A stretch of DNA of 48,153 bases from Candidatus Neomarinimicrobiota bacterium (GTDB lineage: Bacteria > Fidelibacterota > Fidelibacteria > Fidelibacterales > Fidelibacteraceae). Below the pieces are notes generated by a model, which had not been told where the DNA came from, ran no database searches, and saw nothing but the letters and a program-made list of their open reading frames with translations. A program made the position numbers and the translations under genes. The stretch lies in assembly GCA_021157965.1 (NCBI GenBank), contig JAGGVO010000052.1, forward strand, positions 1-48,153, in the 5' to 3' direction. This document shows positions 1-48,153 of the stretch, piece after piece (the stretch's first letter is position 1; each line of letters opens with the position of its first letter).

Positions 1-61
1 GCCCGTATTCAATTAAGAGTTTCATTACATCCTCAATCATCGTACTTTTTTCCAGGCTCAT
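1..61 (-). CDS. 5' end of a leftward gene, possibly an IS256-type transposase (partial)
   Basis: Twenty codons from an ATG at 61 run leftward off the window edge without a stop. An AAAGGA ribosome-binding site lies six bases upstream of this ATG; a second in-frame ATG at 76 has no such site. The visible peptide begins MSLEKSTMIEDVMKLL, then IEYG. This resembles the start of mutator/IS256 transposases, which often open with a short acidic helix before the conserved transposase domain, but 20 residues are too few to be sure. It lies beside a broken propeller gene, which would fit an insertion. It could equally be any small helical protein. Confidence 0.35.
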   Translation of the reverse strand, partial: MSLEKSTMIEDVMKLLIEYG

Positions 62-107
62 TGTTTTTCCTTTCATTTGTGATTTACCTGAATTTGAAAA
101 ACTTTGA

Positions 108-290
108 GCCTTTTTACAGAAAGAAAATTACACTGCCGAAGCCGGCTCTTATTTAAGATGGAACGGACATAATTGGTATAGTGAATGGATTCCCAATCCA
201 GAAGGAAGAATAAACACCATCTGGGGATCGTCATCGGATAACGTATGGTTTGCGGGTGCATTAGTTCAGGCAGTGTTACCAATGTCCTGA
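108..290 (+). pseudogene. Remnant of a WGSSS-type beta-propeller protein gene
   Basis: Plus-strand reading from 108 to the stop at 288-290 is open but has no start codon or ribosome-binding site. It contains LRWNGHNWYSEW followed by INTIWGSSSDNVWFAG. That pair (W-G-W spacing, then IWGSSS-D-VW-AG) is the repeat signature of secreted beta-propeller proteins common in Bacteroidota relatives. Only about one repeat is left. After about base 262 the reading no longer looks like the family. No intact gene was found between 77 and 353, and the rest of that gap shows nothing I recognise. I infer a gene destroyed by insertion or deletion. Confidence 0.5.
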
Positions 291-353
291 CACAATAAAC
301 CAACCATGAACATGCCTGTCGCAACCCCATAAATCTATAAACTTATAAACGTC

Positions 354-944
354 TCAACGAAATAAAATGCTCAGCATTTCAATTTTATCCGCCAGGCTTC
401 CAATGCCCTCCTGTGTGGTCAAATCCGGATTGAAAGCAGGTTCAAGGCGCTGAATGTATGTCAGGCTACGGTCAAAATGCCCCTGATTGAACGCCGCCGA
501 AGCCAGGGTAACAAAAATCGTCTGATAGCTGATATTTCTGTTTCGGGAGAAAACCCATGAACTGTCCCTGGCTATTACTGCTTCACCCCGGGTCAGACAC
601 GAATCCCACTGTCCAAGAGCATGAAAGGCAAAGGTCATTCCGGCCAGTATCTCATCATATACCGTATCCAGTGTATCAGTGACATATAAACCGGTCCGGT
701 AATACGAAATGCTTTGGGATACCGAATCCAATTTGCCAAGACTCCACCCTGCCCCGTTCCAGCCATCGGAATAACCAGGCTGGTCCTCCACAGATTTTAT
801 AAACCAGCGCCGGGCTTCTGCATAATTCCCGCTGACATAATAATCCCAGCCATATTCAGAAAGATCCTCACCTGTCACTTCATAGGCTTTACGGCAGGCT
901 GTTAGTGAAGCCAGAACAGATAAGAGTATGATCCATTGTTTCAT
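354..944 (-). CDS. TPR-like outer-membrane or periplasmic lipoprotein
   Basis: A 196-residue protein starting at the ATG at 944, preceded by AGGAGG four to five bases upstream. The N-terminus is a lipoprotein signal: MKQW, a hydrophobic stretch, then the lipobox LTAC with the lipidated Cys at residue 17. The mature part is helical with TPR-like spacing (YYVSGNYAEARRWFIKSVEDQPG, split here as YYVSGNYAEARRW then FIKSVEDQPG; later AAFNQGHFDRSLTYI). TPR lipoproteins usually act as scaffolds. It begins eight bases after the stop of the giant surface-protein gene, so it is probably its operon partner. The reading frame is open upstream to 1070 but only inside the T9SS domain coding sequence, so I reject that longer start. 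No enzymatic motif is seen. Confidence 0.75.
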   Translation of the reverse strand: MKQWIILLSVLASLTACRKAYEVTGEDLSEYGWDYYVSGNYAEARRWFIKSVEDQPGYSDGWNGAGWSLGKLDSVSQSISYYRTGLYVTDTLDTVYDEILAGMTFAFHALGQWDSCLTRGEAVIARDSSWVFSRNRNISYQTIFVTLASAAFNQGHFDRSLTYIQRLEPAFNPDLTTQEGIGSLADKIEMLSILFR

Positions 945-952
945 GTGTCCTC

Positions 953-1225
953 CTACCGTATCAGTGTCATTTTCAGGGTTTTCATATAACCGGCACTGCT
1001 GACAAAACGGGTAATATACACCCCGCTGGCAACCTGTTTTCCTGCATCCGTCTGTCCGTTCCAACGCCATTCATACCGGCCGATATCGAGTCTGTCATGA
1101 ATCAGAGTGCTTATGAGCTGACCCCGAATATTATAAATATCACAGCGGATAATCTGATCAGGACCATCCTCAAAACCCACATCAAAAGTAAGGATGGTGG
1201 ATGGATTGAAAGGATTGGGATAATT
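953..1225 (-). other. Type IX secretion C-terminal sorting domain (coding part)
   Basis: The last ~90 codons of the giant gene encode the beta-sandwich tail: ELTGNYPNPFNPSTIL near its start, then an IYNIRGQL strand, a W-WNG turn, and SGVYITRF before the final basic strand. This tail directs passage through the type IX machinery across the outer membrane and is usually cleaved. No T9SS machinery gene (porU, porV, sprA and others) lies in this window. Confidence 0.85.
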
Positions 1226-4200
1226 TCCGGTCAGCTCCGTTATTTCCGGCACAATGATGGTTTTCTCTCCCAGACGGTATTCCCCCATATCCCGGGTCCA
1301 GGCTTTTAGTCCATTGTTCCGGTATAAGGTGGGAATTTCCTGCCACACCTCTCCCTTTTTGACATAAATAGCCTGGTTTTCACGGCCTTCTTTCAGGGTA
1401 AGAAGAATCGGTTCATCAAATGTTTCCCCGGGAATACCCAAACGATAAAGCATCTGATCCGATGTCTCTGAATTAAACGTGGAATCCACCAGAAGAAGAC
1501 TCATGTCACTCCCGGATGACCCTTTTTTTCCAAAGACGCTCAAATTCCCATCAGCACTCTGTCCGTTCCATGCTGATGAGGATTTTGTCATCACCACCGA
1601 TATGTGCCGGATAATCTCAGCCGTACCGGCATAGCCGTAAGAGAGGACTCTGAGTTCATGAGTACCGGCTGTCGGCTGATGTAAACGGGCTGTGTAGGTA
1701 TAAGGACTCAGAGCATTCAAGTTTACCGGCTCATCATCCACAAAAAACTCCACAGAATCAGCCATTCCCAGACTATCGTTGAGGATAAAATCAAAGTACT
1801 GATGAAAAACGGCATTCTGTACCACAGAGATGGAATATTTCCCTGTCGTCACCATTTCCACCATAAACCGGAGGATCACATCCTCTTCTCCCGGTATATT
1901 GGTTCGAATGAGCAGGGAATCGGATTGATATCCGTAATCCATCTGATCCGGATTCATTGTGGCTGAAATCGAATCCCGGACATTCCTGAGAATATTTCCG
2001 CCCATCTTTTCCAGTATTAACCAGTCCGGCTTATGAAGGCAATCCCATGTAAGGGGTTTGTATCCAACATTGTGGAAAATAAAGGTGGTATCATAATCCA
2101 TTCCCAGAATATAGGTCATGTTCAGAGTATCGGGGTCGACATGCATTCCGGGAGGATCCAGAGAAAAAGTGAAGGTATCTGTAGAAGCTGTGGTAAATGC
2201 CTTATCAGATGCTGTTACAAACCAGGAGACATTTCCTTCCATAGCATGAGGAAAATTCAAAGATTGAACCGGCAGGGAAAAAATCGTATCAGAAGTTACA
2301 AACAGCGTATCCAGGGAATCTGTCCGGCAGGAAAACCGGTAGGTCAGTACCGGATTGTCCACATCCACAGCTTTGCCCCAGCGGAAACGTACCGTATCCG
2401 GCCATGCTTTTGTTAACCTTTGATTGTCAGGAGGGTACAAAATGTCAAATGGAGCCGGCGGGTCATTAACCGGAAGCAATGTCACCTGAAAAGCACTTGT
2501 ATCCGATAAGGTTCGGTCCGACACAATCATTTGAATAGTTGCCACACCATACCAGTGTTCCTGAACCGGTATGATGATTTCATGATATCCCGTATCCAGA
2601 CCGGTTGCAGCAGTAAAAGCGGGAATCGCCGTCGTATCACTGAGAACCCGGACTCGAAGAGGATCGGCTTCCACATCGGTCAGATGGACCCACACTGCCA
2701 ATGTGCTGTCCTCGTACAAAGTTGTGTCGGGAATGGCAGCAATGAGGGGTTTGTCATTCGTGGGCGTAACTGTCAGTCTGAGGCTATCCTTCACGCTCTC
2801 CAGGCTGTCGTCCGTTGCGGTGATGTACATATCCACATCCCCGAAAAAATCCTTTGTGAGAAACAGAACCATTCGTGTTTGATACGATAACGGCAGGAAT
2901 CCGCCGGTACGGGGTTTTTCTTTGGTAATTTCATCCGCTTCTTTAATTCCGGAGGATATAAAAGCCGTGCCTTTTTGACGGCTCAGGAGTCCTGAAACAC
3001 CGTCTGTGCCTTTATCCCCCGATGCTGCCAGGAAATGGATTGAATCCACAGCATCGTCCCGGCTGAAAACCACGCTGAAACGGAGGCTGTCGGTCGCATC
3101 CATATCGTCGAAATAATTCTCAAGACGGTTTATCAGGGTATAATTTTGGGCATCTTCCGGAATGGTTTTATCCGGCAGGGGCAGAAGCACAAAAGGAGGA
3201 TCATTCAGGGACAAAACCGTCAGGCTGAATGCCAGGGTATCCTCCAGCCCCGTATGGTCCCGGATAGCCAGGCGAACAACATGTGTCCCTACATCTTCAT
3301 TATGAGTTTCCCACTGCAAAACGGCTGTTGTATCATTTTGCCGTGTCAATGTCATGTCTGATGGTCCCTCATCGATATACCAGTCAAGCTGTTCCGGTGC
3401 CAGGGTATGGCGGTTATTGTCGTCAGCACGGAGGGTCAGAAGCAATACCTGATCCTCAAAAATGCTGGTATCACCCTGAGTGCTGATAAAATCCGGGGCA
3501 GCCTGAATCAGGTATTGAAATTCATCCAGTCCCGGTGATTCCTGGACATTCCCGGCACTGTCCACGGCTGTTGTTTGGATTTCATACATTTCTTTATCAT
3601 TCAGGGCCTGTGGCGGCAAAGTGGGATAATACCAGTTCCCTGTATTGGGGACACGTCCCTGAACCCAAATCTCACCGGATTGCCAGGCAGCTCCATTCCA
3701 GTAAAACCCGTCACTGTCACGCCGTATAACCAGCCGGACGCACTTTACACCGGCCCCGTCATCACTGCACGATCCCCGGAGTGTATCGTGAAGAACATAG
3801 TGTGTGTCGTACACATAATCACTCACAACAGGTGACGACATCGGGGTCATATAGTCAAACATAATACCATCGGATGTTGAAATATCCGAGACATTCCCGG
3901 CAGTGTCAATTGCTCTCACAGAAAAGAAATAGCTTTCACCGTGCTGATAACCGCCATCTATGGTAAAATCCAGTTTAAAAGTATCCAGACCGGCAGATTC
4001 CCAGGACTGGGGTAAGGAAAATGCATCACTCTCCACACGCATATCATACCGTTGAATACCGCTATGATTGTCTGAAAAATCTTTCCAGGAAAAGCCGAAT
4101 GTTTGAAAGCGTGTATAATTAAGATCAAAATTCAGACTATCCATAACGGTTCCGGCTGACGGCGGAATCCTGTCCAGATAGACGGTTTCGGTGGCGCTTA

Positions 4201-7200
4201 CACTGGTGGTTCTGTTCCCGGCAATATCCTCGAGGGTTGCCCTGATTTGAATCGTTTTCCCGTCACCCGTGTTGAAACCGCTCAGATCATTGTTGAGAAT
4301 TTCATCCGTTATAGAGAATGTCTGGTCTGTAATATGGGGGATGGTCCGGATATTTCCCACAGTTTCCCAGGGATTGCCCCCCAGTTTCATCTCCAAAAAA
4401 GCCCGCCCGTTAATGAGAGAGGCATCTTCGGCAACAGGCACTATCACATCGATGGCGGTAGCCGATTGATTATAATAGCGGATATTTGGAGTCGATGCAT
4501 GAATCACATCTTCACCGACAACAGTCACCTGACTGATGGTGAAGGATGCCGGCGGTGTATTATCCACGAGGAGGGATTGATTTCCCGAGAGGATGTGTAC
4601 CGGATTCTCGGCCGGATCCGTCCCGGACAGGGTTACCACGGCATAACCGTCATTGTCACTTCCTGCCGGGATGGTTAATGCATAGGTAAAAAGGCTGTCC
4701 GACAAAGCGACCGGTGAAAGCAGTGCATTTAAAATATCATCATTGGTGCCTGTATAATTAATGGAAATGTGCGGATCTGATGCCATATTCTCAGAAAATT
4801 CAACCCGGATTGTCACGGCATCATTGGCTTTGACAAGGGTATCTGAATAAGTGATTACTGCTTCGGGAACCTCACGATCCAGAATGACATTGAGCACAGG
4901 ACTCAGTATCCCGGCATTTCCTGCCAAATCGGTCAAACGGGCCGTAAAGGATTTAGGTCCGTCCGGGGGAATCATATCCCCGTTCAGGGTGAAAGCATAG
5001 GTTCCGGCACTTACATCCGTCACATCCAAAGTGTGTGTCAAAAGCAAGGATGCATTCACATAGAGGGTAAGCACATCGCCTGAGACTGCGGATAAGTCAC
5101 TAAAATCCACTTCGAGGGTAAATGAATTACTTTCCTGCAGATTAATGTAGGAACCGGCTGAACAGACAGGAACCAGCGGTGCTGCAGGTTTATGGGCATC
5201 AATGGCGGGGCAGGCCGTGGCAGACGGCGGAGAATTGAAGGTATTACTCGTGTTGCCTGCCGAGTCAGCCAGGATCACCTGGAGCGGAACCTGCTCATTT
5301 TCTCCCCTGTCCGGATCCCCCTGAACCACTGTATAGACAGCCGTATATGAATTATTTCCATGATCGGTAAAACCGGTGGTAATCGTTTTTGTGTTTACCG
5401 TCAACGACGAAAGTACCAGGTTTGCTTCTTCTGCCCGGATAGTCACAGTAACCGAGTCTCCGATTTTCCGCCAGCCTGAAGAAGGTGAATAGGCTGCAGA
5501 AGTAATCACGGGACGGTTGGCATCCACAGAGGGTGTTAAAGATGGAGCCGGTGCGCTGGTATAGGCAGTATTCGTATTCCCGGCAGGATCTGAAAGGACA
5601 ATGCTTACAGGAATCTGGTCATTCATGCCCCGGTCCTGATCCCCCTCCTCAACGGTATATGTCACGATGTATGTCCCGTCCAAATTGTCTGTAAATCCTG
5701 TGACGGATTTTCCATTGATTGTGATGGCACTTTCCAGCAGCCCGGTTTCACCGGCTGAAAGAATCAGGTTTAGAGTTTCTCCGATTGACAGAATACCGCT
5801 TTGAGGGCTGAACCGGACACTGGAAATTGCAGGACGGGTGGCATCTACAGCAGGACAATTGGCTGCATCGGGAGCCGTGTCGTAGATTTGGCTGACATTT
5901 CCCACAGCATCCCGCAACTGAACACTTAACGGGAGCCGGTCTCCTTCTTCAATATCTGTATCCCCTTCCACAACAGTATAGCTCACCGTATAAGTATTAT
6001 CCAGGTTGTCGGTAAAGTTTGCGACTGCTTTTCCGTTCACTGTGATTGACTCTTCAAAAAGTCCCGTTTCTCCTGCATTAAACGTTAAAAGCACTACATC
6101 CCCGATTTTCCGCCAGCCTGAAGATGGAGAATAACTGACACTGTACACAACCGGCTTATTGGCATCAATGGCCGGAGATACGGTAGCCGAAGGAGATACG
6201 GTATATACTGAACTATAGTTTCCAGCAGCATCCGACAGTTGTATACTGACGGGAATGGTTTCATTTTCTGCAACATCCGTGTGTCCGGCAGCAATTGTGT
6301 AAAGCACGATATAACTTCCATCCCCCAGATCCGTAAAACCTGTAACTGAGTGATCATTGACCATTATGGAAACAGGCTGCAGGTTTGTTTCCGCTGTATT
6401 GATGGTCATGGAGATGGTCTCGCCGATTTTTCGCCATCCTGAAGCAGGCGAAAAGCTGACACCCGTAATCACCGGTTTATGGGCATCCACCGCCGGAGAT
6501 ACGGTTGCCGAAGGTGGATCTGAAAAAACGGCGCTTTCATTGCCGGCCGCATCTTTCATGGTTACACTCAGGGGAATCTCCTCATCTTCATCCACATCGG
6601 TATCCCCTTCGGAAATAGTATATACCACAGAATACCAGCCGGTCCCCAAATCTGTAAATCCGGTGACATTTTTCGAATTCACCCGGATGGTCCCGGCAGT
6701 GAGTCCCGTTTCATTGCCATTGATCAGCATCGTCACTGTTTCACCGATGGTATGATAGCCGGAAGTAGGATCAAAATTTACCTGAGTGATAACAGGCGCA
6801 TTGGCGTCGATAGCCGGACAGGCACCGGCCAGGGGTGACACCGTATATGCCGCACTTTCGTTTCCTGCCTCATCCATGAGTGTCACGCTGACGGGAATCC
6901 TTTCACTTTCGGCAATGTCGGTGTGACCTGAAGCTACAGTATAAACCACAGTATATGAACCGTCACCCATATCAGTAAATCCACTGACACTTTCACCGTT
7001 TACCGTAATAGTCCCCTCATTCAATCCACTTTCGCCGGCATGGATGGTCATCGTTACGGTTTCTCCGATTTTCCGCCAGCCTGAAGACGGACTGAAGCTG
7101 ACACCGGTCACCACGGGAGCCCCGGCATCAATGGCAGGTGTTGCCGTCGCCGGTGCTGCCAGGGTGTAGGCATCATTGGCATTGCCTGCGGCATCCTGTA

Positions 7201-10200
7201 ACACAATATTGACAGGTATTTGGTCGGATTCACCAATATTATCATCACCTGCTGAAACGGTATATGTAACAGAATATGTCCCGTTTTCAAGATCGGTAAA
7301 TGTTGATATTACATTTTTACCGTTCACGGTGAATGATGAAGCAGACAACCCGCTTTCACCCGCGTCCACGGTGAGGGTGAAATTGTCCCCGATTTTATGC
7401 CATCCGGATGAAGGATTATATGTCAGACTGCTGATAGATGGTTTATTGCCGTCAATGGCCGGACTCGCCGAGGCATCCGGGGATGTTGTATACGTTGAAT
7501 TCTGATTCCCTGCAGCATCCGAAAGGATAAAACTGACCGGAATTTGTGAAGATCCGGTCACATCATTATCACCTTCTGAAACGGTATAAATTGCAGAATA
7601 TGTTCCATCCAGATTGTCGGTAAATCCGGTAACTGCTTTCCCGTTGACCGTTCCGCTGATCTGTGTCAGCCCGGATTCACCGGCATTGAGTAAAATTGTG
7701 ATACTTTCCCCGATTTTCCGCCAACCGGAGGCCGGAGAAAATGCCAGGTTGCTGATTACAGGCACATGGGCATCCACAGCCGGGCAGGATCCGGCGACAG
7801 GTGAAACCGTATAGGGAGAATTCTCATTTCCCGCATCATCCACAAGCGTCACGCTGACAGGAATCCTTTCTGCATCTCCAATATCCGTATCTCCGGAAGC
7901 CACCGTATACACCACACTGTAAGAACCATCTCCCAGATCGGTAAATCCTGTTACCGCTTTTCCATTTACAGTGATGGCTTTGTTATTCAGTCCTGTCTCC
8001 CCGGCTGAAATGGTGAGGGTTATGCTTTCCCCAATTTTACGCCAGCCTGTTGATGGGCTAAAACTCAAACCGGTAATTACCGGTTTGTTGGCATCAATGG
8101 CGGGGGACAGGCTGGCCGAAGGTGAAGTGGTATAGGCCGTATTCTGATTTCCGGCATCATCCTGTATTGTAATGGAAATAGGAATCTGCTGTGTAGGGCC
8201 CCGGTCCGTATGCCCGTCCACAATGGTATATTGCACAGTATATGATCCGTCATTGTTATCCTGAAGAGTTGAACTGACATCTACATTGTTCACGGAAATT
8301 GCGGTGGCACTGAGACCGGATTCACCGGTTTGAAATGTCATCAGTATCACATCACCAATGGGCAGAATACCACTGTTCGGGGAGAAAGATACTGCCGTAA
8401 TGGCCGGTGAATTCCCATCAATACCGGGACACTGGGTAGAGGCAGGAGAACTTGTATAGGCATCGTTAATATTTCCCGCGGCATCCCGGAAAAGTACCCG
8501 GATCGGCACCGATTCATCTTCATCGATATCTTCATCGCCTTCAGAGATTGTATATTCGGCTGTATAGGTTCCATCACCGTTATCGGTCACCTGATCTGCA
8601 GCCTGTCCATTGATGGTAATCTCCTGAGTGATCAATCCACTCTCGCCAGCCTGAATGTTTAAACGAATTAAATCCCCCACTTTCAATAAACCGGTTCCCG
8701 GTGAAAAGGCAACGGATGAAACCACCGGTTTGCTGCCGTCAATAGCAGGACTGACATTTGCAGCCGGTGAAGTGGTAAATGCGGCGCTTACATTGCCTGC
8801 TATATCAGTAAGCTTTACACTTATTGGAATCTGCTGACTTTCCGTAATCGTTGCATGCCCCTCTACAACAGTATATGTTACCGTATATGTATTATCCAGA
8901 TGGTCGGTAAAATTTGTCACGGCAGCACCATTAACGGTAATGGCATTTTCCGTAAGATCAGGCTCACCTGCGACAAGGGTCATGGTAAAACTGTCCCCGA
9001 TTTTGTGCCACCCGGACGTAGGCGAAAAGACAACCGATGTGATAACGGGTTTATTGGCATCAATAGCCGGAGTAACATTGGGTAAGGGTGAAGAGGTAAA
9101 GGTATCGCTCAGGTTGCCGGCCTGGTCGGAGAGTTTCACTGAAATGGGAATTTGTTCATCCTCCGCCACATCATTATGACCCTCAATAATCGTATAAACC
9201 GCTGTATAGATTCCCCCTCCCTCATCGGTCATATTGGTCACATTCTGATTGTTCACCTGAATCTGGTTCCGGAGTAAATCGGTCTCTGTGGATGTTATCC
9301 GAAGGGTAATGGCATCTCCGATTTTATGATATCCGCTGGCAGGCACGAATGACACTCCGGTAATCACCGGTTTATTGGCATCGATGGCGGGGGACTGATC
9401 GGCAGAAGGCGATGTGGTATATGCCACATTGGTATTGCCTGCAGCATCTTCAAGCACGATGCTGATGGGTATTTGTTCATTTTCCCCAATATCAGAATCT
9501 CCCTCTTCAATGGTATATACAACGGCAGAAGCAGTCCCGGCGGTGACATTTTTCCCGTTGATCTGAACACTGTTGATAATAAGATCCGTATCATCACTGG
9601 CATTGATATTGAGGGTGATGCTTTCACCTACTTTCCGCCAGCCGGATGTCGGTGAAAAACTGACGCTGTTGATGAGGGGCGGGGTTTGGTCCCAGGTCAT
9701 CACCACTTCATCGGAATTGGACATGCCGGCTGAATCGGTAACCGTCAACCGAAGTGTATAATCGCCTTCCTGGCTGGCCCAGACGGTGGTTGTCGCCTTT
9801 GTGGCATCCCCAAAAACGATGGAGCCGGGTCCGGAAACCTTACTCCAGGCATAAAATTCAATGCCGATATTATCCGTGGAAGAACTCCCGTCAATATCGG
9901 CTGTATTTGCCGCGGAAAAATCATCACCGGCAATTGCCTGAGGTCCTTCTGTATCCCCTTCCTGCGTCAGGATAAAAGAATTTCCTCCGGTAATGCTCAG
10001 CACGGAAGACCTGGCATCCGATGAGTAGGCATTTCGGGTAAAACGGATGGTAACAATGGCAGTTTCACTACCCGACGCGGGATAAATGGATTCTATCCAG
10101 GTATCAGCAGGGTTTTTGGTGACCGTCCATCCTTCATCGGCTGTGATGGTAAAGGTAGTGGATGTAGCGGTTTCACTGACTACTTTACTGCCGGGACTCA

Positions 10201-10279
10201 CACTGATGCTACCATACGCGAATCCGGTAAACAGAATCAACAAAAAGAGAAGCCGGGAAATCCTTTTAAATTTATTCAC
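953..10279 (-). CDS. Giant secreted repeat protein with T9SS C-terminal sorting domain
   Basis: About 3108 residues. I place the start at GTG 10279, where TAAGGGG sits at ideal distance; ATG 10285 abuts that site with no spacing. Order of parts: signal peptide (first ~23 residues, KFKRISRLLFLLILF core); a BACON-like domain ending in FILTQEG (~25-108); a PKD-like domain (~110-196); fourteen tandem ~107-residue Ig-like units with D-AGN motifs (~197-1693); several non-repeated Ig and cadherin-like domains with NDPP or NDKP linkers; and a C-terminal domain with NYPNPFNPST, SGVY and a final KTLKMTLIR, typical of T9SS cargo. I infer a cell-surface or released adhesin or scaffold. The ligand is unknown. 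It lies between a small barrel-protein gene and a TPR lipoprotein gene, all in one direction. Confidence 0.9.
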   Translation of the reverse strand: MNKFKRISRLLFLLILFTGFAYGSISVSPGSKVVSETATSTTFTITADEGWTVTKNPADTWIESIYPASGSETAIVTIRFTRNAYSSDARSSVLSITGGNSFILTQEGDTEGPQAIAGDDFSAANTADIDGSSSTDNIGIEFYAWSKVSGPGSIVFGDATKATTTVWASQEGDYTLRLTVTDSAGMSNSDEVVMTWDQTPPLINSVSFSPTSGWRKVGESITLNINASDDTDLIINSVQINGKNVTAGTASAVVYTIEEGDSDIGENEQIPISIVLEDAAGNTNVAYTTSPSADQSPAIDANKPVITGVSFVPASGYHKIGDAITLRITSTETDLLRNQIQVNNQNVTNMTDEGGGIYTAVYTIIEGHNDVAEDEQIPISVKLSDQAGNLSDTFTSSPLPNVTPAIDANKPVITSVVFSPTSGWHKIGDSFTMTLVAGEPDLTENAITVNGAAVTNFTDHLDNTYTVTYTVVEGHATITESQQIPISVKLTDIAGNVSAAFTTSPAANVSPAIDGSKPVVSSVAFSPGTGLLKVGDLIRLNIQAGESGLITQEITINGQAADQVTDNGDGTYTAEYTISEGDEDIDEDESVPIRVLFRDAAGNINDAYTSSPASTQCPGIDGNSPAITAVSFSPNSGILPIGDVILMTFQTGESGLSATAISVNNVDVSSTLQDNNDGSYTVQYTIVDGHTDRGPTQQIPISITIQDDAGNQNTAYTTSPSASLSPAIDANKPVITGLSFSPSTGWRKIGESITLTISAGETGLNNKAITVNGKAVTGFTDLGDGSYSVVYTVASGDTDIGDAERIPVSVTLVDDAGNENSPYTVSPVAGSCPAVDAHVPVISNLAFSPASGWRKIGESITILLNAGESGLTQISGTVNGKAVTGFTDNLDGTYSAIYTVSEGDNDVTGSSQIPVSFILSDAAGNQNSTYTTSPDASASPAIDGNKPSISSLTYNPSSGWHKIGDNFTLTVDAGESGLSASSFTVNGKNVISTFTDLENGTYSVTYTVSAGDDNIGESDQIPVNIVLQDAAGNANDAYTLAAPATATPAIDAGAPVVTGVSFSPSSGWRKIGETVTMTIHAGESGLNEGTITVNGESVSGFTDMGDGSYTVVYTVASGHTDIAESERIPVSVTLMDEAGNESAAYTVSPLAGACPAIDANAPVITQVNFDPTSGYHTIGETVTMLINGNETGLTAGTIRVNSKNVTGFTDLGTGWYSVVYTISEGDTDVDEDEEIPLSVTMKDAAGNESAVFSDPPSATVSPAVDAHKPVITGVSFSPASGWRKIGETISMTINTAETNLQPVSIMVNDHSVTGFTDLGDGSYIVLYTIAAGHTDVAENETIPVSIQLSDAAGNYSSVYTVSPSATVSPAIDANKPVVYSVSYSPSSGWRKIGDVVLLTFNAGETGLFEESITVNGKAVANFTDNLDNTYTVSYTVVEGDTDIEEGDRLPLSVQLRDAVGNVSQIYDTAPDAANCPAVDATRPAISSVRFSPQSGILSIGETLNLILSAGETGLLESAITINGKSVTGFTDNLDGTYIVTYTVEEGDQDRGMNDQIPVSIVLSDPAGNTNTAYTSAPAPSLTPSVDANRPVITSAAYSPSSGWRKIGDSVTVTIRAEEANLVLSSLTVNTKTITTGFTDHGNNSYTAVYTVVQGDPDRGENEQVPLQVILADSAGNTSNTFNSPPSATACPAIDAHKPAAPLVPVCSAGSYINLQESNSFTLEVDFSDLSAVSGDVLTLYVNASLLLTHTLDVTDVSAGTYAFTLNGDMIPPDGPKSFTARLTDLAGNAGILSPVLNVILDREVPEAVITYSDTLVKANDAVTIRVEFSENMASDPHISINYTGTNDDILNALLSPVALSDSLFTYALTIPAGSDNDGYAVVTLSGTDPAENPVHILSGNQSLLVDNTPPASFTISQVTVVGEDVIHASTPNIRYYNQSATAIDVIVPVAEDASLINGRAFLEMKLGGNPWETVGNIRTIPHITDQTFSITDEILNNDLSGFNTGDGKTIQIRATLEDIAGNRTTSVSATETVYLDRIPPSAGTVMDSLNFDLNYTRFQTFGFSWKDFSDNHSGIQRYDMRVESDAFSLPQSWESAGLDTFKLDFTIDGGYQHGESYFFSVRAIDTAGNVSDISTSDGIMFDYMTPMSSPVVSDYVYDTHYVLHDTLRGSCSDDGAGVKCVRLVIRRDSDGFYWNGAAWQSGEIWVQGRVPNTGNWYYPTLPPQALNDKEMYEIQTTAVDSAGNVQESPGLDEFQYLIQAAPDFISTQGDTSIFEDQVLLLTLRADDNNRHTLAPEQLDWYIDEGPSDMTLTRQNDTTAVLQWETHNEDVGTHVVRLAIRDHTGLEDTLAFSLTVLSLNDPPFVLLPLPDKTIPEDAQNYTLINRLENYFDDMDATDSLRFSVVFSRDDAVDSIHFLAASGDKGTDGVSGLLSRQKGTAFISSGIKEADEITKEKPRTGGFLPLSYQTRMVLFLTKDFFGDVDMYITATDDSLESVKDSLRLTVTPTNDKPLIAAIPDTTLYEDSTLAVWVHLTDVEADPLRVRVLSDTTAIPAFTAATGLDTGYHEIIIPVQEHWYGVATIQMIVSDRTLSDTSAFQVTLLPVNDPPAPFDILYPPDNQRLTKAWPDTVRFRWGKAVDVDNPVLTYRFSCRTDSLDTLFVTSDTIFSLPVQSLNFPHAMEGNVSWFVTASDKAFTTASTDTFTFSLDPPGMHVDPDTLNMTYILGMDYDTTFIFHNVGYKPLTWDCLHKPDWLILEKMGGNILRNVRDSISATMNPDQMDYGYQSDSLLIRTNIPGEEDVILRFMVEMVTTGKYSISVVQNAVFHQYFDFILNDSLGMADSVEFFVDDEPVNLNALSPYTYTARLHQPTAGTHELRVLSYGYAGTAEIIRHISVVMTKSSSAWNGQSADGNLSVFGKKGSSGSDMSLLLVDSTFNSETSDQMLYRLGIPGETFDEPILLTLKEGRENQAIYVKKGEVWQEIPTLYRNNGLKAWTRDMGEYRLGEKTIIVPEITELTGNYPNPFNPSTILTFDVGFEDGPDQIIRCDIYNIRGQLISTLIHDRLDIGRYEWRWNGQTDAGKQVASGVYITRFVSSAGYMKTLKMTLIR
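5201..9691 (-). repeat. Fourteen tandem 321-bp protein-coding repeats
   Basis: Fourteen in-frame units, ten of exactly 107 codons, three of 108 and the first of 103, together 1497 codons. Consensus landmarks: D-A-N-K-P-V-I at the start, F-S-P-S-S-G-W-R-K-I-G, A-G-E-S-G-L, T-V-N-G-K, G-D-G-S-Y, Y-T-V-x-x-G-D-T-D, and D-A-A-G-N before a T-S-P-x-x-x-x-S-P-A-I end. The DNA of the GWRKIG segment also recurs closely (for example near 5460, 6100, 7065 and 8035), so the units arose by tandem duplication. The fold is probably bacterial Ig-like. Confidence 0.9.
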
Positions 10280-10292
10280 AATCATCCCCTTA

Positions 10293-11033
10293 TCAGAAGA
10301 CCACAAATCCCATTCTGATTCCCAGCTCCAGCCAGTTTCCCCACCCGTTTCCCAGGATATCCGAAGTAAAAATCATCCGGGCACCTGCCTGAACCGGAAA
10401 ACGTTTACCCTTTATAAGCCCGTAACTCTGTTCCAGGTAAAATCCCGGTGCATCTTTTACGATACCTGCCCCAACGCTGAAAAGGCCGGGATGAAAAGGC
10501 CGTTCAAGACTGAGAAAAGCCGCAACACCGGAATAGAGCCCCCCCCGGGGCAGGGAATTTTCAAACCGAAAGGTAGAAATATCTACACCGGCATGGATTT
10601 TTTTAAACAGAAGAATCGGCAGACGGGTACTCATACGAAAATCCACCGATGAATTCCAGGTCATAAGATCCACACTCACCAAAGTGGGTGAAACAACACC
10701 GACTGAAACAATAAAACTCCGTTTTTCTTCTGTCTGAGTCCCTATGTTTTGGGCGGGTGCGGAGGCTTTTGTCTTTTCAGAAAGTTCCGATGGTTCATCG
10801 ACAACTTCTTCCGGAAAAAGAAAAAGGTCATCAACACTTTCCACTGTTTCCCCTTCTAAAAAGAGATCCAATTCGTCGACAGGTTCATCACCTGTCGTCA
10901 GGGTATCCTCCATTAAAAACGGATCTTCCTCCTCTATCCCAAAAAGGGCATCAAAATCATCCTGTGCAAACACCGTGGCGTAAAAAAACAAGAAACACGT
11001 AAAAATCCCGAAAAACAACATTGCTTTTTTCAT
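10293..11033 (-). CDS. Exported protein with acidic linker and a probable short outer-membrane beta-barrel
   Basis: 246 residues. A clear signal peptide (MKKAMLFFGIFTCFLFF, cleavage after VFAQ) is followed by a strongly acidic, probably disordered stretch (residues ~24-85) with three similar motifs: DALFGIEEE, LDLFLEGE and DDLFLFPEE. The rest (~105-246) alternates polar and hydrophobic residues, is rich in Gly and aromatic residues, and ends in GIRMGFVVF with a terminal Phe, as in outer-membrane barrels. Start ATG 11033 has only a weak site (GTGAG). Its stop is 13 bases before the start of the giant gene, so the two are probably co-transcribed. I infer a partner in anchoring or export of the giant protein; no named family is recognised. 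Confidence 0.7.
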   Translation of the reverse strand: MKKAMLFFGIFTCFLFFYATVFAQDDFDALFGIEEEDPFLMEDTLTTGDEPVDELDLFLEGETVESVDDLFLFPEEVVDEPSELSEKTKASAPAQNIGTQTEEKRSFIVSVGVVSPTLVSVDLMTWNSSVDFRMSTRLPILLFKKIHAGVDISTFRFENSLPRGGLYSGVAAFLSLERPFHPGLFSVGAGIVKDAPGFYLEQSYGLIKGKRFPVQAGARMIFTSDILGNGWGNWLELGIRMGFVVF

Positions 11034-11066
11034 GGCTCACAATCCATATATTGGTTTTGGGGAAAC

Positions 11067-11096
11067 ATCTGTTTAACCGGATACTCCTTAACAGAT
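11067..11096. promoter_or_regulatory. Imperfect inverted repeat upstream of the surface-module genes
   Basis: ATCTGTTTAA (11067-11076) is matched by TTAACAGAT (11088-11096) with one bulged T and an 11-base spacer. It lies 34 bases upstream of the barrel-protein start in the only gap (11034-11167) of this leftward stretch, where a promoter for the surface module is expected. It could be an operator or a short hairpin; there is no clear T-run after it on either strand. Confidence 0.25.
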
Positions 11097-11167
11097 TAAA
11101 TTTAACGCCCATTATCAGTAAAATCAAGATATTGAATATTTAAAACTTTTTATACTGATATTTTATA

Positions 11168-12658
11168 TCAGCGATACCACAGCCATTCTACATTCAGAAC
11201 GAACATCCGGTCGTTTGGCATCAGATTTCGTGCAGTATAGACCTCTTGTTGAAGGGCATTTTCAATACCGGCGGAAACAATCAACGTTTTCACACGTGCA
11301 GATATTTTCCCGTTAAGGGTCCAGTCGGAAACTGTGTCTTCGGAATATTGATCTCCCGGGACAAAGCCCGGCAGTTCAGGGATAAAATAGAGAGTTCCGG
11401 GATCATCATGCGCCTGCCAGAGCCCTTCAACACGAAAGGTCAAATCCAGATTTTTAAACAGGGTTGTGCCGGCCTGAATCCCCGGCATGATATTTACTCT
11501 TCCGGGATGATACCAGAGATATTCAAGTCCGTTAAAATCCCGGTAATTCCAGGACAGACCGGCCATGAATCTTCCTTTACCGATTTCCAGGCTTCCTTCA
11601 CCCTGCATGAGGAGGGCAGGATCATCGTTCACGGCTTCTACACGGTTTGCAGAGGTATTATATTGAAGGGCATAGGTTTCGGCACGACGGTAGCTCCAAT
11701 GGTGACTGGCACGGAGCCGTACAAACCGTCCAAAGGATTTGTCAAATGCAAACCGGGCTGTAACAAAATCGGCTTCTGTTTCTGCCCCGTACCGGGTTAT
11801 CAATACAGCCGGATAGAACCGGGCTTCCAAAGCAATCTTTGCACTGAGACCCCATTGAGAGAAGGCAATCCAACCCTCATAGCAAAAACCCGATTCATTA
11901 TTGGATGAAAGGGTAAAACCTGCTTCACCAAAAGGGTGATAAAGGGTGGGAACAAGATTGACCTGTGAAAAACGAAAGTGGTCATCTCCCGGCCAGGACT
12001 CATACCATTCCCCTTCCAGATTCACTGACCACCAGTCTTTAAACAAGATCAATCCACCTACCATTTCAGCATATTGGGTGTTGCCTGTAAGCAGTGAATC
12101 GCCCCGATTCGGTTTAAAACGTCCATACTGTCCGTCCAGATATGATTCAATGTCCACATTTCCGGCGGACTTTTTCATGTGCCAGTTCAGGTTATGAGTC
12201 CGGGCATCCCATTGAGTGAATTGATTGGAGAGAGGATTATACAGTTTCGGTTTCGTGTTGACCACACTGAGTTTCAATGTATGATCCGGGCTTTGACAGA
12301 CCGCCAGAAAATCATTTTTCTTCAGTTGGCTGTATCCCTCATAAGTCAGCCATTGTCCGGACAGGATCCAGCGGTTATCTGAAGAAACGGGAGAAAAAAA
12401 CACCCGAACATCAGAGAGTCCGAAATCACCGCTTTGCCAGATTGCTTGTGAAACAGTGGAATCAACATCCGGGACCTTTCCGGGATGTTGTGAACGAACC
12501 CAGTTGCCTGAAAGGCGGGTTATGCCGTCCAGATCATCCGGTAAAAAGGTAAATTCACCCCCGTATCTTTCAATACCAAGATCAAGACATTGTGCAGGTA
12601 AAAAAGAAACAGCAATCAGAATTATCAGGATAAATCTGCAAATCATAAAAAACCTCAT
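11168..12658 (-). CDS. Outer-membrane beta-barrel resembling a plugless TonB-dependent receptor
   Basis: 496 residues from the ATG at 12658, which overlaps the stop of the preceding gene as ATGA. The longer open frame to 12787 lies inside that gene and lacks export features, so I reject it. The signal peptide (MRFFMICRFILIILIAVSFLPAQ) is followed directly by barrel-like sequence full of alternating Trp/Tyr strands. There is no recognisable plug domain or TonB box. The end, NALQQEVYTARNLMPNDRMF followed by VLNVEWLWYR, matches the last strands of TonB-dependent receptors (N-L-x-Y, P-x-R-x-F, W-x-Y). I infer an outer-membrane porin or uptake channel. Coupling to an ECF-type S component suggests passage of a vitamin or other small ligand. 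Confidence 0.7.
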   Translation of the reverse strand: MRFFMICRFILIILIAVSFLPAQCLDLGIERYGGEFTFLPDDLDGITRLSGNWVRSQHPGKVPDVDSTVSQAIWQSGDFGLSDVRVFFSPVSSDNRWILSGQWLTYEGYSQLKKNDFLAVCQSPDHTLKLSVVNTKPKLYNPLSNQFTQWDARTHNLNWHMKKSAGNVDIESYLDGQYGRFKPNRGDSLLTGNTQYAEMVGGLILFKDWWSVNLEGEWYESWPGDDHFRFSQVNLVPTLYHPFGEAGFTLSSNNESGFCYEGWIAFSQWGLSAKIALEARFYPAVLITRYGAETEADFVTARFAFDKSFGRFVRLRASHHWSYRRAETYALQYNTSANRVEAVNDDPALLMQGEGSLEIGKGRFMAGLSWNYRDFNGLEYLWYHPGRVNIMPGIQAGTTLFKNLDLTFRVEGLWQAHDDPGTLYFIPELPGFVPGDQYSEDTVSDWTLNGKISARVKTLIVSAGIENALQQEVYTARNLMPNDRMFVLNVEWLWYR

Positions 12659-13230
12659 GAATCCAGATAGTGAGTATATTTTTTGGTGACAATCTGAATT
12701 AAAATGGGCCCTAAAATGGCAAAGATCAGGGTATTTGAAAGAATATGTATTGCGTAAAAAGGAAGTCCGGAGAGGTAAGTCACCCATATTTGCGGACCGG
12801 TAAAGCCGGAAGCGAGAGGAAAGGCCAGGCTTGTCAGGCTGTCATACACAAATGTCAAAACCAGACCTGCTGCACCAAAAAGGAAAATCAGCATCTTTTT
12901 TTCGGTCCGGATATTCCGGACTACAGGCCGCAAACCAAATCCTGCGGAAGCGACGATGCCAAATCCCAGAAGTTGTGCCATTAACATGGGAGGATAGGCA
13001 AGTCCGCTTCCCATGGGGTTGGCAACGGAAAAAACAAGTTCTCCCAGAAGGGCAACAAATACACCCCGTATCCATCCCAGAAGGAGTCCGCTTAAAAATG
13101 CAATGAAAAGAATAAATTCCACGTTGGGCACGTACAAAAAGGCGTAAGCAAGTCCCCAGAACAAAGCCAAAAATACACCCGTCTCAACAAAGCGGCGGTT
13201 TCGTTCAAAATGCGCATAATTATTCGTCAT
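12655..13230 (-). CDS. ECF-type transporter S-component-like membrane protein
   Basis: 191 residues with about five to six membrane segments. The middle holds a G-L-L-L-G-W-I-R-G region and LLGELVFSVANPMGSG, reminiscent of substrate-binding (S) components of energy-coupling-factor vitamin transporters, which place small residues in the first helices and a loop before the next helix. ATG 13230 has GAGGAG five to seven bases upstream. The gene overlaps the end of the nuclease gene before it by 11 bases and the start of the barrel gene after it by ATGA. No EcfA or EcfT gene is in the window, so a shared (group II) module elsewhere would be needed. The substrate cannot be read from sequence. Confidence 0.6.
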   Translation of the reverse strand: MTNNYAHFERNRRFVETGVFLALFWGLAYAFLYVPNVEFILFIAFLSGLLLGWIRGVFVALLGELVFSVANPMGSGLAYPPMLMAQLLGFGIVASAGFGLRPVVRNIRTEKKMLIFLFGAAGLVLTFVYDSLTSLAFPLASGFTGPQIWVTYLSGLPFYAIHILSNTLIFAILGPILIQIVTKKYTHYLDS

Positions 13231-14191
13231 GGTTCTCCTCTTTCAGAATGGGTATACGGAAATAATTCCGGTTGCTGGTCCAGATGCCCTCAGTGAGATC
13301 TTCCTCCCGGATTTGTTTCATCATATTCATACGGGCATCCAGTTCATCGATATAGTGAACAAGCAGAGCCTCATGGAAAGCCGGCTTTTTGGGGGCCTGG
13401 TATTCATATTCCCCCTGGTGGGCCAGGATAATATGTTCCAGCTTCAGGGCCGTCATTTCCGGGAAGCCCTCAATTTTCCGGATATAATCCCGTATCAGGC
13501 TGTATCCCTGGACCGTATGGCCGATGAAATTTCCTTCATCGGTATAGAAATTGTCCGGGAAGCCGTTCAATTCCTCAAGTTTGCCGATATCATGGAGAAT
13601 AATGCCACTGATCAGAAGATCCCGGTTTACAGGATACACATCCGCGGTCGTTTCTGCAATGGTCACCATGGTATACACATGTTCCAGAAAGCCGCCCACA
13701 TAGGCATGATGAAGCTTCAGGCTGGCAGGATGATTTTTTATCTTTTGTTCATGATCCTTGCAAATGGCCATAGTCAGTTCTTTCAGCCAGGAATCTTCCA
13801 TCACGGATATGGCATTCAGAACCGATTCCCACATCAGTTCCCGGTCTTTTTGTGTGGCCGGAAAAAAGTGTTCCCATGAAATCCCCATCTCTTCCAGCTC
13901 CTGAGAGGTCAGCGGTTTAATGGAAACAACAATGAGTTGCAGGGTCCCCATGTATTCTTCACACTGTCCACGGACCCCCACGGGAAATCCGGTTTTCAAA
14001 ATACCGGCGAGTTCCTGTCCTTGCTCCCACACCTTGGCATTGATCCGTCCCGTCCTATCTCCCAGGATTAAATCCAGGTAGGGTTTTCCGTCACGAGTGC
14101 GCCGGAGGGTTATTTCCCGTATCATCAGCACGGAAGCAACCGGACTGTTAGCCTTGAATGCTTCCACCTTTTTCAGCTCATTCCGTGTCAT
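13220..14191 (-). CDS. yhaM: YhaM-like 3'-5' exoribonuclease (OB fold plus HD domain)
   Basis: 323 residues. An N-terminal OB-fold nucleic-acid-binding domain (~15-110, with DLILGDRTGRINAKVW) precedes a metal-dependent HD phosphohydrolase domain: HHAYVGGFLEHV, then ILHDIGKLEEL carrying the HD pair, then HIILAHQGEYEY. This order and length match YhaM/CBF1, a 3'-5' exonuclease acting on RNA and single-stranded DNA. I chose ATG 14191 because family members start with a short basic helix here and an AGAGA stretch precedes it; the frame is open to 14236 without a better site. It is the first gene of a three-gene overlapping leftward set; the link to transport may be only co-transcription. Confidence 0.85.
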   Translation of the reverse strand: MTRNELKKVEAFKANSPVASVLMIREITLRRTRDGKPYLDLILGDRTGRINAKVWEQGQELAGILKTGFPVGVRGQCEEYMGTLQLIVVSIKPLTSQELEEMGISWEHFFPATQKDRELMWESVLNAISVMEDSWLKELTMAICKDHEQKIKNHPASLKLHHAYVGGFLEHVYTMVTIAETTADVYPVNRDLLISGIILHDIGKLEELNGFPDNFYTDEGNFIGHTVQGYSLIRDYIRKIEGFPEMTALKLEHIILAHQGEYEYQAPKKPAFHEALLVHYIDELDARMNMMKQIREEDLTEGIWTSNRNYFRIPILKEENHDE

Positions 14192-14348
14192 TGCAATCTC
14201 TCGTCTTTTTCCAATCCTCAATATACATAGTAACACAAACCTTTAAAGGATTAACAAATCCCTCTTAATAGCTTAATGATTATTTTTGTATCATTCAATA
14301 AATAAAGCTGTAAAGTATTTTAGATTTTTCAAAGTTTTTTTCTATATT

Positions 14349-14409
14349 TCAACCTGTAATGTCCGGTATACAGTTAGGAAATTGCAAACCGTACAACCTG
14401 ACAGGTTGA
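14349..14409. promoter_or_regulatory. Nested inverted repeats upstream of the rnf operon
   Basis: TCAACCTGT at 14349-14357 pairs perfectly with ACAGGTTGA at 14401-14409. The second copy is also half of a compact palindrome, CAACCTG-A-CAGGTTG (14394-14408). CAACCTG therefore occurs twice as a direct repeat and once inverted within 60 bases, just before the rnfC start at 14432. This could be an operator with three half-sites or two mutually exclusive RNA hairpins. The 240-base region 14192-14431 separates divergent genes and is AT-rich, so promoters for both sides should lie here; I could not fix -10/-35 boxes with confidence. Confidence 0.45.
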
Positions 14410-14431
14410 ATAAAGTGGGAGATCTTGAGCC

Positions 14432-15766
14432 TTGAAATTAAGAACATTTAAAAAAGGCATACACCCGGGAGAGTACAAGGAATTCAGTCATAACAAGAAA
14501 ATTGAGCGAATGCCTCTTCCGGAGCAGGTTTATATTCCTTTGCAGCAACACATTGGTGCACCGTGTGAACCTCTTGTAAAAAAGGGGGATGCTGTAAAGA
14601 CCGGGCAGATCATCGGCCGGAGCAGTGCGTATGTTTCAGCCCCGGTCCATGCCAGTATCACAGGAGTTGTAAAAGCCATCGATAAATTCCCCCATCCTCT
14701 TGGCATGCGGGTTGAAATGGTTCATATTGAGCGGACAGGTGAAGAAGATGACTGGGAATTGCTTTCCATACCAGAAAACTGGGAAAAAGCTCCCCGGGTG
14801 GAACTGATCAAACTGATCAATGATGCCGGCATTGTAGGGATGGGAGGCGCCGCATTTCCGACCCATGTAAAACTCAATCCTCCCAAGGACAAAAAAATCG
14901 ATTCATTTATCCTGAATGGTGTGGAATGTGAGCCTTACCTGACATCGGATCACCGGCTGATGGTTGAATACACGGATCAGATACTGGCCGGCATGAACAT
15001 CATGATGTCCCTCCTTGATGTGGAGAACGGGTATATCGGCATCGAAAACAACAAACCCGATGCCATTGAGATAATGAGCAAACGCGTGAAGGATCTTGGG
15101 TACAGTTTCCAGGTGGTGCCGCTGGAAGTCAAATATCCCCAGGGTGCGGAAAAAATGCTCATTGAATCGGTGTTGCACCGGAAAGTACCTGCCGGCGGAC
15201 TCCCCATGGATGTGGGAGTTGTGGTAAACAACGTTGCCACCGCCAAAGCCGTTGCCGATGCCGTATTTGAGGGAAAACCCCTGGTGGAAAGGATTACAAC
15301 GGTGACGGGAGACGGGATTGTCCACCCGAAAAACCTTCTTACCCGTATCGGAACCCCCTTCAATGACCTGGTGGAATTCTGCGGGGGTGTAAAAGATGAA
15401 ACAACCATGGTTTTCATGGGCGGCCCCATGATGGGACAGGCACAATACGATTTATCGGTCCCCGTGATAAAAGCGGCGGGGGGAATTGTCTGCAACACAT
15501 CGAAAATGATCAAAATGGTGGAACACTTCCCCTGCATCCGTTGCGGTGCCTGTGTGGACGCGTGTCCTATGTACCTGCTCCCCACCAAGCTGGCTAAATT
15601 GACCGAACATAAAAAATATGAAGAGGCGGATAAGCTGGGCATTCAGAACTGCATTGAATGTGGTTCCTGTGCCTTTTCGTGTCCCGCCCACATTCCCCTT
15701 GTCCAATGGCTTCGTGTGGGAAAAATGCGGGTCTCCGAATTAAAACGTAAACAAAAAGCATCATAA
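14432..15766 (+). CDS. rnfC: Rnf complex subunit RnfC (NADH-binding, 2x[4Fe-4S])
   Basis: 444 residues. This peripheral subunit transfers electrons to NAD+ in the Rnf ferredoxin:NAD+ oxidoreductase. The N-terminus (KLRTFKKGIHPGEY) and a lipoyl-like beta region fit the family. GMGGAAFPTHVKL lies in the NADH/FMN-binding domain. Two ferredoxin motifs follow near residues 370-420: CIRCGACVDACP and CIECGSCAFSCP. The start is a TTG at 14432: an in-frame TGA lies at 14426-14428 and the family N-terminus begins exactly here. A GGGAG site is about ten bases upstream. It is the first gene of the operon; rnfD follows after two bases. Confidence 0.96.
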   Translation: MKLRTFKKGIHPGEYKEFSHNKKIERMPLPEQVYIPLQQHIGAPCEPLVKKGDAVKTGQIIGRSSAYVSAPVHASITGVVKAIDKFPHPLGMRVEMVHIERTGEEDDWELLSIPENWEKAPRVELIKLINDAGIVGMGGAAFPTHVKLNPPKDKKIDSFILNGVECEPYLTSDHRLMVEYTDQILAGMNIMMSLLDVENGYIGIENNKPDAIEIMSKRVKDLGYSFQVVPLEVKYPQGAEKMLIESVLHRKVPAGGLPMDVGVVVNNVATAKAVADAVFEGKPLVERITTVTGDGIVHPKNLLTRIGTPFNDLVEFCGGVKDETTMVFMGGPMMGQAQYDLSVPVIKAAGGIVCNTSKMIKMVEHFPCIRCGACVDACPMYLLPTKLAKLTEHKKYEEADKLGIQNCIECGSCAFSCPAHIPLVQWLRVGKMRVSELKRKQKAS

Positions 15767-15768
15767 AC

Positions 15769-16860
15769 ATGAGTGAACGGATGGAAAAAAACGAGAAAAC
15801 AACATCTGATCAGTCTGCCGTAACCCCGAAAAAACAGGCACCAAAGCCGAAAAAAGATCCACGGGACCGTTTATATAAACCCAAAGGGCGGCCTTTAACC
15901 ATAGCATCTTCGCCCTATTCCCAGACAAAAGACAATGTCCCGAAAATCATGTGGTATGTGAGTCTGGCTCTGGCACCGGCAGTCATCGGCGCCGTGGTCT
16001 TTTTTGGATTGAAAGCTGTTTTTATGATCAGCACATCCATTTTAGCAGCCATGGCTACGGAACTGATCATCACCCGTATCCGCAGGCAACCGGATACTCT
16101 GGATGATGGGAGCGCCTTCCTGACAGGACTCCTGCTGGCTTTAACCCTGCCCCCCACCTTTCCGATTTCAGGGTGCATTTTGGGCTCGGTATTTGCTATT
16201 GCTATCGGTAAACAGATTTTTGGCGGACTCGGATGTAATATTTTTAATCCGGCTCTCTTGGGCCGTGCCTTTTTACAGGCCAGTTTCCCCGTTAAAATGA
16301 CGACATGGGTTTTACCCCGGTATGCGGATATGAATGCCTATACCGGTGCTGTATCGCCGGATGCCATTACGGGGGCAACCCCTCTGGGGCTTTTGAAATA
16401 CGAAAAGATCCTCACAAATATCAAACCCCTTCTCATAGGTAATGTCGGCGGTTCTCTTGGAGAAACATCCGCGTTGGCCCTTCTGGCGGGAGGAATTTTT
16501 CTGCTGATCCTCCGGAATGCGGACTGGCGGATTCCCGCAGGTTTTCTGGGAAGTGTGGCTATATTCGGCGGCATTTTCTGGATGGTGGATCCGACAACCT
16601 ACCCCAGCCCCCTCTTCCACCTCCTTTCCGGAGGACTCCTGCTGGGTGCCTTTTTTATGGCCACCGATATGGTCACATCGCCCATCACTATTAAAGGAAC
16701 CTGGATTTACAGCATCGGTGCCGGATTGATTTTGGTGATTATCCGTCTCTTTGGCGGCCTGCCGGAAGGCGTAATGTATTCCATTCTGCTTATGAATGGA
16801 TTGACACCTTTGATTAACCGATTTACACGACCGAAATTTTTCGGGGAGGCTCGTGCATGA
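15769..16860 (+). CDS. rnfD: Rnf complex membrane subunit RnfD (covalent FMN)
   Basis: 363 residues, a multi-helix membrane protein carrying covalently bound FMN. The flavinylation motif is PDAITGATPLG, with the likely FMN-bearing Thr at residue 204. LPPTFPISGCILGSVFAIAIGKQ, cited in parts (LPPTFPI, GSVFAIAIGKQ), and GGLGCNIFNPALLGRAF are typical core segments of RnfD/NqrB. The N-terminus is unusual: about 45 residues rich in Lys, Pro and Gln before the conserved part, probably a cytoplasmic tail. No apbE flavin transferase is in the window. The stop overlaps the next start (ATGA). Confidence 0.95.
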   Translation: MSERMEKNEKTTSDQSAVTPKKQAPKPKKDPRDRLYKPKGRPLTIASSPYSQTKDNVPKIMWYVSLALAPAVIGAVVFFGLKAVFMISTSILAAMATELIITRIRRQPDTLDDGSAFLTGLLLALTLPPTFPISGCILGSVFAIAIGKQIFGGLGCNIFNPALLGRAFLQASFPVKMTTWVLPRYADMNAYTGAVSPDAITGATPLGLLKYEKILTNIKPLLIGNVGGSLGETSALALLAGGIFLLILRNADWRIPAGFLGSVAIFGGIFWMVDPTTYPSPLFHLLSGGLLLGAFFMATDMVTSPITIKGTWIYSIGAGLILVIIRLFGGLPEGVMYSILLMNGLTPLINRFTRPKFFGEARA

Positions 16861-17438
16861 ATACCTCATACAAAATGATACTTGTCCTGACCATCATATC
16901 AACATTGTCCGGCGGACTTCTCTCCTACTGGGATACCTATACCTCAAAAAAAATTGACGAGTACCGGCAACAGGAAATCCGGCAGGCTGTAAAGGAAGTT
17001 TTGCCGGAAACAGATGAAGAAAAAGTGAAAGAAGCCGGCGATTTTACATTTTATGTTGGATATAAAGACGGCGAAATAAAGGGCGTGGCCTTTGTAGCAG
17101 AAGGCGGTGGGTTTCAGGATATTATTTCTCTCATGGTAGGTGTAACTCCTGACTTCAGTGAATTTACCGGAATCACGGTCCTCAGCCAAAAAGAAACACC
17201 GGGACTTGGAACCAAAATCGCTAATGACCCCTCCCGTGAAGGTTGCGAAACCTGGTTCATCGACCAGTTCCGGGGTAAAAATACCGGCAATCTGACCTAT
17301 GTGAAAAACCAAAAAGCAAACGGCGATTCGGAAATTGAAGCCATCACAGGAGCTACCATTTCCTCCAAGGCGGTCATTACCATTTTAAATGAAACCGTTC
17401 CCACCGCAAAATCGTCGTTTGAATCCATAAATCAGTAG
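16857..17438 (+). CDS. rnfG: Rnf complex subunit RnfG (covalent FMN)
   Basis: 193 residues. One N-terminal membrane helix (residues ~7-26) anchors an extracytoplasmic FMN-binding domain. The motif EAITGATISSKAV places the FMN-linked Thr at about residue 167, as in RnfG/NqrC. SQKETPGLGTKIA is the second family signature. It starts with an ATGA overlap on rnfD and is followed after seven bases by rnfE. It passes electrons between the flavins of the complex in the membrane and periplasm. Confidence 0.95.
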   Translation: MNTSYKMILVLTIISTLSGGLLSYWDTYTSKKIDEYRQQEIRQAVKEVLPETDEEKVKEAGDFTFYVGYKDGEIKGVAFVAEGGGFQDIISLMVGVTPDFSEFTGITVLSQKETPGLGTKIANDPSREGCETWFIDQFRGKNTGNLTYVKNQKANGDSEIEAITGATISSKAVITILNETVPTAKSSFESINQ

Positions 17439-17445
17439 GTGAACT

Positions 17446-18054
17446 ATGGCAAAAAATGTATCACTGATTGAAGATTTTACCAAGGGTATCTGGAAAGAGA
17501 ATCCCATTCTTATTGCCCTGTTGGGACTTTGTCCAACCCTTGCCGTAACCATTTCCGTCGAGAATGGGCTGGCTATGGGACTCGCAGCTTCATTTGTCCT
17601 GATTTGTTCCAGCACCCTCATTTCATTACTCAGGAACATGATTCCAAAACAGGTCCGGATCGCCAGTTTTATCGTGATCATTGCGACCTTTGTAACCATT
17701 GCGGATCGATATCTGGCAGCATTTTATCCGGAAATCAGTAAAAATCTGGGACCCTTTATTCCACTGATTATTGTGAATTGTATGATTCTGGGGCGCCAGG
17801 AAGCCTTTGCATCAAAAAACGGAGTAGGACGGTCTATCCTGGATGCCCTTGGAATGGGGATCGGATTTACTCTTGTTCTTTTGATACTCAGTGCTATCCG
17901 TGAACTTCTGGGCTCAGGAACTATCATGGGATATCAGGTCATGTGGGATTCTTTCAGCCCGTGGATGGTGATGATCCTGCCACCGGGGGCTTTCCTTACG
18001 CTGGGACTCATGATCGGCGCATCAAACTGGATTAATGACAGGAGGACACGCTGA
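17446..18054 (+). CDS. rnfE: Rnf complex membrane subunit RnfE
   Basis: 202 residues with six predicted membrane helices. It belongs to the RnfA/RnfE/NqrD/NqrE family, whose paired members form an intramembrane iron site. Two conserved Cys motifs are present: GLCPTLAV early and IVNCMILGRQEAFA in the middle. RELLGSGTIMG is also a family motif. ATG 17446 follows GTAGGTGAACT, a weak but usable binding site. The last base of its stop overlaps the rnfA start (TGATG). Confidence 0.95.
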   Translation: MAKNVSLIEDFTKGIWKENPILIALLGLCPTLAVTISVENGLAMGLAASFVLICSSTLISLLRNMIPKQVRIASFIVIIATFVTIADRYLAAFYPEISKNLGPFIPLIIVNCMILGRQEAFASKNGVGRSILDALGMGIGFTLVLLILSAIRELLGSGTIMGYQVMWDSFSPWMVMILPPGAFLTLGLMIGASNWINDRRTR

Positions 18055-18626
18055 TGGAACTGCTGGTAATTTTTATCTCAGCTGCTATTGTTAATAATTT
18101 CGTTCTTAGCCAGTTTTTGGGGATTTGTCCCTTTGTAGGTGTATCAAAACGTGTGGATTCAGCCGTCAGCATGGGAATGGCGGTGACATTCGTCATGACG
18201 ATTACAGCTGTAGTGACCTGGCTGATTTACCATCTTTTGCTGGTCCCCTACAATCTGGAAATTCTCCAGTACGTCTCCTTTATTCTGGTAATTGCTTCAC
18301 TGGTCCAACTGGTGGAAATGTTTATCCGGAAAGTCAGTAAACCCCTCTATGATGCCCTGGGGATTTTTCTTCCCCTGATTACTACCAATTGTGCAATTCT
18401 GGGACTTGCACTCATTTCGGTTCTCAGGGAGTATAACTTCATGGAAAGCCTGGTATACGGAATCGGAGCCGGTGCAGGATTTACCCTGGCCCTGGTGATT
18501 ATGGCAGGTATCCGTGAAGAGCTGGAACTGGCGGATATCCCCAAACATTTTCAGGGAGCGGGCATTACCATGATCATTGCCGGCAGTCTTGCCCTGGCCT
18601 TTATGGGATTTGCAGGTTTAATTTAG
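18054..18626 (+). CDS. rnfA: Rnf complex membrane subunit RnfA
   Basis: 190 residues, six membrane helices, paralogue of RnfE in inverted topology. The opening NNFVLSQFLGICPFVGVSK and the later ITTNCAILG each supply one Cys, which with the two of RnfE would hold the intramembrane [2Fe-2S] or iron centre known from Rnf and Na+-NQR structures. It overlaps rnfE by one base. Unlike the usual order, it is not followed directly by rnfB: a 48-base gap and a small Cys-rich gene come first. Confidence 0.95.
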   Translation: MELLVIFISAAIVNNFVLSQFLGICPFVGVSKRVDSAVSMGMAVTFVMTITAVVTWLIYHLLLVPYNLEILQYVSFILVIASLVQLVEMFIRKVSKPLYDALGIFLPLITTNCAILGLALISVLREYNFMESLVYGIGAGAGFTLALVIMAGIREELELADIPKHFQGAGITMIIAGSLALAFMGFAGLI

Positions 18627-18674
18627 GAACGTCAACCCGGTGCGGTCGTTCAAGGGAAAAAGTGAGGAAATGAC

Positions 18675-18887
18675 ATGAACATCACAAGCATCATCACCAC
18701 TATTGTCGTCATGATGGCAGTGGGACTCATATATTCTCTTGGCATGGTTATCATGAACAAAACCTTTTACCGTAAGAAAGGGAATTATCCCGATGCAGAC
18801 TGCCTTTCGTCCGGCAGTGCCTGCAGTTCCTGCGGTATTACGGGGTGTTCGATCAATCCCGCCCGGACTGAAAAGACAGAGGAATAA
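18675..18887 (+). CDS. Small single-helix membrane protein with four-Cys tail, inside the rnf operon
   Basis: 70 residues, not recognised as a standard Rnf subunit. Residues ~6-27 form one membrane helix, followed by a basic patch (FYRKKG) that should face the cytoplasm, and a Cys cluster at residues 43, 50, 53 and 58 (C-x6-C-x2-C-x4-C, around ACSSCGITGC). A good site, GAGGAA, lies before ATG 18675, and rnfB starts two bases after its stop, so it is translated as part of the operon. Size, topology and Cys number recall NqrM, the small maturation protein of Na+-NQR, which helps insert iron at the NqrD/NqrE site. RnfA and RnfE are the homologues of that pair. The Cys block also resembles the RnfB start, so a partial RnfB duplication is an alternative. 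Confidence 0.75.
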   Translation: MNITSIITTIVVMMAVGLIYSLGMVIMNKTFYRKKGNYPDADCLSSGSACSSCGITGCSINPARTEKTEE

Positions 18888-18889
18888 AT

Positions 18890-19711
18890 ATGGATTTAAG
18901 TGCCATTCTGATTTCCATGGGTGGTATGGGCGGAATCGGCCTGGTGTTTGCCACCGGACTTGCCATTGCCAATAAAAAACTTCATGTGGAAGAAGACCCC
19001 CGTATTGAAAAAGTAAACGATGCCCTTCCCGGAGCCAATTGTGGCGGGTGCGGATTTGCCGGGTGTATGAACTTTGCCGAAAATGTTGTAAAAGGAAACG
19101 CACCCATCAACGGGTGTCCCGTCGGCGGTGTGGAAACTGCAAATAAGATCGCCCAAATCCTTGGAGTAAAAGTCGAAGCGGGAGAACCGCTGAAAGCCCG
19201 GGTCCTCTGTCAGGGCGGATTGAATGAGATGGCCGTTAAAGGCGAATATATGGGACTTGAATCCTGTGTGGCAGCTCATATCAGCGGGGGTGCCACGAAA
19301 CTCTGTGAATGGGGTTGCCTGGGATTTGGTGATTGTGTGGATGCATGTCCCTTCGATGCCATGTATATGAGTGAAAACCGCCTTCCGGTGGTCATTGAAG
19401 ATAAATGCGTGGGATGCGGTAAGTGTGCCGAAGCCTGTCCCAGAAACATTATTGAACTCCATCCTGTAAATCACCGGGTTTTTGTAAAATGCAAGAACCA
19501 GGATGCGGGTAAATATTCCCGACTTGTCTGTACACGGGCCTGTATCGGCTGCGGAATTTGTGTTCGGGAAGCCGGTGATGATATGATGTATCTGGATAAC
19601 GGACTTGCCCATTTCAACTACGATAAATGGGGAGACCGCAACGAACTTCCTACTCAAAAATGTCCCAACCATGTGTTGGTAAGCCTGGATGAAGAAGGAA
19701 CCGACTCCTGA
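18890..19711 (+). CDS. rnfB: Rnf complex ferredoxin-type subunit RnfB
   Basis: 273 residues. This subunit receives electrons from reduced ferredoxin. A membrane helix (~8-27) precedes the four-Cys domain ALPGANCGGCGFAGC with a further Cys near residue 76. Two [4Fe-4S] motifs follow: CLGFGDCVDACP and CVGCGKCAEACP. A further Cys-rich part, CTRACIGCGICVRE, is present. A GAGGAATAA site lies just before ATG 18890. The stop overlaps the start of the RseC-like gene (TGATG). The number of Cys motifs is like that of clostridial-type RnfB. Confidence 0.95.
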   Translation: MDLSAILISMGGMGGIGLVFATGLAIANKKLHVEEDPRIEKVNDALPGANCGGCGFAGCMNFAENVVKGNAPINGCPVGGVETANKIAQILGVKVEAGEPLKARVLCQGGLNEMAVKGEYMGLESCVAAHISGGATKLCEWGCLGFGDCVDACPFDAMYMSENRLPVVIEDKCVGCGKCAEACPRNIIELHPVNHRVFVKCKNQDAGKYSRLVCTRACIGCGICVREAGDDMMYLDNGLAHFNYDKWGDRNELPTQKCPNHVLVSLDEEGTDS

Positions 19712-20157
19712 TGTCACTGACAGCTCAGACCAACGGGAAGGTGGAATCTCTCGAAGGCGATTTTGCCATCGTTTTGATGCAGCCCCAACGCTCCCCCTCC
19801 CGCTATTCCCTCCCCCTCTTTCCCGTTCTTCCCCTGAAAACACGCAATGAACCGGTCCATATCCCGGTCCCCAACGATCTGGACGCTAAACCGGGTGACC
19901 TGGTAGAACTTACCGAAACATCCTCCTTTCTGATTCAATTATCTGCCATTCAATACGGCATTCCCGGCTTAGGCTTTGTTACCGGACTTTTAATCGGATA
20001 TTTTCTTCACCCGCAATCCCTCTCCATGCCACTGGAACTTTACCAATTTTTCCTTGGACTGGGCGGACTTGTACTGGGTGGTTTTATCGGCTATAAATGG
20101 GCAAAATCCCTGGCTTCCAAACCGGAAAAATTTTACCGGATGGAAAGGGTTTTGTAA
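19711..20157 (+). CDS. RseC/MucC-like membrane protein without the Cys cluster
   Basis: 148 residues. A soluble N-terminal beta region (GKVESLEGDFAIVLM) is followed by a P-G-D-L-V-E-L turn and two C-terminal membrane helices (~85-103 and ~112-128), the layout of RseC, which is linked to SoxR reduction and Rsx/Rnf in gammaproteobacteria. Known RseC proteins carry a Cys cluster after the first strand; here that place reads QPQRSPSRYSLP and the whole protein has no Cys. It overlaps rnfB by one base and is the last operon gene. Role is inferred from context only. Confidence 0.65.
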   Translation: MSLTAQTNGKVESLEGDFAIVLMQPQRSPSRYSLPLFPVLPLKTRNEPVHIPVPNDLDAKPGDLVELTETSSFLIQLSAIQYGIPGLGFVTGLLIGYFLHPQSLSMPLELYQFFLGLGGLVLGGFIGYKWAKSLASKPEKFYRMERVL

Positions 20158-20229
20158 TTTTCATATATTATATTATTTGAATTATTTTTGAATTTTTTTA
20201 TGATTTATTTATTTTTTTCTCTGAAATGT

Positions 20230-20663
20230 TATTTTTTGACTAATACATACGAATTGTGAATCATGGAAATATTTTCGGAAAAATTGTTAATAAAAAAATG
20301 ACCTTAAATGAATATGGGGAAATTTCACAAAAGTGCCGGCATGATTTACCTATACATATAAATTATTGTTATTTAAGGGAATATGTTATTATGCCAGATC
20401 ATATTCATGGAATAATTGAAATAAAACATTCAAAAGATGTTTTGGATTCTAAGATGTTAAATTTTAAAAAAATTCCAAGACATCAAGGATTACCAAATAT
20501 TATCAGATCATTTAAATCTGCATCATCCAGGTTAATTCATCAAGCAGGTTTTGAAAATTTTCAATGGCAGAAATCATATTATGACATAATTATAAAATCG
20601 CATCACGAATTAATTCAATACGTTAAATATATAAATAACAATCCAATAAACTGGAAAAAGTAA
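20230..20663 (+). pseudogene. Decayed REP-associated tyrosine transposase (TnpA_REP/RAYT)
   Basis: The body, read from a GTG at 20256 to the stop at 20663 (135 codons), is a Y1-type HUH transposase: EYVIMPDHIHGIIEI carries the H-I-H metal-binding motif, WQKSYYDIII the catalytic Tyr region, and YVKYINNNPINWKK the family end. The N-terminus is broken. The conserved YF-T strand can still be read at 20230-20259 (YFLTNTYEL then stop), but in a different frame, and an in-frame TAA at 20241 blocks upstream extension. The normal C-terminal tail is also short. Base composition is much more AT-rich than all neighbouring genes, a sign of transfer. It was probably a single-copy nuclease that mobilised REP palindromes. 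Confidence 0.8.
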
Positions 20664-20689
20664 TTATACACAAATTACAGGGAACGAGG

Positions 20690-20707
20690 GAACGAGCATG
20701 CTCGTTC
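20690..20707. repeat. REP-like perfect palindrome downstream of the transposase
   Basis: GAACGAGCATGCTCGTTC is a perfect 18-base palindrome, preceded by GGAACGAG, a direct copy of its left half. It lies 27 bases after the RAYT stop, where the DNA targets of such transposases are usually found. A second motif follows at 20728-20743, CGCAGGCCGCAGGCGG, with a doubled CGCAGG and a short CCGC/GCGG stem. Both together look like a REP pair. Confidence 0.65.
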
Positions 20708-20772
20708 TATATTATATTTGAATTATTCGCAGGCCGCAGGCGGATTTGTATCGAGATGACCCTTGCTTATAT

Positions 20773-21804
20773 TCATTGATTATGAATAATTTTCGCCGCC
20801 TGTTTTCCGGCCACCCCGAGATTGCAGAACATAAGATCACGCAGTTCCCGTCGGGAACAGACATAAGGATCTTCCGAATTTAAATATTTGCTGATTGTCT
20901 CTTTTAATGCATCAAATGAATCCACCCGGTAACCCGCCTTATCCAGCATGGCATCCAGGGAATCCGGCTTACGCTCTGCTTTGCCGGTCCGGAAGGTAAT
21001 GATTCGTTTGTCCAGGGCAATAAATTCCCCAATAATTGAACTGGTATCACTGATGGTACAATCTGCAAGCATCATGACCGGCAGGAGATCATCAGCAGAT
21101 GCCAGGAAAACATTGGAAGAACATTTGAGTATATGAAAGACATCCCGGGAAACCCAGGGATGAAGTGTTACACAAACCGTATAGTCGGATGTGAGTTCAT
21201 CCAGGCGACGGTACCAGTGCCGGACGGCGGACATCCCCGATTTTTCCCATGTGGCACTGAAAAGAAGTATGGGCTTTTTCGTATCTTTCAATGTAGTTTT
21301 ACGAAAGTGCCTGAGCCTCTCCTCTGACCAGCTTCCGTCAAAGGCAGGATCCAGTTTGGGATAACCTACTGCTATCACATTTTCAAGTCCTAATTTCCGG
21401 GCTTTTTCTTCTTCAGCCCGGGATGTGAGAAAAAAAAGGGTAAATGGCTGATAATTCCGGACTGAGGTAAATGTTTTAAAATGGTAGGGACCGTGTCGGA
21501 AGCCGAATTTCCGTATTGCAGGGACCGGAAATTTCCAGGCTCCGTGACGGGCCATGAGAACAGTTTCGGGAAAGACCGGCATTCGGGAAACGGCAATTCC
21601 CTTTTGCCGTAAATAGTCGGCAGTCCATTTGTTTTTTGCCACATAAACGCAGGGTTTATTGAGATAACGGACAACCGGTTCAAGAACGGTGTAATCCAAA
21701 GGCTCTGCACAATAAATCACACAGGGAATCAATCTGTTCCGGTATCGGGCCAGGGTCCAGAAAAATCGGTACGGTAAGGTGTAAACAAGTGATGATAACG
21801 GCAT
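20773..21804 (-). CDS. CDP-glycerol glycerophosphotransferase-family enzyme
   Basis: 343 residues. The C-terminal half carries the family signatures: FRHGPYHFKT, VIAVGYPKLDP, LLFSATWEKSGMSA, CVTLHPWVS and the nucleotide-site segment DCTISDTSSIIGEF. Such enzymes move glycerol-phosphate or another alditol-phosphate from a CDP donor onto a glycan or lipid-linked chain on the inner face of the membrane. ATG 21804 overlaps the stop of the ATP-grasp gene (TAATG). It is the last gene of the leftward six-gene glycan cluster. The acceptor and the donor sugar alcohol are unknown; no CDP-glycerol-forming gene is nearby. Confidence 0.8.
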   Translation of the reverse strand: MPLSSLVYTLPYRFFWTLARYRNRLIPCVIYCAEPLDYTVLEPVVRYLNKPCVYVAKNKWTADYLRQKGIAVSRMPVFPETVLMARHGAWKFPVPAIRKFGFRHGPYHFKTFTSVRNYQPFTLFFLTSRAEEEKARKLGLENVIAVGYPKLDPAFDGSWSEERLRHFRKTTLKDTKKPILLFSATWEKSGMSAVRHWYRRLDELTSDYTVCVTLHPWVSRDVFHILKCSSNVFLASADDLLPVMMLADCTISDTSSIIGEFIALDKRIITFRTGKAERKPDSLDAMLDKAGYRVDSFDALKETISKYLNSEDPYVCSRRELRDLMFCNLGVAGKQAAKIIHNQ

Positions 21805-22853
21805 TATGATTCAACTCTTCGTTTTAGATACCTGTCCAAAGCATCCGCTATTTCCAGCTCGACAGCCTGCTTATCATCTTTGAAAGCCCATGAATCGCCT
21901 TCCCTTGTATAATATCCCCGGGACTTGGTAATGACATTGACCCCAAAATGGGATGCCTGAAATTCAATCAAATAAAAGGTCTCTTCGTTATGTATAATAT
22001 CCATGGAAAGAAAGGGGGTATTGAAGCGTTCAACTGTTTTGGAGGCAAATTCCAGCAGGCCATCATCCGGTGTAAAATCAAAATCAAATTTCTTGGTCCC
22101 GCTGGCCCTGAAATCCCCTTTGCGGGTATGGCGGCGGGTCACAAAAAACTTTCCTTCCAGTGCCAGGACCCGGGTATCATAGGTCAATCCGGGAATGAAT
22201 TCCTGCAGGATAAAATTCCGGTGCTGTGTGATATATTCCCGGTACTGGAGATAATCCTGATAATCATCATGAAGAGGATAATCGGGATATGACCGTTTTC
22301 TGAAATAGCGCCGGCGGAATAAATCCACCCGGGTCCAGAATCCCACCCGGGTGAGTTTTTGTACCTGCCTTTCCAAACTTTTTTGATCGGGAATCAGAAA
22401 TACACCCTTCCCGTTTGAGCCCGAAACTGTTTTCAAAACAACAGGATAGGGAATGTCATAAGAATCAATATCCTGCAAACCGGAAAAATACCAGGCCTTC
22501 AAGCCGGTCATGCCCAATTCACGCTTATATAGTTCCTGGAAGCCCTTGTTTTCATGACATAAAAGCAAATCCAGGGAAGGGATCACGGTATTGGTTTTAC
22601 TCAAGTGGAAGATAATATCCCGTATATACTGACGAACATTTTCTTTTTGACTGAAGGAATAGAGAATTGTCTTCCCCGAGAAAAGGATGTTCCGGTTATA
22701 TAATTCCTGAAATGTATAACGCTGTATCGTATATCCCATGGATGAAAGGCGCGTTTCCAGCATAGAGATATCCATGCTGACCCATGCTTTTCGTGTTTGT
22801 CCATAAAAACCCTTATCTCCGGTCAGGAGAACCAGCTCAGGTTTTTGATTCAT
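21804..22853 (-). CDS. ATP-grasp ligase-like protein
   Basis: 349 residues from ATG 22853 (AAAGG seven bases upstream). ATP-grasp signatures: PYPVVLKTVSGSNGKGVFLI (lysine and glycine-rich loop for ATP), ILQEFIPGLTYDTRVLALEG, and the metal-binding LIEFQASHFGVN (in the usual E-x-N-x place there is E-x-Q). The N-terminal ~115 residues form the pre-ATP-grasp part. Enzymes of this fold join a carboxylate to an amine, for example adding an amino acid to a sugar acid. Placed between a GT9 transferase and a CDP-alditol phosphotransferase, it probably decorates the same glycan. Overlaps the GT9 gene by 17 bases. Confidence 0.75.
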   Translation of the reverse strand: MNQKPELVLLTGDKGFYGQTRKAWVSMDISMLETRLSSMGYTIQRYTFQELYNRNILFSGKTILYSFSQKENVRQYIRDIIFHLSKTNTVIPSLDLLLCHENKGFQELYKRELGMTGLKAWYFSGLQDIDSYDIPYPVVLKTVSGSNGKGVFLIPDQKSLERQVQKLTRVGFWTRVDLFRRRYFRKRSYPDYPLHDDYQDYLQYREYITQHRNFILQEFIPGLTYDTRVLALEGKFFVTRRHTRKGDFRASGTKKFDFDFTPDDGLLEFASKTVERFNTPFLSMDIIHNEETFYLIEFQASHFGVNVITKSRGYYTREGDSWAFKDDKQAVELEIADALDRYLKRRVES

Positions 22854-23883
22854 GTTTAAACCTTTCAAAAATCAGTTCTGCAATATCACCGGGATATTGT
22901 TCCATCATGCATTTAAAATGTCTGAGGGGACACCGGTCATGTCCATGTTTTCCGCAGGGACGGCAAGGCAGGTCAATTTCCAGAATTTTATCATATTCGC
23001 GGTAAGGATAACAGCCAAAAGCTTTCACCGTTGGACCGAAAAAGGCGTAAACCGGTGTTTTCACTGCATTCCCCATGTGCAGGGGGGCACTGTCATTGCA
23101 CACCAGAAGATCCAGTTTATGAATAAGTGCTGCAGATTCCAGAAGATTCAGCTCACCGGCGGCATTCCAGGCCTTCAATCCGGCATTGTGGATGATCGAT
23201 GCACAAAGTTCCCGTTCAGACGGACTTCCGAGAAACACAATTTCATACCCCTTATTTTCCAGGAGGATAAGCAATTCCGTCCAGTAAGAAGCCGGCCACT
23301 TCTTGGTTTCCCTGACCGAACCCGGGGCGAATCCAATTAAAATTTCCCTGTTCTTTTTTATTTTACCGACAATGTTGTCCGCTTTTTGTTTGTCCTTTGT
23401 GCCCAGATACAAGTGGGTCTCATCCGAATAGGTCTTATCGGTAAAGGGCTCAATCATGGTCAGATACCGTTTCCGGACATGCAGTCCTTTAGGAGGATGG
23501 ATTTTCACGTTAATCAGTTTCTGCCTGTAAAAACCCACCCGGATATTTATCCGGCATAAAAGCATAAGCAGAGATGAAGTCAAGCTGCTCTGAATGGAAA
23601 AAGCAATATCATAGTTATTGGGGCGAAGTTCACGAATCTTATCCGTGAGTGATTCATATTTTCTCTGCTGCCCGGATTTATCCAGGGTATAAATCCGTCG
23701 GATTCTTGGATGTTTTGAAAAGAGTATCGCTGATTCCGGCCGGGTTAGAATATCCACTTCAGAATCGGGCCACCGGTCACACACCGCCTGTATCAAGGGG
23801 GTGGACATGATCACATCCCCGATAAAGGCAGTCTGAATGATCAGAATGTGTTCCGGATTAATATTTTTTAAAGATTTCTTCAT
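22837..23883 (-). CDS. Glycosyltransferase family 9 (heptosyltransferase-like)
   Basis: 348 residues. The start is set at ATG 23883 because the conserved N-terminus (HILIIQTAFIGDVIMSTPL) follows 12 residues later; the longer frame to 24162 lies inside the upstream gene. The acceptor-side IGDV motif, the ADP-heptose-type site GFAPGSVRETKKWP, and LLVCNDSAPLHMGNAVKTP then YAFFGPT are typical GT9. A Cys-rich loop near the end (LPCRPCGKHGHDRCP) also occurs in LPS heptosyltransferases. This argues for a lipid A-core type glycan. Overlaps the GT4 gene by 26 bases. Confidence 0.88.
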   Translation of the reverse strand: MKKSLKNINPEHILIIQTAFIGDVIMSTPLIQAVCDRWPDSEVDILTRPESAILFSKHPRIRRIYTLDKSGQQRKYESLTDKIRELRPNNYDIAFSIQSSLTSSLLMLLCRINIRVGFYRQKLINVKIHPPKGLHVRKRYLTMIEPFTDKTYSDETHLYLGTKDKQKADNIVGKIKKNREILIGFAPGSVRETKKWPASYWTELLILLENKGYEIVFLGSPSERELCASIIHNAGLKAWNAAGELNLLESAALIHKLDLLVCNDSAPLHMGNAVKTPVYAFFGPTVKAFGCYPYREYDKILEIDLPCRPCGKHGHDRCPLRHFKCMMEQYPGDIAELIFERFKHESKT

Positions 23884-24961
23884 ATAACTTGATATGTTTT
23901 TGCACAGTAAATGAAATATCAAAGTTCCTGACAAACGCCAGGCTTTTTTCCCCGAACATCTTTCTTTTTTCATCATCCCGGAGAAGTGTAAGAATAGCAT
24001 CGGAGAGAGCTTTCGGTTGTTGCCGGGGTACAATGAATCCGTTTTCCCCGTGACGGATAACTTCCGGAATACCGCCTGCATCCGTACCAATAACCGCCAA
24101 CCCGGCAGTTTCCGCGTCCAGAATCGATGTCCCGAGTCCTTCCTTTTTGGATGCCATAACAAAAAGATCGCTGTTTTTCAGAAACCGGCCCACATCTGTC
24201 CTGAATCCGGTAAAAATGAAATGCTTTTCTAAACCCTTCTTTTCAGCGAGAGATTTAATCTCTTCAGCCTGTTTCCCCTCACCGACGGCTAAAAAAGTCA
24301 CCTCAGAATATGTCATCAGAACAAGCCTTGCGGATTCAAGAAAAGTAGGATAATCTTTATGACCAGTCAAAGCAGCCACGGTGCATACAATCTTATGATG
24401 CGGCGGGATATTCCATTCCTCCCGAAAAGTCGGACTTTGATCAACAGAATCAAATTTGTGAATATCAATACCGGACGGGATAACAATCAGTTTGTCTTCA
24501 GAGATTCCGTGACTCTGCATGATCCGTTGGATTTCATGACTGATGCAGATGATCCGGTCCAGAAGAGCAGTCCTGTATTTCCATTGAGCCGGGGCATGAA
24601 TTTTCAATGGAAAATCAACCCGCCGGGAAGCAATGACGGCCGCTTGTCTTTTAACCCGCAATTTGGTCATCAGGGCAATGCTCAAAGCATGGGCGTTATG
24701 AGCATGGAGTATACACCGTCCTGTCTTTCTGACAAATCGTCCCAACCGCAGGGCCGATACAATATCCGCTTCACAACACAGGGGAAGGGTTTGGACGGGA
24801 AGCCGGCGCTCCCGGCACCATGAAGCCATGACAGAATGCTCCGGGCAAACCATCAGGGAATCTATTCCCCTTTGAATGACTCCTTCATGGAGATATGCCA
24901 CCTGTTGCTGTCCCCCACGCCAGCTTTTTGCCGTGTCGATATGAATGATCCGTCCCTTCAT
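23858..24961 (-). CDS. Glycosyltransferase family 4
   Basis: 367 residues with two Rossmann domains. N-terminal acceptor loop SWRGGQQQVAYL; mid-protein VIPSGIDIHKFD; C-terminal donor motif SKKEGLGTSILDAETAGL followed by GGIPEVIRHGENG (E-x7-E retaining GT-B). It would add a sugar with retention from a nucleotide donor at the inner membrane. ATG 24961 overlaps the stop of the GT2 gene upstream as ATGA, so translation is coupled. Confidence 0.9.
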   Translation of the reverse strand: MKGRIIHIDTAKSWRGGQQQVAYLHEGVIQRGIDSLMVCPEHSVMASWCRERRLPVQTLPLCCEADIVSALRLGRFVRKTGRCILHAHNAHALSIALMTKLRVKRQAAVIASRRVDFPLKIHAPAQWKYRTALLDRIICISHEIQRIMQSHGISEDKLIVIPSGIDIHKFDSVDQSPTFREEWNIPPHHKIVCTVAALTGHKDYPTFLESARLVLMTYSEVTFLAVGEGKQAEEIKSLAEKKGLEKHFIFTGFRTDVGRFLKNSDLFVMASKKEGLGTSILDAETAGLAVIGTDAGGIPEVIRHGENGFIVPRQQPKALSDAILTLLRDDEKRKMFGEKSLAFVRNFDISFTVQKHIKLYEEIFKKY

Positions 24962-25728
24962 ACCTTTTTACCCCGGCTGAGACGACTGATTTTCACATAT
25001 TTCAGAAACACACCAAAAGCCGAAACCGATGCCAGGATCAACCCCTCCCAGCCATCCAAAAAACCAGCCTGCAGAAAGTACATTTTAAAAAATTTGAAAT
25101 CGGCTTTTATAAAAGCAAGGAATAAAACGGATCGTTTCCCCTGACGGACTGCCGATTCAGCCGCCAGATCTGTATAGTGTGAAATTTTACGCAAATGGGT
25201 ATTGATATCGGGATATGTATAGTGATAGAGAGGGGATTCGATTTTCCCGATACTGCCTGACGGGATCTGTACCGATTCATGAACCTGTTTATCGTTAAAA
25301 TGGCCGCGTTCTTTGTGAAACAGGCGGAGAGTATCATCACGATTCCAACCGCTGTGGCGAATCAGCCGCCCCAGATAGTAAGACAGGCGGCGAATCCTGT
25401 AACCGTCGAAAACCGGATTCTCTATGACGGCAAGAATCTCTTCTTTCAGTTCAGGACTCACTTCTTCATCGGCATCAATGACCAAAACCCAATCATGAAG
25501 GGTTTGGGAAACGGCAAATTGTTTGGCAGGACCAAAACCCAACCATTCCCCTTCAAAAAGCCGACATCCATAGGCACGACAAATGTCCGGGGTTTTATCC
25601 GTACTGCCGCTGTCGTATACCACAATATCCCGTATCCAGCGAATCGATTCCAGGCATCGCCGGATATTTTTTTCCTCATTTTTCACAATGAGGGCAGCTG
25701 AAAGAGAGAACGGTGTTTTTTCAGACAT
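24958..25728 (-). CDS. Glycosyltransferase family 2, WaaE/KdtX-like
   Basis: 256 residues. GT-A fold: SAALIVKNEEKNIRRCLESI, the VYDSGSTDKT loop, VLVIDADEEVSPEL with the D-x-D metal site, then HSGWNRDDTLRLFHK and HFNDKQVHESV. The order and W-x-R-D-D part match the lipopolysaccharide core glucosyltransferase WaaE/KdtX group. The C-terminus has a hydrophobic helix pair (~195-240) for membrane contact. Start overlaps the preceding gene by eight bases; GCGGG lies just upstream of ATG 25728. Confidence 0.85.
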   Translation of the reverse strand: MSEKTPFSLSAALIVKNEEKNIRRCLESIRWIRDIVVYDSGSTDKTPDICRAYGCRLFEGEWLGFGPAKQFAVSQTLHDWVLVIDADEEVSPELKEEILAVIENPVFDGYRIRRLSYYLGRLIRHSGWNRDDTLRLFHKERGHFNDKQVHESVQIPSGSIGKIESPLYHYTYPDINTHLRKISHYTDLAAESAVRQGKRSVLFLAFIKADFKFFKMYFLQAGFLDGWEGLILASVSAFGVFLKYVKISRLSRGKKV

Positions 25729-26659
25729 CCCGCAAGAGAATATAGTTTTTAAATTGTCCCACCGGCCGGTTCAATGCCCGTTCAACCAAGGTGGTTAAGC
25801 GGTAACGGAGGGTTTCATGTTTATGTTTTTTTCTCAAAGGATTCGGTTTACCTGAGTACTGCAATTTATCTTTCCAGTCCATGGATTGAATTTTTTCTTT
25901 CATAACTTTCGGATGACTTCCCTTAAAACGCCCCAGGTGTTGCAGGGGACCATAGTCAAATTCCTTTGGCGCCTTGTCGTAATAATCCTTAGCCCGTCCC
26001 AGACCCCAATGTAATCCGGACAAAGCCCGGCTTTTTGATTGCATCAGATAAGGCGGGCGAACCCATCCGTAATGATAAATCCAGGCATTTACAGAAGCAA
26101 CTTTGAGCTTCCGGGTTCCTTCCGGCTGGCGGGGATTGTCGTAATAGTCAAATGCACGAAAAGACTGGGCACTTTCGTAAGAGTGAATATCGGAACGATT
26201 CCGAATAATCCGGATTTCATGGGGATACCATCCGTGACTGATATGGTAATGATCATAATCTCCCCAGAAATGACGGTATTTAAATAAAAGTCCCTCCACT
26301 TCGGGATTATCAATGAGTTCTTCACAGCGGGCTTTAATGACCGGCAGGTCATTTTCATGCAGCACCTCGTCTGCCTGAAGGTATAATAGCCAGTCCCCGG
26401 TGCATTGCTTTTTGGCAATATCGGTCTGAATGGCATTGATGATGCCTTTTTTAAAATATTTTTCATCCCATTGGGTATCAATAATCTTTATTTTGGCATC
26501 CCCAATGGCCTCTATGGCTTCCCGGGTCCCGTCATCGGATTTTCCCACTGCCACAACGAATTCATCCACCAAGGGCAGGGCTGATTTAATGGATTCTACA
26601 ATGGGATAATAGAGATTGATTCCATTCCGAACGAAGGAGAAACCGCTTATTTTCATCAT
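25721..26659 (-). CDS. Glycosyltransferase family 2-like protein, first gene of the glycan cluster
   Basis: 312 residues. FSFVRNGINLYYPIVESI opens a GT-A fold; VAVGKSDDGTREAIEAI and LLYLQADEVLHENDL carry the donor and metal motifs (Q-A-D-E instead of D-x-D). The middle is rich in His, Tyr and Trp (RHFWGDYDHYHISHGWYPHE). Two adjacent ATGs at 26659 and 26656 follow AAGGAAAG; the second has the better spacing. The gap 26660-26805 upstream is AT-rich and likely holds the promoter of the six-gene cluster. Sugar and acceptor are unknown. Confidence 0.8.
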   Translation of the reverse strand: MMKISGFSFVRNGINLYYPIVESIKSALPLVDEFVVAVGKSDDGTREAIEAIGDAKIKIIDTQWDEKYFKKGIINAIQTDIAKKQCTGDWLLYLQADEVLHENDLPVIKARCEELIDNPEVEGLLFKYRHFWGDYDHYHISHGWYPHEIRIIRNRSDIHSYESAQSFRAFDYYDNPRQPEGTRKLKVASVNAWIYHYGWVRPPYLMQSKSRALSGLHWGLGRAKDYYDKAPKEFDYGPLQHLGRFKGSHPKVMKEKIQSMDWKDKLQYSGKPNPLRKKHKHETLRYRLTTLVERALNRPVGQFKNYILLRDV

Positions 26660-26805
26660 CTTTCCTTATTTGTGCCGATAATTTAGAGAATATTCTGACG
26701 TATATTCAGGATAAATAATAAAATTTATCTCCTGTAAAATCAAGTCGGGTACTTCCGGTGTTTTATGAGAGATACCTTTAAACATGCATGATATTATATT
26801 TTTAT

Positions 26806-27939
26806 TCACGAAGTGATTTTCCCAAGGATCACCGGTTTTCGGGCACCGGTTACTGAAGGGATATTTCCCGGAATCCGACGAATACAGGCAACGGCCAGAA
26901 TGGCAAAGCCAAGGGCTTCCTTGGAATCCGGATCCACGCCGGCATCTTTGACGGATTTAACCTGAATTCCCTTAAGCTTTTCTTTCAGGTAGTTTATAAT
27001 CAAGGGGTGCCGACTTCCTCCTCCCCCGGCCAGCAACTCAGACAGTGTATATGGATCCCGGTATTTTAAAACACTGTCCGCAATGGTTTCAGCGGTCAAT
27101 GCCGCCAGGGTTGCAAGCTGGGACGGCCCATCCATGCTTTCCAGTTCCTCCCGGTGCTCATTCAGCCAGTCTGCACCGAATTCATCCCGTCCGGTGGATT
27201 TTGGCGGATTTTTCAGGATAAAGGGGTGTCTTTTCCATGTATTCAATATATCCTGGTGTATTTTTCCTTTCAGTGCTTTTTCACCATTGGTGTCATAAGG
27301 CCCTTCATAAAGTTGACGATATCGTTCATCCAGCAATCCCATGCCCGGTCCTGTATCAAACCCTAAAACCGGAAGATGAATCCGGGACGGAGGAATCAGA
27401 CTGATATTAGCCACGCCACCGATATTTAAAAGGCAACGGCCCGTGTCTTTTTTTTGAAAAAGCCACAGATCCACAGCCGGAATCAACGGTGCCCCCGTCC
27501 CTCCGGCAGCAATATCCGCTGCCCTGAAATCAGAAACAACAGGAACATTCAGTGTATCGGCCAAAAAAGAGGGTTCACCTATCTGAAGCGTGGAATGCCC
27601 ACTGATATGATGCAGGGTTTGTCCATGGGATCCGATTAAATCCACCGATGAAATGTGATGCCTTTTCAGACTTTCCGACACTTCACGGGCATAAAAACGT
27701 CCCAGATCATAATGCAAAGCACACATTTCCGGCACATGCCCCGTTAAATTCTCGCGAATTCTCTCTTTTAATTTTGAAGGAAAAGGAACTGAATCGCTAT
27801 ACAACACCTTATATTGGAGCCCTTTCTGTGTCAGATCAATATCCGCCACACAAATGTCCAATCCATCCATGGATGTCCCGGTCATAAGGCCAACAGTCCG
27901 GATCATTCCCTTTTTCCGCATCACTTTCTGTAGTTCCAT
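26806..27939 (-). CDS. anmK: Anhydro-N-acetylmuramic acid kinase
   Basis: 377 residues. It phosphorylates and opens 1,6-anhydro-MurNAc during recycling of peptidoglycan, making MurNAc-6-phosphate. ASKHA-kinase motifs: TVGLMTGTSMDGLDICVADI (phosphate 1), DLIGSHGQTLHH, CLLNIGGVANISLIP, GFDTGPGMGLLDER, and LAGGGGSRHPLI (adenosine). ATG 27939 has AAAGGATAAAC directly upstream; the frame is open to 27972 without a better site. It stands alone between the glycan cluster and divergent uvrA. Cell-wall recycling of this kind fits a Gram-negative. Confidence 0.93.
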   Translation of the reverse strand: MELQKVMRKKGMIRTVGLMTGTSMDGLDICVADIDLTQKGLQYKVLYSDSVPFPSKLKERIRENLTGHVPEMCALHYDLGRFYAREVSESLKRHHISSVDLIGSHGQTLHHISGHSTLQIGEPSFLADTLNVPVVSDFRAADIAAGGTGAPLIPAVDLWLFQKKDTGRCLLNIGGVANISLIPPSRIHLPVLGFDTGPGMGLLDERYRQLYEGPYDTNGEKALKGKIHQDILNTWKRHPFILKNPPKSTGRDEFGADWLNEHREELESMDGPSQLATLAALTAETIADSVLKYRDPYTLSELLAGGGGSRHPLIINYLKEKLKGIQVKSVKDAGVDPDSKEALGFAILAVACIRRIPGNIPSVTGARKPVILGKITS

Positions 27940-28119
27940 GTTTATCCTTTCTTTGAGATGGGAATTTATCAAACAAAAAGATGCGGGTAAAGAGAGGATG
28001 CTGTTTCACAGATATGAAATAATGGACAGGAAAGAGAACCATCTGAAAATTGTGAAAGATTCACCATACGATAAAAAAGTTTTCGTAAATTTCAACTTGA
28101 CCAAAAATCGGGGAATCTC

Positions 28120-30942
28120 ATGGACATGGATACAATCCGCATTACGGGAGCACGGGAACATAATCTGAAAAACATTTCAGTTTCCATACCCCGGAATAAA
28201 CTGGTGGTCGTGACGGGATTGTCTGGAAGCGGCAAATCGTCACTGGCTTTTGACACTTTGTATGCCGAAGGACAGCGTCGTTATGTGGAGTCTCTTTCAT
28301 CCTATGCCCGTCAGTTTTTAGGACTGATGGAAAAGCCTGATGTGGATTATATTGAAGGATTATCTCCGGCAATTTCCATTGAGCAGAAGACAACCCACCG
28401 TAATCCCCGTTCCACGGTAGGAACGGTAACTGAAATTCATGATTATCTGCGGCTCCTTTTTGCCCGAATCGGCAAACCCCACTGTTATATTTGCGGAACA
28501 CCCGTCACCAAAATGACAGTCCAGCAGATTGTGGATGCCGTCATGGAGATGGAAAGGGGGACAAAGGTTCAGATTCTGGCGCCGATGGTTCGTGAGCGAA
28601 AGGGTGAATTCCGGGATCTTTTTCGTGAAATGCGTCGTGAAGGATTTATACGTGCCCGGATTGACGGGAAAGTCACTCCTCTCGCCCACGATCTCTCATT
28701 GTCTAAAAACAATAAACACACCATTGAACTGGTTGTCGACCGGCTGGTCATTCAGGATGGCATATCTTCCCGCTTAACGGACAGCATCGAATTGGCACTG
28801 AAAATGGGCAAAGGCAATGTATTGATTGAAGAAAATGACGGTACGGAACACCGGTTCAGTGAACATTATGCCTGTCCACACCACCCGGAAGTCAGCTACG
28901 AAGAATTGTCCCCCCGCATGTTTTCATTTAACAATCCCATTGGTGCCTGTCCGGCCTGTTCAGGATTAGGCACCATGATGGAGATCTCCCCCAATCTGCT
29001 GGTCCCCAATAAAAAATTAAGCCTGATCGGCGGTGCCATTGTCCCCCTGGGTGAACAACCGCGGGGTAATTATTATTCCAGCATATTAAAGGGACTGACA
29101 CAGGAGTACAATTTCAAATTCACAACCCCCTGGTACAAGTTATCCCCGACGGTGCAAAAGATTCTGCTTTATGGAACGGGAGACGAGAAAATCACCATAT
29201 CTTATGAAAGCGAGCGGTGGTCCGGCGAATATAAGGGAGTCTGGGAAGGCGTTGTAAACAATCTGAAACGCCGATATCACCAAACCCAGAGTCCGGGTAT
29301 CCGGGCCTGGATTGAAAAGTTCATGAGTGTGGAACCTTGTCGAGTCTGTGGTGGCAGCCGTCTGAAACGATCCAGTCTGAGCGTTTATATCGGTGGAAAA
29401 AACATCGACGATATCTCACAGATGTCCATACGAAACGGACTTGACTTTTTCAAAAATCTGTCCCTGAACACCACAGAGCAGCAAATAGCGGGACAGATAC
29501 TCAATGAAATCTATCAGCGTTATGGATTTTTAGTCAATGTGGGACTGGGTTATCTGACCCTGAGCCGGAGTGCCGGGACCTTATCCGGCGGTGAAGCACA
29601 ACGGATTCGATTGGCAACACAAATTGGATCCCAACTGACCGGCGTGCTGTACATTTTGGATGAGCCCAGCATCGGCCTGCATCAGAAAGACAACAGCAGG
29701 CTCCTGGATACTCTGAAAAAACTACGGGATCTTGGAAATTCCATTGTTGTCATCGAGCATGATCATGAAACCATGGAGGCGGCGGACTGGATTGTAGATA
29801 TGGGGCCCGGAGCCGGTGTGCACGGAGGTGAAATCGTGGCCAGCGGATCCCTTGAGGATATTAAAAGCTGTGCTAAAAGTCTCACAGGCATGTATTTAAG
29901 CGGAAAAAAATGTATTCCCATCCCGGAAAAAAGAAATAAGGGAAACGGGAAAATGCTGACACTGCATGGTGCCAAAGGGAATAATCTCCGGTCAATTACG
30001 GTCTCTTTCCCTCTGGGACGAATGATTTGTGTAACAGGTGTCAGCGGATCGGGAAAAAGCACACTGGTCAATGAAACGCTTGTGCCCATTTTAAGCAGAA
30101 ATCTCATGCATGCCAAAACAACGGCCCTTCCATATGAATCCATCACAGGTGTTGAATATCTTGATAAAATCATCAATATCAACCAATCTCCTATCGGGCG
30201 GACCCCCAGATCCAATCCGGCAACCTATACCGGTGTTTTTACTCATATCCGTCAACTTTTTGCATCTCTGCCGGATGCCAAACTGCGGGGGTATTCACCC
30301 GGACGCTTCAGTTTTAATGTAAAAGGCGGACGGTGTGAATCCTGCAACGGCGACGGCATTAAAAAAATTGAAATGCACTTTCTGCCCGATGTCTATGTCC
30401 GATGCGAAGAGTGCAAAGGAAAACGGTACAACCGGGAAACCCTGCAGATTAAATACCGGGGTAAAACCATTGCCGATGTCCTGGACATGACAGTGGAAGA
30501 AGCTTTGGAATTTTTCAAGAACCATCCCGCCATCAAGCGGAAACTGAAAACCCTTGCCGATGTAGGACTGGGGTATATCCATCTGGGTCAACAGGCCACA
30601 ACCCTTTCCGGAGGTGAAGCCCAAAGAATCAAACTTTCCACCGAACTGAGCCGTATCGGGACCGGCAGAACGTTATATGTTTTGGATGAGCCGACAACCG
30701 GACTCCATTTTGCCGATGTGGAAATGCTGCTGAAGGTCCTTCATAAACTGGTCAAAAAAGGAAATACAGTCCTTATTATCGAACACAACCTGGATGTAAT
30801 TAAAACAGTAGATTATATCATCGATCTGGGACCGGATGGCGGGGATCATGGCGGACAGGTACTGGTGGCCGGTGAGCCGGAAGAGGTGATTAAACATCCT
30901 GAATCTTATACGGCGAAATATTTGAGAAAAATTCTGAATTAG
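28120..30942 (+). CDS. uvrA: Excinuclease ABC subunit A
   Basis: 940 residues, the normal length. It finds bulky DNA lesions with UvrB. Two ABC ATPase modules: Walker [17 protein letters not shown] and [15 protein letters not shown]; signatures [13 protein letters not shown] and [13 protein letters not shown]; Walker [12 protein letters not shown] and [11 protein letters not shown]. Zinc modules: CPACSGLG with CRVCGGSR in the first half and CESCNGDG with CEECKGKR in the second. ATG 28120 follows GGGGA at five bases; ATG 28126 is a possible alternative. The 180-base gap upstream (27940-28119) shows no obvious SOS box to me. A terminator follows. Confidence 0.97.
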
Positions 30943-30960
30943 AGTTTTGAGTCTTGAGTT

Positions 30961-30989
30961 GGAGCGGACATTGTCCGCCCCATTTTTTT
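30961..30989 (+). terminator. Rho-independent terminator of uvrA
   Basis: GCGGACATTGTCCGC is flanked by GGA and CCC to extend the stem, then followed by a run of seven T (30983-30989). It starts 18 bases after the uvrA stop. The facing spmB gene ends at 31047, so the hairpin may partly serve both directions. Confidence 0.8.
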
Positions 30990-31046
30990 ATGTTAAGGAC
31001 CGGATTTTTGTGCGTCCATTGTGAAAAAAATAACCGATATCCATTC

Positions 31047-31583
31047 TTATCCAAAAATAATATTCGTCAACACAACACTTGATATAATACCTGCCAGATC
31101 GGCCGTGAGGGCAGCGGGGACGGCGTGACGTGAATTGGTAACAGACACGGAACCGAAATAGACCGCAAGCACGTAAAATGTCGTTTCAGTCGAGCCCATC
31201 ATAATGGAAGCCATTCGTCCAATCGTTGAATCAGGGCCGTGGGTTTTCACCAACTCGGATAAGATACCCAACGCACCACTGCCGGAGAGTGGCCGCATAA
31301 ATGCCAGTGGTAATACATCTCCGGGCATACCGATTAAATGGGTCAGGGGACTCATAATCCAGGAGAGAACCTGCATGGCACCGGAAGTCCGGAAAATGCT
31401 GATAGCAGTAAAAATGGCTACGAGATAAGGGATAATCCGCAAAGCCACATCAAATCCTTCTTTGGCACCGACGGTAAATACTTCGTACACTTTCAACCCT
31501 TTCCGATACCCGTATAAGGGAATCAAAACAATAATAAGCGGAATGGCCAGTACCGATATAACATTTAAGATTGCTTCAAACAT
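31047..31583 (-). CDS. spmB: SpmB-like Gate-domain membrane protein
   Basis: 178 residues, four to five membrane helices. The Gate (nucleoside-recognition) motifs are present: RIIPYLVAIFTAISIFRTSG and FMRPLSGSGALGIL, then IMMGSTETTFYVLAVYFGSV with TNSRHAVPAAL. It pairs with the upstream spmA-like gene 12 bases away. In Bacillus the pair is named spore maturation protein A/B, but the same pair is common in non-sporing Gram-negatives, so no sporulation role is implied. The transported substrate is unknown. Confidence 0.88.
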   Translation of the reverse strand: MFEAILNVISVLAIPLIIVLIPLYGYRKGLKVYEVFTVGAKEGFDVALRIIPYLVAIFTAISIFRTSGAMQVLSWIMSPLTHLIGMPGDVLPLAFMRPLSGSGALGILSELVKTHGPDSTIGRMASIMMGSTETTFYVLAVYFGSVSVTNSRHAVPAALTADLAGIISSVVLTNIIFG

Positions 31584-31595
31584 CGATGATACTCC

Positions 31596-32294
31596 TTATA
31601 CATTTTCCTGTAAAGTTTGATTTTGATTGTCAGAAAGTTGTTGCTCTGCCCCTGTATCCGGATAGCGGTAACGTGGAAGTTTTTCCAGTATTTTGGTCAT
31701 AATAATGGCTACTGTCGTGGAAATACCTGTCGCCAGAATCACCGGCGCAATAATTTCCGAAGCATTGTTGGAATTAGCTGCTGCCCGTATGCCGATGATA
31801 GTTGCCGGAATCAGGGTGACACTCGATGTACTCATGGCCATCAGCATACACATGGCATTGGAAGCCGTGTCTTTAATCTTATTCAGCGTCTGCAATTCCT
31901 GCATAGCCTTAAGCCCTAACGGTGTGGCTGAATTGCCAAGACCGAGAACACTGGCTGCAATAGCCATAACAATGGCACCCATAGCCGGATGATCCGGAGG
32001 AACTTCCGGAAACAGACGAATCATCACTGGTTTGACAACCCTGGCAATAATTTTTATTAAACCGGATTTTTCCGCAATTTTCATCAATCCAAGCCATAAG
32101 GACATGATCCCTACCAGACCGATAGCGAGAGTGACTGCAAATTTTACGGAATCAAAAACACCGGAGGTCAAATTGGCAAGGGGTTCCATCGTCGGATTCC
32201 ATATAATCGACCCGTTGGCAAAATCTATTAAACAATCTACTGATGCGATCGTTACACCTATAACTATCATGGCCAGCCAAATGACATTAATCAA
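31596..32294 (-). CDS. spmA: SpmA-like Gate-domain membrane protein
   Basis: 232 residues, about five membrane helices, partner of SpmB. Motifs: GIMSLWLGLMKIAEKSG, MGAIVMAIAASVLGLGNSATPLG (cited in parts: MGAIVMAIAASV, LGLGNSATPLG) and MSTSSVTLIPATIIGIR. There is no ATG near the family start. The TTG at 32294 lies six bases after AGGAGG, whereas the TTG at 32300 touches that site, so 32294 is chosen. The tail after ~residue 205 is polar and Gln-rich (EQQLSDNQNQTLQENV) and probably cytoplasmic. Confidence 0.88.
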   Translation of the reverse strand: MINVIWLAMIVIGVTIASVDCLIDFANGSIIWNPTMEPLANLTSGVFDSVKFAVTLAIGLVGIMSLWLGLMKIAEKSGLIKIIARVVKPVMIRLFPEVPPDHPAMGAIVMAIAASVLGLGNSATPLGLKAMQELQTLNKIKDTASNAMCMLMAMSTSSVTLIPATIIGIRAAANSNNASEIIAPVILATGISTTVAIIMTKILEKLPRYRYPDTGAEQQLSDNQNQTLQENV

Positions 32295-32300
32295 GGTCAA

Positions 32301-32706
32301 CCTCCTTCTGAAAACAGTTTAAGTTTAAGTTGATTGTAATTCGGCATAATATAAAAATAAATGCTCCGATTATCTTCCATTATTCTCCCCGAATCAGGGG
32401 TTATCCAAGTCTTTCTGCCGGAAAAATGTAGTGTTTTTGTAGTAGTGACATCCCGTCATTTTTTTTTTAAAATCTTTAAAGCAAAACAATTAAAGGCCTT
32501 ATGCATCAATACCCAAAAACAAACAACTTCATTCGCTTATCTCCTTTTGATTTACACCGTGTTTTTCCTTTTAGTTAATCATTTTAGTCAAAGGAAGTTT
32601 TCCTTTCCAGATGGAAGCCCCGGAAACGGGGCTTTCTTCATACAGAAAAAAATATTCATAATTGTTTTGACAAATGTCCGGATGCTTTTTGTGATTCAGG
32701 ATTCTT
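32301..32706. other. 406-base gene-free gap with two hairpins
   Basis: No convincing gene on either strand. An open plus-strand frame (32361-32882) overlaps pyrK, is full of Phe/Ile runs and shows no family. Two perfect stems stand side by side: AAAGGAA/TTCCTTT with a three-base loop (32590-32606) and AAGCCCCG/CGGGGCTT with a GAAA loop (32615-32634; extendable to 32613-32636). They lie 70 to 117 bases after the pyrK stop on the minus strand. Neither has a clear T-run on that strand. On the plus strand the second stem has a GNRA loop and is followed by TTC. The gap also must hold the spmA promoter. Confidence 0.5.
32615..32634. terminator. Strong GC hairpin after the pyr genes, possible terminator
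   Basis: Perfect eight-base stem AAGCCCCG-GAAA-CGGGGCTT between pyrK and spmA. It may end or protect the long pur-pyr transcript at its 3' end. The lack of a T-run on the minus strand argues against a classical intrinsic terminator there; stabilisation against 3' exonucleases is equally possible. Confidence 0.4.
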
Positions 32707-33495
32707 TCAGTGGGAGGTTCTCCGGCCCGTGGCATCCCGGTGGGGCATGCCCCATTCATTTACTTTCTCTGCTTCCAGCCGTGTTAATACGGGTCCTTCC
32801 TTACATAACCGGATTCCGGATCCATCCACAACACACTGACCACAAATACCGATCCCGCATTTCATATACCGTTCAAAACTGATTTCGTAATCAAGTCCGG
32901 CCTGTGTCGCAAGGTCCATCACTTTCACAAGCATGGCTTCAGGTCCTGAAGAATAAATAAAAGACAAGCGGCTTTCCAGAATTTTATCCTGCATGTAATC
33001 TGTTACCAGTCCTTTATATCCCAGTGATCCGTCATCGGTCACAAAGGTTGTGGGAGCCCACTCGGAAAAATCGTTTTGAAAAGGGATATCCTGTGCACAC
33101 CGCCCCCCCAAAAGTACTTCAAAATGAAAGCCCAGTGTACGGAGCTGCCGTGCCAGATAACGCAGAGGAACAATTCCCATCCCGCCGCCAATCAGCAGGG
33201 CGTGTTGATGATGACTAAATCCTTTACCAAAAGGTCCCCGAAGACCCAGCAAATCACCGCGGCGGACATTCATCAATTTCCGGGTAAAAGGCCCTACCGC
33301 CTTAACGGTTATCTCCATAATCCCCTGAAAGACATCGGAAACAGAAAAAGGCTTCTCGTCCACACCGGGAAGCCATACGTTGAAAAAACGGCCGGATTGA
33401 ATATCCGGCTCCGGTTGTTTGAAGTAAAAACTCTTCATGACAGGGGAGTGACTTATGATATTCAGCACCGGATATGTTTTCATCTGATCACTCAT
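32707..33495 (-). CDS. pyrK: Dihydroorotate dehydrogenase electron-transfer subunit PyrK
   Basis: 262 residues. It carries electrons from PyrD to NAD+ by FAD and a [2Fe-2S] cluster. FAD-domain motifs: EKPFSVSD, MEITVKAVGPFTRKL, LRGPFGKGF; NAD part LLIGGGMGIVPLRYLA; cluster motif MKCGIGICGQC with a later Cys in IRLCKEGP. GGAGT lies five bases before ATG 33495, which overlaps pyrD by eight bases. It is the last gene of the pur-pyr run. The C-terminal tail after ~245 (MPHRDATGRRTSH) is not conserved. Together with class 1B PyrD it makes the NAD-dependent enzyme usual in anaerobes. Confidence 0.95.
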   Translation of the reverse strand: MSDQMKTYPVLNIISHSPVMKSFYFKQPEPDIQSGRFFNVWLPGVDEKPFSVSDVFQGIMEITVKAVGPFTRKLMNVRRGDLLGLRGPFGKGFSHHQHALLIGGGMGIVPLRYLARQLRTLGFHFEVLLGGRCAQDIPFQNDFSEWAPTTFVTDDGSLGYKGLVTDYMQDKILESRLSFIYSSGPEAMLVKVMDLATQAGLDYEISFERYMKCGIGICGQCVVDGSGIRLCKEGPVLTRLEAEKVNEWGMPHRDATGRRTSH

Positions 33496-34414
33496 GCACT
33501 ACTCCTCTGATCGACTTTAAATCTTTGATGTTTCTTTCCTCTATCCACGTATAAATCCCACGGTTTATCCGACTGAAAATTTCAATATCCCCGTAATAAA
33601 CCGCCGATCCAATACTGACCATACTTGCACCGGCCATAATCATCTGCACCGCCTGATCAGCAGTTCTCACACCTCCTGTCCCTATAACAGGCAGGGCTGT
33701 ATTTCCACAAATTTCATACACAGCTTTCAGGGCCAGGGGAAAAATGGCAGGACCTGAAACACCTCCCACTTTATTGGCCAGAACCGGCTTCATCACACCC
33801 GTATCAATCAGCATACCGGGACCCACTGTATTGATAGCCGTAATGGCATCCGCCCCATTTTCTTCACAGATTCTCGCCATTTTAATCAGAGATGGACAAT
33901 GAATTGTCAGTTTTATACTCACAGGAATTTTACCTGCCGCTTTTTTCACAATCCGGGTAATTTTCTCAACATCCCTCTCGCTGGCAGCAAAGGGAGAACC
34001 AAATTCCGATGAGACATTCGGACACGAAACATTTACTTCAATAAGGTCCGGTTCAGATTCTACAGCCTGCCGGGTCACCTCGCCAAATTCTTCATGGGTC
34101 CTCCCGAAAACCGAGGCAAATATGCCGGACGTACCTGAATGATCCCGGAGTTTTCTGATTTCCTTCACCATCTCGTCTACACCGGGATTTGATAATCCCA
34201 CGGCATTGAGCAGACCGCTGTCATAAGGTAAAACAGCAGGACACGGATGTCCTTTCCGGGGTACCAGTCCGAAGGATTTCGTCGTAACGGCTCCGGCACC
34301 CGCATCCAGAACACGCCTCATGGAATCGGCTGTGAGTCCTAAAACACCGGAGGCCAGAACAAGAGGAGAAGCGTATTCTTTACCGAGAAAAGTTGTTTTC
34401 AGTTGTATATCCAT
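33488..34414 (-). CDS. pyrD: Dihydroorotate dehydrogenase, catalytic subunit (class 1B)
   Basis: 308 residues. It oxidises dihydroorotate to orotate with FMN. The catalytic base is the Cys in IEVNVSCPNVSSEFG, which marks class 1. FMN and substrate parts: SGVLGLTADSMRRVLDAGAG, GLSNPGVDEM, PVSIKLT, AINTVGPGM, and the phosphate loop PVIGTGGVRTADQAVQMIMAG then ASMVSIGSAVYYG. The adjacent pyrK makes it class 1B. ATG 34414 has a poor site (AGGG), perhaps because translation is coupled to pyrI, whose stop lies eight bases before it. A TTG at 34426 would overlap pyrI but has no site either. Confidence 0.95.
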   Translation of the reverse strand: MDIQLKTTFLGKEYASPLVLASGVLGLTADSMRRVLDAGAGAVTTKSFGLVPRKGHPCPAVLPYDSGLLNAVGLSNPGVDEMVKEIRKLRDHSGTSGIFASVFGRTHEEFGEVTRQAVESEPDLIEVNVSCPNVSSEFGSPFAASERDVEKITRIVKKAAGKIPVSIKLTIHCPSLIKMARICEENGADAITAINTVGPGMLIDTGVMKPVLANKVGGVSGPAIFPLALKAVYEICGNTALPVIGTGGVRTADQAVQMIMAGASMVSIGSAVYYGDIEIFSRINRGIYTWIEERNIKDLKSIRGVVHE

Positions 34415-34422
34415 ACCCTGTC

Positions 34423-34893
34423 TCAAATAATGGGAGATAATTCGTGGATGGAAAACTCCCGTTCACAATAAACACAAGTCACCAGATTATTCCTGGGATC
34501 CGTCAGGATAAACCGGGTTTTCAGTCCCGGCTCATTTTGGGTAATACACCCGGGATTCAGACACCTGAGGAGATTCACTATCTCTTTGGGCGGCTGAACG
34601 GAAACCTTTTCGACCACCTCGAAATTTCGAATCCGTTTAATGGTAACGCCGGGAGATACAAGAGAAATATGCTGTATGGTTCGTTCACACAGATCATCTT
34701 TTTTAATTTTCAGCATATCTTTGGCGCCCAGTTTGTTGCTTTGGTAGTTCATCCCAAAAGTAATAGGGACGTTTTTCAATGCCGGATCCCGTTCCAGTAT
34801 TTCCAGGATATGAACTCCATCGCCGGCCGGAATATGATCAATCACAATTCCGCTACGGATTTTGGGAATCATCTGAATTTTTTTGTCACTCAT
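34423..34893 (-). CDS. pyrI: Aspartate carbamoyltransferase regulatory chain
   Basis: 156 residues. The N-terminal allosteric nucleotide-binding domain (~1-100: VIDHIPAGDGVHILEIL, NVPITFGMNYQSNKLGAKDM, cited in part as NYQSNKLGAKDM) is followed by the zinc domain with CLNPGC and CVYC. It binds PyrB trimers and confers feedback control by nucleotides, so UMP synthesis here is probably regulated at the enzyme level as well. ATG 34893 overlaps the pyrB stop (ATGA) with GAGGTG upstream. PyrI is typical of archaea, gammaproteobacteria and some Bacteroidota relatives. Confidence 0.95.
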   Translation of the reverse strand: MSDKKIQMIPKIRSGIVIDHIPAGDGVHILEILERDPALKNVPITFGMNYQSNKLGAKDMLKIKKDDLCERTIQHISLVSPGVTIKRIRNFEVVEKVSVQPPKEIVNLLRCLNPGCITQNEPGLKTRFILTDPRNNLVTCVYCEREFSIHELSPII

Positions 34894-35810
34894 ATTTTCA
34901 CCTCAAAGACATTTAAAAGAATGGCCTGCCGCATGATCAGTCCGTTTTTTACCTGACAAAAATATTCTGCGTGCGGTGTTTCATCCACATCCGGTGCAAT
35001 TTCATTTACACGGGGCAGGGGATGAAGGACCTTGAGTTGTTCAGGGGCATTTTTCAGCATACCGGCGTTCAGGCAAAATGCATCTTTGACCTTTTCATAT
35101 TCAATCTGATCCGGAAACCGTTCCCGCTGGATCCGGGTCATGTAAATAATATCCGCATAGGGGATGGCATCCTCCAGATTCTTCGTTTCCACAAATGTGA
35201 CGGGAAAATCCGTTTTCACCCGTTTCAGATATTCGGGAAGCCGCAGGGATTCAGGCGATACAAGCATAAATTCATTGACCCGGAATTTGATCAGGGCCTG
35301 AAGCAGAGAGTGGACGGTCCGGGAGTATTTCAAATCCCCCACAAAAGCGATACGGAGTCCTTCAATTTTCTTGAAATTTTTAATAATCGTATAGAGATCC
35401 AGCAGGGTTTGTGTAGGATGCTGATTTGTACCGTCTCCGGCATTGATGACGGGCAGATAGCTGATTTGGGCGGCATGACGGGATGTGCCCTCCTTGGGAT
35501 GGCGGATCACAATGACATCCGAGTAGCTTTCCACCGTATGAATCGTATCCGAAAAGGATTCCCCCTTTGAAACGGAGGTGGCGGCCTGTTCGGCAAAACC
35601 AATGACATTCCCTCCAAGCCGGTACATGGCTGCCTCAAAACTCAGGCGGGTCCGGGTGCTGGCTTCAAAAAAGAGGGAAGCCATAATTTTTCCCTGAAGA
35701 AGCTGAAACCTGTCTTTCAGAGAAATCGTTTCGACCCGGGCGGCAGTATCCAGGTAGACCTGAATATCCTCAGCCTTCAGATCATGCATGGATATAAGAT
35801 CACGTTTCAT
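34890..35810 (-). CDS. pyrB: Aspartate carbamoyltransferase catalytic chain
   Basis: 306 residues. It makes carbamoyl-aspartate. The carbamoyl-phosphate loop FFEASTRTRLSFEAA, the Ser/Lys loop VSKGESFSDT, NQHPTQTLLDLYTI, and the aspartate site LHPLPRVNEIAPDVD are intact. It starts at ATG 35810, overlapping pyrF by four bases with GGGGGA just upstream, and overlaps pyrI at its end, the normal order for the two chains of one holoenzyme. Confidence 0.96.
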   Translation of the reverse strand: MKRDLISMHDLKAEDIQVYLDTAARVETISLKDRFQLLQGKIMASLFFEASTRTRLSFEAAMYRLGGNVIGFAEQAATSVSKGESFSDTIHTVESYSDVIVIRHPKEGTSRHAAQISYLPVINAGDGTNQHPTQTLLDLYTIIKNFKKIEGLRIAFVGDLKYSRTVHSLLQALIKFRVNEFMLVSPESLRLPEYLKRVKTDFPVTFVETKNLEDAIPYADIIYMTRIQRERFPDQIEYEKVKDAFCLNAGMLKNAPEQLKVLHPLPRVNEIAPDVDETPHAEYFCQVKNGLIMRQAILLNVFEVKI

Positions 35811-36511
35811 GCGTCCCCCGATGTATTATTAATTTTTTTTGATACTTCATCCAGATAAAGGACCGGATTCTCTGCCTTCAACAGAGATCTGCCGATGATG
35901 AGGTAATGATTCCGGATAAAGGGAAAATCAGCCGGATTACCGCCCTGGCTTCCAAACCCCGGCGAATAAAAAGTGCAACCATCATCCAGCCCGGCTTCTT
36001 TGTAGATTCTTTCCGTTTCAAACGGCTTGGTAAGGGGTATCACAAAATCACGGACATTCTCTTCGAAAGCCAGTCTGTAGATATCTGCAGCTGCCGTGTC
36101 GCGAATGAATCCTCCCTCCGACTCCAGATAAGCCGGATGGGTCATAATACCGCCGACGATCACCTTTAACTCTTCCTCTTTCAAAGCCCCGGCCCAGGCT
36201 TTCAGAGTATCGGGGCCTGCCTGTGGAAAAATGATCACCTCGTCGATTCCGGAAGATTTCATAACATCGGCAAAGAGTTTGCCCGTTGCAGGAATATCCG
36301 TGGCCGCTTTTTGGTGATCATATATCAAGGGCTTGTTCGTATGCTTCCGGATCAGTTTACACACCCGGGGTAAACCGTATGTGAGTCCAAGTGAAAAACC
36401 CAGCTTATACCCATAAATGACAGGATGATCATCCACTGCCCGGATCAGGGTTTCCAGCTTATCCAGATCGGTCAAATCCAGTGCGGGAATGATTTTTATA
36501 TTTTTATCCAT
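35807..36511 (-). CDS. pyrF: Orotidine 5'-phosphate decarboxylase, divergent type
   Basis: 234 residues from ATG 36511 (GGAG seven bases upstream). It should convert OMP to UMP. The TIM-barrel plan is visible: KIIPALDL, YGYKLGFSLG (first Lys, residue 36), the catalytic loop IYDHQKAATDIPATG, GGIMTHPAY, and the phosphate loop SPGFGSQGG. The usual D-x-K-x-x-D loop is here D65-x2-K68-x3-D72, two residues longer. All four charges (Lys36, Asp65, Lys68, Asp72) are kept. This is unlike the classical bacterial type 1 or 2 sequences. It sits exactly at the pyrF place in the run, which supports the function. Confidence 0.85.
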   Translation of the reverse strand: MDKNIKIIPALDLTDLDKLETLIRAVDDHPVIYGYKLGFSLGLTYGLPRVCKLIRKHTNKPLIYDHQKAATDIPATGKLFADVMKSSGIDEVIIFPQAGPDTLKAWAGALKEEELKVIVGGIMTHPAYLESEGGFIRDTAAADIYRLAFEENVRDFVIPLTKPFETERIYKEAGLDDGCTFYSPGFGSQGGNPADFPFIRNHYLIIGRSLLKAENPVLYLDEVSKKINNTSGDA

Positions 36512-37121
36512 TGCTTTCTCCATGATAAAAGGTGTTCAACACGTCCGCCATGGACGGATTCCTGGTTTTCATATACTCAATCAAATCGGGAAGATCAATC
36601 AGAGATTTCAAGGGCACGGGAAATTCAGTGATTTCTCCTTTCCTTCGCCGGTCTGCCGCCACCACAACGCCGGCGACTTTCACGCCAAATGTCCGTTCAA
36701 TCAGTACCATGGCCTCCAGCTTGGTCCCTCCTGTTGTCATCACATCATCTACCATAATCACAGTACTCTCTTTTTCCGGTGTATGTCCCACAAACATCCC
36801 CTTTTCCCCATGAGTTTTCATCTCTTTCCGGTTGTAAAACATGGCCAGGCGCCGGTCAGGATGCTTCATCACCGTAGCCGTTGCCAGGGATATGCCTTTA
36901 TATGGCGGTCCGTATATGTGGGACGCTTCAGGGAAACATTCGGAAATCATTTCGGCAAATGCCTTTCCCGTCAAGTCCAGGGCTTTCGCCGAAGCAATAT
37001 TTCCAAGGTTTAAAAAAAACGGAGACTCCATCCCCGATTTCAACGTGAAGCTTCCGAATTTCAGAACACCTTCCTGTATCAGGCATTCAATAAACTGACA
37101 TTTAGCCGGTGAAAGCACCAA
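36504..37121 (-). CDS. pyrE: Orotate phosphoribosyltransferase
   Basis: 205 residues. It joins orotate to PRPP. The PRPP motif TVIMVDDVMTTGGTK, the pyrophosphate loop HIYGPPYKGISLA, and the FTLKSGMESPFFLNLG substrate region are present. The start is a TTG (37121) or the next codon GTG (37118); AAAGGAG lies five to nine bases upstream and no ATG is available. It overlaps pyrC by 20 bases and pyrF by 8 bases. Confidence 0.95.
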   Translation of the reverse strand: MVLSPAKCQFIECLIQEGVLKFGSFTLKSGMESPFFLNLGNIASAKALDLTGKAFAEMISECFPEASHIYGPPYKGISLATATVMKHPDRRLAMFYNRKEMKTHGEKGMFVGHTPEKESTVIMVDDVMTTGGTKLEAMVLIERTFGVKVAGVVVAADRRRKGEITEFPVPLKSLIDLPDLIEYMKTRNPSMADVLNTFYHGESNG

Positions 37122-38379
37122 TAATCTCCTTTCCTTTATTGCGTGTCACAAAATCCTTATTTAAAAAAACCACCTTCCCCTGAATCAACACGGTATCAAC
37201 GAGATACGTCAGGGGGATGCGTTCATAGGGGTTGTATCCCGCTTTGGTAATCACAGGCTCAGCTCTCTCTCCTTTTTTCAGGACGATCAGATCGGCAACA
37301 GAACCCCGACGGATACCATGATATCCGGCTATTCCATAACATGCGGCGGCGCCTGAAGAGATGAGCCGGGTTATCCGGGACCGGGACAGCAGGTTTTGTT
37401 CTGCCAGTTCCAATATGGCGGGGACGGCCCACTCTATGCCCGGAATGCCTGAGGGAGGATTATCACTCCTTTTTTCGGCAGGTGTATGAGGGGCATGATC
37501 CGTCCCGATAAAATCTACTATACCGTCCCGAATGCCCTGCCGTACAGCATCGCGGTCCGCCACATCCCGTAAAGGAGGATTCACCTGATACCTTGCACCG
37601 TATTGTTGCTCATCCTCCCGGGTAAACCACAGGTAATGAGGCGCCGTTTCACCCCAAACGTCAACACCTTTTGCCTTCATATCCGCCAGCCATTGGACAT
37701 CTTCCAGGGTGGATGCATGGCAGATAACCACCCGGGGGCGTTCTTTTTCCGGTAGAAGCATGAGAACCCGCCGAATGGTTTCCAATGCCGTCCGGATTGC
37801 CTTTCTGGGGCGCCGGAGATGGTGTTGGGATGCACAGGTAAAACAGCTTTCATCTTCAGCATGGATCGTCACCCGCCGGGCTTTCCTAAAAATCGACAAT
37901 AAGACGTCTTTCCGGTTCCAGGCGGAACGGGAGGATGATCTGGCCATAAATATTTTTGCTGAAGCAGCCCTTTCGGGAATGTCCCGCATGTCCGGCGTCG
38001 CCATGAAATGGAGTCCCCAGTTTACCAGGGATTTCTCTTTAAACAGACGCTCTTTTGCTTCAAAGGCTTCCGGCGTATCACAAGGAGGATCGGTATTCGG
38101 CATATCGAAAACAGTCGTCACACCTCCCTTGACAGCTGCCCGCGAACCGTTTTCAATGCCTTCCTTGGCAAGAAAACCCGGTTCACGAAAATGGACATGG
38201 GGATCGATCATTCCGGGCAGGATCAATCCTCCCGCGGCATCCAGCACATCCATCTCCGGACAAAGTTCAATCCGTCCGATTGTACGGATTTTTCCCTTAT
38301 CAATCAGCAAATCTTCCCGCTCAATCCGGCCGTCGGGATGTAAGACTGATCCGTTTTTCAGCAGGAGTGTCTTCATCAT
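37102..38379 (-). CDS. pyrC: Dihydroorotase (class I)
   Basis: 425 residues. It closes carbamoyl-aspartate to dihydroorotate. Amidohydrolase ligands: DPHVHFREPG (H61, H63), VTIHAEDE, VICHAS, and DFIGTDHAPHT (Asp). The mid-region KIFMARSSSRSAWNRKDVLL differs from the common KIFMGSSTG form. Start: ATG 38379 with AGGA nine bases and AAGGGA just upstream; ATG 38376 is next. The frame stays open to 38538 but lies in purF. The gene follows purF by four bases, so the purine part passes into the pyrimidine part here. Confidence 0.93.
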   Translation of the reverse strand: MMKTLLLKNGSVLHPDGRIEREDLLIDKGKIRTIGRIELCPEMDVLDAAGGLILPGMIDPHVHFREPGFLAKEGIENGSRAAVKGGVTTVFDMPNTDPPCDTPEAFEAKERLFKEKSLVNWGLHFMATPDMRDIPERAASAKIFMARSSSRSAWNRKDVLLSIFRKARRVTIHAEDESCFTCASQHHLRRPRKAIRTALETIRRVLMLLPEKERPRVVICHASTLEDVQWLADMKAKGVDVWGETAPHYLWFTREDEQQYGARYQVNPPLRDVADRDAVRQGIRDGIVDFIGTDHAPHTPAEKRSDNPPSGIPGIEWAVPAILELAEQNLLSRSRITRLISSGAAACYGIAGYHGIRRGSVADLIVLKKGERAEPVITKAGYNPYERIPLTYLVDTVLIQGKVVFLNKDFVTRNKGKEIIGAFTG

Positions 38380-38383
38380 TCCC

Positions 38384-39820
38384 TTAATTCCTGTCCGATC
38401 CGATTTTTTCCTGTTCGATGTGATCCAGGATTTCTTTTGTGATGCCCGTCGGGTAATGACCGGAAAAACACGCATCGCATATAGGCAAATCGTGGTAAAG
38501 TTCCTGCAAATCTTCCAGCTTTTGGTACACCACGGCATCCGCCCCGATCACCCGGGCGATTTCCTCGTTGTTATTGTAATGGGAAGCCACCATTTCTTTC
38601 CGGACGGACATATCAATGCCGTAAATACAGGGGAATTTGATCGGCGGCGAGGCCGAAACAAAGAAAACCTTCGCCGCGCCATATTCCCGTAACAGGTGAA
38701 TGATATGACGTGATGTGGTCCCCCGGACGATGGAGTCATCCACCACTGCGACTTTCCGGCCTTTGATGATATCTTTGATGGGATTCAGCTTCTGTTTCAC
38801 CACATTTTCCCGCTCTTTTTGAGTGGGCGTAATAAAACTCCGTCCCACAAAACGGTTCTTCGCCAAACCACGCCGATAGGGTACATGGACCTCTTCCGCC
38901 AGTCCGGATGCAAAAAAGTAGGCCGAATTGGGAACATCAATAATAATATCGGGATCGATACCTGATTCCTGAAAGGTTTTTGCCAGCTTTTTGCCCATTT
39001 TCACCCGCTCACTGGCCACCAGGCGTTTATGAAATACCGAATCCTCCCGGGCAAAATAAATATATTCAAATACGCAGAATGCCTGTTTTTCCTGTTTGAG
39101 AATTTTGGAATGGACATTCATCTCCTTATCAATAAAAACCGCTTCGCCCGGTTGTAAATCCCGCATCATTTCATATTCCAGAAAATCAAAAACAGTCGTT
39201 TCAGATGCAAAGGCATACACCACCCCCTGGTCTGTGAGTTTTCGTCCCATCACCAGCGGCCGGATACCGTAAGGATCCGTAAAGGCCAGAAGCCCTTTGT
39301 TGGCAATAATCGTCAGAGCAGAATAAGCCCCTTTGACCAAATCCTGGACTTCTGATACCACATCGAAGAGATCATTGACCTCTAAATGTTTCAGATCTTT
39401 CTTTTCAAGCTGGGCGGCAAATGTGTAAAGAATCAGGGCTACATCATTGGACGTATCGAGAAGGCGCATATTGTCCTCATAGAGCCGCCGTCTCAGCTCC
39501 TGAAAATTGATCACATTCCCATTGTGAACCATTGCCAGTCCGTAGGGGTAATTCACGGCAATAGGCTGGGCGTCCACCTCCAGAGTGGATCCCATGGTTG
39601 CATAACGCACGTGTCCCAAACCACATTTCCCCCGAAAGGCTTCCGGATCGAAATTCCTGAAAACCCGGCTAACGTGTCCCTGTCCCTTTTTCATCCGGAA
39701 ACGACTGTTCAACGTCACGATACCGGCCGCATCCTGTCCGCGGTGCTGAATCACCGTCAATCCGTTAATCAGCTCTGCAGAAATATCCTCATGACCTGTA
39801 ATTCCAATAATACCACACAT
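38384..39820 (-). CDS. purF: Amidophosphoribosyltransferase
   Basis: 478 residues. It commits PRPP to purine synthesis using glutamine. The protein starts MCGIIGITG, so the nucleophile is Cys2 with no propeptide. Glutamine-domain parts: QHRGQDAAGI, GLGHVRYAT, MVHNGNVINF. PRPP motif VAVVDDSIVRGTTS. Late Cys residues in PICDACFSGHYP may take part in a [4Fe-4S] cluster as in Bacillus-type enzymes. The start codon directly follows the purN stop; AGGAG lies 12 bases upstream. Confidence 0.96.
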   Translation of the reverse strand: MCGIIGITGHEDISAELINGLTVIQHRGQDAAGIVTLNSRFRMKKGQGHVSRVFRNFDPEAFRGKCGLGHVRYATMGSTLEVDAQPIAVNYPYGLAMVHNGNVINFQELRRRLYEDNMRLLDTSNDVALILYTFAAQLEKKDLKHLEVNDLFDVVSEVQDLVKGAYSALTIIANKGLLAFTDPYGIRPLVMGRKLTDQGVVYAFASETTVFDFLEYEMMRDLQPGEAVFIDKEMNVHSKILKQEKQAFCVFEYIYFAREDSVFHKRLVASERVKMGKKLAKTFQESGIDPDIIIDVPNSAYFFASGLAEEVHVPYRRGLAKNRFVGRSFITPTQKERENVVKQKLNPIKDIIKGRKVAVVDDSIVRGTTSRHIIHLLREYGAAKVFFVSASPPIKFPCIYGIDMSVRKEMVASHYNNNEEIARVIGADAVVYQKLEDLQELYHDLPICDACFSGHYPTGITKEILDHIEQEKIGSDRN

Positions 39821-40420
39821 TTATGATTGTATCTCCTGTATATGAATTTTTCCTGTCAGCACATCCCGGATTACTTCGCTGTAAAAAGCTCGCTCAACAG
39901 CAAGCCCTCGCTTTTCCACCTCTTCCAGAGTCTCTGCACCGCGCAGATCCACCGTTCTTTGGGCCAGTACGGGTCCGGTATCCACACCGTCATCGATAAG
40001 ATGCACGGTGATTTTCGTCTCTTTGAGTCCTTTTTCAAAAGCCCATTCATACCCTCCGATGCCCTGAAACCGTGCCGTATCGGCAGGATGGATATTCAAA
40101 ATCCGGTTTCGGTATCGATGGATAAAAAAAGGCGTCAAAATCCGCATAAAACCTGCCAGAATGATATAATCGGGTTTGTATGGTTCCAGGCTTTCAATCA
40201 GTTCCACTTCGAATTCCCGGCGTTTTTTCCCTTTTGAGGACACGCAGACTGCCGGTATGCCGGCTTTCCGGGCTGTTTCAAGTCCTGTTGCCGAGTCCTT
40301 GTTTGAAATCACAAGCACCACCTCACACAGTCCTTTCAGGATTCCTTCCCGACACTCCTTCAGGATTGCCGCCATGTTGGATCCCCTTCCGCTGATGAGA
40401 ATCGCCAGCCGGGCCGTCAT
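39821..40420 (-). CDS. purN: Phosphoribosylglycinamide formyltransferase (10-formyl-THF)
   Basis: 199 residues. It formylates GAR. The ribose-phosphate loop ISGRGSNMAAIL, the catalytic Asn-His in ILNIHPADT, and the Asp in HLIDDGVDTGPVLAQ are intact. The usual N-I-H-P-S-L-L-P stretch is altered to NIHPADTARFQG. ATG 40420 overlaps purD (ATGA) with GGGGAA upstream; the stop abuts purF. Confidence 0.94.
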   Translation of the reverse strand: MTARLAILISGRGSNMAAILKECREGILKGLCEVVLVISNKDSATGLETARKAGIPAVCVSSKGKKRREFEVELIESLEPYKPDYIILAGFMRILTPFFIHRYRNRILNIHPADTARFQGIGGYEWAFEKGLKETKITVHLIDDGVDTGPVLAQRTVDLRGAETLEEVEKRGLAVERAFYSEVIRDVLTGKIHIQEIQS

Positions 40421-41667
40421 ACATTCCCCTCCCGCCGACCGATGTCACGGCGCAAATATTTATCCTGAAAATGGATTTTATCCACTTCCGGATAGACCTT
40501 TTCAATGGCTTCCTGCAGATTTTTACCCCGTGCCACCACATTCAATACCCGGCCGCCGTTTGTGAGCAGCCTGCCTCCCTCCTGCCGGGTTCCCGCATGA
40601 AAAAGGAGGGTTCCGGCAGACAATGTGTCCAACCCGGTGATTTCATACCCTTTCTGATAAGTGCCGGGATATCCCCCCGAAGCCAGGACCACATCAATAA
40701 AAGTATCCCGGTAAAATTGAGGATGTACAGTATCCAGCCTGCCTGATAAAGCCCCATCGATCAGTTCGGCCAGGGAGGATTTTAATGCGGGCAAAATGAC
40801 CTCCGTTTCAGGATCGCCAAAACGAACGTTGTATTCCAACACCTTCGGTCCTTCAGGTGTCATCATGATGCCAAAATAGATGACTCCCCTGTACTCGAAG
40901 CCTTCTTCGCGGATTCCCTGCATGGTGGGTTCTATGATATTCTTCCGGACTGCTTCAGCCATGGCCGGAGTATACCATGGGACGGGACAATAAGCTCCCA
41001 TGCCGCCGGTATTGGGACCCTTATCCCCTTCGAAAGCCTGTTTGTGATCCTGAGAAGATAAGAACAGGCGGATGGTTTGACCATCAGTCATACCTATGAC
41101 GGACATCTCCCGCCCGTTTAACCGTTCCTCCAGCAGATATGTGGCATTCTTTCCATATTTCTTTTTCAAAGCGGCTATAGCTTCCAGGGCATCTGATTCC
41201 GAGTTACACACCGTCACACCCTTTCCGGCTGCCAGTCCGTCATATTTCACTACAACCTGTCCCTTCAAAGACCGGATAAAATCCCGGGTTTCTTTTTCCG
41301 CTGAAGCATAAAGGCAGCGGGCAGTGGCCACTCCGTATTTTTTCATGAATTGTTTGGAATAAATCTTTGAAGCTTCCAGTTGTGCCGCCGCCCCGGACGG
41401 ACCAAAAACACGGGTGAACGATCCCTGAAAAGCATCATGAATTCCCTGAGCCAGAGGATCTTCCGGACCAACAACCAGCCAATCAATTCTTTCGGATTCA
41501 CAAAATGTCTTAAGGGCTCTAAAATCCATGGGATCAAGGAGACGATTGTTCGGAGTCCCCCCGTTTCCGGGTATTACGAAGATATTCTCCTCTCCCACAT
41601 CGAGTCCCAGTTTCCAGGCCAAGGCGTGTTCCCGTCCGCCGGACCCGAGAATAGCGATTTTTGTCAT
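40417..41667 (-). CDS. purD: Phosphoribosylamine-glycine ligase
   Basis: 416 residues, ATP-grasp enzyme making GAR. Start MTKIAILGSGGREHALAWKL is canonical. ATP-grasp parts: VVKYDGLAAGKGVTVC, YLLEERLNGREMSVIG, and the metal-binding EYNVRFGDPETEVILP. QDHKQAFEGDKGPNTGGMGA is the family signature. It overlaps purB before it (ATGA) and purN after it (ATGA). GGGAAG precedes ATG 41667. Confidence 0.96.
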   Translation of the reverse strand: MTKIAILGSGGREHALAWKLGLDVGEENIFVIPGNGGTPNNRLLDPMDFRALKTFCESERIDWLVVGPEDPLAQGIHDAFQGSFTRVFGPSGAAAQLEASKIYSKQFMKKYGVATARCLYASAEKETRDFIRSLKGQVVVKYDGLAAGKGVTVCNSESDALEAIAALKKKYGKNATYLLEERLNGREMSVIGMTDGQTIRLFLSSQDHKQAFEGDKGPNTGGMGAYCPVPWYTPAMAEAVRKNIIEPTMQGIREEGFEYRGVIYFGIMMTPEGPKVLEYNVRFGDPETEVILPALKSSLAELIDGALSGRLDTVHPQFYRDTFIDVVLASGGYPGTYQKGYEITGLDTLSAGTLLFHAGTRQEGGRLLTNGGRVLNVVARGKNLQEAIEKVYPEVDKIHFQDKYLRRDIGRREGNV

Positions 41668-43031
41668 GATTCTTCCCTAAGGTATTTCCGGACATCCGCC
41701 GTCATGGAAAGGGCCAGTTGTGGAGCCAGCCCGATATAGGTTTCCGGTCGTAAAGTTTTCAGTTCACGGATCAGTACAGGATCCACATTCAACGTATCCA
41801 GGGCCTGATGCAGAGATTCCAGGGTAATCAATTTCCCTCGTGTCAAATTTTTCATCATCCCGTAAGGATCCGGAACACCGGATTTTCTTAAAATCGTCTG
41901 TATGGGTTCAGCCAGAAGTTCGGGATGTTTTGAAACCTCATCCAGGACGTTCCGGACATTCACACGGATTTTCGAAAGCCCCTGTAAGGTTTCCGAGACC
42001 GCCAGAAAGGCATGTCCCAAAGCTACACCCATATTCCGTGCGACGGTGCTGTCCGACAAATCCCTTTGAAGCCGGGATGTTGTAAGATTCTCGGACAAGG
42101 CAGACAGAAGGGCGTTGGATATTTTCAGATTGCCTTCACTGTTTTCAAAATTAATGGGGTTTACCTTGTGGGGCATGGTTGAGGATCCCACCTCTCCTTC
42201 TTTAAGCGAAAGAAGGAGATACCCCTGCATCAGGTAAAGCCAGGTATCCTGATCCAGATCCCGGATAATCTGATTGATCCGGCGGGTGATATCGAAAAAT
42301 TCAGCCCAGGTATCATGATCCTCAATCTGGGTTGTAAGAGGATTGATCTCCAGACCGTAACGTTCCATAAAGCGCCGGGAAAAGGCCGGCCAGTCTGCAT
42401 TCGGACAGGCAGCTCTGAAAGCGGAATAATTCCCGGTCGCCCCGTTCAATTTGCCCCGGAAGGTAAGATTTTTCAGCTTTTTATACTGGGTAAACAGGCG
42501 GTTCAGAAAAACGGCTGTTTCTTTGCCGTAGGTCGTGGGTGATGCCATCTGTCCGTGGGTTCGTGCAGGGAAAACCGTATCTGCCCAGGTCTCCGATAGA
42601 TCACAGAGTGTGAAAAGCAGATTTCTGAGCTGAGGTAACTGGCATGTATCCCGGTAGTTTTTCAGAAGAAAAGTCCAGGAGAGATTATTTACATCTTCCG
42701 ATGTCAACCCAAAATGAATCCGGTTGGGTTGCCGGAGTCCTGCATTTTTTTGCAGAAAGATTTCACACGCTTTGACATCGTGATTGATCTCTTTTTCAAT
42801 GGTTTTTACTTCTTTATATTCCTTTTCGCCGAAATCTGTTTCAATCTTCTCAAGCCGCCGAATCTCTTCCGGGGTGAGAAGTGAAAAACAACGCATCTCG
42901 TCCAAAGCCCGGATAAAGCGGATTTCCGTAATGACCCGCATTCGCATGAGGGCAAATTCGGAGAAATAGTCCCGGAGGACATCCAGCCTGTCTGCATACC
43001 GTCCGTCCAGGGGAGAAATGGCATTAAACAT
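41664..43031 (-). CDS. purB: Adenylosuccinate lyase
   Basis: 455 residues. It splits SAICAR (to AICAR) and adenylosuccinate (to AMP). The superfamily signature VGSSTMPHKVNPINFENSEG (cited in part: SSTMPHKVNPINFEN) and the N-terminal MFNAISPLDGRYADRL fit the long PurB type of Escherichia coli (~456 residues). The catalytic His region is THGQMASPTTYGKE. Start ATG 43031 has AGGAG seven bases upstream; the frame is open to 43055, inside the purCE tail. It overlaps purCE by eight bases. Confidence 0.96.
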   Translation of the reverse strand: MFNAISPLDGRYADRLDVLRDYFSEFALMRMRVITEIRFIRALDEMRCFSLLTPEEIRRLEKIETDFGEKEYKEVKTIEKEINHDVKACEIFLQKNAGLRQPNRIHFGLTSEDVNNLSWTFLLKNYRDTCQLPQLRNLLFTLCDLSETWADTVFPARTHGQMASPTTYGKETAVFLNRLFTQYKKLKNLTFRGKLNGATGNYSAFRAACPNADWPAFSRRFMERYGLEINPLTTQIEDHDTWAEFFDITRRINQIIRDLDQDTWLYLMQGYLLLSLKEGEVGSSTMPHKVNPINFENSEGNLKISNALLSALSENLTTSRLQRDLSDSTVARNMGVALGHAFLAVSETLQGLSKIRVNVRNVLDEVSKHPELLAEPIQTILRKSGVPDPYGMMKNLTRGKLITLESLHQALDTLNVDPVLIRELKTLRPETYIGLAPQLALSMTADVRKYLREES

Positions 43032-44418
43032 CCTGTTGCTCCTGTAATTGGGCATTCGCCTGATCCAATTTATCTTTGACCTTTTGAATTTTTTTCCGGA
43101 ACCGGCTTTTCAGCGAGGGGATATTCAAACAAAGGACAGCTGCATCGGCAGCATTTTTCGGATCCACCACAGTCAGGGCCGGTGTATCGGAGGGCATCAT
43201 GAGGGAAGAATTGATATTTACCAGAAAGTCTGTCTTGTCGCTAAAGGGAGGGCAATTAATAACCGGGACCGGAAGGTTGGCGGAAAGTGCGCCGCCAAGG
43301 CCGTTGGAACGCCCTGCCACGGCAATGATTGACACCGGTTCATGGCATTGGATGACATCCTCCATGATAACCGGAATTTTTTCCCCGTTTTTATGGGCCG
43401 ACACCACACGCATTTTAACGGTAATGTCATAGTTTTTGATGCGCTCCGCCATTTTTTCCGCGTGGGGAACATCGGACGGGGATCCCATGACAATCAGCAC
43501 ACAGCCTTCTTTCAAAAACCCTGCATCCTTAAGATTTTTCAGAACCCTGTCTGCCGGGTCTGCATCAGGATAGTTCAGCGGGGCGCCTGTGATCCGTTCA
43601 TACAACTCCAGGTACCGCCGGCTCGTTTCCGCCACGATCTCTTCCGGCAGTGTTTCAGGGTATTCTCCCCCCTGTTTATGCTCCATCAGATAATTCCGGA
43701 CAAATTCCTTATCCAGTTGTTCAACGGATTCAGGATTGGATTCGTAAGCTTCTTTCAGCCAGAACCGGGAGGAATCGGGCGTATGAATTTCATCAATCAG
43801 GACCAACTCGCCTTCAATGAGACCAAATTCATATTTAGTATCCACCAGGATAATACCCCGCTCCAGAAGCATGGCACTCCCTTTTTCAAAAAGGCGGAGG
43901 GAAACAGAGCACATCTTTTCATAGATCTCCCGGGAAGTCCATCCTTCTTTCACAATTTCTTCGGCACTGATGGGGCGGTCCGAAGCTTCTTTTGTCGTGG
44001 GTGTGACAATAGGTTTCGGAAAGGGAGCATTTTGAGTCAGTCCGTCAGGGAGAGACACGCCGGAGAGAGTCCGTTCGCCTTTCTGATATTTCCGCCAGGC
44101 CGAGCCGGTCAGGTAGGCCCGGATAATCATTTCCAGCCGGATGGGTTTGGCTTCACGGACCAGACTGATGGCAGGATCCACTATTCTGACAAAGTGGTTG
44201 GGACAGATATCCCGGGTTTTGTCAAACCACCAGGCTGCCAGGGAATTGAGAACCGCTCCTTTTGCCGGGACCGGTGTTTTCAAGACCCTGTCGAAGCTGG
44301 ATATTCGGTCTGTCGCCAGAATCAGGCGATGCCCGGCATCCGCTCTGAAACTTTCACGGACCTTCCCGCTGTGGAGTTTTTTTAATTGCGGGGAATCAAA
44401 ACGGGGCAGACAATCCAT
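43024..44418 (-). CDS. purCE: Bifunctional SAICAR synthetase - AIR carboxylase (PurC-PurE fusion)
   Basis: 464 residues. Residues ~1-285 are PurC of the ~300-residue (yeast Ade1-like) form: LHSGKVRESF, ILATDRISSFDRVL, IRAYLTGSAWRKY, LVDTKYEFGL and LIDEIHTPDSSRFW. Residues ~305-436 are PurE: VLIVMGSPSDVPHAEKM, RVVSAHKNGEKIP, VAGRSNGLGGALSANLPVPV, and SSLMMPSDTPALTVV. The SAHK, AGRSNGLG and SSL-PS motifs match class II PurE, as in animal PAICS, which uses CO2 directly, rather than class I PurE, which needs PurK. No purK is in the run. A Lys/Gln-rich helix ends the protein. AGGAGG stands seven bases before ATG 44418. Confidence 0.93.
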   Translation of the reverse strand: MDCLPRFDSPQLKKLHSGKVRESFRADAGHRLILATDRISSFDRVLKTPVPAKGAVLNSLAAWWFDKTRDICPNHFVRIVDPAISLVREAKPIRLEMIIRAYLTGSAWRKYQKGERTLSGVSLPDGLTQNAPFPKPIVTPTTKEASDRPISAEEIVKEGWTSREIYEKMCSVSLRLFEKGSAMLLERGIILVDTKYEFGLIEGELVLIDEIHTPDSSRFWLKEAYESNPESVEQLDKEFVRNYLMEHKQGGEYPETLPEEIVAETSRRYLELYERITGAPLNYPDADPADRVLKNLKDAGFLKEGCVLIVMGSPSDVPHAEKMAERIKNYDITVKMRVVSAHKNGEKIPVIMEDVIQCHEPVSIIAVAGRSNGLGGALSANLPVPVINCPPFSDKTDFLVNINSSLMMPSDTPALTVVDPKNAADAAVLCLNIPSLKSRFRKKIQKVKDKLDQANAQLQEQQDV

Positions 44419-44434
44419 GCGTATTCCTCCTGTA

Positions 44435-46051
44435 TTAATGCTTAAAATGACGCATTCCGGTAAAAATGAGTGTTATATCCAGTTCATCCGCCTTCTCAAT
44501 GACGGCCTTATCCCGGATAGATCCGCCGGGCTGTACGATGGTCCGTATCCCTTCGGCATGGCTCAACTCCACATTATCAGGGAAGGGGAAAAATGCATCG
44601 GAAAAGAGGACGGCCTTACCCATCTCCGTGCGGATATACTCCTCCAGTCCTTCAGGATTACCGGTATATTCGTGTTTCAGATTTTCCCGGCAACGTGCCA
44701 GGGTAAGAAGTGTGGAATTCACCCGGTTCGGCTGGCCGCATCCCATGCCCAGGAGCTGAAGATCACCATCTGCACATTTCCGGACAACACAAATGGCATT
44801 GGATTTCAACTGTCGAACGGCTGTGAGTCCAAAACGCATCAGATTTTCATCCACTTCAGCCTTTCTTCGGCTCACATAATCCACCTTATCCAGCAATTCA
44901 CGATCTGCATCCTGATAAAGAAGGGCATTATAAATAAATTTCATATCATGCACAGGTTGAAGTCTGGCCGGATCAAAAACAACAATACGCAGATTTTTAT
45001 GCTGTTTCAAATATTCCAGGGCATCGTCTTCAAAACCAGGAGCCGCCAGTATTTCCACAAATTTTCGCCGGCTCTTGTCGCTTGCATCAAGGTTCAGGAA
45101 TTCGGCTGTTTCGAGTGTTACCCTTTTGTTGAAAGCAATCACGGATCCAAAGGCGGATACCGGATCTCCGTCCCAGGCTTTTTTAAAAATTTTTCGCTGA
45201 TTTTTCCCCTCACTGAGTCCGCAGGGATTGGCATGTTTAATGATGGCACACCCTGTCCCTTTCAGATCCCGAACCGCTTCCAGGGCGCCGTAGAGGTCGA
45301 ACATATTGTTGTATGAAACGGCTTTTCCATGAAGGACTTCCATATCGCACAGGGAATCAAGGGCATTCCGCAGGCGATAAAGGGTTCCTTTCTGGTGGCT
45401 GTTTTCCCCATAACGAAGGATCTGCGGATGATCAAAGGCAAAGCGCAAGGTCGGTTCTCCAGCCTGTTCGTCCATGGTTACGGCAATCAGGCTGTCGTAA
45501 TCGGCCGTATGATTAAAGGCTTTCCGCATGAGTTTGAAACGGGTTTCCAAATCCGTATTTCCCCCGTTTTCCGTCATGTTTTCCATCACCATCCCGTAAT
45601 CTCCGGGATCCACAACAGTTGTAACCCATTTGTAATTTTTTGCGGCGGCCCGAATCATGGCAGGTCCTCCGATATCAATATTTTCAATGAGCCGGGACAG
45701 ATCCGCGCCCTCATTTTTAACCCTTTCAAATGGATAAAGATTGCAAACAACCATATCGATAGGGAGAATTCCCAACTTTTCTGCTTCTTCCCGGTCCTTT
45801 TCACGGTCAAAAAGAAGAGCTGATTCAATCTGAAAAGAGATGGTTTTCATCCGGCCGCCGAAAGCTTCAGGATTTCCTGTAACCGACTGAATATCCGTCA
45901 CCGAAACACCGGCCTCTTTCAACACACGACGTGTCCCGCCGGTGGAAATAATTTCACAACCCGCTTCCTGAAGATACTTGCCCAACTCCGCCAACCCGGT
46001 TTTGTCCGACACGCTGATTAAAACACGTTTAATTGGTCCGTAGCCTTTCAT
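44435..46051 (-). CDS. purH: Bifunctional AICAR transformylase - IMP cyclohydrolase
   Basis: 538 residues. The N-terminal IMP cyclohydrolase domain (~1-200): VLISVSDKTGLAELGKYL, ISTGGTRRVL, VCNLYPFERV, NIDIGGPAMIRAAAKN. The C-terminal AICAR formyltransferase domain has RYGENSHQKG, CAIIKHANPCGLSEG (catalytic Lys-His), GSVIAFNKRV, and FFPFPDNVELSHAEGI. It carries out the last two steps to IMP. GGAGG lies 12 bases before ATG 46051. The gap to purCE is 16 bases. Confidence 0.96.
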   Translation of the reverse strand: MKGYGPIKRVLISVSDKTGLAELGKYLQEAGCEIISTGGTRRVLKEAGVSVTDIQSVTGNPEAFGGRMKTISFQIESALLFDREKDREEAEKLGILPIDMVVCNLYPFERVKNEGADLSRLIENIDIGGPAMIRAAAKNYKWVTTVVDPGDYGMVMENMTENGGNTDLETRFKLMRKAFNHTADYDSLIAVTMDEQAGEPTLRFAFDHPQILRYGENSHQKGTLYRLRNALDSLCDMEVLHGKAVSYNNMFDLYGALEAVRDLKGTGCAIIKHANPCGLSEGKNQRKIFKKAWDGDPVSAFGSVIAFNKRVTLETAEFLNLDASDKSRRKFVEILAAPGFEDDALEYLKQHKNLRIVVFDPARLQPVHDMKFIYNALLYQDADRELLDKVDYVSRRKAEVDENLMRFGLTAVRQLKSNAICVVRKCADGDLQLLGMGCGQPNRVNSTLLTLARCRENLKHEYTGNPEGLEEYIRTEMGKAVLFSDAFFPFPDNVELSHAEGIRTIVQPGGSIRDKAVIEKADELDITLIFTGMRHFKH

Positions 46052-46075
46052 AGAAATTCTTCTTCCTCCTTTTCA

Positions 46076-46897
46076 TTATCCCAACGCCTTTACGATATTC
46101 ACGAAAATTTGCAATCCTTCTCCCTTTTCATCTTTTAGATGGCCTGTTTTATTTCGACGGTTCCAATCGGGATGGTTATAGGCAGTGAGATAGGCTTCCG
46201 GATGTGGCATGAGTCCGAAAACCTGTCCCGACGGATCACAGAGTCCGGCACAATTCAATTCAGACCCGTTGGGATTGAAGGGATATCGGTCTGTAATATG
46301 TTCTTCTCTGTCTATATAAGCCAGTACGTTCAACTTTCGGTCCACCACCGCCTGACGGATATCATCATTTTTAAATATCAATTTGCCTTCACCGTGCCGG
46401 ACCGGCAGGTCCATAACATCAATTCCATGTAAAAAAGGTGTGGGATGATCCGCCAGAACTTTGCAGGAAATCCAACGGTCCTCAAATTTTCCCGAGTCAT
46501 TAAATGTCAGGGTGGCTTCCTGTTCCCGGTTCCCACCGGTATTGGGCAGGAGTCCCATTTTCACCAGGGCCTGAAAACCATTGCACACACCGATAATATA
46601 TTTCCCATCCTGCAGAAAACGTTGAATTTCCTCCATAAAGGGAGTGCCGGAAGCAATGGGGCGGACCTTCAACTGGTTAGCCAGGACTTTTGCAGAGCCC
46701 AAATCATCCCCAAAAGAAAACCCACCGGGGAGGTTCAGCAAATCATAATCATGAATTGACACATCCCCGTTAAAAATCCGGCTCAGGTGGACAATATCCG
46801 CATGGGCACCTGCAAGACGGCAGGCCGCGGCCATTTCCTCCTCACAATTAATTCCCGAGCCGGTTATCACAAGAGCCCGGATTTTTCCGTTCTTCAT
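46076..46897 (-). CDS. purQ: FGAM synthase glutaminase subunit PurQ
   Basis: 273 residues, longer than the ~225-residue PurQ of Bacillus. Class I amidotransferase triad: Cys in IIGVCNGFQALVKMG, and His-Glu in GLMPHPEAYL. NLPGGFSFGDDLGSAKVLANQ (cited in part: GGFSFGDDLGSAK) is the PurQ signature. It feeds ammonia to PurL. I choose ATG 46897, seven bases after the purL stop, where the protein fold begins (KIRALVITGSGINCEEE); the upstream open frame overlaps purL. The binding site is weak, suggesting coupling to purL. Confidence 0.93.
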   Translation of the reverse strand: MKNGKIRALVITGSGINCEEEMAAACRLAGAHADIVHLSRIFNGDVSIHDYDLLNLPGGFSFGDDLGSAKVLANQLKVRPIASGTPFMEEIQRFLQDGKYIIGVCNGFQALVKMGLLPNTGGNREQEATLTFNDSGKFEDRWISCKVLADHPTPFLHGIDVMDLPVRHGEGKLIFKNDDIRQAVVDRKLNVLAYIDREEHITDRYPFNPNGSELNCAGLCDPSGQVFGLMPHPEAYLTAYNHPDWNRRNKTGHLKDEKGEGLQIFVNIVKALG

Positions 46898-46904
46898 ATT
46901 TATT

Positions 46905-48153
46905 TCAGAACACAAGACCATTTCTCCATCTTTCAAGCATTTCATCTTTAGATACTTCGAGGATTTTTTCTCCTTTGAAGGATACTATCAGAACCGGTTC
47001 TTCCGTCACAGCTCCCAGGAAACGGGCATAGGTACCCATGAGACTTTCAAAGGTTGTTTGATTTTTCATCGGGACGGAGACCAGAAAGCGGGAGTGGGAT
47101 TCGGAAAAGAGTTCGGGAATGAGGGGCAGATCGCCATATCCTACATCCACGGCACCGCCATAAAGCCCTCCGATGACACATTCTGCCAGAGCAACAGCCA
47201 ATCCCCCGTCCGATAAATCATGGGAAGACGCCAAAAATCCTTCCCTGTGGGCCATGGCCATCAGCCGGTAGAGATTCAGGGCATGAGATTTCCGGACCTT
47301 GGGCACATGAGCCCCAAGATAACCCAGAAGACGATAAAATTCCGAGCCGCCCAATTCATCCCATGTTTTTCCCACCAGGTAGATCGCATCCCCGGGACGC
47401 TTAAATTCGCTGGTTGTAACAGTCCGGATATCATCGATTTTCGCCGCCATGGAATAGAGAACCGTGGGTGGGACGGAAATTTTCACATTCCCTTTACGGA
47501 AATCATTTTTCATGCTGTCTTTGCCGGAAGTCATGGGGATATTGAAAGTGGTGGCCATATCGAACAGAGCCTGATTCATGCGGACAAGCTGGGCCAGTTT
47601 ATATTTTCCATCGGGATTCGTTTCGGGGTCATAGACCGAATCGGGGACACAGAAATTATCGTTTACAGACCAGAAGGGACTGTTCACATCTTTCGGATCC
47701 GGCAAACGACCGCCGATGGAAATAATCTGCCGGACAGCTTCATCAAAGGCGCCGGCTGATGCTTCATAGGCATCGATATCCCCGAATTTTGGCATAATCC
47801 CGTTAGACACGGCAATACCTTCCCAGGAATCGAAACCAAGGCGTATCACTCCGGCATCCTGAGGGGCATTTCCCGTTACGCCCATGAGAGGTTTGACCAC
47901 TGTCCGTCCCTTAACCTCATGATCATAGCGGCGGATAATACTTTCCCGGGAGCAGATATTCAGACTCCCCAAAAGGGAAAGAAGGGTTTCTTTGATATCC
48001 GGTTGTTCATTCAGTTCCGGTTCATGAACCAAGGGTTTTTGCCATACTGCCTCAAGCTGTTTCCGGGGCACGCCATTATGGAGAAAATCCAGATCCAAAA
48101 GGGCCGCGATTTGGTCCTTATAAAAAAGTTTTAGATTGCCCGAATTGGTAAAC
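46905..48153 (-). CDS. purL: FGAM synthase PurL, C-terminal part (runs off window edge)
   Basis: The last ~415 codons of PurL; the frame is open to the right edge, so the start is outside. It ligates ammonia to FGAR using ATP. Visible motifs: GNLKLFYKDQIAALLDLDFL, GVTGNAPQDAGVIRL, TSGKDSMKNDFRKGNVKISVPP (cited in part: TSGKDSMKNDF, KISVPPTVL) and SSHDLSDGGLAVALAECV. TSGKDSM and the ISVPPT string are like large, single-chain PurL, yet there is no fused amidotransferase: the gene stops and a separate purQ follows after seven bases. It is the most upstream gene seen of the pur-pyr run; the promoter is beyond the window. Confidence 0.94.
   Translation of the reverse strand, partial: FTNSGNLKLFYKDQIAALLDLDFLHNGVPRKQLEAVWQKPLVHEPELNEQPDIKETLLSLLGSLNICSRESIIRRYDHEVKGRTVVKPLMGVTGNAPQDAGVIRLGFDSWEGIAVSNGIMPKFGDIDAYEASAGAFDEAVRQIISIGGRLPDPKDVNSPFWSVNDNFCVPDSVYDPETNPDGKYKLAQLVRMNQALFDMATTFNIPMTSGKDSMKNDFRKGNVKISVPPTVLYSMAAKIDDIRTVTTSEFKRPGDAIYLVGKTWDELGGSEFYRLLGYLGAHVPKVRKSHALNLYRLMAMAHREGFLASSHDLSDGGLAVALAECVIGGLYGGAVDVGYGDLPLIPELFSESHSRFLVSVPMKNQTTFESLMGTYARFLGAVTEEPVLIVSFKGEKILEVSKDEMLERWRNGLVF

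Follow-up and report, generated by a model that had tools for sequence, protein, structure and literature searches.

The gene located between rnfA and rnfB in the window (the whole stretch of DNA analyzed, 48,153 nucleotides from a Candidatus Neomarinimicrobiota bacterium) encodes a 70-residue protein, hereafter the 70-mer, which by its sequence is related to RnfB, in truncated and diverged form, over the membrane helix and the first half of the FeS domain. The rnf operon encodes Rnf, a membrane complex that conserves energy, and the constant location and purifying selection of the 70-mer gene are those expected of an accessory gene of this operon. An iron or Fe-S role specific to the genus, exerted at RnfA/RnfE, is possible.

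The ORF has an ATG start, 70 codons, and a TAA stop. Genes in the region are arranged in the order rnfC-D-G-E-A-[70-mer]-B-rseC, with 48 nt between the end of rnfA and the start of the 70-mer gene and 2 nt between its stop and the start of rnfB (Table 1). The initial annotation had described a 70-codon gene with its own ribosome-binding site at this position, and this was borne out by the ORF and the GAGGA sequence. It was silent on the RseC-family gene following rnfB, the likeness of the 70-mer to the start of RnfB, and the NQR operon in the genome. Just 3′ of the rnf operon, in AT-rich sequence at 20256–20663 (+), is an ORF with a GTG start for a Y1/IS200-like (REP-associated type) transposase. 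The ORF at 12655–13230 (−) encodes a 191-residue membrane protein with zero Pfam matches; its neighbor at 13220–14236 (−) encodes an OB-fold/HD-domain protein (YhaM-like).

Table 1. Positions of the rnf genes and of the features of the 70-mer in the window
Feature	Position	Strand	Evidence
Putative mini-RnfB gene (feature under study), 70 aa	18675..18887	+	ORF; orthologues in 6/6 genus genomes; RnfB N-terminus profile match
Shine-Dalgarno-like GAGGA, ending 6 nt before the ATG of the 70-mer	18664..18668	+	Sequence
Membrane helix, residues about 5-27, equivalent of RnfB TM1	18687..18755	+	Hydrophobicity; RnfB alignment; AlphaFold helix 3-36
C43-x6-C50-x2-C53-x4-C58	18801..18848	+	hhalign alignment: C50/C53/C58 align with the first three RnfB FeS (B8) ligand Cys; C43 new
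rnfC	14432..15766	+	TIGR01945, 564 bits
rnfD	15769..16860	+	TIGR01946
rnfG	16857..17438	+	TIGR01947, slightly under its cut-off; PF04205 FMN_bind
rnfE	17446..18054	+	TIGR01948
rnfA	18054..18626	+	TIGR01943
rnfB, 273 aa, full length, including a complete four-Cys FeS domain of its own	18890..19711	+	TIGR01944, PF04060
RseC-family gene without CxxCx5C, zero Cys in this genome	19711..20157	+	PF04246, 43.6 bits, match limited to profile positions 34-122

All six genomes of a single genus of uncultured, anaerobic Neomarinimicrobiota carry an orthologue of the 70-mer, in a constant position between rnfA and rnfB and with identities of 67–94%. Conservation of the Cys residues among homologues had been proposed as a check, and all four were invariant across the six genomes. 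Values of dN/dS (Nei-Gojobori, pairs with unsaturated dS, six species) ranged from 0.07 to 0.19, indicating purifying selection. A chance ORF was excluded by the same-place orthologues, the invariant Cys, and these ratios.

A phylum-wide six-frame search detected no orthologue in the other 239 of the 245 Neomarinimicrobiota genomes. At the loci read in sister genera, rnfA directly adjoined rnfB with no 70-mer, and no comparable small gene was present in any frame of the unusually long rnfA-rnfB gaps read elsewhere in the phylum. One of these gaps contained an unrelated ORF similar to 23S intervening-sequence proteins, another contained a GxxExxY-type ORF (identified by eye), and the others were empty. 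No homologues were found in the plasmids searched, scanning GTDB with two short peptide patterns gave matches from the same genus only, and solved structures compared with the 70-residue family yielded nothing at E < 0.1. The expected occurrence of homologues beside rnf operons was seen within the genus (6/6) but not at any rnf locus inspected elsewhere in the phylum; because of this absence, the 70-mer is not a general Rnf maturation factor.

Searching the 70-mer against Pfam profiles gave zero family matches. The protein has a single hydrophobic segment, followed by a basic stretch (K29/R33/K34/K35) and a four-Cys part, which was placed on the cytoplasmic side as judged by charge. The one helix, basic patch, and C-x6-C-x2-C-x4-C arrangement noted at first were thus all seen in the sequence. 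AlphaFold predicted a helix over residues 3–36, with pLDDT values of about 73–90 over residues 1–30, and values below 50 from residue 34 in the Cys tail.

A profile of 40 RnfB N-termini, from which the genus of the 70-mer was excluded, scored 22–32 bits on each of the six 70-mers. The score for the 70-mer of the window, 26.8 bits, was reached by none of 20,000 segment-shuffled sequences, whether the Cys were fixed or free; taken singly, the helix scored 19.4 and the tail 11.4 bits. Used as decoys, 20 NqrM proteins of the phylum scored no higher than 0.8 bits against this profile. Comparison of the 70-mer family with the RnfB N-terminus by hhalign gave a probability of 97.6% and an E value of 4e-12 (referring to a search of one profile) over residues 2–59. 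The NCBIfam RnfB models were the top, though weak, matches for three family members, and nearly all non-orthologous matches in the six-frame search of the phylum were the first 60 residues of RnfB, the best non-orthologue. In the alignment, DALPGANCGGCGFAGC of RnfB stands opposite DDCLPSESLCSSCGITGC of the most divergent 70-mer, and the helix residues M13, G17, L18, N28, and K29 of the 70-mer are common to RnfB. The profile, shuffle, and hhalign results together are the grounds for regarding the 70-mer as a relative of RnfB.

In addition to these helix residues, the 70-mer has C-x2-C-G-x2-G-C and the cytoplasmic side in common with the RnfB N-terminus, which is made up of TM1 and PF04060 (the B8 domain of Acetobacterium woodii; PDB 9eri-9erl, also 7zc6 and 8ahx). 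The first three ligands of the RnfB pattern C-x2-C-x4-C-x16-C are present in the 70-mer, and the fourth, about 17 residues beyond the third, would fall past the truncation; PF04060, the model of the RnfB FeS domain, is unmatched by the 70-mer. Unlike RnfB, the 70-mer ends after the third Cys, without the distal ligand (x16-C-P) and the ferredoxin chain. The polyferredoxin domain accepting electrons from ferredoxin is therefore absent from it, and a separate complete rnfB follows. It also differs from RnfB in having an extra Cys seven residues before the CxxC, Cys43, at approximately the Ala or Val position of RnfB ‘DALPGANC’. Cys43 appears to replace the ligand lost by truncation. Since the gene lies immediately 5′ of rnfB, it may have arisen by partial tandem duplication. 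When the first 60 residues were used to build a tree, the 70-mer fell on a long branch outside all RnfB, and the tree neither dated the duplication nor showed its source.

RseC-family genes were detected in 57 of the 65 rnfC-positive genomes of the phylum; in the remaining eight, the contigs examined end near the rnf genes, so real absence of RseC is not established there. The motif CxxCx5C was present in RseC of all 55 RseC genomes outside the genus versus none of the 6 inside, where a conserved QRSPSRYSLPLFP-type stretch stands in its place. The Cys-less RseC had dN/dS values of 0.05–0.12, indicating that the rest of the protein is under selection. In Escherichia coli, RseC contains a cytoplasmic CX5CX2CX5C, its N-domain is able to hold an O2-sensitive Fe-S cluster, its function is lost only once two of the three conserved Cys are gone, and RsxB and RsxD are the partners that it contacts (PMC11729352). 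In Clostridium ljungdahlii, rseC is essential for autotrophy (PMC9124969). The job of RseC is disputed. It has been described as regulating rnf expression in C. ljungdahlii, and Rnf assembly without RseC has been reported in some hosts (PMC11729352).

The N-terminal Cys domain of RseC (RnfF; PF04246) resembles the 70-mer in being small and cytoplasmic and in having a lone Cys, a CxxC, and then a Cys; RseC, an Rnf accessory, is likewise membrane-anchored and encoded in the same operon. It differs in having two helices, with the motif N-terminal to them, whereas the motif of the 70-mer is C-terminal, and in showing no sequence kinship. The PF04246 profile did not match the 70-mer, and RseC kinship was ruled out by hhalign (22.7%, 1.0 bit). 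In the genus where RseC lost its Cys, the operon also encodes the 70-mer, whose four Cys are similarly spaced and, by charge, lie on the same side of the membrane; the one may thus have taken the place of the other. This link is a correlation and suggestive only, since it represents a single event on one branch, and its cause is confounded by NQR, which is present in the genus and missing from the sister genera. Nevertheless, because the Cys cluster of RseC was lost in the same genus, a genus-specific iron or Fe-S role of the 70-mer at RnfA/RnfE becomes more plausible.

Cryo-electron microscopy of the A. woodii complex showed that the B8 domain (RnfB residues 30–100) is a mobile module with one [4Fe4S] cluster, tethered through TM1; by inserting between RnfA and RnfE, it delivers electrons to their membrane-buried [2Fe2S] cluster AE1 (PMC11889175). 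Because the B8 domain docks there, the 70-mer would most likely dock at the cytoplasmic mouth of RnfA/RnfE, beside the buried cluster. Action near the RnfA/RnfE cluster, as put forward in the initial annotation, is upheld as an idea, by the different route that the 70-mer keeps the B8 docking module, with docking itself a prediction.

We tentatively favor, at somewhat below an even chance, the reading that the 70-mer is a docking mini-RnfB providing the iron or Fe-S site that RseC no longer has. The N-terminus of rnfB would have been copied in part, with truncation removing the fourth ligand Cys, and the site would have been rebuilt from three old Cys and one new Cys. The product would hold a TM1-like helix in the membrane and the first half of the mobile B8 FeS domain on the cytoplasmic side. 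By analogy with B8, its Cys part may dock at the RnfA/RnfE mouth next to the buried [2Fe-2S], and during assembly it may hold an iron or Fe-S unit and pass this to RnfA/RnfE, or keep the cluster reduced. It would thereby substitute in trans for the cytoplasmic Cys site lost from RseC of the genus. We infer the docking site, the metal binding, the delivery, and the hand-over from RseC alike. No account of how Rnf acquires its membrane-buried [2Fe-2S] cluster was found in the literature, and a natural genus with a Cys-less RseC and an apparently RnfB-derived four-Cys mini-protein next to rnfB provides a testable handle on cluster assembly and on the job of RseC.

A wider proposition, which we consider rather unlikely, is that RseC is the Rnf counterpart of NqrM and that its Cys site helps to build the RnfA/RnfE [2Fe-2S]; in this genus, the site would have disappeared from RseC and arisen anew on a shortened RnfB, the domain of which already docks there. 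The RseC-to-AE1 role that this presupposes is itself hypothetical.

The main alternative is that the 70-mer is a seventh structural subunit of Rnf, serving either as a second B8-like head that offers electrons a further way into the RnfA/RnfE cluster or as a stub that competes with the B8 domain of RnfB and throttles the flow. This is a serious possibility, although on the unlikely side. The source domain itself passes electrons to AE1 (PMC11889175), the 70-mer keeps a four-Cys site, and, because helix residues are shared with RnfB, it may sit at the position of TM1 of RnfB. However, with the ferredoxin chain of RnfB missing, the 70-mer has no obvious electron donor, its Cys spacing is unlike that of the RnfB 4Fe-4S site, and the loss of Cys from RseC would be left unexplained. 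If part of the mature complex, it would bring the number of Rnf subunits to seven and could inform on control of the mobile B8 head.

Besides Rnf, a complete nqrABCDEF operon occurs in the genus (loci L100, L101, and L103; contig C43 of genome G000 and relatives), with no nqrM beside it; the sister genera lack this operon. Five of the six genomes carry nqrA, which no sister genus was found to have, and no PF04400 (NqrM) match was found in the whole genus, the genome of the window included. These findings would fit the 70-mer serving mainly the NQR of the same cell, its rnf location being a chance of origin. We regard this as improbable. NqrM is held to be necessary for insertion of the NQR [2Fe-2S] (PMC12174285), yet 34 genomes of the phylum combine Rnf with NQR, and as none of them carries NqrM, their NQR must mature without a recognizable NqrM. 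In 29 of these, other than those of the genus, the 70-mer is also absent, so NQR there needs neither protein. Moreover, one genome (G006) carries the 70-mer without a detected NQR, and both location and homology of the 70-mer favor Rnf. NqrM exceeded the cut-off in 38 genomes of the phylum, none of which had rnfC or RseC, a pattern of exclusion confounded by relatedness, with NqrM confined to few families. Shared ancestry may explain it.

It is very improbable that the 70-mer genuinely belongs to the NqrM family (DUF539, PF04400), as a diverged member serving Rnf. The two have the same plan of about 70 residues, with one N-terminal helix, a basic patch, and four conserved cytoplasmic Cys around a CxxC, several NqrM of the phylum reading C-x9-C-x2-C-x6-C, and their partner complexes are homologous. 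However, PF04400 did not match the 70-mer at E ≤ 1, and hhalign against 20 NqrM of the same phylum gave a probability of 33% and −2.3 bits, equaled by half of the shuffled sequences. The Cys spacing differs, the SCGG motif of NqrM is absent from the 70-mer, and NqrM is expected beside the nqr operon, whereas the 70-mer sits in the rnf operon, with no such gene at any NQR locus of the genus; in the phylum, NqrM occurs in NQR genomes without Rnf and never in Rnf genomes. The label “NqrM-like” was therefore dropped in the sense of kinship, which was rejected on profile comparisons controlled by shuffling and by NqrM decoys, the clear homology being to RnfB instead. The likeness to NqrM is at most an analogy of function.

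A decaying or functionless leftover of a partial rnfB duplication is hardly credible: the truncated copy does lie immediately 5′ of rnfB and in one genus only, but the selection test over six species contradicts decay, the Cys are invariant with the new one apparently compensating for the lost ligand, and the start region and frame are retained.

A second, unusual Rnf-like cluster was observed in another family (locus L025, contig C28 of genome G231), with a 707-residue frame starting like RnfB and a distant rnfC homologue approximately 3 kb off.

Follow-up and report, generated by a model that had tools for sequence, protein, structure and literature searches.

A single gene of a Neomarinimicrobiota bacterium encodes SAICAR synthetase (PurC) followed by a class II PurE (AIR carboxylase) in one chain, which is the domain order of animal PAICS. 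The gene is real and well formed, and its sequence together with a structure model makes a working bifunctional PAICS-like enzyme the most likely product. Such fusions are common in several bacterial phyla, and the present one is no local oddity. In a broader sense we favor, with moderate confidence, the view that bacteria have a PAICS of their own. It would be one ancient fusion of an ADE1-type PurC and a CO2-using PurE that converged on the domain order of animals, with another kind of PurC and perhaps another assembly, and that spread through many phyla without purK.

The Fusion Gene and Its Locus

The window, that is, the whole stretch of DNA analyzed (48,153 nucleotides), is an entire contig of a 2.31-Mb draft genome (61 contigs, 96% complete). 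The fusion gene lies at 43024..44418 on the minus strand, where the open reading frame and family matches give 464 amino acids plus a stop codon, starting with ATG. An AGGAGG ribosome-binding-like site (44426..44431, minus strand) is located 7 bases upstream of this ATG. From the frame and a profile search, the single intact product is divided into PurC (residues ~1–278), a 27-residue linker, and class II PurE (residues 306–464). On the minus strand, the PurC domain proper (residues 14–278; PF01259, long ADE1-like type) corresponds to 43585..44379, the linker (residues 279–305, with a predicted helix at 288–298) to 43504..43584, and the PurE domain to 43027..43503. Pfam SAICAR_synt covers residues 14–250 with 222 bits and AIRC covers 307–451 with 110 bits, both in the same frame. 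Among NCBIfam models, those for PurC score best on the 464-residue protein. The top one, PRK12607, gives 350 bits and stays just below its cut-off of 371, and PRK13961 passes its own (258 vs. 251 bits). TIGR01162, the NCBIfam purE model for N5-CAIR mutase, gives 97.5 bits, below its curated cut-off of 149.6, and the fusion does not belong to that family.

The fusion gene is part of a purine operon on the minus strand. The order of the genes is a purL-like frame close to the contig end (46905..48098, named from its sequence and place), purQ (46076..46945), purH directly upstream of the fusion gene (44435..46051), purC-purE, purB overlapping the end of the fusion gene (41664..43055), purD (40417..41667), purN (39821..40420), and purF (38384..39820). 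From purQ onward, the neighbors are named by NCBIfam matches, together with the frame list in the case of purB. A purM gene is found on another contig of the genome, nearly full length with 210.6 bits, below the cut-off of 236. Pyrimidine genes follow directly after the purine genes on the minus strand (31047–38538): pyrC, a phosphoribosyltransferase gene, pyrF, pyrB, and pyrI, as well as dihydroorotate dehydrogenase with its Fe-S partner. Two Gate-domain genes are part of this stretch. At the other end of the window there is a frame of 3117 residues (953–10306, minus strand).

The PurC Half and the Predicted Structure

The PurC half is a SAICAR synthetase of the long type. Its sequence scores 177 bits with yeast ADE1 and 162 with Mycobacterium abscessus PurC, against only 26 with the PurC part of insect PAICS. 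In the AlphaFold2 model of the monomer, made with 49 fusions as input alignment (mean pLDDT 92.5, pTM 0.87), the PurC domain matches yeast SAICAR synthase 2cnq over 274 residues (Z 33.9, rmsd 1.8 Å) and M. abscessus PurC 3r9r (Z 31.5). Unlike the fusion, neither of these enzymes has a PurE attached; yeast is counted among the users of the PurK/PurE route in PMC9376930. Fifteen of the 16 PurC positions chosen for comparison are invariant over the 49 fusions.

The PurC tree and the PurE tree discussed below have 67 rows each, composed of every second one of the 53 fusions from outside the family of the window plus chosen rows. In the PurC tree, insect PAICS and the short PurCs of the E. coli-like type are separated from the fusions by a branch of length 4.28 (support 100). 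When insect PAICS, itself a very long branch, and 41 bacterial fusions were forced into one clade, this arrangement was rejected for PurC (AU test, p 0.00593). The distance of the insect PurC and this rejection indicate that the bacterial and animal fusions were built from different PurC subfamilies, so that common descent does not hold for both halves. Judged from these sequences, convergence of the bacterial fusion with animal PAICS is well supported. A sequence-only reading of the locus had proposed that the gene follows the animal domain order, that its PurC is of the longer form known from yeast, and that it may have arisen independently of the animal fusion; the open reading frame bears out the first proposal, the bit scores the second, and the PurC tree with the AU test the third.

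The linker is 26–28 residues long in 48 of the 49 fusions, and its helix 288–298 is ordered in the model. Each domain can be superposed singly on animal PAICS (human 2h31/6yb8, insect 4ja0), but superposition of the two together fails, with an rmsd of 21–24 Å over 335–370 residues aligned by VIA-align. Thus, the domains are placed differently from those of animal PAICS in the monomer model, and a common quaternary design is unsupported. The protein would be catalytically active, its PurE halves would form an octameric core, and the fusion may channel CAIR.

Distribution and Phylogenetic History

To describe the spread of the fusion, genomes were scanned with an alignment of class II PurE, which gave at least 588 pattern matches, of which 556 were confirmed and the best 80 kept. 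Among these best 80 of at least 556 loci, 63 are fusions (57 outside and 6 within Neomarinimicrobiota, a phylum now named Fidelibacterota according to PMC11652737); in 14 the purE has a purC gene of its own as neighbor, and in 3 the stretch retrieved contains no purC. Four of the fusions are truncated at a contig end (L041, L046, L083, and L087), and L046 keeps only 33 residues of PurC. The phylum labels of the fusions among the best 80 are mainly Calditrichota, Cloacimonadota, and Bacteroidota, and further records are labeled Chlorobiota, Armatimonadota, Riflebacteria, Oligoflexia, Spirochaetaceae, Eisenbacteria, Wallbacteria, and others; since the records are mostly metagenome bins, single labels may be wrong. 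Inside the phylum (245 genomes), the fusion was seen only in the family of the window, in 12 of its 19 genomes. The PurE halves of two loci labeled Candidatus Neomarinimicrobiota or Marinimicrobia (L033 and L034) are 79% identical to that of the window. A cultured relative, Fidelibacter multiformis IA91, is described in PMC11652737 with a genome of 2.79 Mbp and growth under N2/CO2. The remaining seven family genomes gave no PurE match (G003, G010, G012, G013, G015, G016, and G018); they are 66–90% complete, and either this incompleteness or loss of purine synthesis may be the reason.

A joined PurC and PurE tree was made from 89 rows, leaving out the four contig-edge fragments. Fusions account for 65 rows, of which 12 are from the family of the window and 53 from elsewhere; the others are 16 loci of the phylum with split genes and 8 loci of the Peregrinibacteria type. 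All 65 fusions fall on one side of a branch with support 97, and those of the family of the window group with Calditrichota fusions (support 91). The split purC and purE genes of the phylum are across a branch of support 100 from the fusions, and forcing the phylum into one clade was rejected (AU test, p 0.000271). In the rooted tree of PurE only, the fusions L110 and L111 stand beside unfused genes, and this placement allows more than one fusion event. The one-sided position of all 65 fusions and the near-constant linker, which L110 and L111 share, favor a single event in bacteria. On this evidence, a single ancient event in bacteria, whose product was passed on by transfer, descent, or both, is probable.

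How the family of the window came to possess it is a separate matter. One possibility, which we give somewhat less than even weight, is that Calditrichota and the phylum shared an ancestor that already had the fusion, and that the family of the window kept it, without any transfer into this family, while split or class I genes took its place in the other families. The grouping with Calditrichota is in line with this history, and a Calditrichota species is named as the closest cultivated relative by 16S of a member of the phylum in PMC11652737. Nothing decisive stands against it; the rejection of one clade for the phylum fits transfer into the family of the window or into the other families equally. 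This possibility concerns history and is compatible with a PAICS-like function of the gene.

Class II PurE and the CO2 Route

The assignment of the PurE half to class II is based on motifs, nearest structures, and phylogeny, which all agree. Four motifs lie on the minus strand: MGSPSD of the AIR site (residues 311–316, 43471..43488), SAHK with the class II Lys and the catalytic His (residues 340–343, 43390..43401; invariant in all 49 fusions), the class II loop AGRSNGLG (residues 368–375, 43294..43317), and SSLMMPS (residues 404–410, 43189..43209). The 464-residue frame with SAHK, AGRSNGLG, and SSL-PS motifs that had been read as a class II enzyme is present as claimed, at its place on the minus strand. 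Of 22 chosen PurE positions, 15 are invariant across the 49 fusions, including G369, S371, and N372. When aligned with the human AIR-carboxylase site model, using the active-site list available from PMC9376930, the PurE half is identical at 17 of 18 residues, MGSPSD being among the motifs on that list, and the exception is Thr275, replaced by Pro in the bacterial fusion. Among solved structures, insect PAICS, Treponema denticola class II PurE, and human PAICS come closest, with class I (E. coli-type) enzymes well behind. T. denticola PurE (3rg8, 3rgg) is likewise bacterial and has the class II fold and motifs, and the PurE domain of the model matches 3rg8_B over 154 residues (Z 21.3, 2.4 Å); it differs in being a stand-alone protein with no PurC attached. 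In the PurE tree, rooted with class I-like rows and M. jannaschii PurE, every fusion is within the class II part together with the T. denticola and insect enzymes, whose rows are long branches, and class I is split off with support 99.

Under the proposed mechanism, the C-terminal class II PurE would carboxylate AIR to CAIR with dissolved CO2 and without ATP, the N-terminal ADE1-type PurC would join CAIR and aspartate with ATP to give SAICAR, and PurB, encoded next, would split SAICAR. The use of CO2 is suggested by the sequence class of the PurE half, and any benefit at high CO2, as proposed in the sequence-only reading, would be conjectural. The fusion is the sole gene with PF00731 in the genome and hence its only PurE. 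A search with TIGR01161 found no purK over the cut-off in the genome of the window; with 61 contigs and a completeness of 96%, a purK may have been overlooked. Two weak matches are purD and a 453-residue frame of biotin-carboxylase size on contig C35. No β-carbonic anhydrase was found in the genome with PF00484, the single family searched, which was positive in 9 of 14 control genomes; this has little bearing on the supply of CO2.

The sequence-only reading had named a purK gene together with a class I-like PurE as the finding that would overturn it, and neither was observed. That the fusion marks a PurK bypass specific to the present bacterium is, however, unsupported or overstated. purK is over the cut-off in only one of the 245 genomes of the phylum, by a cut-off that could miss a divergent purK; 11 of the 14 control genomes scored above it. 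A PurE match is present in 189 of the 245: the fusion in 12, an unfused class II PurE with a strong match (E below 1e-30) in 95, and a weaker match only in 82, a few of which are fragments. Of 18 places fetched from among the weaker matches, L153 was set aside because of wrong coordinates, and the other 17 all have SAHR and a class I-like loop. These class I-like PurEs of other families of the phylum (L143–L152 and L154–L160) mostly have AGMAAHL or AGKAAHL, and no purK was recognized in their genomes except that of L147 (G221), where the purK adjoins a canonical purE with SAHRTP and AGGAAHLPGM. Because purK is absent nearly throughout the phylum, also from genomes with class I-like PurE, its lack is a poor discriminator for CO2 use, and we discarded it as proof of a bypass. 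It is compatible with a CO2 route through the fusion and is not special evidence for one. In a sample of 98 genomes of Cloacimonadota, the phylum of one fusion record (L044 of G252), the full fusion is found in 26 and a fragment in 2 more; purK is over the cut-off in 2 and just below it in a third (306 vs. 318 bits), and none of these three has the fusion. Among 50 fusion-bearing genomes outside Neomarinimicrobiota, representing 50 of the 57 fusion loci there, purK was found in one, a Verrucomicrobiota bin (G250, locus L040), which may be wrongly binned, as its fusion groups with Calditrichota.

The relatives that have a class I-like PurE and no purK must either obtain N5-CAIR in another way or use CO2 with this PurE; both ideas are discussed for archaea in PMC3261824. 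These relatives also lend something to the idea that the PurE half of the fusion acts as an N5-CAIR mutase of the class I type, fed by non-enzymatic N5-CAIR or by an unrecognized substitute of PurK. However, the fusion has SAHK and AGRSNGLG where class I enzymes have SAHR and AG.AAHL, and its structural and phylogenetic neighbors are class II enzymes, which makes a mutase improbable; carboxylation of AIR with CO2 is the preferred reading.

Formation of the Fusion

Adjacent purC and class II purE genes of other Neomarinimicrobiota and of Peregrinibacteria resemble the fusion in gene order, PurC type, and PurE class, but they are two genes and lie across branches of support 97–100 from the fusions. 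In several other families of the phylum, the end of purC overlaps the start of class II purE by 4 bases. A different arrangement is seen at L030, L031, and L032, where the order is reversed and a class II purE overlaps a following odd PurC-like gene of 342–364 residues (63–68 bits). The fusion would have arisen once, apart from animals, by read-through of neighboring purC and class II purE genes, its precursor being of the adjacent or 4-base-overlapping type that Peregrinibacteria and further families of the phylum still have, and the fused gene would then have reached many lineages via transfer and/or descent.

Since purC directly precedes class II purE in many other families of the phylum, commonly with the 4-base overlap, one may ask whether the fusion was formed afresh within the phylum from its own gene pair. 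This is very unlikely. The joined tree, which places the split genes apart, and the AU test speak against it, and the split purE read beside long-type purC is shorter (128–138 amino acids) and has AGRSNALSG instead of AGRSNGLGG. That two genes were joined by an assembly error or a frameshift, for which only the 61-contig draft state of the genome could be adduced, has a negligible chance of being true, because the fusion recurs in the family, where in G004, of the same genus as the window (loci L010 and L117), it is on a single contig of 2,788,509 bases, and among the best 80 loci, which excludes chance as well.

Implications

Direct carboxylation of AIR is described as nearly confined to eukaryotes in PMC4177761, and EC 4.1.1.21 is given without any bacterial enzyme in PMC10912719. 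PMC3261824 calls fused PurCE common in eukaryotes, and mentions Archaeoglobus with a class II-like PurE and no PurK as well as the patchy occurrence of purK in archaea. In PMC13328217, separate bacterial PurK and PurE are contrasted with a single bifunctional enzyme in humans. The literature searched, which does not cover most subscription journals, yielded no description of PurC-PurE fusions in bacteria; such fusions may well be annotated already in sequence databases.

The bacterial fusion bears on the use of PurE and PurK as general bacterium-specific drug targets. The lack of purK throughout the phylum, including its members with class I-like PurE, points to a gap in the understanding of the step from AIR to CAIR in many bacteria. 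A widespread bacterial fusion with a PurC type of its own offers a natural repetition of animal PAICS, which can serve to compare structures and to ask why the two steps get joined. If the bacterial PAICS is indeed convergent, it would become testable whether fusion of this pair has been favored repeatedly since CAIR is best passed on at once.
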